From: Leishmania martiniquensis
Taxonomy: Eukaryota > Euglenozoa > Kinetoplastea > Trypanosomatida > Trypanosomatidae
DNA length: 64,000 bases
NCBI RefSeq assembly: GCF_017916325.1
Contig: NC_090153.1
Span: 307,501-371,500 of the forward strand
Reading direction: 5' to 3'
Shown here: positions 1 through 64,000 of the stretch, piece by piece
Position numbering within the stretch: the first letter of the stretch is position 1
Layout of the letters: each line of letters begins with the position of its first letter
Translations under genes and position numbers: made by a program
Notes under the pieces: model-generated
What the model saw: only the letters and a program-made list of their open reading frames with translations
Told to the model about the DNA's origin: nothing
Databases searched by the model: none

Positions 1-2375
1 GCAGCGGCAAGCACCGTATTCTGCGCCTCCTCGCTGATGACGTCCGCCGCACTCCCAACACGTTCGTCATGGAGCTGCACGGGCGTCTGTTGAGGGACGA
101 CGAGGCTGCCCTCGGCGTCATCGCCCAGCAGATGCTTCTTTTCTTGCGGAGTCCGCAGTCGGCAACGCTGCGCGCGGGACATTACCTCGTGCGCACGGGC
201 ACCTTCGAATTTGGCCAGCTGTTTCACTTCGAGCGGCACATGCTGGACGACAGCGTGGCGGCCGCCGCAGCGGCAGCGCCAGGACTCACTGCACGCACCA
301 CGGATGGAGCGAATGTATCACTAACGCATGTTTCTCGAGGCGTGGCGGAAGGTGGCGGTCGAAGCGGTGTGGGTCGGCGGCCCCGCTCTTCGGCGGCGGT
401 CTCGTCCACGAAAACTCCGTCTCGAGGGGCGAGGCGTATGCAGTGGCGCTTGAGTCACCGCGTCTCTGGTGCTCAAGAGGGAAGCGACGCTGACGAGTCG
501 GGTGAGGATGCGGAGGTCGATGGCCGCGAGGAGGAACCTGATGAACCAGGAAGCGGTGTGATGGTCACCTCCACCACGACTTACCTTTCCGGTGGGGCAG
601 CAAGTGCCTTGCCTCATCTCCAGCGCGCCCTTCTTCTTCTGAAGAGCCAAGGTTGTAGCATGGTGATATGCATCCGCGACATCGACGTCTTCGGCATCCG
701 CTGTGATCAGCTCCTTTACGTCCTCTCGGGCCTCATGCACGATTTTGACGGTGGTGGCGGTGCAGGCGGTAGCGGAGGGATGTCACTCGTGCTCGCCTCT
801 GGTGCTCCCGACATCCGTCAGCTGGAGAAACGGCTCTCCAGCCGTCTAACATGTGAGACGCGTTATGTGCCGTTGTTGCCGTGGTCCATGAGCGGCCTGC
901 TTGCCGCGACGCTGCACACGACGGCGCAGGATGCGTCGTACCAGGTTCGCATGAAGGAAGTCGGGCGACGGAGGGCGGAGCTTGTGGCGGCGCTGCGTGC
1001 GGGAGCAACGAAACTGCGGCATGGCACGGAGGGCGGCCGCAGGGCCACAGCGCGTGAGCAGGAGCTGCTAAAGAGGTCGATGGCTGAACTAGAGGAGGAG
1101 CTGCACGCGAGCGACGCTACGATGCGAGAGTTGCGGAACCAGCAGCGGCACCTTTTCAGCATACTTCACACAGAGGCGGCGGCCGCGCCCTCATTGTGCG
1201 GCGCTAACAGCGCAAGCCCTTCGGCATTGGGCTATTACTGTGCCTCCGGCTGGCGCTCTTCGGCATCGCTGCAGCTGCCGCCTCAGAAGTCACCCTGTGC
1301 AAGCGCAGCAGCACTGTCTTTCACAACTGGTCGCACCTGGTCTGTCAGCTCACTGCTCGCACACGCCTCCCTGACGCTCGAGGTGCAATGCGTCATGTGT
1401 GAGGAGCTTCTCCGACAGCTTTGTGGCGCAATACGCGCAAGCCCAAGACGAGACCTTGGTGGTATCAATGCCGTCTATGTCGCCGGCCACTCCTCGCTCG
1501 CTGAAGTGGTGAGGGAACTGGATGTGGAGCTGGAGCTGAACAGCTGCACCAGTTCGACTGTGCTAACCGTGCTGGCTAGTCACCTTTGCAAGACTGCCAG
1601 CGGTGGCGTTGATCTGCTTGGTGGCAACGGTCGGCGTGTGCTGCTGAGCTGGTTGTGCGCACGGCTACGGCACGAGCCCATCCCTGCGCCAGCCACCAGC
1701 GCCGCTTCGATCGTGCAGGCAAGCGCTGTGTGCCGAGAGGGAGTGCCCCCGACGATTCTGTCAAAGTGGCGAGAGGAGGCTCAGTCAATGGTGTCACGCA
1801 TCTCCGACAGTCGTGGGCTCGCCGGGGAAGCGAAGGAAGAGGCGCTTTTCGTGAAAGGTGGCCTCCGACCACCGTTGGCGTTTGGCGCCAGTGAGCCAGC
1901 AGCGGCGAATGGGGCAAACGGCAGCCGCACACAGTACCTGCGCCCCGATCCACGGCTGCCGCCGCTCTCTTTGTTGCCGCCACACCTACATGACCTGCTG
2001 GCCGACGGTCAGCTCGTCGGCATGGGCTACGGCAGTCGCGAGGTAGTGTTGGTTCTCTTCTACATGCACATCCACCACACCAGTGGCGTGCAGCAGCGTA
2101 CGGTAGCCGATCTTCTGGAAGACGTCTCCTCTTCGCTTGGAACAAAGGCGGCGGCTTCGCTGGATCGAGAGGCGTTCCGCCATGCCATTCGCCTGCTGTG
2201 TCGCTGGCGCATCCTACGTGTGGTGGAGACGCACTCGCAGATGCTTGAGATATGTGGCAGCGGTGGGCGACTGCGCGAGTTCCTCGAGGTGGTGCTATCG
2301 AAGAAATCAGAGTGGTGTGATGCCGAGTTGGGCCTCGACGCGCGCGAGATTATGCGCCTTCGAAGCCTCTTGTGA
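1..2375 (+). CDS. ORC4: Origin recognition complex subunit 4 (ORC4-like), 5' end missing
   Basis: AAA+ family subunit of the nuclear replication-origin complex. The reading frame is already open at base 3, so the gene starts upstream of the window. Bases 3-14 encode SGKH, the end of a Walker A loop, followed by an ORC4-like stretch (VMELHGRLLRDDEAALGVIA) in which the LHG...DD..A..IA pattern of ORC4 is clear. The Walker B strand (bases 663-692, VICIRDIDVF) and the following LLY..L.......S..PDI..LEKRLSSR segment match ORC4 in order and spacing. A charged, Ser/Gly-rich insert lies between the two motifs, and the C-terminal 150 residues look like a winged helix. Walker A ends in His rather than Thr/Ser, and Walker B has Asp-Ile instead of Asp-Glu. 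I recall ORC4 lying next to EF-Tu in T. brucei, which agrees with this neighbourhood. Confidence 0.82.
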   Translation, partial: SGKHRILRLLADDVRRTPNTFVMELHGRLLRDDEAALGVIAQQMLLFLRSPQSATLRAGHYLVRTGTFEFGQLFHFERHMLDDSVAAAAAAAPGLTARTTDGANVSLTHVSRGVAEGGGRSGVGRRPRSSAAVSSTKTPSRGARRMQWRLSHRVSGAQEGSDADESGEDAEVDGREEEPDEPGSGVMVTSTTTYLSGGAASALPHLQRALLLLKSQGCSMVICIRDIDVFGIRCDQLLYVLSGLMHDFDGGGGAGGSGGMSLVLASGAPDIRQLEKRLSSRLTCETRYVPLLPWSMSGLLAATLHTTAQDASYQVRMKEVGRRRAELVAALRAGATKLRHGTEGGRRATAREQELLKRSMAELEEELHASDATMRELRNQQRHLFSILHTEAAAAPSLCGANSASPSALGYYCASGWRSSASLQLPPQKSPCASAAALSFTTGRTWSVSSLLAHASLTLEVQCVMCEELLRQLCGAIRASPRRDLGGINAVYVAGHSSLAEVVRELDVELELNSCTSSTVLTVLASHLCKTASGGVDLLGGNGRRVLLSWLCARLRHEPIPAPATSAASIVQASAVCREGVPPTILSKWREEAQSMVSRISDSRGLAGEAKEEALFVKGGLRPPLAFGASEPAAANGANGSRTQYLRPDPRLPPLSLLPPHLHDLLADGQLVGMGYGSREVVLVLFYMHIHHTSGVQQRTVADLLEDVSSSLGTKAAASLDREAFRHAIRLLCRWRILRVVETHSQMLEICGSGGRLREFLEVVLSKKSEWCDAELGLDAREIMRLRSLL

Positions 2376-3058
2376 CACGCAGTATCCACTGTAAGGGCGC
2401 CAAAAGAAAGGAGGAGGCAGCTGCCTCCGTGTCTGCATGAGCTGGTGCCTGCGCAATCATCCGTTGCTGGTCCGAGGATATGCGGAACGGAACCGACATC
2501 TCTCCCACACACACACACACGCAGCTGTGCAGCGGGCGTTCCAGTCTACGCCTTTGCGTGCTAACACGCGCGCACGCTTAGTGATCTTGCACCTGCGAGC
2601 CGTACGATTTGGTACTCGAGTTGTGCACCACACCTCGCGGTGAGCTCTTCAGATGGATGCATCACATGTGATTGCAGTCGCATCAACAGCCGCCGCCTGG
2701 CATGCCGCATAGGCGCACTCATCTCTCCCCCTCGTCCTCTTCCGTCCCCGTGCCTCACCCCACTTGCCTCCCAAAGCACACGTACGCATGGGCGCGCCAC
2801 AAAATTGCGCACCGCATCCAAAGAAACCATTCACTCGCGGAAGAAGCGTAACGTCATAGACGCTGACCTCATCACCAACGCCACCGCACCCGAACGTGAA
2901 AGTGACCTCATCTCCGAGGCGGAGGCAGCGACGCGTGTCAGGGCGTGTAACCTGCGCACAGTACACCTCCCCCCTTCGTCCCTCTTCACACACGAGCACT
3001 TCGTTCCCCCCCCTCCACACACACACACACAGCTGTACGCGAGCAGAGGGGTCAGACG
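2376..3058 (+). other. Intergenic spacer (3' UTR of ORC4 / 5' region of dynein light chain)
   Basis: No coding region is supportable. It holds an (AC)n run at 2506-2520, a pyrimidine-rich stretch around 2722-2770, and the polypyrimidine/(CA)n/AG signal just before the next start codon. Confidence 0.7.
3001..3032 (+). promoter_or_regulatory. Probable trans-splice acceptor for the dynein light chain gene
   Basis: A C/T tract (3001-3016) runs into a (CA)n repeat ending in AG at 3031-3032, 26 bases before the ATG at 3059. Spliced-leader addition normally uses the first AG after a polypyrimidine tract. Position is inferred from sequence only. Confidence 0.5.
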
Positions 3059-3835
3059 ATGGCCGACAGCACCCTCGATAACTCGACGGTGGTAGTGGCC
3101 ACAAGCAGTCCTCTCAATGCCACGCGCGCCAGCGCCGACGAGGCATCTAAACAGGTGACCGTAAGTGGGCATGACTCTTCACTAAACCCCCAAGGCTCGA
3201 CGATGGCGGGTGTGGGGGACGATGACGAAGGCAGTGCGGCGGCGAGGGCTGCGAAGGCGATAGTGGACAGCAACAACGCCGGCAGCGGTGACGACGACGA
3301 AGGGGAAGAGGGTGAAGAGGACGAAGAGGAGGACGACGCTGGGCAGTGGGAGCGTGTCGCCGCAAGTGACGTCAAAAATATCATCATCCAAGTGCTCAGC
3401 CCGTACTTCGACGACGACGCCAGCGGAGGCGCCGCCGTGGTCGCCAGTGTTGACTTGGCACCTCCACTTCCGCTGTCAGGGCCTCTGGCAGCGAAGTCGG
3501 GTGCTGCCACGCCAGGCGCGCAGCCGCCTGCCCGGTCTGCGGCGGCACCATCGCTAGAAGACAACCAAGGCGGCGAAGACACGGCGCAACGCTACGATCA
3601 CTTCAAGGCCGAAGAGTGGATTGCGCTGGTGTGCGATGGCATCATGGAGCGCCTCGTCGCCCTCGGAAAGCCGTTCAAGTTTGTGGTGCACGCAATGGTC
3701 ATGCGCAAGTGTGGGGCGGGCGTGCATGTGTGCTCTAGCTGCTACTATGCCCCGACGGATGGCTGGCTGAGCCACACCCACGACCTCTCTGCGCACCTCT
3801 ACGCGGTGGTGACAGTGTACTGGTGTGCTGTGTGA
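3059..3835 (+). CDS. Tctex-type (DYNLT) dynein light chain with acidic N-terminal extension
   Basis: Light chain of cytoplasmic or axonemal dynein, binding the intermediate chain as a dimer. The C-terminal part carries the Tctex1 signature: helix-2 residues around EEWIALVCDGIMERL, then GKPFKFVVHAMVMRKCGAG (from residue 203), HVCSSCYY, TDG, and the terminal strand LYAVVTVYW. These correspond to the GKPFKYIV / GAGLHTASSCYWD / DG / YCIVSVFG pattern of DYNLT1 and DYNLT3. At 258 residues the protein is more than twice the usual ~113. Residues 1-105 are Ser/Asp/Glu-rich, and about 55 low-complexity residues appear to split helix 1 (ASDVKNIIIQVLSPYF) from helix 2. A second dynein-related gene is not seen nearby. 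Whether it serves flagellar or cytoplasmic dynein cannot be told from sequence. Confidence 0.85.
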   Translation: MADSTLDNSTVVVATSSPLNATRASADEASKQVTVSGHDSSLNPQGSTMAGVGDDDEGSAAARAAKAIVDSNNAGSGDDDEGEEGEEDEEEDDAGQWERVAASDVKNIIIQVLSPYFDDDASGGAAVVASVDLAPPLPLSGPLAAKSGAATPGAQPPARSAAAPSLEDNQGGEDTAQRYDHFKAEEWIALVCDGIMERLVALGKPFKFVVHAMVMRKCGAGVHVCSSCYYAPTDGWLSHTHDLSAHLYAVVTVYWCAV

Positions 3836-5200
3836 GCGTCATCTATGGGTGCGGGTGTCGCTCTGCCCGTTTTCTCTTTCCGGCATGTCCTTCCGGTGTC
3901 TTTACGGGCCCCCGCCGCCACCGCCCCCCACCCCTCACACACACACACGCTTCCCCCTTCCACTGTCGATGTGAACTATACCACCCAAATCCTCTCCCCG
4001 CCAAGCCCGTGTGCTCTCTTTCCTTCATCGAGGCGACGATGGTGTTATGTGTGGGTGGCCAGGAAGAAGGGGGGAGTGCCGGAGTCCGCGGAGAGCGTGA
4101 GCTCACTGCCCATACTCAGCGGCTATTTAGCTGCCCACTCCTCTCGTTCACCCCCCCAGTCCCTCTCTGGAGCACTGGAGCACGCAGTGCCACCACCATC
4201 GTGGCTCCCAGGGCAGCTCCCTCACCGATCGAGCCGAGAGGATCTCGTTCAATCGAAGGAAATTTATTAAGCCCATGCCGCCATGCTCGATGCTCGCTGG
4301 CCTGCGGGCGCCTGTGTATGTGTGTTTGTGTGAATGAATGAGCCGCGAAGATCGCGAGACGGGCCTCTTTCTCGGGTAGCTCCCAGCTTTTGAGCTCAGT
4401 GATCGGATTCGCGTCGCTTGCCGATGTGGAAGCAATGCCCTTTGGCATCCTTCTCGTGCCTCGTGCTTCCGCTCTCTGCAGAAGAGATGCGCGCTCGTGA
4501 GGCGTCGCGGCTGTGATAGCGTTATCGCCCTATCCGCGTTATCGACACCACACACCTCCCCCCTGCCCGACGTTTCCCTAGCCTTTCCCTTCAAGAGTCT
4601 GCACTGAGGGGGGTGCGGATCGCTCTTCCAGCTCACACACACACACAAATGGTGCCGCTAGCACAGCGCCCGTGGCAGCCTTGCCGCCTCCCTCTCTCCT
4701 TCAGCCGCAGCCCCTCCCCCGCCCACCGCCTCTCTCTCCTCTCCCCCTCTCTCGCTCTTTGCCGTCTTCACGCACGCCCTTGCTTGGCGCGCACACATCA
4801 CCGCTAGTTTTATTTCACGCATCTTTGTGGCACCCCCTCCCCTCCCCTTCCCTCCGTCACACACACACACATATACATATACATTTATACGCACGCACAC
4901 CACACTGGTCTTGCCTTCTCTCCGCCTCCCCCTTCCCTCACCGCCACCACCATCACCCTCTTACTCGTCTGCGCGAGGTGCCATAGTAGCTGTCCCCGCC
5001 TTTCCTCGTCCTTTTCTGTTTTCTGTGCCTCCGTCGCAGGGCTCCCTGACGGTGGTACTCGCCCTCTTTCGATTTGCGGTGGTTGTGCAGGACTGAAGAA
5101 GAGCGGTAATACGTTGAAGCAAGGCTCACGCTATCTGCATACCGCCTCTCATCACACACGCACACAATCCCTCTCTCTCTCTTTCACGCAAGGCCCGAAC
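3836..5200 (+). other. Intergenic spacer, 1.36 kb
   Basis: No gene recognised. It contains three (CA)n tracts (about 3937-3948, 4635-4646, 4859-4870), a dense C/T region at 4685-4770, and the EF-Tu acceptor signal. Open frames here are translations of CT/CA repeats and have no protein-like composition. Confidence 0.7.
4992..5039 (+). promoter_or_regulatory. Probable trans-splice acceptor for EF-Tu
   Basis: A strong C/T tract (4992-5037) is followed by CAG with AG at 5038-5039, about 160 bases before the EF-Tu ATG. A second, weaker candidate (CT repeat ending in AG near 5191) lies only 9 bases from the ATG. Confidence 0.5.
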
Positions 5201-6601
5201 ATGCTTCGCTCCTCTGTGCAGCGCCTCGCCCCCAAGGCGAAGGAGGCGTTTGTCCGTGGTAAGCCGCATCTTATCATCGGCACCATCGGTCATGTGGACC
5301 ACGGCAAGACAACGCTGACGTCGGCCATCACGACAGTTTTGGCGAAGCGCGGTCAGGCGCAGGCGCTTGACTACTTTGCCATCGATAAGTCCCCAGAGGA
5401 GAAGAGTCGAAAGATCACGATCAATGCTACGCACGTCGAGTACGAATCAGACAAGCGCCACTACGGTCACATCGACTGCCCCGGCCATATGGACTTCGTG
5501 AAGAACATGATCACCGGGGCTGCCCAGATGGATGGCGGTATCATTGTGGTGGCCGCCACGGACGGCGTCATGCCGCAGACGCGGGAGCACCTCCTCATCT
5601 GCTCGCAGATTGGGCTGCCGGCGCTCGTAGGGTTCATCAACAAGGTCGACATGACGGACGAGGACACGTGCGACCTGGTGGACATGGAGGTGCGTGAGCA
5701 GCTGGAGAAATACAAATTTCCGGCGGAGGAGACGCCCATCGTACGCGGCTCGGCTCTCAAGGCCCTCGAGGGGGATGCGAAATACGAAGAGAGCATCCTT
5801 GAACTGGTGCGGCAGTGTGACGCGTGGATCCCTGACCCGCCGCGCAACACCGACAAGCCGTTCCTCATGGCCATCGAGCACGTTTACGAGATCGGCAAGG
5901 ACCGGAAGAGCGTCATCGTAACCGGCCGCGTGGATCAGGGGGTGCTGAAGCTGAACACGGACGCCGAGCTGGCCGGCTTCAGCGCCAAGAAGGCAACGGT
6001 TAAGGTGACGGGCATCGAGATGTATCACAAGACACTCAGTGAATGTATGCCAGGTGACTCTGTCGGCGTCAGCATTGTCGGCACCGGTGACACGACCAGT
6101 CTATCCAAGGATAACGTGGAGCGTGGCATGGTGCTGGCGGCAACGGGTAGCGCGAGCCTGTACAACAAGTTGAAGGCGCAGGTTTACGTGCTGACAAAGG
6201 AGGAGGGCGGTCGCCACACCGGGTTCAGCCCCCACTACCGCCCGCAACTTTTCTTCCACTGCGCGGACGTCACCGCGGACATGAGCTTCCCGGAGGCGGA
6301 AATGCACCGCGAGGAGCTCAACAAAAAGTTCGGCCGCGGCCCTGAGGAGGACAAGAAGAAAGAGGCGGAGATGAAGGAGTTCGAGAGTAAGCTCGTCTGC
6401 ATGCCAGGCGACAACCGCGAGCTGATCCTGACGCTGGCGTACCCGATGCCCGTTGACAAGGGCCTGAAATTCACCATCCGTGAGGGCAAGATCACCGTTG
6501 GCTGGGGTGCCGTAGTGGAGACGATGGGCCTCGACACGAAGGTGAGTATTGAAGGCAAGCGCGTCGGTGCCAAGCCGGTTACAGGCAAGAGGAAGAAGTA
6601 A
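5201..6601 (+). CDS. EF-Tu: Mitochondrial translation elongation factor Tu
   Basis: GTPase that brings aminoacyl-tRNA to the mitochondrial ribosome. The ATG at 5201 gives 466 residues with a short basic, Ser/Arg-containing N-terminus (MLRSSVQRLAPKAK) fitting a mitochondrial presequence; the frame continues upstream only with a non-ATG codon. G-domain motifs are intact: G30HVDHGKT37, DCPGH, NKVD and the SAL-type G5 motif. Domains 2 and 3 follow in order. Two features stand out. Switch I reads RKITIN where nearly all EF-Tu have RGITIN (Lys71 replaces Gly). Domain 3 carries an insertion of about 33 charged residues (366-398, rich in Glu/Lys) between the SFPE strand and MPGDN. A kinetoplastid-specific EF-Tu subdomain essential for function has been reported in T. 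brucei, as I recall, and this is probably it. Confidence 0.96.
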   Translation: MLRSSVQRLAPKAKEAFVRGKPHLIIGTIGHVDHGKTTLTSAITTVLAKRGQAQALDYFAIDKSPEEKSRKITINATHVEYESDKRHYGHIDCPGHMDFVKNMITGAAQMDGGIIVVAATDGVMPQTREHLLICSQIGLPALVGFINKVDMTDEDTCDLVDMEVREQLEKYKFPAEETPIVRGSALKALEGDAKYEESILELVRQCDAWIPDPPRNTDKPFLMAIEHVYEIGKDRKSVIVTGRVDQGVLKLNTDAELAGFSAKKATVKVTGIEMYHKTLSECMPGDSVGVSIVGTGDTTSLSKDNVERGMVLAATGSASLYNKLKAQVYVLTKEEGGRHTGFSPHYRPQLFFHCADVTADMSFPEAEMHREELNKKFGRGPEEDKKKEAEMKEFESKLVCMPGDNRELILTLAYPMPVDKGLKFTIREGKITVGWGAVVETMGLDTKVSIEGKRVGAKPVTGKRKK

Positions 6602-8328
6602 TAGGGTGCACACGGCGGAGCGCGCGAGGGCGTGCCCGGAGAAAGGGCGGGTGTGATAGGATTAAAGAGATGGCGACGCGACGGCGCTCGAAGCGAGAGA
6701 ACGAAAAGACATGCGTCTCCGAAGGTGCGCCTCGCTCTGCCTCACCCCCCCCAACACCACCACCCACCTCCCACACACACACACCGACAGCACCCTTTTG
6801 GTTGTTCCTGTAGGCCGCTCATGGGTTGCTTTTCTCTCTTGTCTAATTCACAGATTCTCTCTCTGGCTGTTTCTAAGGTGTGCCAGTCGGTGCGTGCGAC
6901 TTGTGCGCCTCCGTCATTTTTTTCTTCTGCGAATGCTGGAGGAATCGGGTGGCTGCCGTAATGCTGCCTGTGGAGGGCTACGAACGCATCACGTGATTGC
7001 TGCCTCCGCTTCTGGTCCTCTATGGTATGTAGCTTCTTCCTGGTCAGGGTGTCTGATGTGCACGGAGCCGGCAGGGAGGAGGTGTGCAGGTGTACACATG
7101 CTCGAAGGCAAGGAGGGGAGTCAAAGGAGAGATGAGAAAGAGTGGCCCACACACGAACTCCTGGCCCCCCCACCCACACACACACACGCTGCGCCTCCCT
7201 GCTTCTCCTCCTCTCTCCTGCCCCTCTTTCGGAGTGGCTGTGTCGGTGCATCTGTGTGTACGTATGCGCGCCTCTCTCGCGCTCCTGCACCGGCACGCAG
7301 ACACTGACATCGGCCATCCTCGCTCGCTTCGCATTCTATTTTGAGGTTGGGTTTATCTTCGGGCAGCTGCAGCTGCCGCTTGGCGTATTGAGAAAAGGGG
7401 GTCAAACGGGGGCAGGGGCAGGCGAATTGTTGCGGCATTGTCATCGGTGCGATGCCGACTCGCCCGTGCGCTGGGCAGACACGCACAGCGCACGCAAAGA
7501 CCCGTCACCTGTGCATTTGAGCCCTTAAGCGCGTAGAGGCGACTGACGCGCCGTTTCTATGCTAAGTGAAGAAATAAAAGAAAGCAGCAACGCAAAAAAG
7601 GGCTTGGTGCGGGATGAGGAGTGAAGACGCGTCAGTGGCGGAGCTGACGTCAGATGAGCGCGGCGGTAGACAAGCGCTGTTCAGGCGCGCGTGTATGTGC
7701 GCGTCGCTGCTTGGTCTTCAAAGGCGGGAAAAGCGAAGAGGGGATCCCGGGTCGCCATCCCCCCCCACACGCACACGCGCGCGTACGCAGACAGCTATGC
7801 CTAGCTCTCTCTCTCTCCGGCATCCTCCAGGGCATTTGGGAAGGTGAAGATGGTGTCGAGGGAGTGTCAGTGTGCTGTACTATATGCAGCCGTGCGGGGG
7901 GGTCCCTCCTCTCCCTCTCCTCGCTTCTTCTCTTCCTCACTGCTCGGCGCCGCCGCCGCCGTACACACACACACATCTCTATGCGCCTCTGCGAGCGTAC
8001 GTTTCTCTGTCTAGGCGAGAGGGAGGGAGAGGGAGGACGTTGTGATTGGTGCAAGGGGCGGTGCTGGCTTCACCCTCTCTCCCTCTGCCTCTCAAGCTGG
8101 CCCACGCGTTTGCCATGACACAGGAGGGGGAGGGGGCGCTCCTTGCTTTGCTGTCGAGAAACCAACAGCACTCCATACCTCATGCCCTGCTGACCCCCTG
8201 CCTTGCCTCCTCCCCATCAGCTCGCCCTGTGCCCTCCCTCCCCCCTCTTCCCCTTCACCGAGCGGCACAACAGACGCATACGCATAGAAATGTGTAGATA
8301 CCTCTGCATCGCATCATAGAAAGCGCTG
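6602..8328 (+). other. Intergenic spacer, 1.7 kb
   Basis: No supportable gene. It has several C/T plus (CA)n tracts (about 6739-6782, 7167-7188, 7769-7790, 7962-7974), a purine-rich stretch near 7565-7605 and a G-rich run near 8120-8140. Its length leaves room for a small non-coding RNA or a degenerate SIDER retroposon, but I cannot recognise either. Confidence 0.6.
8232..8262 (+). promoter_or_regulatory. Probable trans-splice acceptor for the gene at 8329
   Basis: The pyrimidine tract at 8232-8257 is followed by AG at 8261-8262. The ATG at 8290 opens a nine-codon upstream frame that stops at 8319, before the main ATG at 8329. Confidence 0.45.
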
Positions 8329-10029
8329 ATGTCGGCACCGCGTCTGCTACCTTCACCACAGAGTATCGTGCCTTGTAGCCCACCGCCCATTGCCATGCTG
8401 ACTTGGATGCTCGTGGTGGAGGAACAGCTGGGTCGCCAGGCGGTGCAGATAGCTGAGCTGCAGGCAAGGCATGACATCACTGCCCTTCCCGCTCGCGCTT
8501 ATTTTGCTGTGCCGCTGCAGGGCCCACAACGAGCAGGGAGGCCTTTCTGCTTGGAACCGCACATGCAGCTAGAGCCCCTCCCCAACGCATCAAGCGACCA
8601 CAGCGAGGAAGACTGCGACTTTGCCGCGCAGCGATCGTGTCGCGCCACACCCCCTCCGAGATTGGCGGCACCGCCAGCGCTCTCTCCGGCCCACACGCAA
8701 TCTTCCCAGCAGATCGGCGCACTTGCACGGCAACACGGAAACGGCACACGGTGCGGCTCCAAAGAACCGCACCTCTCCTCTTTCTGGCTGCAGCTGGCAG
8801 ACCTCTATGAACGACTGACCGCAGTAGAGTGTACATTGGTGCAGCTCGACGGGTCCTCATCGACGGCTGACGCAAGCCGACCTCAAGAACGCTGCGTTCC
8901 ATCGTCACGGCCAACGATGGACGACTGTGTCTCTCTTCTCGACTCTCTTCTCAGACCTCGGGAGGCATCAAGCGCCCCTCAATGGGCTACCGCGACCGCC
9001 GGTGCAGCACTACTGCGGGCAGTGCAGCGACTGCCGCAAGCGAGTGAGCGAGATCTACCGTTGCAGCTCCACACTCGGCAGCAGCACACTCTGAGGGTGC
9101 TCGCCAAACTTCGCGATGCGCTACGCAGCACCCAGGCTTCATACAAGGCAGCTGCAGGTGTGGACGCACACGTCTCGCTGGAAACGCTTCTGCAGCTGCC
9201 ACCAGAGACCCTTCCGCTCCTCACATGCGCCGGCGACGGCATCCGCGATGCATGTCAGCCCCATCGCTGTCATCCTTGTGCCGCCACTGGTGAAACAGCA
9301 GCGTGGTGTAACCTCCTGTTCAGCATCTCTCCTTACACGCTGTGGACTGCGCTCATGGATGGCGTTGACATGTTCCCCTGCTTCTCGCGCGCTGCGGCAG
9401 AGGCTTTGTGGGCAGCGGTGCTGTGGATGCACGCGTGCACTCCTCTTACGCCCCACATCCAGAGCGTCACGCCGGCGTCGGCACACGCCAGACGCCGTGG
9501 TGACTCCGCAGTCAAGGACGCACCACCTCGCCATCAGACCTACTTCGCGCCTGCACCGAGTGGCAAGGGAGGAGGCAGCCGCCTTCGACCTCTCCAAGCA
9601 TTGGCACAGTCGTCACCGCCACGTAACAGCTCCGTATCTTCGCTGCAACGCCAATCGGCGAGAAATGTGGCGGAGCCTCGGCAAGCGCACTTTTCTCCGG
9701 AGATGCATCAGCGATGGGCTGCACGCCACCAGACCGCTGCCGGCCTTACCCTCAAGAGCCGCTTGCAAGAAGAGGAGGAGCGGTGGGCGTACCGGGTCCT
9801 ACCTGTCTGTGGTGGATGCACCGCGCCGACTGTGTACGATGATCTCTTCCCCTTGCCGACGGCGGTCTCAGCGTTTGTGCAGCCCCCACAACAGTTCGCG
9901 CCATCGCTGTCGCGGTCGGCCGAAGATGGCGGCGGTACTGCAGCGGCAGATGCCGGGGGGAGGGCGGCGGCGGCCGTCAGGCCCGACTTTTATACCGGAC
10001 CAGCCCGAAGGCCGCGGTCGCTGGGTTAA
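8329..10029 (+). CDS. Unknown 566-residue protein, probably kinetoplastid-specific
   Basis: I do not recognise a family. The frame begins with ATG at 8329, after a good splice-acceptor signal and a short upstream frame; a second in-frame ATG lies at 8395. The N-terminal region has a short amphipathic helix (MLVVEEQLGRQAVQIAELQA) with coiled-coil character. Residues around 145-170 (SSFWLQLADLYERLTAVECT) and 220-275 are also helical. A hydrophobic Trp-rich segment near residues 325-370 (WCNLLFSISPYTLWTALMDG) is not long enough to be a clear membrane span. The last 180 residues are basic and Ser/Pro-rich. It is supported as a gene by its length, its placement after an acceptor, and the lack of CT/CA-repeat translation. 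A second frame at 9116-10147 overlaps it and is treated as spurious. Confidence 0.65.
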   Translation: MSAPRLLPSPQSIVPCSPPPIAMLTWMLVVEEQLGRQAVQIAELQARHDITALPARAYFAVPLQGPQRAGRPFCLEPHMQLEPLPNASSDHSEEDCDFAAQRSCRATPPPRLAAPPALSPAHTQSSQQIGALARQHGNGTRCGSKEPHLSSFWLQLADLYERLTAVECTLVQLDGSSSTADASRPQERCVPSSRPTMDDCVSLLDSLLRPREASSAPQWATATAGAALLRAVQRLPQASERDLPLQLHTRQQHTLRVLAKLRDALRSTQASYKAAAGVDAHVSLETLLQLPPETLPLLTCAGDGIRDACQPHRCHPCAATGETAAWCNLLFSISPYTLWTALMDGVDMFPCFSRAAAEALWAAVLWMHACTPLTPHIQSVTPASAHARRRGDSAVKDAPPRHQTYFAPAPSGKGGGSRLRPLQALAQSSPPRNSSVSSLQRQSARNVAEPRQAHFSPEMHQRWAARHQTAAGLTLKSRLQEEEERWAYRVLPVCGGCTAPTVYDDLFPLPTAVSAFVQPPQQFAPSLSRSAEDGGGTAAADAGGRAAAAVRPDFYTGPARRPRSLG

Positions 10030-10855
10030 ATGCGAAGCCGCCACGCGTCCTCCTTACGACACCACCGCCGTTGCCCACTCTATCACCTCTGCACACCCTC
10101 TCATTTCAGGGGAAGCGGAAAGGGCTCACATGCGTTCTGCGACGTGAGCGCCTCTTTTTTTTTTTGAGTGTGTCTCTGTCGCTATGCCATGTGTGTCTGT
10201 GTGTGTCTCTCTCTGTGGCACACGTACAGTGCGCGGTGACGATATCTCTGCTTCCCTTTCTTACCCGCTCTCCCTCTGCCTTCACCGTGTGTCGGGGCGC
10301 GTGCGCCGAGGAGGCAGTGGGGGACAGGCGAGCGAAAAAAAAGGCACAAAGCGGCGTAACCTCGGCGGAGTACTAAAGTCCCTCGAACAGGTGGTGAGAG
10401 GCGACATCCGCAAAGTATGTTAACGAGCTGACGAGTGCGCACTTGCAGTAATGGTTGCTCGCTGTCTTGTCTTCTCAGCAGCCTTCTCAGCCATCAGCAC
10501 CACCCTTTCCCTTCTTGCAGCTATCCACGCGCATTTAGCGCAGCGTCATCCTCATGGCACACCCGTTTCGCTTTCCCTCCCTCTCTCCCTCTGTATGGGA
10601 GCCTATCTCTTGCTAGCGTTTTCTTTTTGAATCTCCCAGCATATTCTCTCCGCTCTACTGCCCTGCAAACTCGCGCACCCAGCGTGTCTCTCCTCTATCT
10701 GCTTCCGGGTACTTCGCCGCCGCCAACGCTCAGCGAGGAAGCCCTGCGCATTGAGTGGACTTCTCTGGCTCAGCTTGCACACATCGGCAGGGCCCCTCAC
10801 TTCCATTGCATGCGCCCCCACCCGCCTCCGCCGTTGCCAAACGCACCTGCGAGCC
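10030..10855 (+). other. Intergenic spacer, 0.8 kb
   Basis: Nothing coding is supportable. It contains an 11-base T run near 10156-10166, TG-rich sequence near 10190-10210, and a C/T tract ending in AG at 10638-10639 that is a plausible acceptor for the zinc-finger gene. Confidence 0.6.
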
Positions 10856-11188
10856 ATGTCGAGCAGCGCGAGCGTCTCATCTTGTGTTGCCGATGGCTCA
10901 GCGCCAACGGCATCGGCATCGCCCTCGCCTCGGACAGCCAACCGCTCCTCCTTTAGCTGTGTGGTGTGCGGCGTCCAGTTCTCTGACTCGCACGCCGCAG
11001 AGGCGCACAAATCCAGTCAGAAGCACAAAAAGAAGAGCGGAGAACTCGAGTGGGAGGCGCAGCAGTACAAAAAAGACACCGATGTCACCCTCGATGACGT
11101 CTGGGCGCTTGTGCGGCGTAAGCAGGCTGAGCTGCAGGTCACCCCGTGGAGTGAGCTCCAGTACAGAGAGGAAGAACGGCGTGCGTGA
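10856..11188 (+). CDS. Small U1/matrin-type C2H2 zinc-finger protein
   Basis: A 110-residue protein. The first third is Ser/Thr/Ala-rich. It is followed by one finger, CVVCGVQFSDSHAAEAHKSS then QKHKK, a C-x2-C-x12-H-x5-H arrangement. The wide His spacing and the trailing basic KHKK are typical of U1-type fingers found in RNA-binding and splicing proteins rather than DNA-binding TFIIIA fingers. The tail after residue 65 is acidic/helical (VTLDDVWALVRRKQAELQ) and has no second finger. The start was set at the ATG at 10856 because the frame upstream has no ATG within the open region and the upstream translation looks like UTR. An overlapping frame opened by the ATG at 10810 could act as an upstream frame. 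A role in RNA processing is inferred only from the finger type. Confidence 0.72.
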   Translation: MSSSASVSSCVADGSAPTASASPSPRTANRSSFSCVVCGVQFSDSHAAEAHKSSQKHKKKSGELEWEAQQYKKDTDVTLDDVWALVRRKQAELQVTPWSELQYREEERRA

Positions 11189-11444
11189 GTCGGCGGCTCT
11201 CTCCGTGGGTTCGGCAGTGATGGCGGGCGGTACAGTCGCTCAACCGAGCGTGCATGCGTGTATGTGTGTGTGATGCGGCTCCAAAGAAGCACTAACGAAC
11301 GGCATGACGAGGAAAGCGAGAGAAGCGCCGAGTACATCAAAGAGGCCTTCCGAGTGATGCGTTGGCGCGAGACACGGAGCCCCTTAGAAAAGCAGCACCG
11401 GCGGTACACCGTCACCCACTCTCGATGGCTTCGCCTGCCAATTA

Positions 11445-11468
11445 GGGGAAGGGAGGGGAGGGGAGGGG
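11445..11468 (+). repeat. G-quadruplex-type G-run array in a 3' UTR
   Basis: Five runs of 3-4 Gs separated by one or two As, on the mRNA strand, downstream of the zinc-finger gene. The pattern meets the usual four-run quadruplex rule; folding is inferred. Confidence 0.6.
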
Positions 11469-12490
11469 ACCTCTGCGACAGAAGGTCACAGAAAACGGCA
11501 ATACATGCGGCAGGGCCCTCGAGAGGGGAAGTCGCACACTCGCTGCGCACATCACCACCCTACCTGCTGGGGCTGCTCACTCTCGTGTTGCATTGCGGCT
11601 TCTTTCGGATGTGCTGAACCGTTCTCGCTCTCCGGTAGCCATCACTCCCCTCCTCCCTTCTCTCCCCTCTCTTCCCTATTTCCATCCCGCCACACCGCAC
11701 CACACACGCACACCACCGATGTTCCGCATCAGCGAAGCGCACAACACGGAACGCTCATCGCCTGAAGCCCCCTGCGGTATCGGTATCCACAGTAATTGCC
11801 CAAGAGTACGCGCACCCTTCCCTTCCCTTCCCATTTCCCCCTCTCCCTTTCGCTGTCGCCACCTCTCTACTGTTCCTCTTTCCTCTGCAACTTTGTCTCC
11901 GCTTCACTTCTTCTGTTGAGGACCCTTCACACTGTGTCTTTCACGTTGCTGGTGCCCCTTGCTGCGTCACTCTCGCTGACGAAGCCGCCCGGCACTGCTC
12001 CTCCGTGCGCCCTTGTTGCCCTTCCGAGATCCGCTCTGCCCCACAGTGATCGCCTTTTCTCCGCCTCCCCCCCGCCCACTCTTCTCGCTCCCTCGATCTC
12101 TGTGTGTGTGTGTGTGTGTTTGTGTGTCGAGAGGTGTGCGCGCGTATCTGAGCCGAGGGCTGTCTGGTGAGCTCACCGGCTTGAAGCTCCAAAGCAAGGG
12201 AGTGGCGCTCTTGGGCATCGTACGTTGTCTGCAGTCAGCCGTGTAAAGCGCTCAACAAATGGACGTTGTAAAGACTCCTCTTGCATACCTTGCTCGAGCT
12301 GCTTTAACCGTGTAGGTCTTTTGGGGGGGGGGCCTGCGAAAGGCGAAGGGCGGCCCGGCTGCTACGTCGTGCGCCTCTCTTCCTGCTGGTGTGTGCGTAC
12401 GCGGCGACAGTGGTGACCAGACTCAGCCTCCCTCACCTAGCTCGACCCTCTCCCACACACACACAGACATACACAAGCATACATACATAC

Positions 12491-12546
12491 ACCTCTTCCC
12501 CTCCACCACCGCCCTCTCGCTTTACTCTCTGCCGCCTTTACACCAG
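12491..12546 (+). promoter_or_regulatory. Trans-splice acceptor signal for the 1695-residue protein gene
   Basis: The C/T-rich tract at 12491-12540 leads to CCAG with AG at 12545-12546. No ATG occurs between this AG and 12685, which supports 12685 as the start codon. Confidence 0.55.
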
Positions 12547-12575
12547 TGAGCTACAGTGAGATCGCAGTGTGCGCA

Positions 12576-12597
12576 GGGAGGGAGGGGAGGGGAAGGG
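12576..12597 (+). repeat. G-quadruplex-type array in the 5' leader
   Basis: Five G runs (3, 3, 4, 4, 3) separated by one or two As lie between the predicted splice acceptor (12546) and the start codon (12685), so they should be in the mature mRNA leader on the sense strand. Confidence 0.55.
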
Positions 12598-12684
12598 CGA
12601 GAGGGCGGCGGCTGCGGCGACAAAGAAACTGAAGGGCGAAAAGCGGAAAGGTCTCTTAACAGAAGCTGCTCAGCTGCAGTCACA

Positions 12685-15600
12685 ATGGGCAGCCGCGACG
12701 CGGATTTGTACAGCAACGTGGCCAACGTGCTGGAGATGCTGCAGGACGCGGTAGGCACATACATGTCGCTCATGCAGGACAAAGAGGAGAACGATCGCGA
12801 GTGTTGCGGGGGGTCAGCGTCTGCGTCTTTTTCGTCTCTCCCCACCTCTTCAGTGACGGACCTCGCCATCGCGCGGCAGCAAATAAAAGTGCATGTGCCG
12901 CATCTACTGAGCTTGTGCGTTTCCCTGCGGAATATTTTGCGCAGGGTCGCTTTGCTGGCCCGCCAGCCCTCGCGAGGCGGCGACCGCGAGCCTTTGAGCG
13001 CATCTGAGATCGAGGGCAGTCCCACCATGGCGGCAGCGCGCACTGAAGCGGTCTGCGAACTCATCACGCGAAAGCTTGGCGACATCGTTGAGAATGCTGA
13101 CATGATACGCGGGCTCGTGAAGCTGCAGCAGCAGTATTTGTTGACGTCAAAAGCGTCGGACACGGCGCCACTGGACTTTCCGGACGACGGCGATGACGAC
13201 GGACCGCTTCGCATGAAGCAGCTCATCCGCGTGACGCTGTACAGCCTGGAAGACACAGAGCAACTTCTGCGCGCCAACTACCCGGACGCGGCATCTGCCG
13301 GCGACGCGGTCCGAGACAAGGATAGCGAGGACGATAAATCTCCGCCCTTGCCGCATGCGTCAGCTGTGCGCTGCCCACCCACATATCCGCACGGACAGCG
13401 TCTCGGCGTTGATGGTGGCGGAGCCGACCTCCATGGCTCCGCTGCTCGCGGGCAGAGCAACAGCAGCGGCGATGTAGGAGCTCACTCGACATCCGTGACG
13501 CCGCGGAGCTCGAGTCACACGGCGCCGTACGTGCGACGCAGCTCCTCTCTCGGTCCAGCGAGTTCCGTCAATGGCTCATGGGCCGCTCCCTATCAATCAG
13601 GCCACAACAGCGACAGCGAAGCCGTGCCGGCATTACACCAACCTCATCCATTCCCCGCGTCGTCAGCTGGTGTCGACCTGCCGACATCGATTCCAGCGCA
13701 ATCACCGCGGAGCGGTCCACCCTCAGTGTCGTCGTCGTCTCCGGTCACTTCCACACAAAAGCCGTCCTCACCGCGAGTCCGCTTCGCGATCGACGAGCCC
13801 CCAGCTTCTGGAGACCACGACTCCTCTCTCTCCGAGAGCGCCCTAGCGGCTACAGTAACCCCGCAACAGTCCTCTCGCTGCAATAGCGACTTGCTGTCGA
13901 GCCCACCACTGCGGGATAATAGCACGGACAGCGATGAAATCAGTCGCTCCGTCGACAGCAGCGCCAGCCAAACCCCCTTCTGTTCGCGGCCGCTCCTCGG
14001 CGGCGATGTCGGAGACAGCATGCAGCCCGCTCCGTTCGGGCACCGCCGCTCCTCGCCAACAAGCGCGCGGCAGTCCTCGATCTCGGCATCAACGGTATCG
14101 GCGGTAGTCACTGAGACCCAGAGTATCGACACAGCCTTCGCCACGCCCACAACGGCCGAGGTGCGGCAGCCAACAGTGCCGCTCGACACATGCAGCGAGC
14201 CAGCGCTCGCCGACTCCGTCACTGCCTCGCAGCTCTGCAGGGCCGACGTGGACGACGCGCCGCCCCCGTCTTGTAGCGGGGGCAACAGCGTAGGCGGTCG
14301 CGGAGGCGTAGGGCGCGCACTTCCTCCGCCTGTCGGGCTGCCTCCCCGCTCCCCACGGCGACAAGACCCGCAGCGACTCTCCATGAGCCTCCCCTCTTCA
14401 TGCAGCGAGCAGCGTGCGGACCCTGAAACGGCCCCCGCTGTGGTGGACCCCGACGCGCGCGTGACGACGCGCCACGTGCAGCGGCTCCCTGGAGCATTAT
14501 GGGGCGTTATTATTGCACGTCATCGCGCTGAAATGGAGGATGTCTTGCGTGAGGATGTGTTAGACCTGTTCAACTACGGCGAGGTGTCGCCAGTGCTGCG
14601 CAGCGAGGACGTGCGTGAGGTCTCATTCACGGTGGTAGGTAATTACCTGTACAGTCGCATACAGCTAGAGCATCTGTGCTCGCTGGCGGAGTCAGAGATA
14701 AACACACGGCTCGATCTCTGCTCGTACCCGCTCATGATGGCGTTGTATGAGGAGCTCTTCAAAGAGCGCCAGGCCAAGGAGCTCGACCCCATAGAAGACG
14801 AGGTGGCGACGCGGGGAAAGGACCCTCTACACTACCGCGACATGCGTCGGATCGCCGGTGGTGATGGCAGAGGAAAGGGAGGAAACGAAGAGGAAAAGAG
14901 GCCGAGCAACGAGAGCCTTGAGCAGGGGCCCCCGGGCCTTTCAGGTTACCTGAATGCTGCCAAAGTTGCAGCGGACGACTCAACGGCTGCAGCGCGCACA
15001 TCAACGCTGTCGATCGATGCAGGCCCTCTCACAACGTTGGTGATGGGCGACGTGGCAGCAGCGTCTGACGTCTCCAGCATGTGGAGCGTGATAGCCACCG
15101 TTGGAGGAGGCATCGGAAACGTAGGCAGGTCAGGGGCTGAAGCGTTCTCTGCCGCCTCGTCCGGCTTAGTCAGCACTGAGGAAAGCACTCTTCTTCAAAA
15201 AAGAGCCGTGGCGGCGTCGGCAGCGCGTCATCCTCACACAGTGCGTATCCCTGGTGCACATTGGGCACGCCTGCTGATGTCGTCAGTGGCGAAGAACAAC
15301 CTAAGCTCCGCCTTCGTCCAAGACACAGGAACGGCTCTTGGAGTGCTGCCGTCCGAGGCCCGAGCGGCGTGCCAGGAGGTGCACTTCTCGTGTGGCAGTC
15401 TTGTTGTGATGTTCGTGTGGGATAATTCGGAGCTGTACCCAGGCGCTGTACCGCTCTCGGCGCCAGAGATCGACAGCATGCTGCAAAGCTGCCCGTACCC
15501 CTCCGTGAGGGCCTACTACGCCAAAGCATGCACCACGCTTGGCCTTGACGACGATCTCGCGGTGGCGCCTTCGCCAAAGGGCTGCGGAATCTCCGGCAGT

Positions 15601-17772
15601 GGCGGCGCTGCTGATTCTGGCGCCCTCCAGGCCACCCCGCCGTATAACTCAGCGCGGGGCTCTTTCTCAGTGGCGCAGAAAGCGCCGGCCTCCGACGTGA
15701 GGGTCCGTGCGGAGATGAAGGAGGCGAGGGTCATTACGAAACCTATTGAGGAAGGCAGACCGTCAAGGGCGACGGAGGCGGCCCCGCTACCGCCGCAGCA
15801 CCATCGAGGCGTTCACGCACTCCGGCTCAGCCGCATCGAAAGCGCCGCGTCGAACGCCTCTGCGGGGGCAGTGCCCCTTGTCGCTGTTTCTCCACCAGCC
15901 GTCAAACATTCGATTTACTCTTCAAAAAGTCAACGCGGGCTGTCGGTGCGCTCTCCAGCAGGCACGCCGCAGCGTTGGAACGTGGCCGACGCCGATTCGC
16001 CCGGCTCCAACGCTGCGGCGCGTCGCACCAAACCCAATGGCTCTCAGGCGCCCGTAACATTGGGCCGGCTCGCTCTTTTCTATGGGTTGTCAGTCAGCGC
16101 CTTGCGCCAGAGGAGCCCCGCTCTTGCGGAGCTGGACGCCGACGCCGTCATTCCCGCTGACGCAACGGTGCACGTGCCTCGCCACTCGTCCTCCCCTATC
16201 CGCCTAGGTGGGGAAGCAGGGGTAAGTGTAGCCTCTGGGGCTGGGTTTCACCGTGACCCAGCAGATAACGCCCCTGCAGCCATGAAGGGCACTACTTCAC
16301 AGAGCCCCTCGGCGCGTCTTCCGTCACTAGCTGCTTCTTCAAGCACCAAAGTTGCCGCAGCAGCTGCGGCGGCACCTCTTACGGTATCGGCGCCAAACTC
16401 CTCAGCACCTGCGCAAGCCGCCCCAAAGCCGCCGCCGCCGCCGGCAAACAAGCCAGAGAGGGCAAAAAGCAGCACCACCATCACCGTTTCCAAAAGAAAG
16501 AGCATCGCCCCCGTTGTTGCCTCGTCGCGTCGGCGCTTGACGCGCTCCATAGAAAGCGTCGAAACGCGCTGCGACTCCCTCACCCCTGCCACGCCGCTGC
16601 GTGCGAGCATACCCGCTGGTGTGGCGGCAGCAGCCTCCGCCTCCCCCGTGGTAGCCACCCGCTCCCACTCCCCGAGCCCAGAGACGCCGTCAACTGCAGG
16701 TTCAAAGGGGTCGCCTGCTGCCAACAAGGGGGCCGAGGCGCCCTTCGAGTCCGGCGCCGCCTTCACCGAGCAGACGGCGCCGTTTTTGCCCATTGAACCG
16801 TTCCCCACCGCCACTACAGCACGTGAAGTTTCGCCTAGGGTGCCGCAGTCTGTCAGGAGCACATCGACGACGGCCGCGGCCGGAAGCAAAGCTCCACCGG
16901 CGCATATTGTGTATCGGCTACCCGAATCGCAGACCTCACAATCCGCTGAGTCGAGAGGGGTCGAGGCGATCTTGGCAGCCCATAAAATCCCTCGTCTGCC
17001 TCTGGGCGCAGTGGCGTTGCAGGCCACAACAGCTGTCAACGATAGTGCTCGTGGCCAGGCGGTTGGCGAGGATCCGCCAGGCCACCAGAGCCGCGGCAAA
17101 GAAACGGGCAGGCTTGAGCCGCAGTGGGAGCGAGATCTGGGTCTGCGCCTCGACACTCTCACAGTGGTACAGGTGCGGCGTGGCTCTGTGGCTGCGCGAG
17201 CGAACATTCAGCCCGGCGACACGTTGCGCACGCTGAATGGAGAAGTACTCCTCTCTCAGAGCGACTTTCAGCGCACGATGGTGCAGCAACAGCAACGGCA
17301 CAGAAAGGAGGGTGGGGAACGCACAGTGTTTGTGACAGCGATGACCAGCCGCGGCACCCCTTCAACTTATCGTCTTCGCCTCCCGCCTCCGCCCTGCGAC
17401 GGCGCGGCTACGCAGCCAGATCTGCCGCAGGCGCGTAGCGCTCGACCAACGCTGCCACTGAAAACCTCACGACCGCTTTTACCTCTCTCCGCCCGAGTGG
17501 GAAGTGCCGCAAGAGGAACTCTGCCTCAGCAGCCGTGGGGAATGCAGCGCCCTTTGCAAGCCTCCCCGCGGGCGCTCGTGGGACTGGCAACGGCGATGTC
17601 GGCTCGCACGGATGTGAGCAGTATCTTTGCGTCTGCTCAAGGCGCCCGCACACGTCCAAGTACCACAAGCGCGTTGCAGCTGCGTCGTACCAAGTTACCA
17701 GACGCCGCTCACTCGCCCGCAGCCCATGGGGGGAGGGTGCTGAGCGGCTGCCAGGGCCTGCTCGCGAAATAG
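12685..17772 (+). CDS. Large scaffold-like protein: duplicated FAZ1-like module, LysM-like and PDZ-like domains
   Basis: 1695 residues, first ATG after the predicted acceptor. The N-terminal 200 residues are helical. A long Ser/Pro-rich region follows. Then two copies of one module are visible: residues ~597-692 (RLPGALW ... EVSFTVVGNYLY ... SEINTRLDLCSYPLMMALYE) and ~850-951 (RIPGAHW ... EVHFSCGSLVVMFVW ... PEIDSMLQSCPYPSVRAYYA). The shared pattern resembles the FAZ1-type conserved domain known from trypanosomatid cytoskeletal proteins. Residues ~1124-1166 (LGRLALFYGLSVSALRQRSP ... VIPADATVHVP) look like a LysM fold. Residues ~1484-1560 look like a PDZ domain (LGLRLDTLTVVQVRRGSVAA then IQPGDTLRTLNG). 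Linkers are disordered and Ala/Pro/Ser-rich. A role as a cytoskeletal or flagellum-attachment scaffold is inference from domain type; no catalytic motif is seen. Confidence 0.8.
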   Translation: MGSRDADLYSNVANVLEMLQDAVGTYMSLMQDKEENDRECCGGSASASFSSLPTSSVTDLAIARQQIKVHVPHLLSLCVSLRNILRRVALLARQPSRGGDREPLSASEIEGSPTMAAARTEAVCELITRKLGDIVENADMIRGLVKLQQQYLLTSKASDTAPLDFPDDGDDDGPLRMKQLIRVTLYSLEDTEQLLRANYPDAASAGDAVRDKDSEDDKSPPLPHASAVRCPPTYPHGQRLGVDGGGADLHGSAARGQSNSSGDVGAHSTSVTPRSSSHTAPYVRRSSSLGPASSVNGSWAAPYQSGHNSDSEAVPALHQPHPFPASSAGVDLPTSIPAQSPRSGPPSVSSSSPVTSTQKPSSPRVRFAIDEPPASGDHDSSLSESALAATVTPQQSSRCNSDLLSSPPLRDNSTDSDEISRSVDSSASQTPFCSRPLLGGDVGDSMQPAPFGHRRSSPTSARQSSISASTVSAVVTETQSIDTAFATPTTAEVRQPTVPLDTCSEPALADSVTASQLCRADVDDAPPPSCSGGNSVGGRGGVGRALPPPVGLPPRSPRRQDPQRLSMSLPSSCSEQRADPETAPAVVDPDARVTTRHVQRLPGALWGVIIARHRAEMEDVLREDVLDLFNYGEVSPVLRSEDVREVSFTVVGNYLYSRIQLEHLCSLAESEINTRLDLCSYPLMMALYEELFKERQAKELDPIEDEVATRGKDPLHYRDMRRIAGGDGRGKGGNEEEKRPSNESLEQGPPGLSGYLNAAKVAADDSTAAARTSTLSIDAGPLTTLVMGDVAAASDVSSMWSVIATVGGGIGNVGRSGAEAFSAASSGLVSTEESTLLQKRAVAASAARHPHTVRIPGAHWARLLMSSVAKNNLSSAFVQDTGTALGVLPSEARAACQEVHFSCGSLVVMFVWDNSELYPGAVPLSAPEIDSMLQSCPYPSVRAYYAKACTTLGLDDDLAVAPSPKGCGISGSGGAADSGALQATPPYNSARGSFSVAQKAPASDVRVRAEMKEARVITKPIEEGRPSRATEAAPLPPQHHRGVHALRLSRIESAASNASAGAVPLVAVSPPAVKHSIYSSKSQRGLSVRSPAGTPQRWNVADADSPGSNAAARRTKPNGSQAPVTLGRLALFYGLSVSALRQRSPALAELDADAVIPADATVHVPRHSSSPIRLGGEAGVSVASGAGFHRDPADNAPAAMKGTTSQSPSARLPSLAASSSTKVAAAAAAAPLTVSAPNSSAPAQAAPKPPPPPANKPERAKSSTTITVSKRKSIAPVVASSRRRLTRSIESVETRCDSLTPATPLRASIPAGVAAAASASPVVATRSHSPSPETPSTAGSKGSPAANKGAEAPFESGAAFTEQTAPFLPIEPFPTATTAREVSPRVPQSVRSTSTTAAAGSKAPPAHIVYRLPESQTSQSAESRGVEAILAAHKIPRLPLGAVALQATTAVNDSARGQAVGEDPPGHQSRGKETGRLEPQWERDLGLRLDTLTVVQVRRGSVAARANIQPGDTLRTLNGEVLLSQSDFQRTMVQQQQRHRKEGGERTVFVTAMTSRGTPSTYRLRLPPPPCDGAATQPDLPQARSARPTLPLKTSRPLLPLSARVGSAARGTLPQQPWGMQRPLQASPRALVGLATAMSARTDVSSIFASAQGARTRPSTTSALQLRRTKLPDAAHSPAAHGGRVLSGCQGLLAK

Positions 17773-18003
17773 CCCACGATGGCGGCGTGTCGACCCTCAC
17801 CGTGAAGGTGCTTCGCGCAGGCAGTCCTCGAAATGTGCAGCAGGGCAGCAAGGAGAGGGGTACGCGGCAGCAGAGCGGCGAGCGGTGACGCTGGCCGCCC
17901 CCTCCCTCCCCCCTCTCTCATAAAAGGCATGCCTGTCCACTAGTACCGCTGCACGCCTATGCTTCTCTCCTTATCCAGCACACACACATACACAGACGTA
18001 TGC

Positions 18004-18028
18004 ATACATATATATATATATGTATGCA
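18004..18028. repeat. (TA)n tract with palindromic flanks
   Basis: Alternating TA units flanked by GCATACATA and TATGTATGC, so the whole element is nearly self-complementary. Similar TA tracts occur at 19904-19922, 25888-25910 and 45893-45911, each in a spacer. Confidence 0.75.
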
Positions 18029-18706
18029 TGTATTGCCACGATAGGGTAGTGTGATGCCTCAGCAGTGTTCCTACGTACCTTGACGTGAGCGCACGGCACG
18101 GAATAGAACGCCTTTTTTACCTTTTTGCACAAGCGCCGCCCCCCTCTCCCTGTGTTTGTGTGTGTGTATATTTCTGATAATCTGGGACTTGTGCAGGTGC
18201 TCGGCAGCGGTGCTCGTCATGGCTGAAACTGCCCTGAGCGCTTCACTGCCTTCCCCATCTCCGCCCCCCAACCAACCCACACACACACGCCTCACCCTTC
18301 TTTCTCTCTCCCTCTTCCCCACTTTGCTCACACCGGTGCGCACGCAAAGAAACCTTCCGTTGGCATGAGTGCACACGAACAAGCTACTCACAGCCACCAG
18401 CGCAGTTTACAGGCACCCGTACCCATCCGTTTCTCAGCAGCAAGAGAGAGGAGGGGCTCGACGCTCTTCTCTCCCTCGCTGCCGCCGCATTCTGACGGCG
18501 TCATCGGTCCATCTCTGCCCCCTGTCCACGCAGCTCTCCATGCCCTTCGCCTCGACATCCCGCTCTCCTCTCCCTTCACAACGGACACCATGAATCAAAA
18601 CTGCACTTGGATATTATGCGTCAAGCAGAGACAGCGCCCTCGAGTAACACAGGCGAGCATTGCTTTTCGCCATAAGCACTCCCGTCATACGCGGCCGTCA
18701 CGAGCC

Positions 18707-18733
18707 CTCTCCTCCCCCTGGCACACACACACA
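18707..18733 (+). promoter_or_regulatory. Possible trans-splice acceptor for RPB5
   Basis: A short C/T tract followed by (CA)n and AG at 18732-18733, 25 bases before the RPB5 ATG. An upstream alternative is the longer C/T tract at 18299-18330. Confidence 0.4.
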
Positions 18734-18757
18734 GGCATACCTTCAAGTGACTTCATC

Positions 18758-19462
18758 ATGCCAGCCATCGGTCAAGAGAAGCTGGAGCTCCACAAGTGCT
18801 TCCGCATCCTGCAGACGTCAGCGGAGATGATGTCGGATCGCAAGTACAAGGTAGCGCAGCATGTGGTTCCTGGTTCCCTTGGCGAATTTATTGAACGTTA
18901 TGTTGAGGAGGTAGAGGTGCCAGAGGCCGGCAGCGGCCTCGCCGATGCCCAGCCCCGTCGCAAGCAGGTGATTCGGCGGGACAAGATGACTCTGGCATGT
19001 GAACGCGAGGTGGGAGAGGGCAGCACGCAGAAGGCAGTGGTGTACTTTTGCCCACCGAACCACCTCTCGTCGGAGGTGGTGAAGAAGATCGCCGAGGACG
19101 CACTTAATGAGGGCTACCAGCGAATTGTGTTCGTCACCCCCTCGAAGCCCAACCCGATCGTGCGTAAGACGATGGACACGTACAACCGTGGTGAACAAGA
19201 CCTGCGGTTCGAGCTATTCGAGGAGGACGAACTCTCTGTCAACATCACCCATCACGAGCTCGTGCCGAAGCACACGCCATTGTCGGAGGAGGAACTGAAG
19301 GAGGTGCTGCACGCCCACGCGCTGGAGCTGCACCAGCTGCCCCGCATCCTGTCGACTGACCCTGTGGCCCGTTACTACGGACTGGCGCGTGGCCAGGTCG
19401 TCCGCATTGAGCGCAAGAGCATGTCCGCAGGTCTCTACGTCACCTACCGGCAAGTTGTGTGA
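18758..19462 (+). CDS. RPB5: RNA polymerase subunit RPB5 (RPABC1), canonical copy
   Basis: Shared small subunit of nuclear RNA polymerases that sits in the lower jaw near incoming DNA. The N-terminal jaw domain (KLELHKCFRILQTSAEMMSD) precedes the C-terminal assembly domain, which is strongly conserved: HELVPKHTPLSEEE, LPRILSTDPVARYYGLARGQ and the terminal GLYVTYRQVV. These match the eukaryotic pattern HELVPEH / LPRI..DPVARYYG...GQVVKI / YVTYR.V. The ATG at 18758 gives 234 residues, close to the usual ~210-215. An earlier in-frame ATG at 18365 would add 131 residues that read like translated UTR. It is followed directly by the divergent paralogue RPB5z, an arrangement known in trypanosomatids. 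Confidence 0.96.
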   Translation: MPAIGQEKLELHKCFRILQTSAEMMSDRKYKVAQHVVPGSLGEFIERYVEEVEVPEAGSGLADAQPRRKQVIRRDKMTLACEREVGEGSTQKAVVYFCPPNHLSSEVVKKIAEDALNEGYQRIVFVTPSKPNPIVRKTMDTYNRGEQDLRFELFEEDELSVNITHHELVPKHTPLSEEELKEVLHAHALELHQLPRILSTDPVARYYGLARGQVVRIERKSMSAGLYVTYRQVV

Positions 19463-20015
19463 GTGAGGTGACTCTTTGGGTGTGCGAGATTACTCACTGT
19501 GACGTATGCTGGCAATGCCCCTACCTCTCCTCCCTTTACACAGACGCACTACTGTGTCCGCCCTACGTGGCACATCCAAGCGAAATGTGCGCCGATGGGC
19601 ATCTGCGGTGATCGCGAGAATGTGTGGGCGCCCATAACGGGTGCTCCGCCTGCGGTGCATGAAGGCAATCCCCACGTCGGCGCCGCAGAGGGTCAGGCAG
19701 CGGACTCGCCAAGCAAAGGCGCGCAAGCCAAGCGGTAGGCTGCAGCGGATGTGCCGCTAAGCAGTCGGCAGCACAGGGCTCCCAGCAGCACTGTTGCCAC
19801 ACCCTGCACACAATCACCATGTACACTCTGAGCGCATCGCTGTTTCTAGCTCCTCTATACCCATTCCGACCCTCACCCCGCCGCCTCTTCGCACACCACA
19901 CACATATATATATTTATGTATGTAAGCCTCTGTCCTGACGCAAAGCGAAAGGGGTCGGCCATCGCGACACGAAAGGGAGCAGTGCATTACCACGACGGCT
20001 ACCCCCATCGTTACC
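19463..20015 (+). other. Intergenic spacer between RPB5 and RPB5z, 0.55 kb
   Basis: No gene. A (TA)n tract at about 19904-19922 follows a C/T-rich stretch, with AG near 19925 as a possible acceptor for RPB5z. Confidence 0.6.
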
Positions 20016-21038
20016 ATGTCTTCGATGGAAGAGCTCAAGACGGTGCGGCTGTTTCGCGCACTCAACACAATGATTCAGCTCTGTCACGACCGCGGCTACA
20101 TCATTCGACACCCATCGGCAATCGCCGAGGCCGTGCAGAACCCGAAGCTCTACGACAAGGAGGAGGGGCTCGACTATCACTGGTTCCTGCGTCACTTTGT
20201 CATCTCGCCGGACCGCGTGGCGGGCAGCACACGCGCGAAGAAAGGCGGTGGAAATGGCAGCAGTAGCGGCCCCAGGTCCGAGTTGAAGTACGAGGAAGGC
20301 GACGCCGACGCCGAGGGGACGGGCGGGTGTGATGAGGCAGTTGACGAGGCCGAGATGCTTCGTCGCGCGGCGAACGGGGAGTGGGTGTGTATGCGCAACG
20401 CCATGCGACTTACCTGTTCCGTCGACCCCCGCCTCGCACCGCCAGCGCCTGGCGTCGCCCAGGAATCTCAAGCGAACACGGCTTTCTCCCCCACACCAGC
20501 CGTCAAGGTGGCGCCAAAGGACGGCGGCGCGCCGCACGCGGGGTTGGACGGTGCTTCGGACATAACGGCGAAGGGCAAGGCAGCAAAGAACGCGCTCATG
20601 GTCTTCTTCTCCGGATCCCCAAAGCTCACCATAAAAGAGGTGCAGACATTCCGCGAAAAGGCACTCAAGAAAAGGGCGTCTTCGATGATCATCGTGACGA
20701 ATAAGGTCGACCCCGGTGTGCGCATGGATGTCCAGGAGCTCAGCGGTCGCATGGACGAAGCCACAGGAGCGGAGCTGCTCTCTATTCAAGTATTTGAGGA
20801 AGAGGCGCTCGCGTTCAACGTTGTGCAGCACGAAACTGTTCCACCCCACGTCGCCCTGAAGCCCGCCGAGGCCGAGAAGTTCCTGGCAGAGCAGAAGCTA
20901 AGCATTGCCCAGCTTCCCCGCATGCAGGAAAGCGACCCTCTTGTTCAGTATCTTGGCCTACGTCGCGGCAGCATCGTGCACATCGCGCGCGAAGGGAGAC
21001 AGGGCGGCCCCTACAGCATGTACCGGCACGTCATTTGA
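20016..21038 (+). CDS. RPB5z: Divergent RPB5 paralogue (RPB5z), likely RNA polymerase I-specific
   Basis: 340 residues from the ATG at 20016. The N-terminus matches the RPB5 jaw domain (LFRALNTMIQLCHDRGYI). The C-terminus keeps the assembly-domain signature in weakened form: VVQHETVPPHVAL, LPRMQESDPLVQYLGLRRGS and a final YSMYRHVI in place of YVTYRQVV. Between them, residues ~70-180 hold an Ala/Gly/Pro/acidic insertion absent from the neighbouring RPB5. Kinetoplastids are unusual in having two RPB5 genes, and the z form was found in RNA polymerase I in T. brucei. Pol I assignment here rests on that knowledge. The tandem location directly after RPB5 fits origin by local duplication followed by divergence. 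Confidence 0.92.
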   Translation: MSSMEELKTVRLFRALNTMIQLCHDRGYIIRHPSAIAEAVQNPKLYDKEEGLDYHWFLRHFVISPDRVAGSTRAKKGGGNGSSSGPRSELKYEEGDADAEGTGGCDEAVDEAEMLRRAANGEWVCMRNAMRLTCSVDPRLAPPAPGVAQESQANTAFSPTPAVKVAPKDGGAPHAGLDGASDITAKGKAAKNALMVFFSGSPKLTIKEVQTFREKALKKRASSMIIVTNKVDPGVRMDVQELSGRMDEATGAELLSIQVFEEEALAFNVVQHETVPPHVALKPAEAEKFLAEQKLSIAQLPRMQESDPLVQYLGLRRGSIVHIAREGRQGGPYSMYRHVI

Positions 21039-21710
21039 TGCCCTGCGCCCTCCACCGCGCCTTCGTGTGTGGGGGGAGGGGAGGGGAGAGGGGGGAGTGC
21101 GTTTTGTTGTCCTCTTTCTCTACGGACGCACGCTGGCCGCTATCATTTCGCTCCCCTCGCGCACACACACACACAGATGCGTTTAATCAATGAATTTTTC
21201 GTGTCTCGCGTACACGTTTTCTGATTGTAAGCCGTTTACCCCGATGCGTACGCCTGGGTGCGCAGTAAAGCTCTTCTCGCTGAGTGGGCAGCGCGTTTCT
21301 CAACAGCAGTGAAGCCTCCATGGGCACTGATGCGCTCAGTTCATGTGCGCATGTGCACGTCAGGATAGAGCAGGGGAAGGGCAGGCCAGAGGAAAAAGGT
21401 GCAGTGGTCATTGCCTCTGTACTCAAGTCTGCGCCATCCCACCCCCTCCTGTCCACGGCGCCAAACTGCCGCCCCCCTCTGTCTCACCTCTATCGCTTCC
21501 CCTCCACTACGCCCCCTCCCCGCTCTCTTTGGTGACGCGCCGGCGGGATGGACTTACGCGCATCTGCGGCGTCTCAGGAGCCACGACCTACTTTCTTTGA
21601 ACATATCTCACCTTCAGCGTACGGGCAGCCTGCGTTGCGTTTGGGCTCCGCAGCGGCTGTCTTCTCTTGCTTGACGCCTCCCGAGCCCCCGAATTGCGCC
21701 TCTGGGGACT
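21039..21710 (+). other. Intergenic spacer, 0.67 kb
   Basis: No gene. It holds a G-run array at 21071-21095, a (CA)n run at about 21163-21176 and C/T-rich DNA at 21428-21530 that probably serves uS8m trans-splicing. Confidence 0.65.
21071..21095 (+). repeat. G-quadruplex-type array in the RPB5z 3' UTR
   Basis: Runs of 6, 4, 4 and 6 Gs separated by A or AGA, starting 33 bases after the RPB5z stop codon, on the mRNA strand. Confidence 0.6.
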
Positions 21711-22652
21711 ATGCTGCTCCGTAGCGTGGCATACTTTGCGCGCGTTTATGGTGGGGGGGCCACCTCTGCCTTCGTCCCGGGTAGCAGTCGTTCCTCGAGA
21801 GCCTCTGGCGGCGCCGATTGCTCGGCTGCTAGCATGGCCGCCCACCTCAGCGGCCGACCCATAGGTGCCAAGGCGCTTCTCGGGCGAAAAACGCGCAACG
21901 GTCATCTCTTCGCGGTTGCCAATGACGTGACGGTGAGCGAAAAGCGCGTGCGGCAGCAGCTGAACGCGCTGCTGGCTGACGAGCGTGACCCGTTTGCGGA
22001 GGCTCGTCGCCAAAACGCCGCCGGAAGCGCTGCGTCGTCGGCTGGTCCGCTTCCGCAGCGGCGGCTGGTGAGCCTGCCAGGAGTGGAGCGAATCCGCGAC
22101 CTCCCTGCTGACCCTATCACGCGCCTTTTCTTCCAGCACCAAGGCGACCATGCGCTGTACTACGGCACCTACGACCAACCCAGTCACCTCGACGAGGACC
22201 GTGTGCAGCTCGAGAAGCGCGAGCCGAAGGATTGGACCTTTAACGTCTTCACCCCCATGTACGATTTCTGCCACCGTCTGCGCGAGGCGTCGGAGCAGCG
22301 GAAGCGCTTCGTCATCGTTCCCTCGACGATCGAGACGCGCGGGTGTGCAAAGATACTGCTCGACCACGGCCTTGTCGCCGGCTTTCGTGACTTCCACAAC
22401 GACCGAGCGTTCGCTGTCGAGCTGAAGTACTTCCAGAACGAGCCCACCATCAACGTCATCGAGCCGTGCAGCTACGACGGCAAGGTGGAGTTCGAATGGT
22501 CGCCCAAGATGATGCGCCGCCTCATGAACACGCACGGCATACACAACCGACTCATCATCTACATCTGCCGCACTGCAGACAACCGCATTATCGACCATAT
22601 CCAAGCGGTGAAGGAATGCATCGGTGGGCGCGGTTTGATGATGGTCCACTAA
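21711..22652 (+). CDS. uS8m: Mitochondrial small-subunit ribosomal protein uS8m
   Basis: Component of the mitochondrial (kinetoplast) ribosome small subunit that binds the central domain of 9S rRNA in the family's usual role. The first ~110 residues form an extension; its first 30 (MLLRSVAYFARVYGGG...) are hydrophobic/basic and fit a mitochondrial presequence. The S8 fold follows: TPMYDFCHRLREASEQRKRF matches the 'DPIADMLTRIRNA' opening helix, then IVPSTIETRGCAKILLDHGL, VAGFRDFHNDRAFAVELKYF and EPTINVIEPC match the beta-strand region. The C-terminal IGGRGLMMVH corresponds to the terminal GGE.L..VW of bacterial S8. At 313 residues it is well over twice the bacterial length, as is common for kinetoplastid mitoribosomal proteins. 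Another mitochondrial translation gene (EF-Tu) lies 15 kb upstream. Confidence 0.85.
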   Translation: MLLRSVAYFARVYGGGATSAFVPGSSRSSRASGGADCSAASMAAHLSGRPIGAKALLGRKTRNGHLFAVANDVTVSEKRVRQQLNALLADERDPFAEARRQNAAGSAASSAGPLPQRRLVSLPGVERIRDLPADPITRLFFQHQGDHALYYGTYDQPSHLDEDRVQLEKREPKDWTFNVFTPMYDFCHRLREASEQRKRFVIVPSTIETRGCAKILLDHGLVAGFRDFHNDRAFAVELKYFQNEPTINVIEPCSYDGKVEFEWSPKMMRRLMNTHGIHNRLIIYICRTADNRIIDHIQAVKECIGGRGLMMVH

Positions 22653-23797
22653 GCCGGCGTCTGTGAGGTGAATGCTCGCACGCCCATTGTTGTGGAGGTG
22701 ATGGGCATGCGAAAGAAGGCAGTGGTGACTGCCTATCGAGAACGAACGCGGCACCTCCGCGAAGAGAGTCGTGCCCGCTACGACGAAGCTCCACACACGC
22801 ACACACAAAACCCGGCACACACAGAAACACACGCCATGATGGTGGCGGTGTTCATCAACGACGCGCTCGCACATGCCTCGTGGGCGCTGCCGTCGTTCCA
22901 GCTTCGCTGCTCCCCCATAAGCCTGTGTGGGTGTCCCTGGTCTTCACCTCACCTCGAAGAGCGCAGCAGCTCACCTCAGCGTACAACTGTTCGGATGTCA
23001 GTTTCACATGTCCACTCTTAAGCGGCCCCACTCTAAGCCACTGCGTGGTGCAGCGCCGCTCCCTGTCTCGGCAATCGGCAAGTCGGTGTGCTGCACAGAG
23101 GAAGAGCGCAAGGCAGCAATCCAAAAAGAGGGCGCGAGCATCATCTCCAGCACCAGCACGCGCACGCCTCGGCAACCCTAACCACCACCGCCCTCTCAGT
23201 CTTCATGGGCGCGCACATACGCATCCGCACCCCCTCCCCTTAAGCGCGCCTTCGTTTTGTGATTCGATAAGTGGCCCTCCGCAGGCGGGATAGACAGAAG
23301 CGGCCCACGCGCGCACTCTCCTTCGAGGGTGCCGCACCATGTCCGCTGTTAGCCGTGGTGATAGCGGCCCCTACGAGGAGAGCATAGGGCATGCGCTCTT
23401 AGGCAAGCTTGCGTACCCTCGAGCTCGTTCATCTGCATAGGGACCCACACAAACGCTTAAATGCGTGTCACTCCACCCCAGCACGTGCGCCCCTTCCCCC
23501 CCCCACTCCTCAAGATGCGTCCTCGATGTGCCTGCATTCGGCCTCACCCACTCCCTCTCTACTGTCCACTTCCCCTTTCCGTCAGCTCGTCCACTCCCTC
23601 CCCCTCCCATTCATTTGAGTACGCGCGTTGCAGCGCTTACCGCGGTGGGCTCTCTCCTTACCATTTATCCCCTCCCCTCCCCTCACTCATTGCTCCTAAT
23701 CCAGAGGCCTTCCCCCGCGACTCTACGCGGGTGCTCAACGACCAACGCAGTGGCCGTGGAGGAGGTGAACAGCACAGAAGGGGGAAAGAGTGTAGCC
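22653..23797 (+). other. Intergenic spacer, 1.1 kb
   Basis: No supportable gene. It has (CA)n tracts near 22793-22830 and the acceptor signal for the next gene at 23668-23704. Confidence 0.65.
23668..23704 (+). promoter_or_regulatory. Trans-splice acceptor signal for the phosphotransferase gene
   Basis: A C/T tract (23668-23697) is followed by CCAG with AG at 23703-23704. It lies inside the upstream part of the open frame, which argues that the true start is the later ATG at 23798. Confidence 0.5.
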
Positions 23798-25030
23798 ATG
23801 CAGCACGGAATCTCACCAGCGGCACCGCCCGGTACACCTAGCGTGTCAGCCGAGCCTAGCGTCATGGCCGAGTACCTTTTCTTCCCCGTGTACGACTACA
23901 TCGTGCAATTTTACCCCAAGTCGTGGGTGCCCAACAAAGTCACGCTGTTCGGCATCTTTTCCACTGTTGCCTCATCCATGTTGCTTCTGAGCTCCATGCC
24001 GGCGGGGCTACAGTTCCAGCCCAGCGGTGTGCAGCTGCTGCCCGCCTCCCTCGTCGAGGGCGCTTCGACAGCGCAGGTGCCGCCGCTGGCGCCAACAAGG
24101 ATGACGCCAGTCCTGCCTTTCCTGTCGCCTTCACATATGCTGATCCTGTGTGGGGCGCTGAACCTGCTCTACTGCGTCGCCGACAACACGGACGGCCGCC
24201 TCGCTCGTCGCGACAAGAAGACGAGCGTCATTGGTGAGTACCTGGACCACGGGCTTGACTGTGTTACATCTCTCTTGTCGGTGAGCTGCGCCTTCGCGCT
24301 GCTTTCGTCCCTCTGCAACATGACCATCTCTGTGTGCCTCATCGCCTTTGCCACGGCGCTCTCCCACACGCTGCACTTTGAGGCGAACATCTTCATCTGG
24401 GGCAACCGCATCGCCACCGTCGATGAAGCCATGATTTTCTTCGGCGTGTGTATATGGTGGCCCCTCGTGTGCCCGAGGGTGAGCACCACGAGGGTGCCAG
24501 GGTGGCTTATCGAGAGCGTATTCGGCCCGAACAGCAGCTGGACCGCCTACCTGCGCCAGCTGCGCATGATCGAGCTTGTCTACATCTTCTATAGCGTGGC
24601 ACTGGCGCAAACTATCTTCAGCCTGGTAAGCCGGCGCTGGCGCATGCTGTGCCGCATTCACGTCATCTTCAGCGTGCTGAACAGTGCTCTGCTTCTGTCC
24701 CTGATAGGGGTGCATGGCGACCACATTGCTGCCGCTGCGCCAGCCACGTCAGTGCCCGGGTACACGTGGGGGCCCTTCACGTACCCCGCTGTGTGGATCA
24801 TCACGGCTGCCTGCACCTCGAGCACGATTATCCACATACCCATTGTGGCACGCTGCGCTCGCCTGCCGAGCACCAACCCGCTGCCGCTGGCGGGGGTGAT
24901 GCTGGTGTGGTTCGTCTTCGCTTCCTGTCCAGTTGGCGGCACCCTTCTCGCCGTGCTCCTTCACGTCGGGCAGTTGCTGTTCAACGTGGAGCTCATCAAG
25001 CAATGCGTGCAGGACAATAATGCAGAGTAG
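23798..25030 (+). CDS. EPT: CDP-alcohol phosphotransferase (ethanolaminephosphotransferase type)
   Basis: Integral membrane enzyme that transfers phosphoethanolamine (or phosphocholine) from the CDP-alcohol to a lipid acceptor, the last step of the Kennedy pathway, usually in the ER. The complete family signature DG-x2-AR-x8-G-x3-D-x3-D is present as DGRLARR ... GEYLDHGLD (bases ~24189-24260). The rest is a series of about eight to ten hydrophobic segments. The N-terminal AEYLFFPVYDYIVQFYPKSW and VPNKVTLFG also match the family's opening 'W.APN.IT..G'. The ATG at 23798 gives 410 residues, the usual length; the frame is open farther upstream only through a splice-acceptor region. I recall an ethanolamine-preferring enzyme gene on Leishmania chromosome 18, but substrate preference cannot be read from the sequence; CPT or dual CEPT activity remains possible. 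Confidence 0.9.
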   Translation: MQHGISPAAPPGTPSVSAEPSVMAEYLFFPVYDYIVQFYPKSWVPNKVTLFGIFSTVASSMLLLSSMPAGLQFQPSGVQLLPASLVEGASTAQVPPLAPTRMTPVLPFLSPSHMLILCGALNLLYCVADNTDGRLARRDKKTSVIGEYLDHGLDCVTSLLSVSCAFALLSSLCNMTISVCLIAFATALSHTLHFEANIFIWGNRIATVDEAMIFFGVCIWWPLVCPRVSTTRVPGWLIESVFGPNSSWTAYLRQLRMIELVYIFYSVALAQTIFSLVSRRWRMLCRIHVIFSVLNSALLLSLIGVHGDHIAAAAPATSVPGYTWGPFTYPAVWIITAACTSSTIIHIPIVARCARLPSTNPLPLAGVMLVWFVFASCPVGGTLLAVLLHVGQLLFNVELIKQCVQDNNAE

Positions 25031-26184
25031 ACGCGACGCTGTCTGCGTGAAGGTCCCGATAAACACTTGGGCTGGCAGTAGCAGCAGCACACTCTTCGTC
25101 GAGTTGTGGGCACATTGCCCGTCCCGCACAAGGCTGCTTAGGTGCGGCTCCAATCGATATTTCGGCGATAATTGTGTTCGCCGTGATCGAGGGGAGGGAA
25201 CGGCGGTGATCGGCAGCGGGTGGTGTTGACGAATGTCTGTCGGCTCGCGATTTACCGCACACGACAGGCAGACAGCACATCAGGTGGCCCGTAAAAGGGA
25301 TACGTCATCGAGTGTCCATCCATCCATCCACACACACACACACACACACAACACAAACTTGTGTGTGTGTGCGTGTGTGCGTGCGAAGGGGCGGAGGAGA
25401 CCATAGTGAAATGCTTCACGTTTCTTCGTCCAAGAAAGGCCGCCCAGTTTAAGACAAGGCCTCCTCTCTTCACGGTGTCCATTCTCCCCCTCCCCCTCCC
25501 TTGGCAGTAAGGCGCGGCATCGTGCTCCGCAGAGGCGGCGACAGGCTCTCTTGCATGGCAACAGTATTCCGGCTCTGCGAAGCGTAATCAGCGAAGTGTC
25601 CACGGCCACCGCAGCAGTCATTCCCACCCACCCACCCCCGCCTTGCTACGCACTGTCGACGCGCTCGCGAAAGACAGCAGAGGAAAAAAGAGGCGATTGG
25701 ATTAAGAAGAAAAAAACGGACAGCGCAGTCGTCCCGTGCAGCCGTGAAAATGTGTCGAGTAGCACCGCCACATATCCGGCATGTACTCACTCATGTTGGC
25801 CCCACAACGACACGAACTTGAACTCTCGTCCCTCCTCTCTGGTGTCTGACACACACACACACGCACACACGCGGCCGGCGTGCACATCATACATATATAT
25901 ATATATATATGTCTACACATATTGCTGACGGAATCACATCGGAAGTGTTCGGGTCCGTTCTTCATTGCGATAAAAAGAAAGCGAAAGGGCGCCCTCTCCG
26001 ACTCCTTCATCGATCTGTCGGCCCCTGTGGTGCGTGTCTGTCTACGCCTCTCCATTCCCTCCGCCCTCCCGTCTCTGCTTCCATCGACGGTGACCTCTTC
26101 GTGAGCACTGGTGGCAGACCGCGAGAGAGAAGAGGTGGCGAACAATCGCTTCATTGCCCCTCCCCTCCCTTTATTTTTGTCACG
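25031..26184 (+). other. Intergenic spacer, 1.15 kb, with a CA/TG hairpin
   Basis: No gene seen. The main features are a long CA/TG inverted repeat (25329-25383), purine-rich DNA near 25675-25720, a (TA)n tract at 25888-25910, and C/T tracts at about 26040-26105 and 26153-26180 before GCN1. Confidence 0.65.
25329..25383. repeat. Inverted CA/TG microsatellite able to form a hairpin
   Basis: A (CA)n arm of about 22 bases plus ACACAA is followed, after two bases, by TTGTGT and a TG-rich arm. The arms are complementary with one bulged A and a few interruptions. It lies in the presumed 3' UTR of the phosphotransferase mRNA. Confidence 0.65.
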
Positions 26185-29100
26185 ATGGAATTTGCGCAGG
26201 TGGTGCACGCACTGCAGCGGGCCGCAACGGTGCCGCTGGGGGTGGAGGTGCTGCTTCAGTACAACAACCCTCTTTCAGAAAAAGAGGTAACGCAGCTGCG
26301 CGAGTTCCGGCACCTGCAGCGAGAGCAGCTTGAGGGAGGCCTAAAGGTAGAGGAGCCGACCGAAGAGATCTTGGCTCTTTCACGTCGTCCGGCCAAGGCC
26401 CTTCACCCGCTGCAGGTGGTGCAGTGTGTTCTAAGCGCGACGGGGCTTCCCTCCGTAAAGCCAGAGCAGCAGCGTCGACTGCGAAAGCAGGTGCTGTCGC
26501 GGGTCTCTGCGGTGACGCCGCTTTCGTTTGTGGAGTGGTGCACCGCCGTGCAGGCAGTGTACCACACATGCTTGCAGCGCGACGACAGCTTGCCTGCAGC
26601 GCTGCTGTGCGCGGAGGAAGTACTGCAGCTGGCGGCGCCGGTGCTGCTGCACGCGCCCCCGCCCCCGCCGCTCTCCACAGCCGCCGCGCAGCGCGCCTCG
26701 TGGCGGAGGAATGGCGACACGCAACAGCGGCCCCGAAAAGACACGACCGTCCCTCGGCTGAAGGAGTACACGGACAGCGAGGGAGTGCAACTTTTCCTGA
26801 AGGCGCTGGCGGCTCTTGTGCACCGTTACGCCGCCCTCCACGCACGCAACGGAAAGCACACCCTGAAAGAGGCCCCTGCGAAGGGGGAGGCCTTCTTCAA
26901 CTACGCCCCCATCCGCCATCTGCGTCGGCTCATCCAGAAGCATGCGAGCCAAGACGTGGACGCGGTGCGCAAAGCAGTCCAGTCCCTGGCGCCTGCCGAG
27001 AGGATTGCCCTCACGCCTCTCTTTCAGGGTCAGGCACAGCAGCTCTCGCTCACCAAGGATGAGCTCGGCTCCGCGATCAAGGCAGCGGCACTCGTGGTCT
27101 ATCACGTTCTCGGTGCACGGCGCCCTGTGGCAGGGGCGCTGAAGTTGGAAAACGCTGATGCGGCGCTGCCATTCGTGCTCTACGCAATGGGCCTGCCGAG
27201 AACCCCACGCGACGCCTTCTTGGACTACGTCGCCGTGCTCGCCTCCGCCCCAACGGCGGACGTTGCCGCGTACATGAAGGCGAAGGGCAAGGAGGCCCTC
27301 GCCCAGTGGATTGTTCCCTTCACCGTGAACGCCGACGCCTTGCTGCCCGTTGTAGAGCGCGTCAGTCCCACCTACGCGCGGCTGATGCAGCAGCTCTGCG
27401 CTGCAGCACCAGAGATGCTAACGGTGCTGCTTCAGACAATCGCGTACGCCGTCGGCACTCGCTGTCGCACTCCACGTGAGAAAGAAGTGGCGATGAGGCT
27501 GCTGTGTGACATGCTGGAGGCGCTGCCTAGCGAGATGCGCATGAAGCTGGAGCCTACGGCTGAAGTCGTTTCGACACTGAGTCGGGAGGTAGCCATGCCA
27601 GCTATGGAGTCGGCTGCACAGGCCTTCCGGCTCACCTCAATACTGCGGCTGGAGGCGGCAGTAGAGGACGGGCTGATGGGCGCGCTGAAGAACAGCCGCA
27701 AGGAGGCGGCTATTCGCCGCGCTATGCTCATCCATCTCGATGTGGAGCGTACGCCGGTCTCCGTAGTTGATGGCCTCATAAGAGGGTTATTGAAGGACTG
27801 CGAAGAGGTGGTGGTGGTGCGTCCTGACGCATACCTCGCCCTCTCCTTCGCTCTGGCGCGTGGCGACGTGGCCACGGTCGCGAAGCTCCACCCGCTGTTA
27901 TGCACCGCCGAGGTACTGCGCCAGCTGGACGGCAACAAGCACGAGCAGGCCCGCGCCGCACAGGTGGCAATCGAGCTAGCGAACAGCGGCTACGGTGTCG
28001 CGCTTGTGCAGCTGTTGACAAGCCACCACGGGCTGCTGCGCCGCCCGCTGCTGGCTTACGTCAAATCAATCGCCTCGGATATGTCGCGCATCATGTCGCT
28101 ATGGAGCTGCCTGACGCAGCACGTCTTCGGGCTCGAGTCGACTGGTTCGCCCCCCATGATTATCGGCGAGACAGCCGCGCCGGCGCTTGTTGCAGTCGGC
28201 ACAGCACTGCTGCAGCACGCCCCACGCCTTTCTCTCTCGACAGCTCTCAGCGAGCTTCTGCTCTGTGCTGGCCACGATAACGTGCAGGGCGCCGACCCAT
28301 ACTTCTACAAGGCCTCCAGCTGCCTGTTGCGCCGGCACTGCCGCGCCAGTCTTGCCGTGCTCGAGCGGCCCTTGCGTCAGGTGCTCACCGGCGGGGAGAG
28401 CCAGGAGCACCTCCTTTCTCAGCAGGCGAAGAGTGTGGCGCGGCACCTCATCGAGGTGACAGGCAAGGATGTGGAACACCAGTCCACCGCCGCATGCCGT
28501 GCAGTGGTGTTGCTGCTCACGCAAACGAGCCCTGCGGCCTCGCGCGATATCTTCGTTGCCCTCGCAGAGGCGGCACAGGTGTCGAAGGAGTGGTTCCTGG
28601 CGCTGTCCGCCGAGGATGCAGCGATCGCCGCCGAGGACGTCGAGGCCATGGACGCCTACGAGCATCGTACGCTGCGCGAGCAGCAGCTGCTGAAGATCTA
28701 CCCGGAGCGTCCGCCAAAGGGCATGTCCGGCGACGACTTCGTCGAGATGAAAAGGAAAGACGCGATGGCGCTTGCGAAGGGGCGTGAAGCGCTGCGCGCG
28801 GCCCTGGAAAAGCGCAGCCGCGCCATCATGCCAGCCATCCATCAGCACAAGTCCATCTACCTTGCCATTCGACTGCTCGGGACGCACGGACGCTTCGACC
28901 TGGAGGCGGTGCCTATCCTGTACGCGCCGCTTCAGGCTACTGTTACAGAACTTTGTATGCAGGGCAAGGCGACGCACGTGCTGGCGGTGCTTGCGACGGA
29001 CGCGCTGGCGGGCCTGTTCGCACACACGCCGCTTGGGAGCATGGCGGAGAACATGGTGAGCACAGTTGCCCGACTGACGCCGCTCCAGACGCTCGCGGTG

Positions 29101-32100
29101 GAGGATGTCAGTCGGGTGTCGGCGATGGCGCATGCGCTGCGCCAGTCCCTCACGCAGATGCTTCCCGCCCCGCTGTTCGTTGTTCTGACGGCCTTCGCAC
29201 GCGTCGCGTTCAAAGCTGGCCGCGGCTCCAACGCTGTCTCGACGACGATCCCGGTGGCCACGCAGCATCAAGTGCTCGGGATGCTCATGCAGAACATCGG
29301 CCAGGTGAACCTACCCGGCCCAACCGCCGCGATGGAGCTGCTGACCAGTATCCTGCATAGCTTTCCCTCACTTTACAAGAGTGTGCAGCAGGGCTTCTAC
29401 ACGCTGATGCCGATGGTGCCCGGCGAGCGACTCTCAGCTGTGGAGGCGGGGCTGTTCAACACGGTCGACTCCGTGCGCGAAGTGACGGCTGCGGCCTTCG
29501 GTCGCTTTGCGCACTTCGAAAGGTGCCGCCGCGCGCTCGTGCTGGCTGCCACCCTCGCCGACGATCCGGTGCCTAACGTCGCCAAGCACTTGCGGAAGAT
29601 AGTGGAAGGTGCGGTGGAGAAGTACAGCTTCGTGTTGCAGCCCTCCGACTGGGGCGACTTGTTGTATTTTCTGGCCACCTATGGCCGTCGCAGCGAGGCG
29701 AGCGCGCTCCGTGTGACGGAGACGATGCACCAGCTCTTTGCGCGTCGCCCGACAACGGACGAGGCGGCACAACTGCAGTGGGTGGACGAGCTGAAGACCC
29801 TTGGGGGGTCGCCGTCCGTGATTGCGCTCGAGGGCTTGTCCTCTGCCTACCTGGGTCGCGTGCCTGCCGTGGTCATGGACTACCTCTGCCAGCTCCTGGA
29901 CAACCCTCAGACAGGCGAGGCGCTGCTCCGGCAGACCCTCAAGGCCGGCCGCACCGTGCTGGAGGCGGCCGACCTGGAGCTGCTGAGGAGCATCTCGTCG
30001 CAGATGCAGACGCGGCTGGCGAAGCCGCCGAAAGATGTGACGCAGGGGCACAGGGAGCAATACCTGGCGACTGCCACAGTGTGGCTCGGCATCATGAGCT
30101 GCCGCCTGCAGGAGACGGGGCTGTTAGAAGCCATCATTGACCAGCAGAGCCGCACCCTCAACAACTCGCAGTCCGCCATGGTGCACCGCTGCGTGTGTGA
30201 GTCGATGGCAGACATCAGCCGCAACGAGCGCATTCACGGCTCGCAGAAGCTCGACGAGTTCGTCGAAAAGTGCCTCAAGCAAACAATCCACTCCGGCTCC
30301 TACGTGAAGAAGAAGGCGCACGCGTGGGGTCTCGTGGGCGTCATCAAGGGCTTGGGCCTGACGTCGCTGCGCCGCTACAATGTCATGGGCATTCTGCGCA
30401 AGGCGGCCCACGAGAAGCACGTAGAGCGGTCGGGCGCGATGGTACTCTTGGAGGTGCTGTGCAGCGAGATATCCCCCCTCTTTGAACCGTACGCGCTGTC
30501 CATGGCGACGGAGTTGCTGGAAGCGGTCGCAGACACCGACCCAAACATTTCGGAGTGCGCCGATGATGCCGCGAAGGAATTGATGGCGAAGCTTTCGGGG
30601 GTGGGCCTCCGCCAGCTGATCCCGCGGTTGGTAGAAGGGCTTGCCTCGGACTCCGCGAAGAAGCGCGTGCCACCGCTGAACTTCATCGGCTACGTGGCCT
30701 TCTGCTCGCCGAAGCAGCTCGCCGCTGCCCTGCCAGAGATTATGAAGCATATTCGCAGCTGTCTCTTCGACGTGAACAACTCCGTCTCCGCAGCGGCCTC
30801 GAACGCACTGCGCCGAGTCGCTGGTGTCGTTTCGAACCCCGAGATTCAGGAGCATGTGGAACTGATCCTAAGCGCGATGCGCTCACCCAGCACGGAAACG
30901 GAGCCGGCGCTTGATGCGCTGCTCTACACGCGCTTCGTTAACATGGTGGACCCCGCCTCGCTGGCCCTCATTGTTCCGGTGCTCTCACGCGGTCTTGGTG
31001 GGCAGGCGGGGCGCACGCGGCCCAAGGCTGCGCAGATTGTGGCGGCCATGGTCAACCTTGTGAGCGACCCACGCGCGCTGCTCCCCTACACAGAGGAGCT
31101 CGTGCGGCTACTGGAGGAGGCCTCACAGGACCCGTCGACGGAAGCGCGCACGACAGCGGCGAAAGCGGTCGCCGCGCTCGCCTCCGCCATTGGCGGCAAC
31201 CTCATCGACGAGATCTGCGAGTGGGCCTTTGGCGTACTGCAGCGCGTTCAGTCAGGCACAATCGAGAAGGCCGGTGCGGCACAGGTGTTCGTGGAGGTGG
31301 TGAACGGGTGTGGAGTAGAGCTGCTCAAGCTGTACTTCCCGACGATCCAGGTCGGCATGACGGACGAGCGGCCACCGGTGCGAGAGGGCTTCCTGTACAT
31401 CATGGTGTACGCCCCGTCCACGCTTCGGACAGAGACCTTTCAGGAATTTCTGCCTCTCTCTCTGCCGTGGGTACTCGAGGGCCTCTCACACTTCTCCGAC
31501 CGCGTGCGCGACGTGGCGCTGGCCGCGGGTGACAGCATCGTCTCCCTCTATGGCACGCGCAACTTGGAGCTCGTGCTGGGCCCGCTGCTGGACGGTGTGA
31601 GCAGCGAGGTGACAACGCTGCGGCAGAGCTCCCTGCAGCTGTCCGCAAAGCTCATGCTGCACCTTGTGGCGCACATCAAAAAGAAGTTGCGCATCCAGAT
31701 GGCCATGGACGAAGCAGACGAGGAGACGCGCGCCGAGCTGGCGACCTCGATCGGCGCGACAGTGGGCGGCAACGAGAGCGGCGTCGCAGCGGCTGCCGGT
31801 GAGGATGGCGAGGACGGTGCCATTCTCACGATGGAGGCGGCGCGCGACGTAGAAAAGCGCGGTGTATCGATTCTCAGCTCCCTCGAGGAGATACTTGGCA
31901 CAGGCCACCTCGTACGCATGCTCTCCGCTCTCTTCTGCGGCCGCCACGAACACAACGCAAACGTGCGCACCGACTCGAACATGGCATGGCAGGCGTGCGT
32001 AGCGAGCATCCGCGCTGCCGTCAACAAAATCTTCGATGGCCTGACGCTGCTACTCGTACGCTTCGCATCGTCTGATAACCCCGATTGCGTGGAGGTGGCG

Positions 32101-34167
32101 GAGAAGACGATCGAGTTCACAATTCGCATGAACGAGACGATCGAGCGCTTTGTGGACACGCTCTGCAGCACGTACAAGGCAGACAGCCGCCGGGTAAAGC
32201 TCGGCTCACTCGTGTGCCTCGGCACAGTCGTCCAGTTTGCCGACCCGCGGCGGCTGGTGAGCATGGGCGGTCAGATAGTAGGGTGTGTGCTGCCGGGCAT
32301 GCAGGAGCACGACGCCGTGCAGGAAGCGGCCCGGGAGGTGTTTGCGCGCGTTTCGAAGCTGATTGGCCCGCGTCTCATCGAGAGCGCCGTGGAGGCGCAG
32401 CTCACGACAAGCGTGCGTGGCGTAGTGGAGGTAGTAAAGGTGAAGCCGGGGGTGGCCCTGGCGCTGGTCTTCAAGCACCTGAACGCCCTCGAGACACATA
32501 CGAACCACAACGTGGAGCTGCTCGACACGATCCTCGACATCGAGGAGGCCGAAGAAGAGCTGCGCCGCTACCACGAGGACATGGTGCGCCTGCTGCTCCA
32601 GTTCTGCGTGGAGGCGCTGGACGACGCGCAGGAGCTCATGATCAAGTACGTGAAACTCGCGCCACGCGAGTTCGAGGTAATACCGATCGAGGCTTTCACA
32701 AAGGCGATGAACATCCCAGCGAGGCGCCACGGCGCGCTGATGGCCGCCTCGGCGTACGGCCTTGGCACGGACCTCGACAACGTCGACGGTATCAATGCCG
32801 TCTTCCGTGCCCTTGTCGACGCCCTCGGCGACGACACCGAGGACACACGCAGCCTCGCCCTTCGGTCGATACCTGCGTTGCTGAACTCGCTCGAGAACCG
32901 CGTGCTGGGCACACTGGAGGACGAGGAGCGTGAGGACATCATGACGAGCAAGCGCGCCGCCGGTCGCTACCTGCTGCAGTTCCTCAACCTATTCCAGACT
33001 GCGCTGGCAGCCACAGCGCGCGCGTACATCAGCAGCAGCACCCCGGAGTTCACTGTGCTGGGCGAGGGCGAGCCACGCCTCTTCGACGTGCTCATGACCT
33101 TCTACAACCGTGGCCTGGACTATGGCACACCGCAGCAGAAAGTGGAGGCGGTGGAGTGCATTCAGGACCTCATGCGCTTCGCCCCACGCGCGGTCAGCGC
33201 ATCAGCCGCCAACACGGTAGCTGGCCGCTGCTCCAAGGTGCTCTTCACACGCAACGAGGGGTCTGTGGTGCTGGCGCTGGTGCGCCTGTGCCTGCAGCTC
33301 ATGAGCTACCCGGCCAGCGGGAAGGAGAAGATGGTCGAAGGGACGATGGCGCTCGCCATGTTCAACGCCGTCCTTTGCGACTTAGGCGAGGCGCGTGTGT
33401 TGGCACTGCATGTTGCGGTTCAGCTGCTGGCACGCTCGGAAAAGTACGCTGATCTGATTCTTGGCACGGTGGTGACAAAGAGGACGACGGTCGACTCAAC
33501 GCTCCTGCGCACCGTCATGTGCCGCTTCATCAGCGTGGTGCTGCGCTACGCCAAGTTCACGAAGAAGTTTCCACACATTCCTAAGTTGATGGACGTCGTG
33601 CGCCCCATGTGGGAGTCGCCGGAGTCGCCTGCGCTCGCGGCGGCGGCTGGTGTAGCCGTCGGTGCGCTCTGCATGTCGGAGAGCACTCCTGAAGAAGTTG
33701 TCGGCGACATCAAGGAGCGTGCGCTCTCTTACCTCATGACAAAAGGGATGCAGACGCTGGCAGGCTACGCCCTCGTGTACTCCCTCGTCACGTGCGCGCC
33801 GCAGCGCACGGATCAGGCCTTCCTCTCCACGTCGGCCGAGCACCTGTGCTCCGCTGCGAGCTTTTGCAGCGCTGACAAGCTCACATCCCTGTGGATGCTG
33901 CGCGCGGCGGCGGCTGTGGCAAGCACTGGCTGCGTGCCGGCCGCCATCAAGGTCGAGGCCTTTCTCCCGTTGTTGCGTCGCGTGAATCAAACGGACGAGC
34001 AGCTACTGAGCAGCGCGCAGTACTTCCGCGAGTGCGTGACGGCAGCGTACCCGGAAACGGTAAGCACACTGGAGGGAATGCCGGGCGAGTGCAGCAGCCA
34101 GTGGAACTCGGTCGGCACCTTTGACGCCGACCTTGATGACGAAGTTGTGGCCGACGTCACGCTGTAG
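26185..34167 (+). CDS. GCN1: GCN1, HEAT-repeat translational activator
   Basis: Ribosome-associated scaffold that senses stalled or collided ribosomes and activates the eIF2-alpha kinase GCN2. The ATG at 26185 gives 2660 residues, nearly the yeast length (2672); the frame continues to an ATG at 25909 inside a (TA)n tract, which is probably UTR. HEAT repeats run through the whole protein. The eEF3-like and GCN2-recruiting core is clear: PPLNFIGYVAFCSPKQLAAA, LPYTEELVRLLEEASQDPST, GAAQVFVEVVNGCGVELL (near residue 1698) and PPVREGFLYIMVYAPSTL, in the canonical order. The C-terminal third keeps the long helical repeats with acidic patches. Trypanosomatids have GCN2-like kinases, so the pathway is plausible; partners are not in this window. 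Confidence 0.95.
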   Translation: MEFAQVVHALQRAATVPLGVEVLLQYNNPLSEKEVTQLREFRHLQREQLEGGLKVEEPTEEILALSRRPAKALHPLQVVQCVLSATGLPSVKPEQQRRLRKQVLSRVSAVTPLSFVEWCTAVQAVYHTCLQRDDSLPAALLCAEEVLQLAAPVLLHAPPPPPLSTAAAQRASWRRNGDTQQRPRKDTTVPRLKEYTDSEGVQLFLKALAALVHRYAALHARNGKHTLKEAPAKGEAFFNYAPIRHLRRLIQKHASQDVDAVRKAVQSLAPAERIALTPLFQGQAQQLSLTKDELGSAIKAAALVVYHVLGARRPVAGALKLENADAALPFVLYAMGLPRTPRDAFLDYVAVLASAPTADVAAYMKAKGKEALAQWIVPFTVNADALLPVVERVSPTYARLMQQLCAAAPEMLTVLLQTIAYAVGTRCRTPREKEVAMRLLCDMLEALPSEMRMKLEPTAEVVSTLSREVAMPAMESAAQAFRLTSILRLEAAVEDGLMGALKNSRKEAAIRRAMLIHLDVERTPVSVVDGLIRGLLKDCEEVVVVRPDAYLALSFALARGDVATVAKLHPLLCTAEVLRQLDGNKHEQARAAQVAIELANSGYGVALVQLLTSHHGLLRRPLLAYVKSIASDMSRIMSLWSCLTQHVFGLESTGSPPMIIGETAAPALVAVGTALLQHAPRLSLSTALSELLLCAGHDNVQGADPYFYKASSCLLRRHCRASLAVLERPLRQVLTGGESQEHLLSQQAKSVARHLIEVTGKDVEHQSTAACRAVVLLLTQTSPAASRDIFVALAEAAQVSKEWFLALSAEDAAIAAEDVEAMDAYEHRTLREQQLLKIYPERPPKGMSGDDFVEMKRKDAMALAKGREALRAALEKRSRAIMPAIHQHKSIYLAIRLLGTHGRFDLEAVPILYAPLQATVTELCMQGKATHVLAVLATDALAGLFAHTPLGSMAENMVSTVARLTPLQTLAVEDVSRVSAMAHALRQSLTQMLPAPLFVVLTAFARVAFKAGRGSNAVSTTIPVATQHQVLGMLMQNIGQVNLPGPTAAMELLTSILHSFPSLYKSVQQGFYTLMPMVPGERLSAVEAGLFNTVDSVREVTAAAFGRFAHFERCRRALVLAATLADDPVPNVAKHLRKIVEGAVEKYSFVLQPSDWGDLLYFLATYGRRSEASALRVTETMHQLFARRPTTDEAAQLQWVDELKTLGGSPSVIALEGLSSAYLGRVPAVVMDYLCQLLDNPQTGEALLRQTLKAGRTVLEAADLELLRSISSQMQTRLAKPPKDVTQGHREQYLATATVWLGIMSCRLQETGLLEAIIDQQSRTLNNSQSAMVHRCVCESMADISRNERIHGSQKLDEFVEKCLKQTIHSGSYVKKKAHAWGLVGVIKGLGLTSLRRYNVMGILRKAAHEKHVERSGAMVLLEVLCSEISPLFEPYALSMATELLEAVADTDPNISECADDAAKELMAKLSGVGLRQLIPRLVEGLASDSAKKRVPPLNFIGYVAFCSPKQLAAALPEIMKHIRSCLFDVNNSVSAAASNALRRVAGVVSNPEIQEHVELILSAMRSPSTETEPALDALLYTRFVNMVDPASLALIVPVLSRGLGGQAGRTRPKAAQIVAAMVNLVSDPRALLPYTEELVRLLEEASQDPSTEARTTAAKAVAALASAIGGNLIDEICEWAFGVLQRVQSGTIEKAGAAQVFVEVVNGCGVELLKLYFPTIQVGMTDERPPVREGFLYIMVYAPSTLRTETFQEFLPLSLPWVLEGLSHFSDRVRDVALAAGDSIVSLYGTRNLELVLGPLLDGVSSEVTTLRQSSLQLSAKLMLHLVAHIKKKLRIQMAMDEADEETRAELATSIGATVGGNESGVAAAAGEDGEDGAILTMEAARDVEKRGVSILSSLEEILGTGHLVRMLSALFCGRHEHNANVRTDSNMAWQACVASIRAAVNKIFDGLTLLLVRFASSDNPDCVEVAEKTIEFTIRMNETIERFVDTLCSTYKADSRRVKLGSLVCLGTVVQFADPRRLVSMGGQIVGCVLPGMQEHDAVQEAAREVFARVSKLIGPRLIESAVEAQLTTSVRGVVEVVKVKPGVALALVFKHLNALETHTNHNVELLDTILDIEEAEEELRRYHEDMVRLLLQFCVEALDDAQELMIKYVKLAPREFEVIPIEAFTKAMNIPARRHGALMAASAYGLGTDLDNVDGINAVFRALVDALGDDTEDTRSLALRSIPALLNSLENRVLGTLEDEEREDIMTSKRAAGRYLLQFLNLFQTALAATARAYISSSTPEFTVLGEGEPRLFDVLMTFYNRGLDYGTPQQKVEAVECIQDLMRFAPRAVSASAANTVAGRCSKVLFTRNEGSVVLALVRLCLQLMSYPASGKEKMVEGTMALAMFNAVLCDLGEARVLALHVAVQLLARSEKYADLILGTVVTKRTTVDSTLLRTVMCRFISVVLRYAKFTKKFPHIPKLMDVVRPMWESPESPALAAAAGVAVGALCMSESTPEEVVGDIKERALSYLMTKGMQTLAGYALVYSLVTCAPQRTDQAFLSTSAEHLCSAASFCSADKLTSLWMLRAAAAVASTGCVPAAIKVEAFLPLLRRVNQTDEQLLSSAQYFRECVTAAYPETVSTLEGMPGECSSQWNSVGTFDADLDDEVVADVTL

Positions 34168-34970
34168 TGCGGTTGCGACAGGTCGTCGGCGAGAGTGGAA
34201 CTGCAACAGGGCATATGTTTGTGTCTGTGGGTGCGTGTGCGTATTCCTCACCACCTTTTGCCGGCCCAATAGCCTCTTTCATTCTCCTGTGATGAGTGCT
34301 CACGCCTCGGGCAGCGATGCATCGACACACACGCATGCGTCGTTAGAGCAACTGACAGAGGGGGGGCGGTGGCAGGGAAAAATGCGGGGCGCCCGTCTTA
34401 AAGTGCACACCTGTCTGTTTACCGGTGTGTCGTTAATGTCAAAAGATCTGTGCAAGTGCGCCCGTTGTGAGCTTACGGTTCTGAGCACGTTGGCTTATCA
34501 CACATGCATACACGCGCACAGAGAGACCCCTCTCTCTTCACACCTCTCTCCCCGAGAGGCGGAAAGGGGCTCTAACGAACCGATGGCAGTGACGTGTGTG
34601 TGTGTGTCTGTGTGTGTGAGAGATACGGTGCAGCGTGCTCCCAGGCGGTGCGCTTTCGAGCTCGCTCACACACACACTATCTCGAGAGAGAGAGGGATGC
34701 AGGCTGCCCGTGGCGCGTACGCAAGCCAACCCCCTCACCACCACCACCACCACCGCCCTGGGCAACAGTGAAGGACAAATCTGGATGGGGCATCAAACCC
34801 AATGCCCGCGAATACGCTCACAGCTACTTTCTCCACGCACCGCCCTCTTCCCTTTAGTTTTTCGCCTTCATCCTGCGGCGGGTACTCCCTGCGCGCGCAC
34901 CACACACATACGGGCCACAGTGCATTCGTGCCTTGAAGCCACGGCGCGGACAGGCACACGCGTACGCGCC
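34168..34970 (+). other. Intergenic spacer, 0.8 kb
   Basis: No gene. It contains a TG run near 34595-34618, a short (CAC)n repeat near 34736-34753, and the PWP2 acceptor at 34844-34857. Confidence 0.65.
34844..34857 (+). promoter_or_regulatory. Probable trans-splice acceptor for PWP2
   Basis: A compact C/T tract ends in TTTAG, with AG at 34856-34857. The first ATG after it in the coding frame is at 34971, giving a leader of about 113 bases. Confidence 0.5.
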
Positions 34971-37805
34971 ATGCAGACCGTCTTTCAGCTCGCTGCCGTG
35001 CACGGCATGCTTTACACGGGAGGCAACGTCGTCTTCTCACCCGATGGCACGCAGCTCTACTCCCCCGTCAACAACTATTTGTCATCGATTCAGCTCCAGA
35101 AGGCGGGCCACCTCTCGCTTACATGCAGCAACAGCTCCATCAGTTGCTTCGACCTCTCCCCCGATGGTGACCTGGCCATCGTTGTCGGGCAACGTGGCAT
35201 TGGCTTCTTTTACTCGATTTCTGCCCGCGTCGTACTCGACACCATCTCCTTCCCACCCAACTGCGCAATCTCGTGTGTCAAGTTCAGCCCGTGCGGCAAG
35301 TACGTCTCAGTAGCGCTGGAGTCCACACTGCAGGTGTACGCGGCGCCAGCCAAGCGCGTCGTGAGTTTCCACGGCTGCCACCGCATCGAGCAGCTTCATG
35401 CCGTTCTTACGCGCCCTATCACGAATCTTGACTGGACGGCAGATAGCGAGCACATCCTGGTGTGTGGTCAGGATGCGCGGATGAAGGTTGTACCGAGGCA
35501 AAGCAAGCTGCACCAGAAAGGTATGGCACTCCAACAGAACTCGCTCATCGGCCACCGCAGCGCCGTGCTGGGGGCATGGTTCACGAACGAGGACCACAGC
35601 GAGGTGGTGAGTGTAGCAGCGGACAACGTCGTGGTGACGTGGCGCCGCAGTGGCATTACACGTAAAGAGATGCTGCAGGCGATCGCCACGGCGCAGCTGC
35701 AGACTCGCCTGGGAGAGTGTGAAGATGGCGGCAGCGCCGAACTCGGTGACGTCGAGGAAGATGAGGAGGAGTCTCCGTCCCCCAAGAGCTTCCTCGAGCG
35801 CCGGCGGCTGGAGCAGCTACGCCTCGATGGCGTGCGCGTTTCGGCTGCTGATGACACCTACCTACCCCCAATTCTGCGCCACGCCTTCGAGATTAAGCAC
35901 AAGTTCATGCTGTCGCACAAGGGCAGCGTCAGCGTCACGGCGTTCCACAAGCCTCGCGGGCTGCTTGCGATCGGGTACAGCAGCGGTATCTTCGCCATTC
36001 ACGCCCTGCCGGAGGCGAAGGGTGAGGAACTGACTCTAGTGCACCTCCTCTCCATATCTGCGCAGTCACTGACGGCAGCGGCCTTCTCGCCAAGCGGGGA
36101 CTGGGTCGCGTTCGGTAGCGCTCACCTCAAGCAGCTGCTCGTGTGGGACTGGAAGGCGGAGGCCTACGTCGTCAAGGAGCAGGCGCACTACTACGACATC
36201 GCCTGCGCTGCCATCACAGCGGACAGTACCAACATCATCTCTGGAGGCGAAGAGGGCAAGGTCAAGGTGTGGAAAGTCGCTTCGGGGCAGTGCTTCGCGA
36301 CCTTCACCGAGCACACAGGGCCGATCACTGGCATCAGCACCAGCGCGAGCACGAACGCCTTCTTTACCAGCAGTCTGGACGGCACGGCACGCGGCTACGA
36401 CCTCATGCGCTACCGCCAGTTTCGCGTCTTCAGCCCGCCAGAGCAAACTCAGCTTTCCTGCATCGCCGTCGACCCGTCTGGCGACGTTCTGGCGGTCGGC
36501 AGCAGCCAGGTAAACAAGATATTTCTGTTCTCTGTGCAGACGGGGCGCGTCATTGACGTCCTGCAAGGGCATGAGGCACCCATCGCGTGCGTGGCGTTCC
36601 ACCCCTCTGGGACGACTCTCACCTCCGGCAGCATGGACCACCACCTCGTGTTTTGGGACCTATTCAACCAGAACGACAGCGGCGAGCGGCTCAAGGGGGA
36701 CGGCGAGGTGCTGGACATCGGCACAGAGGTTCTGTGTATCACTTACAGCGCTAGCGGGCGACGGATGGCGGTGCTGACAGCAAAACAGGAGATCTCCGTC
36801 TACGAGACGACCGTCGCCAACGACCCTCAGCTGATCAAGACGTTTCTCACGACCTTTGACGCGGCCGGTGGCTGGCGCAAGGAGGTGGGGCCGACCAGCG
36901 CCAACTACGACACGCACTTCACGCGTATCAGCTTCTCGCCCGAGGGCGAGAAGCTCATCGCCGGCGGCGACTCTAAGTGGCTGGTGCTCTACCACGCGAC
37001 GCAGGGCTACGTACTCAAGAAGTGGCCCATCACACACAATCTCGACGTGCAGGGTGCAGAGGAGCAGTATCAGTGGCGCAGCATGAGCGAGGCAGGCTTT
37101 CTCGGCGACATCGACGTGGACGAAGACGACATGCACCTGTCGCGGCGCAAGCTGCTGGAGATGCCTGGCAGCCGCCACCGTCACTTCGCGACGGGGAAGC
37201 GCAAGACGGAGCTGACGGCGCGTGCGATGGACGTGGCGTTCGCGGCTACTGGCTCAGAGTTCATTGCCGCAACGACAGATGGCCTTCTGCTGTTCTCGAC
37301 GCGCGTGGCGCGTCCGCGCTTTCAGCCGCTGCAGCTCAAGTTGCAGGTGAACACCGAGGAGGTGCGCCAGCAGCTTGCGAATGGACTGCCAGTGTTGGCC
37401 CTTATCGGTGCCTTGAGCCTTGGAGACGCGGTGCTTGGTGTGGAGTGCCTGCGCCGAATGCCACGTGACTCGATCCCGGTGGCTGTGACGGCTGTCCCCT
37501 CGTCCCTTTTTCCGCAGCTCATGCAGTGGGTAAGCGATGAGGTGGAGCACTGTCGCGGCGTCGAGCATGCCTTGTTATGGGCACAGTCTCTTCTGCTCCA
37601 CTCCAATGAGGCCTTCGGCGGGATAGCAGCGCAGCAGGACGCACAGGTGTTGCCAGCGCTGAAGACGCTGCAGCGCAGCCTCTACCAGCACCGCCTGCTC
37701 ACGGAGCTCTCACGCGAAAATTACTACTCTGTCAAGTACCTCGCCGACGCGGCGCGCATGAACACGTCCAAGCTGGAGCCGATTGCCGAAGACGCCATGG
37801 AGTAG
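34971..37805 (+). CDS. PWP2: PWP2, periodic tryptophan WD40 protein of the SSU processome
   Basis: Core UTP-B component that, with U3 snoRNP, assembles on the 5' external spacer of pre-rRNA in the nucleolus. The ATG at 34971 gives 944 residues (yeast 923). Two N- and C-lobed beta-propellers are visible as repeated FSPDG / W-D-type units, for example NVVFSPDGTQLYSPVNN at the very start, LDWTADSEHILVCGQDARM, GGEEGKVKVWKVASGQCFAT and LTSGSMDHHLVFWDLF. An acidic loop near residues 255-275 (EEDEEESPSPK) interrupts the first propeller, as in orthologues. The last ~130 residues form the Utp12 domain (QQLANGLPVLALIGALSLGD through the helical tail). Upstream in-frame residues up to 34635 are translated UTR and were excluded. 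Confidence 0.95.
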   Translation: MQTVFQLAAVHGMLYTGGNVVFSPDGTQLYSPVNNYLSSIQLQKAGHLSLTCSNSSISCFDLSPDGDLAIVVGQRGIGFFYSISARVVLDTISFPPNCAISCVKFSPCGKYVSVALESTLQVYAAPAKRVVSFHGCHRIEQLHAVLTRPITNLDWTADSEHILVCGQDARMKVVPRQSKLHQKGMALQQNSLIGHRSAVLGAWFTNEDHSEVVSVAADNVVVTWRRSGITRKEMLQAIATAQLQTRLGECEDGGSAELGDVEEDEEESPSPKSFLERRRLEQLRLDGVRVSAADDTYLPPILRHAFEIKHKFMLSHKGSVSVTAFHKPRGLLAIGYSSGIFAIHALPEAKGEELTLVHLLSISAQSLTAAAFSPSGDWVAFGSAHLKQLLVWDWKAEAYVVKEQAHYYDIACAAITADSTNIISGGEEGKVKVWKVASGQCFATFTEHTGPITGISTSASTNAFFTSSLDGTARGYDLMRYRQFRVFSPPEQTQLSCIAVDPSGDVLAVGSSQVNKIFLFSVQTGRVIDVLQGHEAPIACVAFHPSGTTLTSGSMDHHLVFWDLFNQNDSGERLKGDGEVLDIGTEVLCITYSASGRRMAVLTAKQEISVYETTVANDPQLIKTFLTTFDAAGGWRKEVGPTSANYDTHFTRISFSPEGEKLIAGGDSKWLVLYHATQGYVLKKWPITHNLDVQGAEEQYQWRSMSEAGFLGDIDVDEDDMHLSRRKLLEMPGSRHRHFATGKRKTELTARAMDVAFAATGSEFIAATTDGLLLFSTRVARPRFQPLQLKLQVNTEEVRQQLANGLPVLALIGALSLGDAVLGVECLRRMPRDSIPVAVTAVPSSLFPQLMQWVSDEVEHCRGVEHALLWAQSLLLHSNEAFGGIAAQQDAQVLPALKTLQRSLYQHRLLTELSRENYYSVKYLADAARMNTSKLEPIAEDAME

Positions 37806-39071
37806 TGAGCCTGAGAGATGGCGTGCACAGCTGCGCTCTCCTGACCACACATGCATTAACTGGCAAAGCAGCTGCCCGCTCAGCGCGAGCAGCGTGGTGG
37901 GGTGGGGGAAGGAGGGCGAGCCGTATACAGAGATCACTCCACTTCCTCCTCGCCCTCGTCCTTCGACATTCGTACATCATTGGGGGAGGGAGGCAGAAGA
38001 GGAGGACGTCTGTATGTGTGCGTCAGTCTGTAAGTCTGTGTCTGTGTGTGTGTGTGTGTTTGTGCTTGGAAATGCGATACGCTAACGAGCACACGTGTAA
38101 ACTGTGGCGCTCGCCTCTCACGTATTCCATCACGTAATCCAACCAAAGAAAGCAGGCAGAGGCGCAAAGGGCCGAAGCGCCAGGCGCACTGACAGCTGCT
38201 GGCAATGCTGCAGCAAAGTCCAACGTGGCCACAGGAAGGGGCTGGACAGAGCGAGGAGTGAGTGAATGGCAGGCGGGGGGAGGGGGGCAGTATATAAGAA
38301 AGGAGGAAGAGTCCGTGGAAACGCGCATGACGGAGAGCACACGGTAGGGGGGTGCTCACACTTGCCTCTTGTGCAAGGAGAGATCGTGAGACGCCAAGCG
38401 CAGGATGCGAGATGAGCGTGTCGGTTTGTACGTGAAGGCGCACTGCTCGGCCAAGCGCCTGAGTGCGCTAACGTGCCGGGTGCTCCTCCTTTCCTTCCCC
38501 ACCGGAAGCCCCTGCCGCTCACCCTCGCGAGCTCACGCAAGCCACTGCGAGTGCGCATAGGCACCCCTCCTCCTCACCCTGAAGAGCCAGAGAGTATACG
38601 CATGTGGCGCCCCTTGGCTTCGATCACCGTTACCTCCTTTGTATGAGAAGGCGTCCGCCCTCTCCCCACCCCCATCCTGGGAGGTATCCACAACGTCTAA
38701 TGCCGTAACTTCCGCCTCTCATTGGGCTCCCTCGATCTCCTCTTCTCCCCCTCCCGCTCGCCCCCCCGCTGATCACGGCAGCTTGTAAGCGGCCACCCTT
38801 GGCAGAGCGCGGCAAACACAGCGCGACACACGACACGCAGGCAGTGTGAAGCGCCGTCCTCTTCGCCCATTCTTTTCTTTGTATGGCATCAGGGGACGCA
38901 CCTGTGTGTATCTGTGTGTGGCTTGCAGGCGCGGGATAGTGCGCCTGACCTACGCATCGCACCACCCTCACCCCCACCCCCGACTCACACTCCGTTCTCC
39001 ACGCGCTTCCCCCTGACCCGTTCCCTCGCCTATTCGTATCTGCAGAGGGAAAGACGCACCTACGCGCGCAA

Positions 39072-39093
39072 GGGGCAGGGGAGGGAGGGAGGG
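39072..39093 (+). repeat. G-quadruplex-type array upstream of the 2016-residue protein gene
   Basis: Runs of 4, 4, 3, 3 and 3 Gs separated by one or two bases, about 75 bases before the pyrimidine tract of the predicted acceptor. Confidence 0.55.
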
Positions 39094-39165
39094 AGGAAAG
39101 CGCCGGTACCAGCTTGGGTGGCCTACTGCGGGCTCGCTGCTTGCGTCCCGAGCAAGCTTATTCCC

Positions 39166-39218
39166 GGCGTTCCCTCACCCCACCCTTTTTTCCTCTCTGT
39201 ACGGCTATCGTGGTGGAG
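39166..39218 (+). promoter_or_regulatory. Probable trans-splice acceptor for the 2016-residue protein gene
   Basis: The C/T tract at 39169-39200 is followed by the AG at 39217-39218. The first in-frame ATG downstream is at 39296. Confidence 0.45.
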
Positions 39219-39295
39219 AAGGACGTCTCGGGGCCCGGCATCGTGCACGCATTCTGGCATCACATTCCGCCTTATCGCGTGGGCCACTATCGGGC

Positions 39296-42200
39296 ATGGC
39301 CAGTGGCGCTGGCAGCACAGGGGGCAGTGGCTCCGCCTTACTCCCCACCATCACGGCTGAGCTTCGCAACGAGTTCTACCCGCTTCTATCGACCCTCGCC
39401 AGCTGCGGCAGCGACATCTCGGCCACGTACGTGATGGAACTCTTCTTTACGCTCGCCCGCTTCGATGCAGTGCTCAAGGCAAAGGAGCGGCAGTTGTTCG
39501 TGAGCACCGCACAGCAGCTCATCACCCGTCTGCTGCAGCAGCTGCAGAAGGTGCACCGTAGGCGCCAACTCCTCGATGAAAACGAGCGCTTCGTCGGCGA
39601 GCTCGTCGAGCGGTGTGCTGCGCTGGAATGCCTCTGCAGCGCGCGCGACGGCGATGGCTACTGTCACTCAAACGACGGCGAAGACTTAGGCGACGTGGAC
39701 ATCAGTAGACAGGCCGTGTCGGCTGCTTCGGTGCAGGACGACGTCGTTGACGAGCGCGTCGATGGGGGGGAGACGGTGCTCTCCGCGGCCGCGGCGTCCC
39801 GTCGTCGCGCCTCACCATCGGCCACATATACAGGCAGCACAATCGTCGCTCAGGAAACGCGGCGGTTCTCGTTTGACAACAACCTCGACCACCTCGTGGG
39901 CCAGACCTTGCTGCAGCGGTCACGACAGCAGCAACAGCGCAAGGCCGACTCCGGCGGCAACGTGCGATCGATCTCGGCAGCAACGACAGAGGGAGGAGAG
40001 GCGACAACTGCCCTTTCTACACCTTCCTCGTTTCCTCAGCGGCATCTGCAGCCTCCTCCGCCCCTGCAGCAGCAGCAGCACAGTGGGCCTCGCCCAACCA
40101 GTCGTCTACACCATGCTGGGCAGGCCCACAGCTCGGCCACCCCACCACGTGCTCAAGGTACCGTCACCACCGAGCAGACCACTGGCAGAGCGCTCGACGA
40201 GGAAGTTTCCCGGGTCGCAGCAGCTTCCAGTAGCTTCGCAGGCGCAGCAGCACCGACAGACGTCACATCTGCGGTGTACAGTGGCGTGCAGTATGCGCTC
40301 CAGGAGCACTTCCGCAACAATGTCCGGCACACTCTCACCGGCAGTGCACTTACAGCGCCAAGCAGCCTCAATGAGCTGGTTCAGCAGCAGCTGCCACAGC
40401 TGCGCGATACGATGACGAGACCAAGCAGTCGCAGCAGTGAGTGGGTCACAGCGGTAGACGGCGGTGTCGGGGAGGCAGACCTCGGCTCAGCTCAGCAGCA
40501 GCAATCACTGACGCTAGACCCCTCCTTAGTCTCCTCCCCAGCGCCGGTGCTGTGCCCCCTCTCGTCCCCGTACATCGGCAGCCTCCCTCACGCCAACACG
40601 AGCACCATCTCTGTGGCGGCAGAGGCCTCTGGAGCATCGACGAGCAACGCTGTAGGCGTCGGCGCAGGTGGGCTGTTCGGTCCGAAGACAATGAGCGGCT
40701 TCTCTGCATTGTACTCCCCAACGACGCAGGAGCCGGTGGATACGGCGAGGGCGTGGGAGCGCATGTTCTGGAGATTTTTGGACGGGCTCACGGCCACAGG
40801 CGACCTTGCCGTCCTGCTCACGCTCTTGTGCAGGGGGAATGCCGCGCAGACTCAGGGCACCGTGGCGCCCGCCCCAACCACCTGCGGCTTCTTCGCCGGG
40901 CACAAGAGCTCCTTGGGGGCTGGCAGGGGCGGCCCGGCAAAGAACGCAGCATCGTCGACCGACGCTGTAAGGGCGTCTAGCAAGAGCCTCGCGGCCAGCT
41001 CACTCACAGCGAAATGCGGGGTGCAGCTGCTTATGGAGGAACTCAAGCGCAGCGGCACCTACTCGCGGCTGTTACCCACCGCAAAAGCTTCCCAGGTGCT
41101 GAACAGCAGCGCCGCCGCAGGCGCGGGTACAACCGGTGCGGTCGGACCCAAAGACGAGGCAGCGGGCAGCAGCGTCGTCACGAAGGGGGAGCGGGAGACG
41201 AGGGTGGGTGAGCCTGAGAGGCAGCAGCAGCAGCACGCCCGTGACGCGCCGCGTAGCCTTGCAGCACAGACCCGCACTCCCGTCGGCGGTGTGCCGTCCG
41301 CTGGCTCGCATCCGAGCAACGGCAACTCGACGGTTCTTCTCAATTTGAGCGACTTGGCGAGGGAGGAGGAGTTGCGACTGCACCGAGACTTCTGGACGCA
41401 CATACCGGCCATCCTCTCGACGCTTACGGAGGGCGTCATGTACAGTGGCAGCCACAGCACCGTCTCCCCAGACGAGAATAGCAGCAACGCGCCGTGCGCG
41501 ACGAGCAGCGGTTGCGGTGAGGTGACCGGCCTGGAGGCAAGCCACGATGGTAATTTCGACTGGGGCGCCGCCCCCATTCATGGTGACGCCAACGGCAATG
41601 GGCGGGAAGATGGGCAGCTGGACGACCTGAAGGTCGGTGCTGGTGTCACAGACGCAGAAGGTGATGAAGGAAACGCGCTCGCCGCACTTCACCTGCCTTC
41701 CACAGAAGCGCTGCAGCTGCTGCCAATCTTTGCCCCTCTCCTGCGCAACTACACTGACGGCGTCAGGCAGCTAATGCGCACCGCGCCAGAGTACGCGCGC
41801 TCCATACAAGCTCAGCACGCTCGAGCACTCGCCGTCGCGGCCGCTGCGTCCGCGCAACAGCAGCAACAGCAATCAGCTCTCCTTTCACCCAACTACGACA
41901 ACGTGACCGCCACTGGCGGGGAGTGCCCGCTGGAACGCGAGCACAGCGCCACTGTCTCCACCAGCTCAGCAAGCGCGCCGCTGAGTACTGCGCGTGCCGG
42001 GCAAGCTCGCACGGTGCCGCAGAGCTTCTTGGCCACGCACATGCAGGAGTTGAGGGAAAGCCACACATTGCCTAGTGGGGGCGACCGCCGGCCCGCTGGT
42101 GGTGGTGGTGGTGGTGCAACGGCAGCGGCGGCGACAGGGTGCGGTTCGAATCCCAATAGCCCGGCGCCTGCGGGAATCGCAGAGCACAGCCTTTTAGCAA

Positions 42201-45200
42201 GTGGGAGTTGCACAGAGGTGCGAGCCGTGGATGTCTTCGTGTACGCCCTTGTGACTGCGATCTACGTTCAGTGTTCGATGGCGGTCGCGATGCAGCAACA
42301 GCAGCGGGCACGCGTCAATGCCACAGGCTGCGCGATGGAGGCGCCAACCTTCGCGACGGTGGAAGAAGGAGCAGCAAACGTGAAGAGCACTTTCTCAGAA
42401 GGCGGTCGCACGCCATCTGGCAGGTGCTCTCCGCAGATGAACTGGCAGGGCCCTGCAGCCCCATTCGACGTCGGCACCGGCGGGGCAAGCAGCAACATCA
42501 ATGCCAGCATGCTCACTGAAGAAGACCGTGCCCTCGATCAGAACCTTGCCAATGCTAGCCTGAGCAACACCGGCGTTGGCGAGTCGAGCTGGTGGTGGAA
42601 CGGCAGCCTTCTTGGTGGCCTGCGCGACGGCGCCGGCGGTGGTGGCTACTCGCTCAGCGGGAGCTTTTCCCTGCCGCCCAGCACGCTGTTTCGCCCATAC
42701 CTGCACTCACTGCATCCCATGACCCTGCGTGACAGCGGCGCCGGCGGTGGTGGGACAGAGGGCCACATGGGCAGCGGCTCTTTTCGTGGCCCTCGAAGCT
42801 CTCCTCCACTACAGGCGCATGTGAATCACCAGCAACAGCAGCAGCAGCAGTGGTCACAACCGCTGACCAACTTCTCGTTCGATGTGAGGTACTCGGTCAC
42901 TGATGCGGCGCTCTCTCTCTTGCGGGTGGCGCACGAGATGAAGAGCAGCGGCAGCGCCGGCAGCGATGGGCCTTCGGCAGCGAATTATGGCCGTGGCTCC
43001 TCATTTGGTCTCCGCATCCTGTGCGAAAAGCTGCACCCCATCGAGTTCGCCACGCAGGATATCGTTGCCTGCGCCAACGACTTCTCGTGGGTGTCGCTGC
43101 CGAGCCTCATGAAGGCGGAACTGCAGCACCTGCAAGAGCAGCTGCGCGACGCCAGTCACGCGATACAGCGCATGGAGGGGCAGGTTCGAGGCGAGCTGGC
43201 CCTGCTTCTCTTCCGCCTCCTGTCCATTGTCCTCGACTGGCTCATGCCTGCCGTATATGTGGCAGACCCGCGTGTGTGGCTGTTCTACCGCAAGTGGTGC
43301 TGCGACCTTTACCGCGTTTTGTGCACCGATGCGGCCCTCTTGGAGGAGTTCCGTAGGCTACTGAATCAGAGCGGTCTGGCGGTTGGTAGCGCGGCGGCGG
43401 CGGATGCAAGCGGCCTGCAGAGGCGGCGAGGCGGGTCGACGAGGGAGGTGAACGAGAGAAGCGGGGCCAAGACACGCTCGGCCACAAGTGTGCCCACCCT
43501 TGGGCTTCAACGGGGCCCGCCGCTGTTTCCGGGTAGTGGAATGGCGCCGTCGCCGCCGCAGGCTCGGTCAACAATGGCGAGCGCGCTGGTAGCTGCGGGC
43601 GCCGCCGCCGCCTCTGGGAGTGGAAGTCAGGGCACCAGCACGGGCTGCATCGCGCGTGAAGGGGCGATCGTGCTCACGGATAGGGCTTCGCAACATCCAA
43701 GCGTCTCATGTGCTTCGCCTGCAGCGGACGACGCCTCCGCAGCCACGAGCGCATCCATCGAGGACGCCTCCAGCTTCATTCTACCAGGGTCTAGCCTCAC
43801 TGTTTCGGTGTCGCACGAGTCGCCGCCCTTGCAACCTGGTGGGCCAAACTTCCTTGCCCAGGAGGAGGCAGATCACCGAGGAGAGGCAGTCGGCGGCACG
43901 GCGTCCCTGCGCGCTGCACAGGCGCTCCTGAGTGATGGGGGCACCGTTGTGCCTCTTTTGTGCCCGTTCCTGATCACGCGTCTTGTGGCGGCGACCTTGC
44001 GAGGCATCGATGCCGACATCGCCGAGTCTCTCCTGTGGGTCGTTGGGCAGGCAACTGCCACTGACGACGCTGCCGGGGAGTGTCTAGAAAGCGGCACGGT
44101 GGAGGACGCCAGCGGCCTTCTGGGGGGTGCGCGAAGAAGCAGGAGTGTGAGCAGCGGCGCGCCGCAAAACCGTCGCGCGCCTGGCGTGAGTGGTCGTGGG
44201 CTTCAGTCAGACGGAGAGCATCGCGGCACCCGCAGCGGCAGACACGCCGATGAGGGAGAGGAGGGTCTGAGTGCTGCCCATCAGCGGCACTGTGGCCACG
44301 TGGCTCACCGTACTTCCTCCGGGCACCGACTGCCCGCACACCCCCACCGTAGTGGCGCTCGTTATCACCGCAGCAGCTCGGCAGACGCCCGCGTGGGCAG
44401 CGGCGCCGCCGCAACGGCTGTGAGCCACTACGCATTCGACAGTGAGGATGGTGACGGCGGCTACGGCGATCACTGGTATGGCGTCCTAGAAGATCGTGAG
44501 AGGGGGAAGATGGCGTCAGCTCCCCTACAGAACCGCTTCATGGCCACAGGCCCCGAAAGAGCCATGGCCGGCGGTGCCGCCAGTGCCTCCCCAGCGCTTC
44601 CGCACACCACCTCTCGCACCCCCTTCAGCAAGCGCGCCTCCACCGGTGGCTCGCAGCACCTGCCCCTCCCTTCCCAGCCATCCGATGGCCCAACATTGGT
44701 GCACCATCACCGCTTCCGTTACCCGTCTGTTGACGGCTATGCTGACGTGGCAAAGCTGTATCTCAGCACGCTGGACGACGCAGAAGTCTTCCTCTCGCCG
44801 CACGACCCTGTATACGCCTCACTCGTGCTGAGCGCCGCCGACCTACACCTCCACGATTTGCGCGACACCGCCACGGCCGCTGCGCTGGTTTCGGCGTATT
44901 TGGTGGATGTTGGCGAGGAACACATTCAGGGGCCGGTATGGGAGGAGCTACCCGCCGTGTTGATCGGGTCCGAAGTCAGTGGTGATATTGCCTCTTCGCT
45001 GAACGCCGCTAGCCATGCTGCTGGGAGCGCTTCTTCTACCCCTCCAGCGCCAGGCAGGGGCTTCTCTGTGACGCGTGCGCGCCAAGGCAACACACAGGCC
45101 CCGACCACCTCCGTCGCTGCATCCTCGAATGCAGCCGGGGTAGACTCTGGGCCGGCCGCCGCCGCGTCCTCCTCTCAAGCGGCTGCACCGCCACCGCAGC

Positions 45201-45346
45201 AGCCGTACGTGCCGATGGTTATCCCATCGTGGGCAAACGCGCACGAGAAGGACGATTTTCTTGCGACACTGCGACTGCTGCGGCAAATGCAGACATTTCT
45301 CGTCTCGGCGCAGACGGAGCCGAAAAGCGATGTGTCAGAGAGTTGA
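39296..45346 (+). CDS. Large helical protein with long low-complexity inserts; possible AP-5 zeta relative
   Basis: 2016 residues, not firmly recognised. Conserved-looking helical blocks are separated by Gln, Ser, Gly and Ala-rich linkers. Blocks: residues ~14-110 (ITAELRNEFYPLLSTLASCG, YVMELFFTLARFDAVLKAKE), ~480-515 (ARAWERMFWRFLDGL), ~690-715, ~808-850, ~975-1000, ~1295-1350 (RGELALLLFRLLSIVLDWLM, WLFYRKWCCDLYRVLC), ~1550-1590 (LITRLVAATLRGIDADIAES, LLWVVGQ) and ~1810-1880 (VAKLYLSTLDDAEVFLSPHD). Glutamine runs occur near residues 255, 645, 855 and 1180. The order of the first, the LLWVVGQ and the 'LSTLDDAEVFLSP' blocks resembles, by eye, the N-terminal helices and the 'WAIGEYL' and 'LLK...AQFVLTP' parts of AP-5 zeta. 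That match is weak and unverified; a kinetoplastid-specific protein is the safe description. Confidence 0.75.
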   Translation: MASGAGSTGGSGSALLPTITAELRNEFYPLLSTLASCGSDISATYVMELFFTLARFDAVLKAKERQLFVSTAQQLITRLLQQLQKVHRRRQLLDENERFVGELVERCAALECLCSARDGDGYCHSNDGEDLGDVDISRQAVSAASVQDDVVDERVDGGETVLSAAAASRRRASPSATYTGSTIVAQETRRFSFDNNLDHLVGQTLLQRSRQQQQRKADSGGNVRSISAATTEGGEATTALSTPSSFPQRHLQPPPPLQQQQHSGPRPTSRLHHAGQAHSSATPPRAQGTVTTEQTTGRALDEEVSRVAAASSSFAGAAAPTDVTSAVYSGVQYALQEHFRNNVRHTLTGSALTAPSSLNELVQQQLPQLRDTMTRPSSRSSEWVTAVDGGVGEADLGSAQQQQSLTLDPSLVSSPAPVLCPLSSPYIGSLPHANTSTISVAAEASGASTSNAVGVGAGGLFGPKTMSGFSALYSPTTQEPVDTARAWERMFWRFLDGLTATGDLAVLLTLLCRGNAAQTQGTVAPAPTTCGFFAGHKSSLGAGRGGPAKNAASSTDAVRASSKSLAASSLTAKCGVQLLMEELKRSGTYSRLLPTAKASQVLNSSAAAGAGTTGAVGPKDEAAGSSVVTKGERETRVGEPERQQQQHARDAPRSLAAQTRTPVGGVPSAGSHPSNGNSTVLLNLSDLAREEELRLHRDFWTHIPAILSTLTEGVMYSGSHSTVSPDENSSNAPCATSSGCGEVTGLEASHDGNFDWGAAPIHGDANGNGREDGQLDDLKVGAGVTDAEGDEGNALAALHLPSTEALQLLPIFAPLLRNYTDGVRQLMRTAPEYARSIQAQHARALAVAAAASAQQQQQQSALLSPNYDNVTATGGECPLEREHSATVSTSSASAPLSTARAGQARTVPQSFLATHMQELRESHTLPSGGDRRPAGGGGGGATAAAATGCGSNPNSPAPAGIAEHSLLASGSCTEVRAVDVFVYALVTAIYVQCSMAVAMQQQQRARVNATGCAMEAPTFATVEEGAANVKSTFSEGGRTPSGRCSPQMNWQGPAAPFDVGTGGASSNINASMLTEEDRALDQNLANASLSNTGVGESSWWWNGSLLGGLRDGAGGGGYSLSGSFSLPPSTLFRPYLHSLHPMTLRDSGAGGGGTEGHMGSGSFRGPRSSPPLQAHVNHQQQQQQQWSQPLTNFSFDVRYSVTDAALSLLRVAHEMKSSGSAGSDGPSAANYGRGSSFGLRILCEKLHPIEFATQDIVACANDFSWVSLPSLMKAELQHLQEQLRDASHAIQRMEGQVRGELALLLFRLLSIVLDWLMPAVYVADPRVWLFYRKWCCDLYRVLCTDAALLEEFRRLLNQSGLAVGSAAAADASGLQRRRGGSTREVNERSGAKTRSATSVPTLGLQRGPPLFPGSGMAPSPPQARSTMASALVAAGAAAASGSGSQGTSTGCIAREGAIVLTDRASQHPSVSCASPAADDASAATSASIEDASSFILPGSSLTVSVSHESPPLQPGGPNFLAQEEADHRGEAVGGTASLRAAQALLSDGGTVVPLLCPFLITRLVAATLRGIDADIAESLLWVVGQATATDDAAGECLESGTVEDASGLLGGARRSRSVSSGAPQNRRAPGVSGRGLQSDGEHRGTRSGRHADEGEEGLSAAHQRHCGHVAHRTSSGHRLPAHPHRSGARYHRSSSADARVGSGAAATAVSHYAFDSEDGDGGYGDHWYGVLEDRERGKMASAPLQNRFMATGPERAMAGGAASASPALPHTTSRTPFSKRASTGGSQHLPLPSQPSDGPTLVHHHRFRYPSVDGYADVAKLYLSTLDDAEVFLSPHDPVYASLVLSAADLHLHDLRDTATAAALVSAYLVDVGEEHIQGPVWEELPAVLIGSEVSGDIASSLNAASHAAGSASSTPPAPGRGFSVTRARQGNTQAPTTSVAASSNAAGVDSGPAAAASSSQAAAPPPQQPYVPMVIPSWANAHEKDDFLATLRLLRQMQTFLVSAQTEPKSDVSES

Positions 45347-47076
45347 CCGCGTGAGGCGTGTGTGTGTGTGTGTCTGTGTGTGGTGTGTGTGTCTGTGTGT
45401 GGTGTGTGTGGTGTGTGTGGTGTGCATCTTCTGGGGTGACTGCCCTCTGATTTTGCGGGTGTTGTAACGCCCAATAGCCCCACAGGGGTGACTGACACCA
45501 AAGGCACGACTAGAAAGACGTGTACGCGCAGAACGCTGCGGCATGCGGTGTCACTCCCCCACCCTTCCCCTTTGGAGCACGAAAGAGGGGGCGGTGAGAG
45601 CGCTCCCTTTCACGGTAGTCGCTCACTTACGGGAGGACCGGCTCCAATAATAAAACAAGAAATGTCGCTGCTGTGACTCCGTGCGTCTTTCGCTGAGTCA
45701 CTCTATACGCGCTTGAGCTACGCGGCTTCGCGTGCATCGGTGCCTCTGCCTCTGCCTCTGCCCTCCCTCTCACTCGTCCACACACGCACACACACAAACA
45801 CGCTCATACACACCCGCATCCTCGACTTCCATTGATGGGCATGCAACCCAAGCGCGCGCACACACCCATTCGCATATTATACACGCAGACACGCATATAT
45901 ATATATATATACTGGCCCAAGTTCTCGACGTGCGCAACGCTCACACACCCATCCACAACCGCCTCCACGCACCGTCCTACATCCCTTCCTCGAAAGAGCG
46001 GTGGTTCGTCCGGCGCGCTCTCCTCTGCTTCGCCTTCAGCTCCCCATCTTCCCTCCCTTCTTTGGAGGTTGTCCTCTTCTTCCCCACACTCTCCCGCGTA
46101 GCGCACTGCCCACGAGCGCCACCCTCCACACACATCAACTGCACTGTCGAAGGCCTGACTTGTGTCCGCCCAGGGGATGTGGGCGCATGTGCGTTCGCGT
46201 GTATACCTATTGAACCCCCTCTCCTCGTCTGTCCTGCCCTCAACGTTCACCTCTCTTAGAGGCTTTCTACCGCTTACTCACTCCGTCTATCTCTCTTCCT
46301 CTCTCTCTCGCCGCTCACCCTCTCACGCACGCACTGAACTCGCCACCGATCGTCCTCAGTCTCTGCTGAGTGTGCTTCACGTAAGGGCAAGCACTGTGGG
46401 CGTGTTGGCGTTGCCGCTGTGGTGATTGGGCGTGGTTGTATCGCTTTTTGTTCCGCAGAGAGAGAGACAGAGCGGAGGCTGTGGCACGCACGCCCCTCTG
46501 AGCCCGCCTGTATGTGTGTGTGTGTGTGTCCAAACGTATCAGAGCATCGCTACCTTCCGCCCCCGCGTCTTCCACTATTCAATCCCCTTCTTCCACTCTT
46601 CCACCTCCCTCCCCTCCCCTCAGCAGACGCGTGCCCGTTTTTTGCCACCCCTCCCCTCCCCTCTCTCTCATCATCAACCGCGGCGCTCCCCCCGTCCACA
46701 CCGTCAGCGCGGCCTCCACGACGCACGTCATATGTGATTTTGTTGTTGATCGGTTCGTTTGCGCCTCCCTCTTTGCCGGCGTTGTTGTCGCTCTGCAGGC
46801 CTGCCAGTGCCTTTGCGGGCCTGCGTGGGCGCATATCCTCGTCCCCTTCGTCATCGGCCGATCCTGACGCCGGTACCACTGTCTGCTCCCACGCTCTGAG
46901 ACGACGGGCGGTGACTGACGCACATCCTCAGGCTCTCCCCACAGCGTGGTGAATTCGTATCGCCCGCCTACACACATCCAAGCACACACACACACACCGC
47001 GCGTACTCGCTCAGAGAGTCGCAAGCGCACCGCACCGCACCGCCCCCTCCCCTCCTCTATACCCTCCCCTCCCCTG
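45347..47076 (+). other. Intergenic spacer, 1.7 kb
   Basis: No gene supportable. It starts with an imperfect TG/TGG repeat (45359-45424), then carries (CA)n near 45780-45800, a (TA)n tract at about 45893-45911 and several C/T tracts up to the next ATG. The last C/T tract (47043-47075) abuts the ATG with no intervening AG, so the acceptor must lie farther upstream. Confidence 0.65.
45359..45424 (+). repeat. Imperfect TG/TGG microsatellite in 3' UTR
   Basis: About 66 bases of TG units with periodic C and extra G interruptions, starting 13 bases after the stop codon at 45344-45346. Confidence 0.8.
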
Positions 47077-50000
47077 ATGCGCCGCACCGATCTGACTTCG
47101 ACGCCCCAGAGTACGGAAGGCAGTGGGGCAGCCGCGCGGAGCGACGATGCCGTTGCGACGGTGTTTCCGGAGGACCCCGTCGCCCCTCCTTCATCCTCCG
47201 TTCTCTATACGCTCTTGCAGGACCTGGGGCTGACGGCTACGGCGCAGGCCCTGCGTGAGGAACTCCTGCGGCAGCAGTCACGCGTCGCACTGCCGTCGCC
47301 TCCTTCCCTGCCGTCGCAGGCGAGCGAAATCTTTGTAGCGTTATCTCATGAAAACGGAGCAGCATCCCCCAACTCTCTTGCCGCGCTGCTGTCACCGCCG
47401 CGTTCAGCAGACGTATCACCTCCCCAAGGTAAAACCGCAGACCCAGCATCCTCCTCCGTCGAGCCACTGCCAGGTAGCGTGCAGTCGTCGCTCGCGGCGG
47501 GGGCGCCGCAGCGCGACGTTCGTATGTCATCCGGCACCATCCCTGCTGGCGACATCGCAGCGGAGCTTCAGCGCAAGCTGCAATCGTACTGTCACCTCTC
47601 CCAGTGCGCGAAGGTGATCACTGGCCTCGCTGCCAGCGCGGTGGAGCCGCTTCTTGCGATGTCGCCTGCCTCCACAGCAGCCACCACCACACCGCTGCAG
47701 CTTGTCGAGACGCTTACAGATATATGGCACTCAGAGAGGCGCGCCGCTCTTCCGCATCGCGCAACCGCTGGGAAGGCCGACGCTGCTCTGGCGGCCGGGG
47801 TGCACAGCCACCGAGCCAGAGATTTCGAAGTCGCGGCTCTTATTGCACGCGCGGCATGGTGTGAACTGCGCATCACAGAGCTCGTCTTCATGCAGGAAGT
47901 TCACCTGGCCCACTCCTCCACTGCGGCGACGGCTCACTCTGTCGCTACGAAGCCACTGAACGAGGCCCAATGTGAGCTAGTGGATGTTGCTGGCCAGCTG
48001 GTGACGGCGTTGCAGGAACTACGCACAACCTGCGGCGCCGCGGCGGCGCGGCGGCGTGGCGTGTCTGCCCCTCCACAGGATGCCTCAGGCACCTCTTCCA
48101 TCCCTGCGGGTGTCGTGATTGCCTCGTCAATCGTATCTCGCCTGCACAGCAAGTCCGTTGGCTGGCTGCGCAACGCCGAGTGCATCATGGCATGGGTGCT
48201 ACGCCGCCAGGGCGCTTTTGATATATCAGCAGAGGCTGCGCAAGCGTCGTCGTGTGCGCAGCAGCAGCGCAAGCGACGGTGCCTTGAGGCAAGCACCACC
48301 TCTACATTCACGGAGGGCCCGCCTGACCCGGTGTGCTGCTGCGCCGCTTCGCCACTTCTAAAGCCTCTGCAGGATGTCATCCTAGGGCTCCCCACCGACA
48401 CCTCCGCGCCTGCGCCGTCCTACCAGCAGTGCCTCGAGGCTGAGATCGCACGGTCAGCGGCGGCAACGGTGAAGAGCGAAGCGGCCTCACTGATCGAATC
48501 CGCCCCGGTAGCGGTTGCCCGCGATGAGTGTGCTCTCTTCTCCTCCGTCCGCATCCCAATCACCGTTCGGGTAGCGATGACGGTGCAGCGCGTGAAGCTG
48601 CTGCTCACCTTAATCGGCGCGCTTCTGTACAACGGCGAAGGCTCCATTCTCTGCGTGCTGGAGGATGTCGCCGCCGATAGTATTCGCTCATGGTGGATGC
48701 GCCAGAGCGCGATGTCGGCACAATTCCTGGTTCAGTGCGCGCATCAGCTGAACAGCATTCTGACGCCGTCCCTCGCCCACTCCTCTGCTGCTGCGCAGGC
48801 CTCTCCGCCATCACGGCATCAGGCCCTGTCTGCCGCGTCCGAGGCGGCGGTGCACTCCCTGCGAGAAGAGCTGGAAGCGCTGGCAAAAGAGGTGCTGCTC
48901 TGTGCATGTCCGCTCGCATGCATCGCACCGCCAGTACGGCAGGACAGCCGGCTCGACCTTCTCGTGCGCTTGATAAACGCTCTCCAGCAAGCCCACGATG
49001 CTCGTGCGGCACATCTCGACAGGTATGTGCTGCAAAGTTGCACCACCGCTGCGGCGAACATCGCCATATCAGTTAGCTCGCCCCTCTCTGCAGCAGCCGA
49101 CGTGTTTAGCCCTCTCTCCAGCGTCAGCAGCCCCACGCTCGGTAGCGAAGGCTCGCCTATCACCTCCCCTGAGTGGACTGTGCGCGTGCCAAGCCCGTTC
49201 GGCTTGGACTTGCGCGGGGCCACCGGCCATCCGACGCCCCCCGAGCAGGCGCCTCAGAGCAGCATTGGCAGCGACACCAGTAGCATCTCCGACTCACTAG
49301 AGGCTGCCCGCACTGCTGCTCAAGTCCTCCAATGGAAGCCCCACTTCACCCAGCTCCTCGCTACCATTGCAACGGGGCGCTGGCAGGCTCAGCATTACGC
49401 GCCGCAGGCCCCGTACCCTGGCTCCCGGTACCACCGTTTGCGCCTTCGCATGAGGGATGCCCTGCGGCATGCACAAGAGCTTCTTCGGCTGCAGCCACGT
49501 CTGCAGGTTGGGGCGCGCGGTGTCGTTTATCCGCCCCACCCCGCCCTCGGCAGCGACCCGGACCCCGGCGTCTCGCTCTCCTTGGTAGAGCAGATGCCGT
49601 GCGTGCTGCAGCTGGCCACGCTGCAGGACGCCCGTGTGCTGCAGCGGCGCGTGGGGCGTCGACTGGCTCGAGAGGCGAGGTCTGATGAAGTCCATGCAGC
49701 ACCCGCAGAGAACAGCGCCAGTAACGGCGGGGGTGGGGATACTGCACCAGCATTAGCGGCATCGTTGACAGATCGGCGTGCTGCTTCACCACCCTCAGTC
49801 TCACAGGCGCGGACGGCTGGCTGGAGCAACACCACCAGTACAAGCGGGTATCGCAGCGCCACTTCAATGCTGGCTGCAGCCACCGCGACGGCGCTCGGAC
49901 GGCCTCCCACCGCCACCGCGACGGATGGTCCCACGGCGTCACATCGGGCCGCGTCCGGGAACGAAGGGCGCGTCGCCACCGCCACCTCCACCAGCGCGAG

Positions 50001-53000
50001 GCCGCCAGAAGGGCAGAGAAGCGCGAGTCCGCACGGAGAGGCGGATGCAGGCGAGCGCCGTGCTAACGCGTTAATGGCGCCGTCCTCCGAACCCGCTACA
50101 GGGACGGCGGAGCTGGAGTCATCACCCCCGCAGCCAGCGCCGTCCGAGGCGGTGTCCAGTCGTAGTAGCACGAGCCACGCCGACGCCGAGACAGACTCCT
50201 CGGCCTTTGGCGTGGCGGCTGCCGCCGTGGCCGTCTCACCGGAGCCGCAGTGGGGAAGCGATGGCGAAGGGCAGGACGAAGACGAGGATGCAGCTGATGA
50301 CCCGCAACTTGAGCGCTGGCACCTACACGGCGACGAGGCGCAGGAAGAGCTGGAAGAGGCTGACGAGGAGGCGGCTGCCATCGTTGACGATGACGACGGC
50401 ATCGACTGGGCGCAGAGCGATGGCCAGGAAGAGGAAGACGACGAGGAAGGCGCGGAAGAGGTTGGGTCCCAGGCGTCCTCAGCAGACATGGACTACGAGC
50501 GTGCCGAAGATGAAATGAAGGAGGAGGTGGAGTGCGTCGAGGCGACGCCGGATGGGCGGCTGCTCGCACTGCTCACGGCGCGTGGACGGCTCATGGTGCT
50601 TCGAATGCAGGCCCACGACTCCACGTGGCACTACGAGGAGGAGGTGCTTATCGACACCAGCCTTCCGAACATGCCATCACGCGAAAAGCGGCTGCAGTGG
50701 TACGAGTCGCTGAGCTCCTTCGTGCACTTCTCCCCGTGCCGCCGCTTCCTCCTCGCCGCGGTACAGTTCGCCGCGGTGGAGCTGAAGCCGAACTCGACCT
50801 GTGCGATGGCCCGTGCGGCGAATGGAGGCACTGGGCAGCTCAACGTATACTCGCTCCATCGTGATGGCGACGACGGCGAGGAGGCCGCTTGTAAGAGTCG
50901 CGGTGATCTCGAGCAGGAGGACGACAGCAGTGCGTCCGCAGCGATCGGCGGTGCCCGTGAGCGCCTTCGTCGCCTGGTCGGACTCACCACCGACCGGCTC
51001 TACGGAACCTTCTGTCCTCACGACGGGCCCTGTCTGTCGGCACGCTGGGTCGACACGCGCTGGTGGGGAGGCGGTCGCCGCAGCCGGTGGGCTAACAGCG
51101 CCGTCGAGCCGCTGAACAGCACGAACGCGGCGGCCACAGTGCTATTGCAGAGTATGAAGGCAGGCGACTTGGCTGGGAAGAGCACCACCACCACCGCCTT
51201 GTCCGCCAAGGACTCGGTGGCGCACAGGATGATGCCGGAGAGTTGGCGCGCGGCAGCTGGCGTGCTGCTGAGCGAGTACCAGTGCATCTCTCTCGGCATG
51301 GATGACCTCATCCTACGCTGGTTGCCGGCGTGCGGGGTGGTGTTGCAGCGCATTTTGACGGAGCCGGCGCAGGACATCATCGTGTCGCCTCTCATGGCTG
51401 CCTTCTACGTGGCGAGCGACAACGGCGACCTCTATATGTACGACGCATGGGATGAGCGCAGCATGACGGACGGCCACCCCTGTGGCTCTGGTGAAGACGC
51501 AGACCCATGCGACATGTACAGTAAGAGCCCGAGCACCACGCAAGCTCACCGCCTTGTCCTTCCCGTGACGGAGGAAGGCCACCCGCGCTTTCATCGTGTC
51601 GGCCGCATGCAGCACCAGCACCAGTACGACTACTCGACTGCGGCATCAACGCGCTCACCACAGTCACAGCAGCAGCAAGAGCGGTCTCTGCGCCGTGACA
51701 CACTGGATGACCCTGATACAGCGGATCAGGTGCAATCCAACCGCTCTTCCGCACACTATACGGGTCCAGTGACGCCGGTGTTCCAGCGTTTCGTGGACCC
51801 GTCGAGGGGGATGTCAGGATCGCAGTCGCACACGCCGTTCTATCCGCATCATCCGTACTACTACGACAGCGGCGCGGCAGTGCAGGGCGGCTTCTCAGAC
51901 AACGACGAGGACTATGAAGAGGGGCATGAAGTGGCGCAGTCGCGCCTGGGAGGAAAACCGGCAGAGGAAAGCACTCGCCAGAAAAGCAGCGGCCAGGCGA
52001 AGGCGGGCGCCGACAGCGTCGGATGGACAGCGCTTCCACGGCACCTGCGCTGGCTGCTACCTCATCAATGGGCAGCGCACACGCCGTGGGATGCGCAGTT
52101 GGGTCGCCGACTCATACGCCATCTGCTGTGCCACACCCGCGCCGCCACACCCGCCGACATAGGTGAACTATTCTACGAACGCGACGAGGAGACGGCAGCC
52201 GTTGGGGCGGCCTCGGCGGTGGAAGCTGATGAAGGCGACCAGCCGTCGCTGATGGACGAACGAGAAAACCTCTACGATGCGCGTGGTCGCCACCGTGCAC
52301 GCCTGCACGGCGCAAGCGGCGGCGCAGCGGTCAGCGTGCATGACGAAGAGGGTACCACGTATGGCACAAGCGGCAGTCGACAAGACGTCTCCTCCGAAGA
52401 CGAGCACGGCAGCTGTGACAGCGCCGAGCGGGAGTACGCGTACACGAACGGCGCCGACTACGACGACGACGACGATGGCGCCCGCCGACCTCTGCCGTCG
52501 CGTGTGATGAACGGGGGGGGGCGCAGTCACATCTCCAGCGAAGCGGCCGCTGCCGCAGCGGCCGCCACAAAAGGGGTACCGGTGCCTGTGCTGGAGTGTG
52601 CTGCACACCCGACGCCTGCGCGCGGACCGCTTCAGCGGGCATACTACCCCAGTGGCGCCTGCCTCGTGTACAGGAGCGTCGCAAGGGCTCTCTGCAGCGC
52701 TGGCGACCTCACAGATCGCCAGACGCAGAGTGAGATGGGTCCCGGCGGGGCGACGCACCATTTGCTCTCCATGGCCTTCTCCGGGGAGCCGCAATGGCGG
52801 GCAGGGCAGCGGCTGTGGAGCCGCGAGGCAGAGGAAGCAGGGGCGCCGCAAGCGTGGCAGCGCCTCTCCCCTCAACGCAGCGCGGCGGTCGACCACGGCG
52901 ACGCGCGCGACGGGACGCAGCTGCAGCAAGGCGATGGCGACACCAGCGCCGACTCCATTGCCGGGCCATCGGCGCCGCTCACGCTGTGGTCAACAGCCGC

Positions 53001-55587
53001 GCTGGCTCGCGTGCTCCTATGGAAGGACTACTTCAGCACATCTCGTCACCTCGCCGGCGCCAAGGCTGAAGCGTGGGCAGAGTGGGAGTCTGAAGTACTC
53101 GCCACCACGTACCATGCGGACGTGTTGCCGCGATGGTACACTCGCCACGCAGGGAGCTCGACGGAGCCACGCTGGTCTGCGACGGAGTTGCTCGCTGTAC
53201 GGGGATACCTGGGCCCTCGTGACGCGTGGCGCCGCTGTGCGCCTGCATCACAGCGTGGCTTGGCCGCCACGGCCCGAAACGGTCGGTATCTCTGCATCAT
53301 GGCCTCTGTCGGTCCGTACCGCAAGCTGGTGAACCCTCGCGAGCCTCTGCGCGACATGCCTGGCTTCTATGCGAGCGTCGTGTTCGACGTCTACGCGGGC
53401 GCCGTGCTGCGCGTCATCCCGGTTTGCCCGACGGAGCTCAACGGTCTACGCGGTCAGTGTATGTGGACGTCGGAGCGTCACGAGAGCGATCCCAAAGCGC
53501 CGATCTACCGTCTGCCGTGCACCGTCACTGTGGTACCTCTGCCCCCCGCATCCGCAGCCACGGCAACAGCAGGAAAAGTTGCGAGTCTGTCGTCGCCAAC
53601 GAGGGCGCGCGCGGACTCGAACGAGTCGCCGACGAGGCTGCTGTTCGACAGAGGCTTACCATCTGCTGCACTGTGCGACGAAGGTGTCGTGGACGACGAG
53701 GAGGATGGGGAGCCGACGGAGGTGGTCACGCTCACGGTTGGTGGGCTCGGCAACTGTATCTACGTTTTCGACGCTCTCAGCGGCCGACGTCTCGTGCACG
53801 AGGCGGAAACGGCGCGACACTGCGGCGAATCCGCGGCGGCCGCCTACGAGGCGTCCACACTGTCGGATAAGGCACGGTCCAAAGCTCGAGGCGCGCGGTC
53901 CGCGGGTGTGCGGCGAGACAGTGCCGCTGTGTTACCTTCCGTAGCGGCGGCGAGGCCAGGTGCGCCGTCGTCGCTCCCGCTTACCGCAGCCTCCCCGGCT
54001 CTCCCTGCGTCGATTCGGAAGCCGGCAGACGTACTTGTCTCCGTCACGACGTGGGGTCGTGGCACAGGTTTCGACGGCATCACAGACCGGCCATCCACCA
54101 CCTCCAGCCCATGCCCGTCATGGATGCGTGAAACGGGCACAGGTGAAAGCAGCTCCGTTACGGCGCAGCCAAGCCACCTCACCACTTCTGAGACGCAGGC
54201 CGCAGCAGCAGCAGAAGCCTTAGCAATGTCTGAGGCGGTCGCCCGGAGTGGTGCACCAGCGCCGTGGCTGCTTCAGAGAGCCGCCCCATCGGAGCTGTGC
54301 GGGTGGCATCTGCGCGGGATTCTCTGGTGGGTGCACGAGCACCCACAGCCCTCCACGCTGTACGGAAGCGACGCCGGGAGCGCGGTGACGGAGCGAGAGG
54401 CGCGTTGGAGCGCAGAGAGCGTCTTGGCGGGCGGAGCGGGGGCGCGTGTAAGTGGTGGCCGTGTGAAAGGAAACGGCACCACCCGTGCCGCGAGCGGGCG
54501 CGGGCAGGGCGCTGTGAACCGCGCCGTGACGCCGTCGCTGTCGCCCGCCTTCACCACGTTGGCTGCGAACGCGGCATTCACATTTTTCTACCAAACGCTG
54601 CTCGGCGTGGCGGGCGGCACTGCGCCGACTACCGTCTCAGAGGAGTCACATTCCCGACGGCAGCACACTGCCGAATCCTCCACCGCAGCCCTCGGCGCGG
54701 CAGCAGCTGGCAGCCCTCATCGCACCACCGGCGTTGGGTATCCCTCCTACGGATTCGTGTGGCGACAGCGTCGGTGTCGCCTGCTTCAGCGGCTTCTACG
54801 CCACTACGACGTGGGAATGCTCTGGCAGGCGTACGTGGCCCTGTTTTGTGCGTCGACGACAGCGGCGGGTTCGCTGGCACCGCAGTCGGCAGTCTGCGCG
54901 CTTGTGCAGTGGGCTCTGTCGACCGACAAGGCGGCCACAGCCGCCGCGGCTTTTCTTGGGCCGTCTATCGGTCACACACGATGGATCTGGTGCCGAACCC
55001 CGTCCCCTCCAGAAGGTCGAAAAGGCGCCTCCGCGCCATCGAAGCAGCTGCACCTATCCGGAGGCAGGGTGCGGCGAGCGACCGCGCGCAGCCACGACGT
55101 CGAGCACGATGATGTGGGTCGTGGAGGCGCCAAGGCGGGACTGCAGGCCCGCAGCACAGTGCCCTTCGCCTGCGTTCTTCAGCAGCGTGAGGAATTCGTG
55201 GCGGAGCTGCAGGCATTGGATATGCAGCAGCAGCAGCAGCAGGCGACTGGAAGCATAACAGCAACGTCGCTGGCGCGGTCGATGGCGAGCGTCCAGGCGA
55301 AGTCGCTTCTCGCTAGCGTACGCGCCCAAGCCATGGTGGAGGGCATGCTCCCTCTCAACGCCAAGGGACGTGGCGCGCAGCAACAGAGATCTGTCGCAGC
55401 GGCAGCGACCCATGAGTCAGCATCCTCTGCAGTGGTCAAACTGCCGCCCTCGCACCACCAAAACCAGCTCCATGTGGACGTTGTGAACTGTGTGGCCACG
55501 TGGCTCGACGCCAATGGTGGCTTTTACGTTTGCTGTGGCTGTGAGGATGGCGGATTGTACATCATGGGCGGCTGCGTGACGGATTAG
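47077..55587 (+). CDS. Giant LisH-motif protein with acidic linker and divergent beta-propeller
   Basis: 2836 residues from the ATG at 47077. Residues ~42-66 form a LisH motif (LYTLLQDLGLTATAQALREE), a dimerisation element common in WD40 and ubiquitin-ligase adaptor proteins. The next ~900 residues are mostly helical with Ala/Ser-rich linkers. A highly acidic region (residues ~1065-1152, many Asp/Glu) precedes WD-like strands: ECVEATPDGRLLALLTARGR, SSFVHFSPCRRFLLAAVQF, YQCISLGMDDLILRWLPACG, AAFYVASDNGDLYMYDAWDE, VTLTVGGLGNCIYVFDAL and, at the extreme C-terminus, GGFYVCCGCEDGGLYIMGG. These probably build one propeller split by very long inserts, including a Gln run near residue 2720. LisH plus propeller recalls DCAF-type CUL4 substrate receptors, but no DDB1-binding signature is evident. 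Function is unknown. Confidence 0.8.
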   Translation: MRRTDLTSTPQSTEGSGAAARSDDAVATVFPEDPVAPPSSSVLYTLLQDLGLTATAQALREELLRQQSRVALPSPPSLPSQASEIFVALSHENGAASPNSLAALLSPPRSADVSPPQGKTADPASSSVEPLPGSVQSSLAAGAPQRDVRMSSGTIPAGDIAAELQRKLQSYCHLSQCAKVITGLAASAVEPLLAMSPASTAATTTPLQLVETLTDIWHSERRAALPHRATAGKADAALAAGVHSHRARDFEVAALIARAAWCELRITELVFMQEVHLAHSSTAATAHSVATKPLNEAQCELVDVAGQLVTALQELRTTCGAAAARRRGVSAPPQDASGTSSIPAGVVIASSIVSRLHSKSVGWLRNAECIMAWVLRRQGAFDISAEAAQASSCAQQQRKRRCLEASTTSTFTEGPPDPVCCCAASPLLKPLQDVILGLPTDTSAPAPSYQQCLEAEIARSAAATVKSEAASLIESAPVAVARDECALFSSVRIPITVRVAMTVQRVKLLLTLIGALLYNGEGSILCVLEDVAADSIRSWWMRQSAMSAQFLVQCAHQLNSILTPSLAHSSAAAQASPPSRHQALSAASEAAVHSLREELEALAKEVLLCACPLACIAPPVRQDSRLDLLVRLINALQQAHDARAAHLDRYVLQSCTTAAANIAISVSSPLSAAADVFSPLSSVSSPTLGSEGSPITSPEWTVRVPSPFGLDLRGATGHPTPPEQAPQSSIGSDTSSISDSLEAARTAAQVLQWKPHFTQLLATIATGRWQAQHYAPQAPYPGSRYHRLRLRMRDALRHAQELLRLQPRLQVGARGVVYPPHPALGSDPDPGVSLSLVEQMPCVLQLATLQDARVLQRRVGRRLAREARSDEVHAAPAENSASNGGGGDTAPALAASLTDRRAASPPSVSQARTAGWSNTTSTSGYRSATSMLAAATATALGRPPTATATDGPTASHRAASGNEGRVATATSTSARPPEGQRSASPHGEADAGERRANALMAPSSEPATGTAELESSPPQPAPSEAVSSRSSTSHADAETDSSAFGVAAAAVAVSPEPQWGSDGEGQDEDEDAADDPQLERWHLHGDEAQEELEEADEEAAAIVDDDDGIDWAQSDGQEEEDDEEGAEEVGSQASSADMDYERAEDEMKEEVECVEATPDGRLLALLTARGRLMVLRMQAHDSTWHYEEEVLIDTSLPNMPSREKRLQWYESLSSFVHFSPCRRFLLAAVQFAAVELKPNSTCAMARAANGGTGQLNVYSLHRDGDDGEEAACKSRGDLEQEDDSSASAAIGGARERLRRLVGLTTDRLYGTFCPHDGPCLSARWVDTRWWGGGRRSRWANSAVEPLNSTNAAATVLLQSMKAGDLAGKSTTTTALSAKDSVAHRMMPESWRAAAGVLLSEYQCISLGMDDLILRWLPACGVVLQRILTEPAQDIIVSPLMAAFYVASDNGDLYMYDAWDERSMTDGHPCGSGEDADPCDMYSKSPSTTQAHRLVLPVTEEGHPRFHRVGRMQHQHQYDYSTAASTRSPQSQQQQERSLRRDTLDDPDTADQVQSNRSSAHYTGPVTPVFQRFVDPSRGMSGSQSHTPFYPHHPYYYDSGAAVQGGFSDNDEDYEEGHEVAQSRLGGKPAEESTRQKSSGQAKAGADSVGWTALPRHLRWLLPHQWAAHTPWDAQLGRRLIRHLLCHTRAATPADIGELFYERDEETAAVGAASAVEADEGDQPSLMDERENLYDARGRHRARLHGASGGAAVSVHDEEGTTYGTSGSRQDVSSEDEHGSCDSAEREYAYTNGADYDDDDDGARRPLPSRVMNGGGRSHISSEAAAAAAAATKGVPVPVLECAAHPTPARGPLQRAYYPSGACLVYRSVARALCSAGDLTDRQTQSEMGPGGATHHLLSMAFSGEPQWRAGQRLWSREAEEAGAPQAWQRLSPQRSAAVDHGDARDGTQLQQGDGDTSADSIAGPSAPLTLWSTAALARVLLWKDYFSTSRHLAGAKAEAWAEWESEVLATTYHADVLPRWYTRHAGSSTEPRWSATELLAVRGYLGPRDAWRRCAPASQRGLAATARNGRYLCIMASVGPYRKLVNPREPLRDMPGFYASVVFDVYAGAVLRVIPVCPTELNGLRGQCMWTSERHESDPKAPIYRLPCTVTVVPLPPASAATATAGKVASLSSPTRARADSNESPTRLLFDRGLPSAALCDEGVVDDEEDGEPTEVVTLTVGGLGNCIYVFDALSGRRLVHEAETARHCGESAAAAYEASTLSDKARSKARGARSAGVRRDSAAVLPSVAAARPGAPSSLPLTAASPALPASIRKPADVLVSVTTWGRGTGFDGITDRPSTTSSPCPSWMRETGTGESSSVTAQPSHLTTSETQAAAAAEALAMSEAVARSGAPAPWLLQRAAPSELCGWHLRGILWWVHEHPQPSTLYGSDAGSAVTEREARWSAESVLAGGAGARVSGGRVKGNGTTRAASGRGQGAVNRAVTPSLSPAFTTLAANAAFTFFYQTLLGVAGGTAPTTVSEESHSRRQHTAESSTAALGAAAAGSPHRTTGVGYPSYGFVWRQRRCRLLQRLLRHYDVGMLWQAYVALFCASTTAAGSLAPQSAVCALVQWALSTDKAATAAAAFLGPSIGHTRWIWCRTPSPPEGRKGASAPSKQLHLSGGRVRRATARSHDVEHDDVGRGGAKAGLQARSTVPFACVLQQREEFVAELQALDMQQQQQQATGSITATSLARSMASVQAKSLLASVRAQAMVEGMLPLNAKGRGAQQQRSVAAAATHESASSAVVKLPPSHHQNQLHVDVVNCVATWLDANGGFYVCCGCEDGGLYIMGGCVTD

Positions 55588-57153
55588 TTGCGCCCGCACG
55601 GACTTGCGTATCCGAACGACGGGTGAGCAGGAGAAAAGGCAGGGAGGCGGCGCGCCGAGGAAAAGGCTGTGGGAAGAGAAGCAGTGCGCTCTATCCCCTC
55701 CCTCTCTGTCTGCCTGTCTCCTCCCCACCCTCTGCCCCCCAGCCTGTCTCTCGAGGTCCTTCCCCCTATTAGCTCTCTGCGCTTGCGCGTCCGCGCCGTG
55801 TTCTTCTGCACGGCTTCTGCGCGTGCGCATGTAGTGTGCTGGTATGTACGTGTGCAAGTGTCTGATCGCGAGTCAGAGAGACAGAGAGAGAGGGCGTTGG
55901 GGATGGAGGACGGGCGTGGGGGTCGTCTTGATCGTTGCTGTTATTTGTGTATACACGCACCAGAGACCTGTGGCCGGTCTGCTCTTCGATGGCATTCGTA
56001 CCCGGCATCAAAGTTGCGTCTCCCCACCCCATCTTTTTTCTCGCCAATAAAAAACGACGGCCCACCACCACCACATCCCCTTTCCTCCTATTATGTGCCT
56101 GCCTGCTGTGTTTTCAGATGTATCCCCCCGCCCCCACCCCCTGTCATCCTCTCTGCCGCTCTGTTGTATGGCGATCGTCGTTGTCGTGGCGGTGGTGTTG
56201 GCCCGCTTGTGTGTGTGTGTGTGTGCTCCTCTTCTTTTTTTTGTGCTCGCGTCACCTTGTCTCGCTCCCTTTCCTCCCCTGCCCTTCCCTTTCATATGCC
56301 CCACCCCCGCTCCCCTGAGCCGCGTGCTGATCCGAAGACACGCACGCGCACAGGCGCTCACACACTCGCATACATACATACACACACACGCACGCGTCCA
56401 TCTGAAGACGCGGAGCCATGCCGTAAGCCAACAGGCTCCGCCGCCGACGTGGCAGTCGTGGCCGCATCTACCGTCCTATCGCTCTATCTGTGCGTATGCA
56501 TCTGCACGAGCGAGCGAGAGAACACACGGGTCAGACGAAATCGGGACCGGCGAGTGTGGAAGGGCGCGCTGAGTCTCTCACCCTACTTGGCCGCCCCGCC
56601 CTATCCTCTTGCCAGCGCCTTCTTCCTCGGGTGCCACCAGTGTGATGACGCCTGCCTCTGCTTCTCTTTCCCACCTGACACCCCCTCTCACCTATCTTGG
56701 CCTCCCCACCACACCCACCACACATATGGCTTGCCCTGATCTGATCGGCATTGCATCGTACAGCCGCCTCTCCCCATCAAACGCGTCAGTACTGAAAAAA
56801 AAACGACGAGGGCATCGTCTTTCTAAAGTGAATTTTTTTCGCGGAAGGAAATCATTCGCTGCTCGAGTACGCACGTGTGTGTCCGTGCAAACGGCCCGCA
56901 CAGATCTCAGCTGTTTAGTCGCTTCCTCCTTTGTGGCGCAGGGGCCCAATCCGAACGCGGTAGAGAACAGCGAGAGAGAGGAAGAGAGAGGGGGGACGCC
57001 CGGCCTCGATCACGTGCGCACGCGCGACAGGCTGCACCTCTGCGCTCGGATTTCCTTTACCGTACGCCCACGCCCACCACCCCTCTTCACGCGCTCCCCC
57101 TCCCCCCGTCCACACATACACACACTCACACCCCATCCTGCACAAGAGCCGTT
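55588..57153 (+). other. Intergenic spacer, 1.57 kb
   Basis: A 356-codon frame (55669-56739) is open here, but it translates CT/CA repeats (HTHT, SLSL) and has no recognisable domain. TG near 56208-56222 and (CA)n near 56360-56395 are present. A C/T plus CA stretch ends in AG at about 57146, a likely acceptor seven bases before the next ATG. Confidence 0.6.
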
Positions 57154-59667
57154 ATGGCGAAGGTGGCCCACCCGTTATCGTCTGCAGGCGACTACCTCGT
57201 CAGGACGCTTGCGGACATGACGCACATGTCGTGCTTCCGCAAGCACGTGTGGACCAAGATGCAGGTGGCAGAGCGGCATCGGCTGAACGCGCTGCGGATG
57301 CAGGCGCTCTACGGCAATGCCCCCGTGTCGCTTTCTGCGCGTCGAAGAGCCTCGAAAACGGCAGGCGGCACCACCTCCGCCGGCGCTGTAGACGTAGCGA
57401 GTGAGACGGCGGTGCGGTGCTCTTCAAAGCACACATCACCAGATTGCGCCGCCTCCCGTAGCGCCGATAGCGTGGTAGACGCCTCCTCGCGGCCCCCGGC
57501 ACCGCCGCGGTGGTTCGACATTGCCGGGCGCGCCCGCTATTCAGCGTGGGAGGCGCTACGCGGGCGCTTGTCTGCCGATGTTGCCGCCGAATGCTTCTGC
57601 GCCGAGGTTATCGCCCTCGTGCGGAAGTATCCACATCCGACGCTGCTTCACCGGGTCGAGGCTGCCCTAAGCACTGCCCGTGAGCTTGCCCGTCGCAGCC
57701 GCGTCACGCCTCCTTTCACCGCCACCGCTCCATCGCCGTCGTCCACGGCGGTACTTCAGGTACGCGCGTTGCAAGGAGACCCGGCCGCTTTGGCTATTCT
57801 GTGGATCTGCCGCGCCTGCCGGCTCCCTTGCGAGTTCGTCGTGGAGCCGCTGTCGAAGGCCCTCGGAACACACGCAACGGGCGCTTCCACCAGTGCTGTA
57901 CTGGCGGGTGTAGCCAAGTGCGGCGAGCCCGCCGGCAGCGGCGGCCCCACTGCGCCGGCAGCCACCAACCCATATCTGTCCTACACGATGGCGGATGCGT
58001 GCTACCCGTTCACCATGTCGCTGACGCAGCCAGCCGATGCAGCCGCAGGGGCGTCATCACCGACGACAACGACTGTGACGACCCCCGAGGCGGCCTTTGT
58101 GCTTTTGGCGGACTCATTTCTTGCGGAGTGCCCCCTTTGGATAGGAATGCACGCCGAATCGGCCCGCGCAGCCACCCTGCCACCGGCGTCGCGCCTCGTC
58201 CAGCGGTGCACCTGGTGGGAGGAGCTTCAGTACATCACGCGTCATGTGCGGACACCGATTTTGGCCCTCCTGGTGCACCAGGCTACACAGCCTCAGCGGC
58301 TACGCCGCATGAGTGCTTCCGTCCCTGCAGCTGAGCGTCGCCATCTTCTCCGTGCCGTGGCGGCGCACCTGCACACCTACGAACGATGGATCATGGATCG
58401 TGTGCTGTCCCGCCGCGTCCATCAGGCGCACAGGGTCCTCTCCCCGCTTCTAGCCTCCACCGCGGTCGTTGACTGCCTCCGACGCGCGTACGCGCCAGAT
58501 GCAAAGGTCGTCAGTGCGGCGGACGCATACGTGTCCAGCTGCGGCTACACGCTCTGCACACACCCCTTCTGCGCCGACGTGTTCCCGCATCTGCGGGTTC
58601 CGCCTGTGCCCGACACGGCTCTGCAGGACGTGGTGCACGCGCATTGGCCGTCGCCAGATCGATCGCCGAGCAAGCCGCTGTCGCAACCGCCGACGGGGAG
58701 TACCGCTGCCCCCTATCCGCCATGGGCGCTGCCTCTGCAGCTCTCGGGCATCCCGGCCGAATACAACCAAACACTCAACCGACTCCTGCGCCGTGAAGCG
58801 GATGGAGCCATGTGGCAGCAGCAGCAGCCGGTACGCCTGTTTATGAACTACGGAAACGAGGCGGACGCCGAGCGCGGTCACAGCGGCAGCGCCAGTAGCG
58901 GTGGTGAGCGCAGAGCCATGATCGATGCACCCACCACGCATCCACAGCGGCAGGAGCTGTGTCGAGCTGGCTACTATGCCATCAGTGCGTCAAGCATCAC
59001 GAAGGGCGCGGCCGAGGCAGTCGAGCAGCTGATGCTCGCTCGCATGCTCTCCCTGCGCACAGATGACCTAAACGCCGACGCCAGTGCTGTGGGCAGCACC
59101 AGCAGCGTGAGCGGGGTGCCGTTTCTCGTGCTTGGTCACGTGTTTGCGCTGACGTGGGCACTGTGTCAGGAGCAGTTACCCGCCTTCCCATACTTCATGC
59201 TGGATGGTCATCCCAATCACTACGGGGGCTTCTCATTTCTGTACGAGCGCGCGGAGGAGGCAACGCCGCCATCATCCCCCGCGCGCGCTCAAGGACGCTT
59301 TCAAGTCGCGCTGTCCCCGGCACCGACGACGGCAATCGTGCCCACGGCAGACCCCAGCGCCTCCATGTTGCCAGCCATTGTCGGGGGCACCTCGGCTGTG
59401 CCCTCTGCCTCCAGCCAGGACGGCGGTGTGAGTCTCGAGTCGCGGCTGAGGTACGGCTGGCAGACCGTCGTGCGGACGCTCGCTAAAAGGGCTGCGTCGC
59501 GCTCCGGTGTGCGCTGCTCGGCGGATGAACCGACGGGCGCTGGTGGAGACAGCGATCAAAGCGCCGGCGTGCACGCCACACACGTTCTGCGCAGCGAAGT
59601 GAATACTGCCGGTGCGGCTGCTCCCACGGCGTCCAGTGCAGCAGTCAGGACGACGTCGCGGCTGTGA
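57154..59667 (+). CDS. Protein with N-terminal degenerate acyl-CoA-binding (ACBP) domain
   Basis: 837 residues from the ATG at 57154, which follows a CT/CA acceptor region; upstream codons are translated UTR. The N-terminus matches the acyl-CoA-binding fold when a ~55-residue insert (about 60-112) is removed: ALYGNAPVS (residues 51-59) lines up with the ACBP 'YKQATVG' helix, and AGRARYSAWEALRGRLSADV (124-143) with 'GKAKWDAWNELKGTSKEDA'. By this by-eye alignment the ligand residues Tyr28, Lys32, Lys54 and Tyr73 of bovine ACBP become Gln50, Gly54, Arg128 and Cys147, so acyl-CoA binding may be weakened or lost. The remaining ~680 residues are unrecognised: helical, His/Trp-containing, with a Ser-rich C-terminus and no clear membrane span. 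It might be a lipid-linked trafficking or Golgi protein, as for other large ACBD proteins; that is inference. Confidence 0.7.
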   Translation: MAKVAHPLSSAGDYLVRTLADMTHMSCFRKHVWTKMQVAERHRLNALRMQALYGNAPVSLSARRRASKTAGGTTSAGAVDVASETAVRCSSKHTSPDCAASRSADSVVDASSRPPAPPRWFDIAGRARYSAWEALRGRLSADVAAECFCAEVIALVRKYPHPTLLHRVEAALSTARELARRSRVTPPFTATAPSPSSTAVLQVRALQGDPAALAILWICRACRLPCEFVVEPLSKALGTHATGASTSAVLAGVAKCGEPAGSGGPTAPAATNPYLSYTMADACYPFTMSLTQPADAAAGASSPTTTTVTTPEAAFVLLADSFLAECPLWIGMHAESARAATLPPASRLVQRCTWWEELQYITRHVRTPILALLVHQATQPQRLRRMSASVPAAERRHLLRAVAAHLHTYERWIMDRVLSRRVHQAHRVLSPLLASTAVVDCLRRAYAPDAKVVSAADAYVSSCGYTLCTHPFCADVFPHLRVPPVPDTALQDVVHAHWPSPDRSPSKPLSQPPTGSTAAPYPPWALPLQLSGIPAEYNQTLNRLLRREADGAMWQQQQPVRLFMNYGNEADAERGHSGSASSGGERRAMIDAPTTHPQRQELCRAGYYAISASSITKGAAEAVEQLMLARMLSLRTDDLNADASAVGSTSSVSGVPFLVLGHVFALTWALCQEQLPAFPYFMLDGHPNHYGGFSFLYERAEEATPPSSPARAQGRFQVALSPAPTTAIVPTADPSASMLPAIVGGTSAVPSASSQDGGVSLESRLRYGWQTVVRTLAKRAASRSGVRCSADEPTGAGGDSDQSAGVHATHVLRSEVNTAGAAAPTASSAAVRTTSRL

Positions 59668-60575
59668 TGTTTGTTGGTGTGACTGTAAGAGTGTGAGTTG
59701 AAGGAAGGCCATGTGCCACCAAAGCGAGCGGACAAGGAGAGTGCGAGGGAGGATACTGAGCGCAGCCTATCCTGCGACACTGCAGCTATCACCAGGAAGC
59801 GTTATTGTGGTCACGGCGGGCGGCGAAAGCGAGGGGGGAAGGGGGGAAGGGGACTGTGGGGCCTCCTGTGCTGTCTCCCATCGCCCACCTCCATGCAGTA
59901 GCGCGCTTCGGATGTCCACGCGCATGCGCCTCCCCCCTCTCCCAGCTCCTGGGCTCTTCTCGTCCTTGGCCGTTTCTCCCGCTCACCCACTTGAACTAAT
60001 GCACACGCACCTAGCAACTCTTTGCGCATCGTCGCCAGCACTGACCTACTGCAGCGGCGTCCCCTCTGGCACCTCGCACATCCCTGAGGTGCTGCTTACC
60101 AACCCGTCAACTCAGTACCCGCGTGCACAACAACACAGTGAGGGCTGCCGGAACTCCGCAGCCCATGTGACGCCTTCTTCAAGCCCCAGAACGGTGGCAT
60201 ACGCAGAAGCCAAGCACGAAAGAACTGCCGTCCACCGCGTGCACATGAACGGTCACCTATTCCGCACCCTCCCCTTGACGCACGCGTGCACGTGATACAC
60301 GCGGCCGTGTTCCTAAGCCATTCGCGCGGTCCTCCGATCTTCTTCGCCACGTACGCCTCTCTCAAATCTACTCCTCCCCACTCTGTCTCCCTCCCCTGCA
60401 CACACACACACATGCGCCATTATATTGACAAGCGTGTCCTCAGGCGAGCAAAGCGGGCCGTTCTGTGTTGGTTTCTCTTTCCCTTTATTGTGTGCTCGCC
60501 TCCGTCTTGGGCCCGCACCATTCCCCTCACACACCCTCCCCTCCCCCATCCCCAGGCCACAGCCCTTCCACCTCG
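59668..60575 (+). other. Intergenic spacer, 0.9 kb
   Basis: A 194-codon frame (59711-60295) occurs but shows no domain and ends before the MHD gene's acceptor. G-rich DNA lies near 59832-59851. C/T and (CA)n tracts lead to the next gene. Confidence 0.6.
60520..60555 (+). promoter_or_regulatory. Trans-splice acceptor signal for the mu-homology protein gene
   Basis: The C/T tract at 60520-60553 ends in CCCAG with AG at 60554-60555, only 21 bases before the ATG at 60576. This makes a longer N-terminus with a longin domain unlikely. Confidence 0.55.
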
Positions 60576-62144
60576 ATGCAGCGGTTGCTGTCTCTCGCGG
60601 CCAAGGTTTCTGGTGCGGTGGTCGTGTGTCTCCTCGCCTATCGCGGCGCGCAGCTCTACTCCAAGAATGAGATACACATCTACATCACAGAGGTGGTTCA
60701 CCTGCCCACCACGGCGGCGCAGGACCGCCAGCAGCCGTCACCACAGCGCAGCGCGGCTCTTCGTCTCATCGTCGAGGGCACCGTAGAGATGGAAACGTGT
60801 GTCATGAACAGCTACCGCTTCCTGCTGAAATTGGCCGGCCACGTTAGGAGCTCCTTGTTCGACGCCAAACTTTCCGAACCGAGCCTGCGCAGTTCGCGGC
60901 GTCGCGTGCTATCCATGCACGCAAGCAACGCCGCAGTGGACAGCCCCTACTCCACGCCCCTTAGCGACACCTGCGGGTTTCCAATGTCGTCCAACAACAA
61001 CAGCAGCAGCGGCGGCGGCATTCGGCGGCACGGGCCGTCGCTCGTCATCACCTCCGTGGACCACATCGTCGACGCGTACGAGGCAGATGCCACGGGCGCG
61101 CTCGCCTTCACGCCGGCCTGCGTCGGGGACGGCGTGCTGTGCCGCTTCACGTGCGTCGCCTCGGCCAGCGTGCTCGAAGGTGGTGGCAGCGGCGGCATCG
61201 GGAGCGTCTTTGTTCGGAGCTGTTTTTTCGAGTCTGATGGCGTGACACCCTATGGCCAGCGGCTGACGATGGAAGTGGAGTTCGCGCGCCCCGTTTACGG
61301 CGCCCGAGTGCTCATTCGACTCCCCAACCGCCACTGTCGACTGCATCACAGCAGCACTGGTGGCGTCGGCAGCGTTACGCAACTCCTCCACCAGCCACGC
61401 AAGTGTGTGTGGGACATCGGCGCAGTGTCCGAGGAGATGTGTGCCGTGTCCGAAGACGGCACCGCCGCCCTGGGGGCGGCGGAAGGATTCATGGAGGGCA
61501 ACCAGATGCCCGGCGCTGTCGCCCCTACCGCGTCCTTTTCGCCGCCAACGAAGTCGCTCGCGAAGCTAGAGCTGGTCTACGAGCAGGCCCCGCCGGCACT
61601 CAACTTTGGTGAGGAGGACGCGGAGACAGAGCCCACGGATAGCGGCGACGACATGGATAATCGCTTTAGCAGCGCTGTAAGCAGCACCGGCAACACTGGT
61701 GGGGGTAGCTCACACAGATGTTGTCACCAATCGCTCAGTGGCAGGAGTAGTAGCAGCGCCCGGGGACGGATGAGCAGTGCTGGAAAAACAGTAGCAGCGT
61801 CGGCCGCAAACACCACAAGTCGTGCTCGCAAGCGCGAGGAGCGAGCGCGCAAGGCGATCGACAAAGCTGCTCGCATTCAGGAAGGCGGGGGCCGCAGCAG
61901 CACGCGGGCAGCTGGCGACGAAGACGTGCCGACCGTAGAGCTCGTATTTAGCGTGAATGAGCTTCTCTCCGGCACATCCGTGAAGAAGCTGCAGGTCGTG
62001 GCGGAACGACCAAACTGGGCCCCTCGCAGCCGGCTCGACCACCTCTTCCGCTGCGTCGTTCCGGGGCTCGAGAAGCTGAAGCTGAAGAAATACGCGCACT
62101 ACACAACGTGGTTTGTGCAACCCGTGGCGGTGTCACGGTTGTAG
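60576..62144 (+). CDS. Mu-homology-domain protein with N-terminal membrane anchor, no longin domain
   Basis: 522 residues. Residues ~11-27 are a hydrophobic segment (VSGAVVVCLLAYRGAQLY), likely a signal anchor. Immediately after it begins a mu-homology domain like that of AP-complex medium chains: YSKNEIHIYITEVVHL (28-43; cf. 'RRNELFLDVIESV'), VEGTVEMETCVMNSYRFLLK, GALAFTPACVGDGVLCRFTC (near 174; cf. 'ISFIPPDGEFELMRYR'), LTMEVEFARPVYGARVLIRL (near 230), RKCVWDIGAV (near 275; cf. 'NAIVWKI'), AKLELVYEQ, and VELVFSVNELLSGTSVKKLQ (near 453; cf. 'ISMNFEVP..PSGLKVRYL') with a final Trp-containing strand HYTTWFVQP. Ser/Gly-rich loops, one of about 90 residues before the last strands, enlarge it. The N-terminal longin half of true mu chains is missing. 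Relation to AP-5 mu or TSET-type MHD proteins is possible. Assignment is by eye. Confidence 0.72.
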   Translation: MQRLLSLAAKVSGAVVVCLLAYRGAQLYSKNEIHIYITEVVHLPTTAAQDRQQPSPQRSAALRLIVEGTVEMETCVMNSYRFLLKLAGHVRSSLFDAKLSEPSLRSSRRRVLSMHASNAAVDSPYSTPLSDTCGFPMSSNNNSSSGGGIRRHGPSLVITSVDHIVDAYEADATGALAFTPACVGDGVLCRFTCVASASVLEGGGSGGIGSVFVRSCFFESDGVTPYGQRLTMEVEFARPVYGARVLIRLPNRHCRLHHSSTGGVGSVTQLLHQPRKCVWDIGAVSEEMCAVSEDGTAALGAAEGFMEGNQMPGAVAPTASFSPPTKSLAKLELVYEQAPPALNFGEEDAETEPTDSGDDMDNRFSSAVSSTGNTGGGSSHRCCHQSLSGRSSSSARGRMSSAGKTVAASAANTTSRARKREERARKAIDKAARIQEGGGRSSTRAAGDEDVPTVELVFSVNELLSGTSVKKLQVVAERPNWAPRSRLDHLFRCVVPGLEKLKLKKYAHYTTWFVQPVAVSRL

Positions 62145-63384
62145 CGTCACGCGACACGTCCCCCAGGCCACCACCCTCCGTCCCCACGCTCGCATCATGC
62201 TGAATCCTTTGCGAAGAGGGCGCGTACATGTACTGGCGAGAGGGTGACGTCGTCGGATAGGGGAGGCGGAGAAAGAAGGACAGGGGCGCGTGTGAATGGG
62301 AGAGAGGAACGCTCGGATGGCGGGGAGGCATGGGGCGGTGCACTTCGCTTCTTTCGCGGTGCGGCGAGGACGACTTACTTCCCCAACTTGAACTGCGATA
62401 GTCAGTCGCACGACGAAGTAAGTGTGTGTGTAGTGTGCGCGGGCACCCACTCATGATCCTTTCATCGGCATGCGAATAGCAACTCGGCCAACGCCCCTTC
62501 CCCTTCTCTCCCCTCCCTCACACACACACACATCCGCAATTCTCCCCCACCCTACTCCCTCTGCTCTTTCACCAGCTTCGCATGCCTGACGCGAATCGTA
62601 TCTCAAACGTCAGCATGCCGCGCTTGAAGATGTGCACCGCCCCTGGATCCTTCGTTTCAGCCTGAACACACTGATACACGCACACACTTCGTCACGCGCA
62701 TATGCACTCGTGACCGAATGCTGCCGCCACGACGTCCCACACTGCCGAAGGTGCTGAAGAGACAACGGGTTAGTGGCAGCCAACGTCGGTGGCGTTGGGG
62801 GGGGGCATTGTACCGATGTGAAGCGTATTCCGCACCACTGACTGGAGAGGAAGGGACGTTTTTGTGGTGGTGACGATCTCTCGCTGTTGCGGAGGAGCAG
62901 GTACAGAGGCGTGCTCTGTGTGTGCGTGTGTGTGTGTGGTGTAGGTGTGTGTTGTATGTCCGCGTGTGGGCTTCTATCGGCCGTGCATATCCTCCAGCAA
63001 ACTTCGGGGAGGGGCATCATTTCTTTGCGGTAGTGCTCGGTGCTGAAGGCGGTCTCTGCGTGCGGCCTTGGTGCGTAGAGGGCGAAGCTCGTGTGGCTGT
63101 TGCCGACGACGGCAAGTTGGCCAAGACACCTGCAGCAATGGCTCGGGTGGCAGTGGCGTCGATCCCCTTTTTTTCATCACGCCTCCATCGCTCGCCTGGC
63201 GGCCCCTCGTGCTCGCCTTTGCACGTCCTCCACTCTATCCTGCTCATCCGATGCCATCTCCATGTCCCCATCCCCCCCCACCCGACCCCTCGCCTCTATT
63301 CCTCCGTGCCCCTCCCATCCTGAGGTAACTGACGGTGCCATCATCTCCTCACCTGTGTGTAGTGTGTGATCTTCTGCTGGCGTT
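62145..63384 (+). other. Intergenic spacer, 1.24 kb
   Basis: No gene recognised. It holds (CA)n at about 62518-62532, an eight-G run near 62799-62806, TG repeats near 62917-62940 and the acceptor for the final gene. Confidence 0.65.
63265..63324 (+). promoter_or_regulatory. Trans-splice acceptor signal for the PPWD1-type gene
   Basis: A long C/T-rich tract (63265-63320) is followed by TGAG with AG at 63323-63324, 60 bases before the ATG at 63385. Confidence 0.5.
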
Positions 63385-64000
63385 ATGGCATCGCACGGGA
63401 GCAGCGATGAGGAGGACGAGGATTTCAGCCCCATCATCCCCTCTGCCGCCATCGCTGCCTCTGTGGTAAACGGTGGAGCAACGGCCACCGCGTCCACCTC
63501 AGCAACAACCGGCGCCGACCCCTCTTCGCCCGAGTTGAAGAAGGCGAGGAAGGATGAGAGCGGGTCGCACCTCGCGACAACAACGAGCAGCATGGCTGCG
63601 TCTCCGTCACCGTCATCATCGCTTTCGACAGGTGCGGGCGACGCGACGGAGAGAGTAGCGGAGACGCCTGCAGCCGCATGGGAGCGATACCTGCGGCAGC
63701 AGCTGCCAGGCGCGCCTCTGTATGAACGCAGCTTTCTGCACACTTCGCTACAAGATGCACATGAGGCCTTTACCGCAGCGGCGCCAGCATCTGCGGGTGC
63801 CGTGCCTCGTGTGGCGGCGCAGGCAGTGCATGATGTGTGTGTCCATCTGGACTCCCTCGGTGCGCTGATTACCACCGTTGATGCAGCGGGCACGGTTCGT
63901 ATGTGGCGCAAGCTGCCGCGCGGCGTCCTCTTCATCACGGAGCTGGACAAGGTCTTCCCAGCCGCCCACAGCGCCGCTGCCGGCCATGATTGCCACAGGC
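63385..64000 (+). CDS. PPWD1: PPWD1-type WD40-cyclophilin, 5' part only
   Basis: The open frame runs off the window after 205 codons. A disordered, acidic/Ser-rich N-terminus (~105 residues) is followed by a segment matching human PPWD1: LPGAPLYERSFLHTSLQD (cf. 'LPSASMYERSYMHRD'), then a first WD unit, VHDVCVHLDSLGALITTVDA and AGTVRMWRKLPRGVLFITEL (cf. '[20 protein letters not shown]'). PPWD1 is a spliceosome-associated peptidyl-prolyl isomerase with an N-terminal propeller and a C-terminal cyclophilin domain. The cyclophilin part, if present, lies beyond position 64000 and cannot be seen, so catalytic ability is unknown here. In trypanosomatids such a protein would presumably act in trans-splicing complexes; that is inference. 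Confidence 0.82.
   Translation, partial: MASHGSSDEEDEDFSPIIPSAAIAASVVNGGATATASTSATTGADPSSPELKKARKDESGSHLATTTSSMAASPSPSSSLSTGAGDATERVAETPAAAWERYLRQQLPGAPLYERSFLHTSLQDAHEAFTAAAPASAGAVPRVAAQAVHDVCVHLDSLGALITTVDAAGTVRMWRKLPRGVLFITELDKVFPAAHSAAAGHDCHR

Follow-up and report, generated by a model that had tools for sequence, protein, structure and literature searches.

Gene content of the locus

We analysed a window of 64,000 nucleotides from Leishmania martiniquensis (contig NC_090153.1, positions 307,501 to 371,500), near the 3' end of which a single uninterrupted reading frame runs from an ATG at 60576 to a stop codon ending at 62144. This gene, shared with other members of the Leishmania group, looks as though it encodes a highly divergent adaptor cargo-binding domain, the mu-homology domain (MHD), apparently fixed to the membrane by its own N-terminal segment (Table 1). 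Searching the 32.3 Mb genome with the 522-residue protein gave one match at E ≤ 0.001, on the contig that holds the window (C18).

Table 1. Features of the MHD-like gene, in window coordinates.
Feature	Position	Strand	Basis or remark
Candidate spliced-leader acceptor AG behind long polypyrimidine tract	60554..60555	+	Sequence only
ORF of MHD-like, apparently anchored protein, 522 aa	60576..62144	+	Relative of L. panamensis LPMP_180870
Hydrophobic segment, residues 4-22, signal-anchor-like	60585..60641	+	KD19 1.55-2.03 in 16/16; helix 2-29 modelled, low confidence
MHD strand 1 block (LYxKN...TEVxHLP), residues 27-46	60654..60713	+	hhalign to mu1/mu2; 86% majority identity; unplaced in models
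MHD strands 2-3 block, residues 62-92	60759..60851	+	hhalign, conservation; unplaced in models; SGMP of AP mu not kept
FHxCV...FIPPDGEF...YR-region block, residues 153-196	61032..61163	+	Structure model, hhalign
Inserted beta-subdomain B, residues 207-292	61194..61451	+	Model, fold match, hhalign; W279 aligned to mu Trp of IVWxI
Last strand of subdomain B, residues 326-346	61551..61613	+	Models, hhalign
Variable insert (acidic, Ser/Gly-rich, basic helix), residues 347-450	61614..61925	+	16-sequence alignment
Conserved basic helix (RARKREERARK...), residues 414-437	61815..61886	+	Helix 414-436 modelled, block pLDDT 43-67
C-terminal strands of subdomain A (VELVFSVN..SGTSVKKLQV..TTWFVQP), residues 451-522	61926..62141	+	hhalign; not modelled confidently

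A reading of this DNA made earlier from its letters alone (the sequence-only reading) had placed a splice acceptor 21 bases before the ATG, which is exactly where the G of the candidate AG lies; a second candidate AG, also past a long pyrimidine tract, is found at 60561-60562. It had further argued that no room is left for the longin domain that precedes the MHD in canonical medium chains. This proved correct, since at most 49 in-frame codons are open upstream (an open frame of 571 against 522 residues) with no ATG among them and a longin domain measures about 125 to 140 residues. Likewise, none of the eight genomic matches to the longin profile PF01217 lies on contig C18. The next in-frame ATG after the start is at residue 72, inside the domain, so that translation beginning beyond the hydrophobic stretch would truncate the fold.

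Among the other genes of the window, a long ORF (12556-17769) carries a conserved FAZ1 domain together with a PDZ match below threshold, and is followed by two adjoining RPB5-like genes, the first with both N and C domains (18365-19459), the second with the C domain and only part of the N domain (20016-21035). ORFs of 2016 aa (39296-45343) and 2836 aa (47077-55584) had no Pfam match at E ≤ 0.001, and the ORF just 5' of the MHD-like gene (56875-59667) gave a sub-threshold match to acyl-CoA-binding protein (18.1 bits for a cut-off of 28.3). Downstream, a gene of at least 1000 aa starts at 63385 and runs past the window end at 64000; Pfam matched nothing in its first 205 residues. Gene order, set beside a table of PMC11357558, suggests that this gene could be LmjF.18.0880, the large cyclophilin CYP16, in which case the MHD-like gene would be LmjF.18.0870.

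Relatives and the hydrophobic N-terminus

The first protein search, in which 7990 candidates were scored, yielded 16 sequences including the window protein; known relatives are 513 to 598 aa long. Eight of the 15 others carry organism names, from Leishmania sp. Namibia, L. enriettii, L. panamensis (LPMP_180870), L. tarentolae, Novymonas esmeraldas, Porcisia hertigi, Leptomonas seymouri and Leptomonas pyrrhocoris, all of which we take to be Leishmaniinae. The whole-family profile added no protein from beyond this group among its 7990 candidates, a number that in both searches was probably filled by low-complexity words. None of 4401 candidates matched a profile of the joined conserved segments at E ≤ 10, in a search without a positive control that accepted only proteins of about 150 to 480 aa and hence left out even the known relatives.

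The start methionine is the same in 14 of the 16 aligned sequences; that of P0016 comes one residue later, and P0014 is annotated with 55 extra residues at its N-terminus. Kyte-Doolittle hydrophobicity over 19 residues (KD19, for P0014 counted from the aligned methionine) is highest at the N-terminus in every sequence, the best later segment of each protein reaching 0.97 to 1.45. Majority identity averages 73% over residues 1-26 as against 42-62% in six loops. K10 lies within the segment, R23 and K30 after it, and in most sequences positive charges occur on both flanks. Six cysteines (residues 75, 182, 189, 216, 254 and 289), situated in the domain outside the acidic run and basic helix of the insert, are invariant in all 16 sequences, which share no common N-glycosylation sequon. 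The alignment makes a cleaved signal peptide unlikely, as Y22 and the variability of residue 25 disrupt the positions that signal peptidase would require. The hydrophobic N-terminus that the sequence-only reading had called a membrane anchor is thus retained in 16/16 sequences, of which the named ones are all Leishmaniinae, the more distant part of the survey it had proposed being limited; that the segment would stay uncleaved as an anchor, with the MHD facing the cytosol, is a further step that we infer.

Profile similarity to mu-homology domains

Curated profiles did not recognise the domain. Pfam and NCBIfam gave no MHD match, one of these searches covering 3 of the 16 members. PF00928 (Adap_comp_sub) was absent from the five families matched by any of the 16 at E ≤ 10, although the filters of HMMER discard most matches with E above about 0.1. 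The window gene was not among the four PF00928 matches in the genome, and PDB sequence searches returned nothing meaningful. Matches to CDC45 (4 of 16 members, best E 0.0012) and to nucleophosmin (family profile, E 0.027, aligned over the charged insert) were read as acidic low-complexity matches.

When only the three mu genes of the genome served as reference, the match of the full family profile spanned no more than 30 columns, in the expected register (E 0.048). The reference was then composed of six AP-mu MHDs, namely the PDB chains of mu1, mu2 and mu3 and the three from the genome. Against it the untrimmed profile scored 24.7 to 30.2 depending on the choice of first row (E 0.004 to 0.023), and column shuffles reached 28.0 in 0 of 120 cases (maximum 26.2) and 27.0 in 0 of 80 (maximum 25.6). 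Removing the low-complexity loops by hand raised the score to 41.3-51.2 (E 8.6e-7 to 2.7e-5, probability 74-92%), which none of 300 shuffles attained in either of two tests (maxima 25.8 and 25.6). Because hand trimming could flatter the result, four mechanical conservation thresholds were tried; they scored 38.3, 26.7, 32.7 and 40.3, values reached by 0, 1, 0 and 0 of 60 shuffles each, so that one mechanical trim of the four, at 26.7, was no better than its shuffles. Adding two delta-COP sequences to the reference lowered the score to 37.9 trimmed (0/100 shuffles) and 26.3 untrimmed (0/40). Against single sequences, in a set without mu4, mu3 matched best (27.1) and two delta-COPs gave nothing (14-15). 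The similarity to known MHDs is statistically significant with the trimmed profile and weak with the untrimmed one.

All six motifs that the sequence-only reading had listed are present in its order, and in the hhalign alignment to mu1 five of them fall at the place expected of an AP-mu MHD: YSKNEIHIYITEV on YRKNEVFLDVIEA, LAFTPACVGDGVLCRF on ISFIPPDGEFELMSY, VLIRLP on IHIPVP, CVWDIG on IVWSVK and ELVFSVNEL...SGTSVKKLQV on SVKFEIPYFT...SGIQVRYLKI. The register of the sixth, TTWFVQP, is not fixed, W512 being unpaired with the mu C-terminal Trp in both hhalign alignments. The colinear anchor points are N31-E32 on the strand-1 N-E, G68, F178-x-P180, the W279 strand and S465-G466...V469...L472. 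The window protein resembles the MHD of AP-1 to AP-4 mu (PF00928) in its apparent strand order and subdomain B fold and, compared with mu1-mu3, in the initial N-E motif, the F-x-P hairpin, the Trp of the IVWxI strand and the S-G-x-x-V-x-x-L near the end. It differs in its hydrophobic N-terminus in place of a longin half, in escaping detection by Pfam, in having neither SGMP nor F174/D176, and in a long charged insert before the last strands, in which the basic helix (89% majority identity at residues 416-424) lies behind the acidic stretch. We take F174, D176, W421 and R423 to be the tyrosine-motif pocket of mu2. In the alignment the first two fall on H34 (a Thr in most relatives) and Y36; the register of W421/R423 is not fixed. 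With F174 and D176 changed, a canonical tyrosine-motif ligand seems unlikely.

Structure models and fold searches

Two structure models were moderately confident only at residues ~155-290 and in a strand near 326-337, with block pLDDT of 67-83 for residues 207-286; the first strands were unplaced and the last strands were of low confidence in model 1 and outside the fragment in model 2. In the Foldseek comparison that the sequence-only reading had suggested, MHDs ranked first for both models. Best was delta-COP, as which we take the top chain 5nzu_D, titled only COPI coat, since it aligns over the same range as 4o8q. VIA-align placed MHDs first in one run and glycosidase domains first for model 1, and a third mu4 chain scored only 7.5. 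Of the two-subdomain MHD expected from the earlier reading, subdomain B indeed resembles known MHDs in the models; for subdomain A the evidence is the colinear profile alignment. Although delta-COP is the best Foldseek match of both models, it possesses a longin domain and its two sequences carried no profile signal. The three methods disagree on kinship with mu3, mu4 or delta-COP, and the domain is therefore assigned to none of them.

Adaptor complement of the genome

The four genes matched by PF00928 have AP-1 mu, AP-3 mu, AP-2 mu and delta-COP as best PDB matches. The eight PF01217 matches correspond to the longin halves of these four genes, one of them just below the cut-off, and to four further genes, which are taken to be three sigma and zeta-COP as a set, not one by one. 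PF01602 gave 13 matches, eight strong (E ≤ 1.9e-66), one weak and above the cut-off with neighbours, and four below; the weak extra Adaptin_N match lies at C20:618099. Counted as groups, the four MHD genes, four longin-only genes and eight strong large-subunit genes would suit AP-1, AP-2, AP-3 and COPI, and the counts agree with the published findings that Leishmania lacks AP-4 and that AP-5, in the survey concerned, is confined to Naegleria (PMC3650584, PMC4977521). They leave a fifth medium subunit without an apparent partner set, the weak Adaptin_N match possibly excepted, and a mu subunit of an unrecognised tetramer is unlikely on these counts.

A putative membrane-anchored MHD

The profile alignment with its shuffled controls, the two models and the subunit counts bear out the sequence-only reading in part: the assignment to the MHDs and the lack of a longin half stand, as does a hydrophobic N-terminus, which is conserved. 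The interpretation we favour, at a probability of about one half, is that of a single-pass, signal-anchored, stand-alone divergent MHD module outside any AP or COPI heterotetramer. Residues ~4-22 would insert as an uncleaved signal anchor and, a few residues further, the chain would enter the AP-type MHD, interrupted between the last subdomain-B strand and the final strands by the acidic, Ser/Gly-rich insert with its basic helix. It would join no heterotetramer, since the longin domain is missing and a spare adaptin, large or small, is not apparent. Held near the bilayer on the cytosolic face, the MHD could bind a peptide or partner and thereby gather it, or a coat, on that membrane, in what may be a scaffold or cargo-receptor role. 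Since tyrosine-motif binding is unlikely and a basic helix lies in the loop, we favour an interaction module resident in the membrane whose ligand is of another kind; the helix may add a membrane or partner contact.

The six invariant cysteines and the charges flanking the segment also allow other locations. The protein might be mitochondrial: the N-terminus would be a stop-transfer presequence or a signal anchor for that organelle, and the MHD fold would have been put to new use in the intermembrane space or on the outer membrane. The absence of any acidic residue before residue 32 in the window protein (with R3, K10, R23 and K30), the charge pattern combined with only moderate hydrophobicity in 16/16 sequences, the likeness of the N-terminus to known mitochondrial signal anchors and the cysteines are all in keeping with this. 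We nevertheless hold it to be unlikely, if the foremost of the alternatives, for an ER signal anchor fits the same pattern and MHDs are, to our knowledge, known from cytosolic coats only. The cysteines would equally suit a disulfide-stabilised luminal beta-domain that is no adaptor at all, behind a signal peptide or type II anchor, and residues 1-22 are laid out as an n-region and h-region; given the lack of a common sequon and the spoiled signal-peptidase positions (Y22 being I in P0016), a secretory-pathway protein is decidedly improbable.

The domain could also be a relict of the AP-4 medium subunit, set on a new anchor after the longin half and the complex were lost in the Leishmania lineage, much as the muniscins retained the MHD of TSET. 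This too is improbable, as Foldseek prefers delta-COP, the best single-sequence profile match is mu3 in a set that held no mu4, and the third mu4 chain scored poorly. Least probable of all, and in our view very much so, is an unrelated beta-sandwich resembling an MHD by chance: the silence of the curated profiles, the low-confidence models and the glycosidase domains ranked first by VIA-align would agree with it, but the full-length colinear profile match lies far above its column shuffles and MHDs came first in both Foldseek searches and one VIA-align run.

All MHD proteins known to us reside in the cytosol and are brought to membranes by longin/adaptin cores or F-BAR domains, and we know of no longin-less member with a transmembrane segment, so that a signal-anchored MHD would be a new arrangement within a known kind of domain. 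In the main texts of open-licence PMC articles, none was found that names the gene or describes an anchored MHD. That this is the first integral-membrane MHD protein, a lineage-specific, non-cycling adaptor in which a signal anchor replaces the heterotetramer, is a tentative proposal to which we give somewhat less than even odds; its domain may be what survives, as an MHD, of the AP-4 complex lost by this lineage. If constitutively anchored, it would show that an MHD can work without a cycling coat and would be a membrane component added in a parasite group that lost AP-4, as well as a further case, after the muniscins, of an MHD escaping its tetramer. According to PMC4031984, the TSET medium subunit TCUP is the source of the muniscin MHD and hence a precedent for MHD reuse; TCUP-type medium subunits, set apart here by description only, have a longin part, unlike the muniscins derived from them, which are MHD proteins without a longin half. 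Muniscins (FCHo, SGIP1, Syp1), described in the same paper, carry an F-BAR or disordered N-terminal part. The window protein, in which only 26 residues precede the MHD block and no N-terminal F-BAR domain is present, has instead a hydrophobic segment of ~20 residues.
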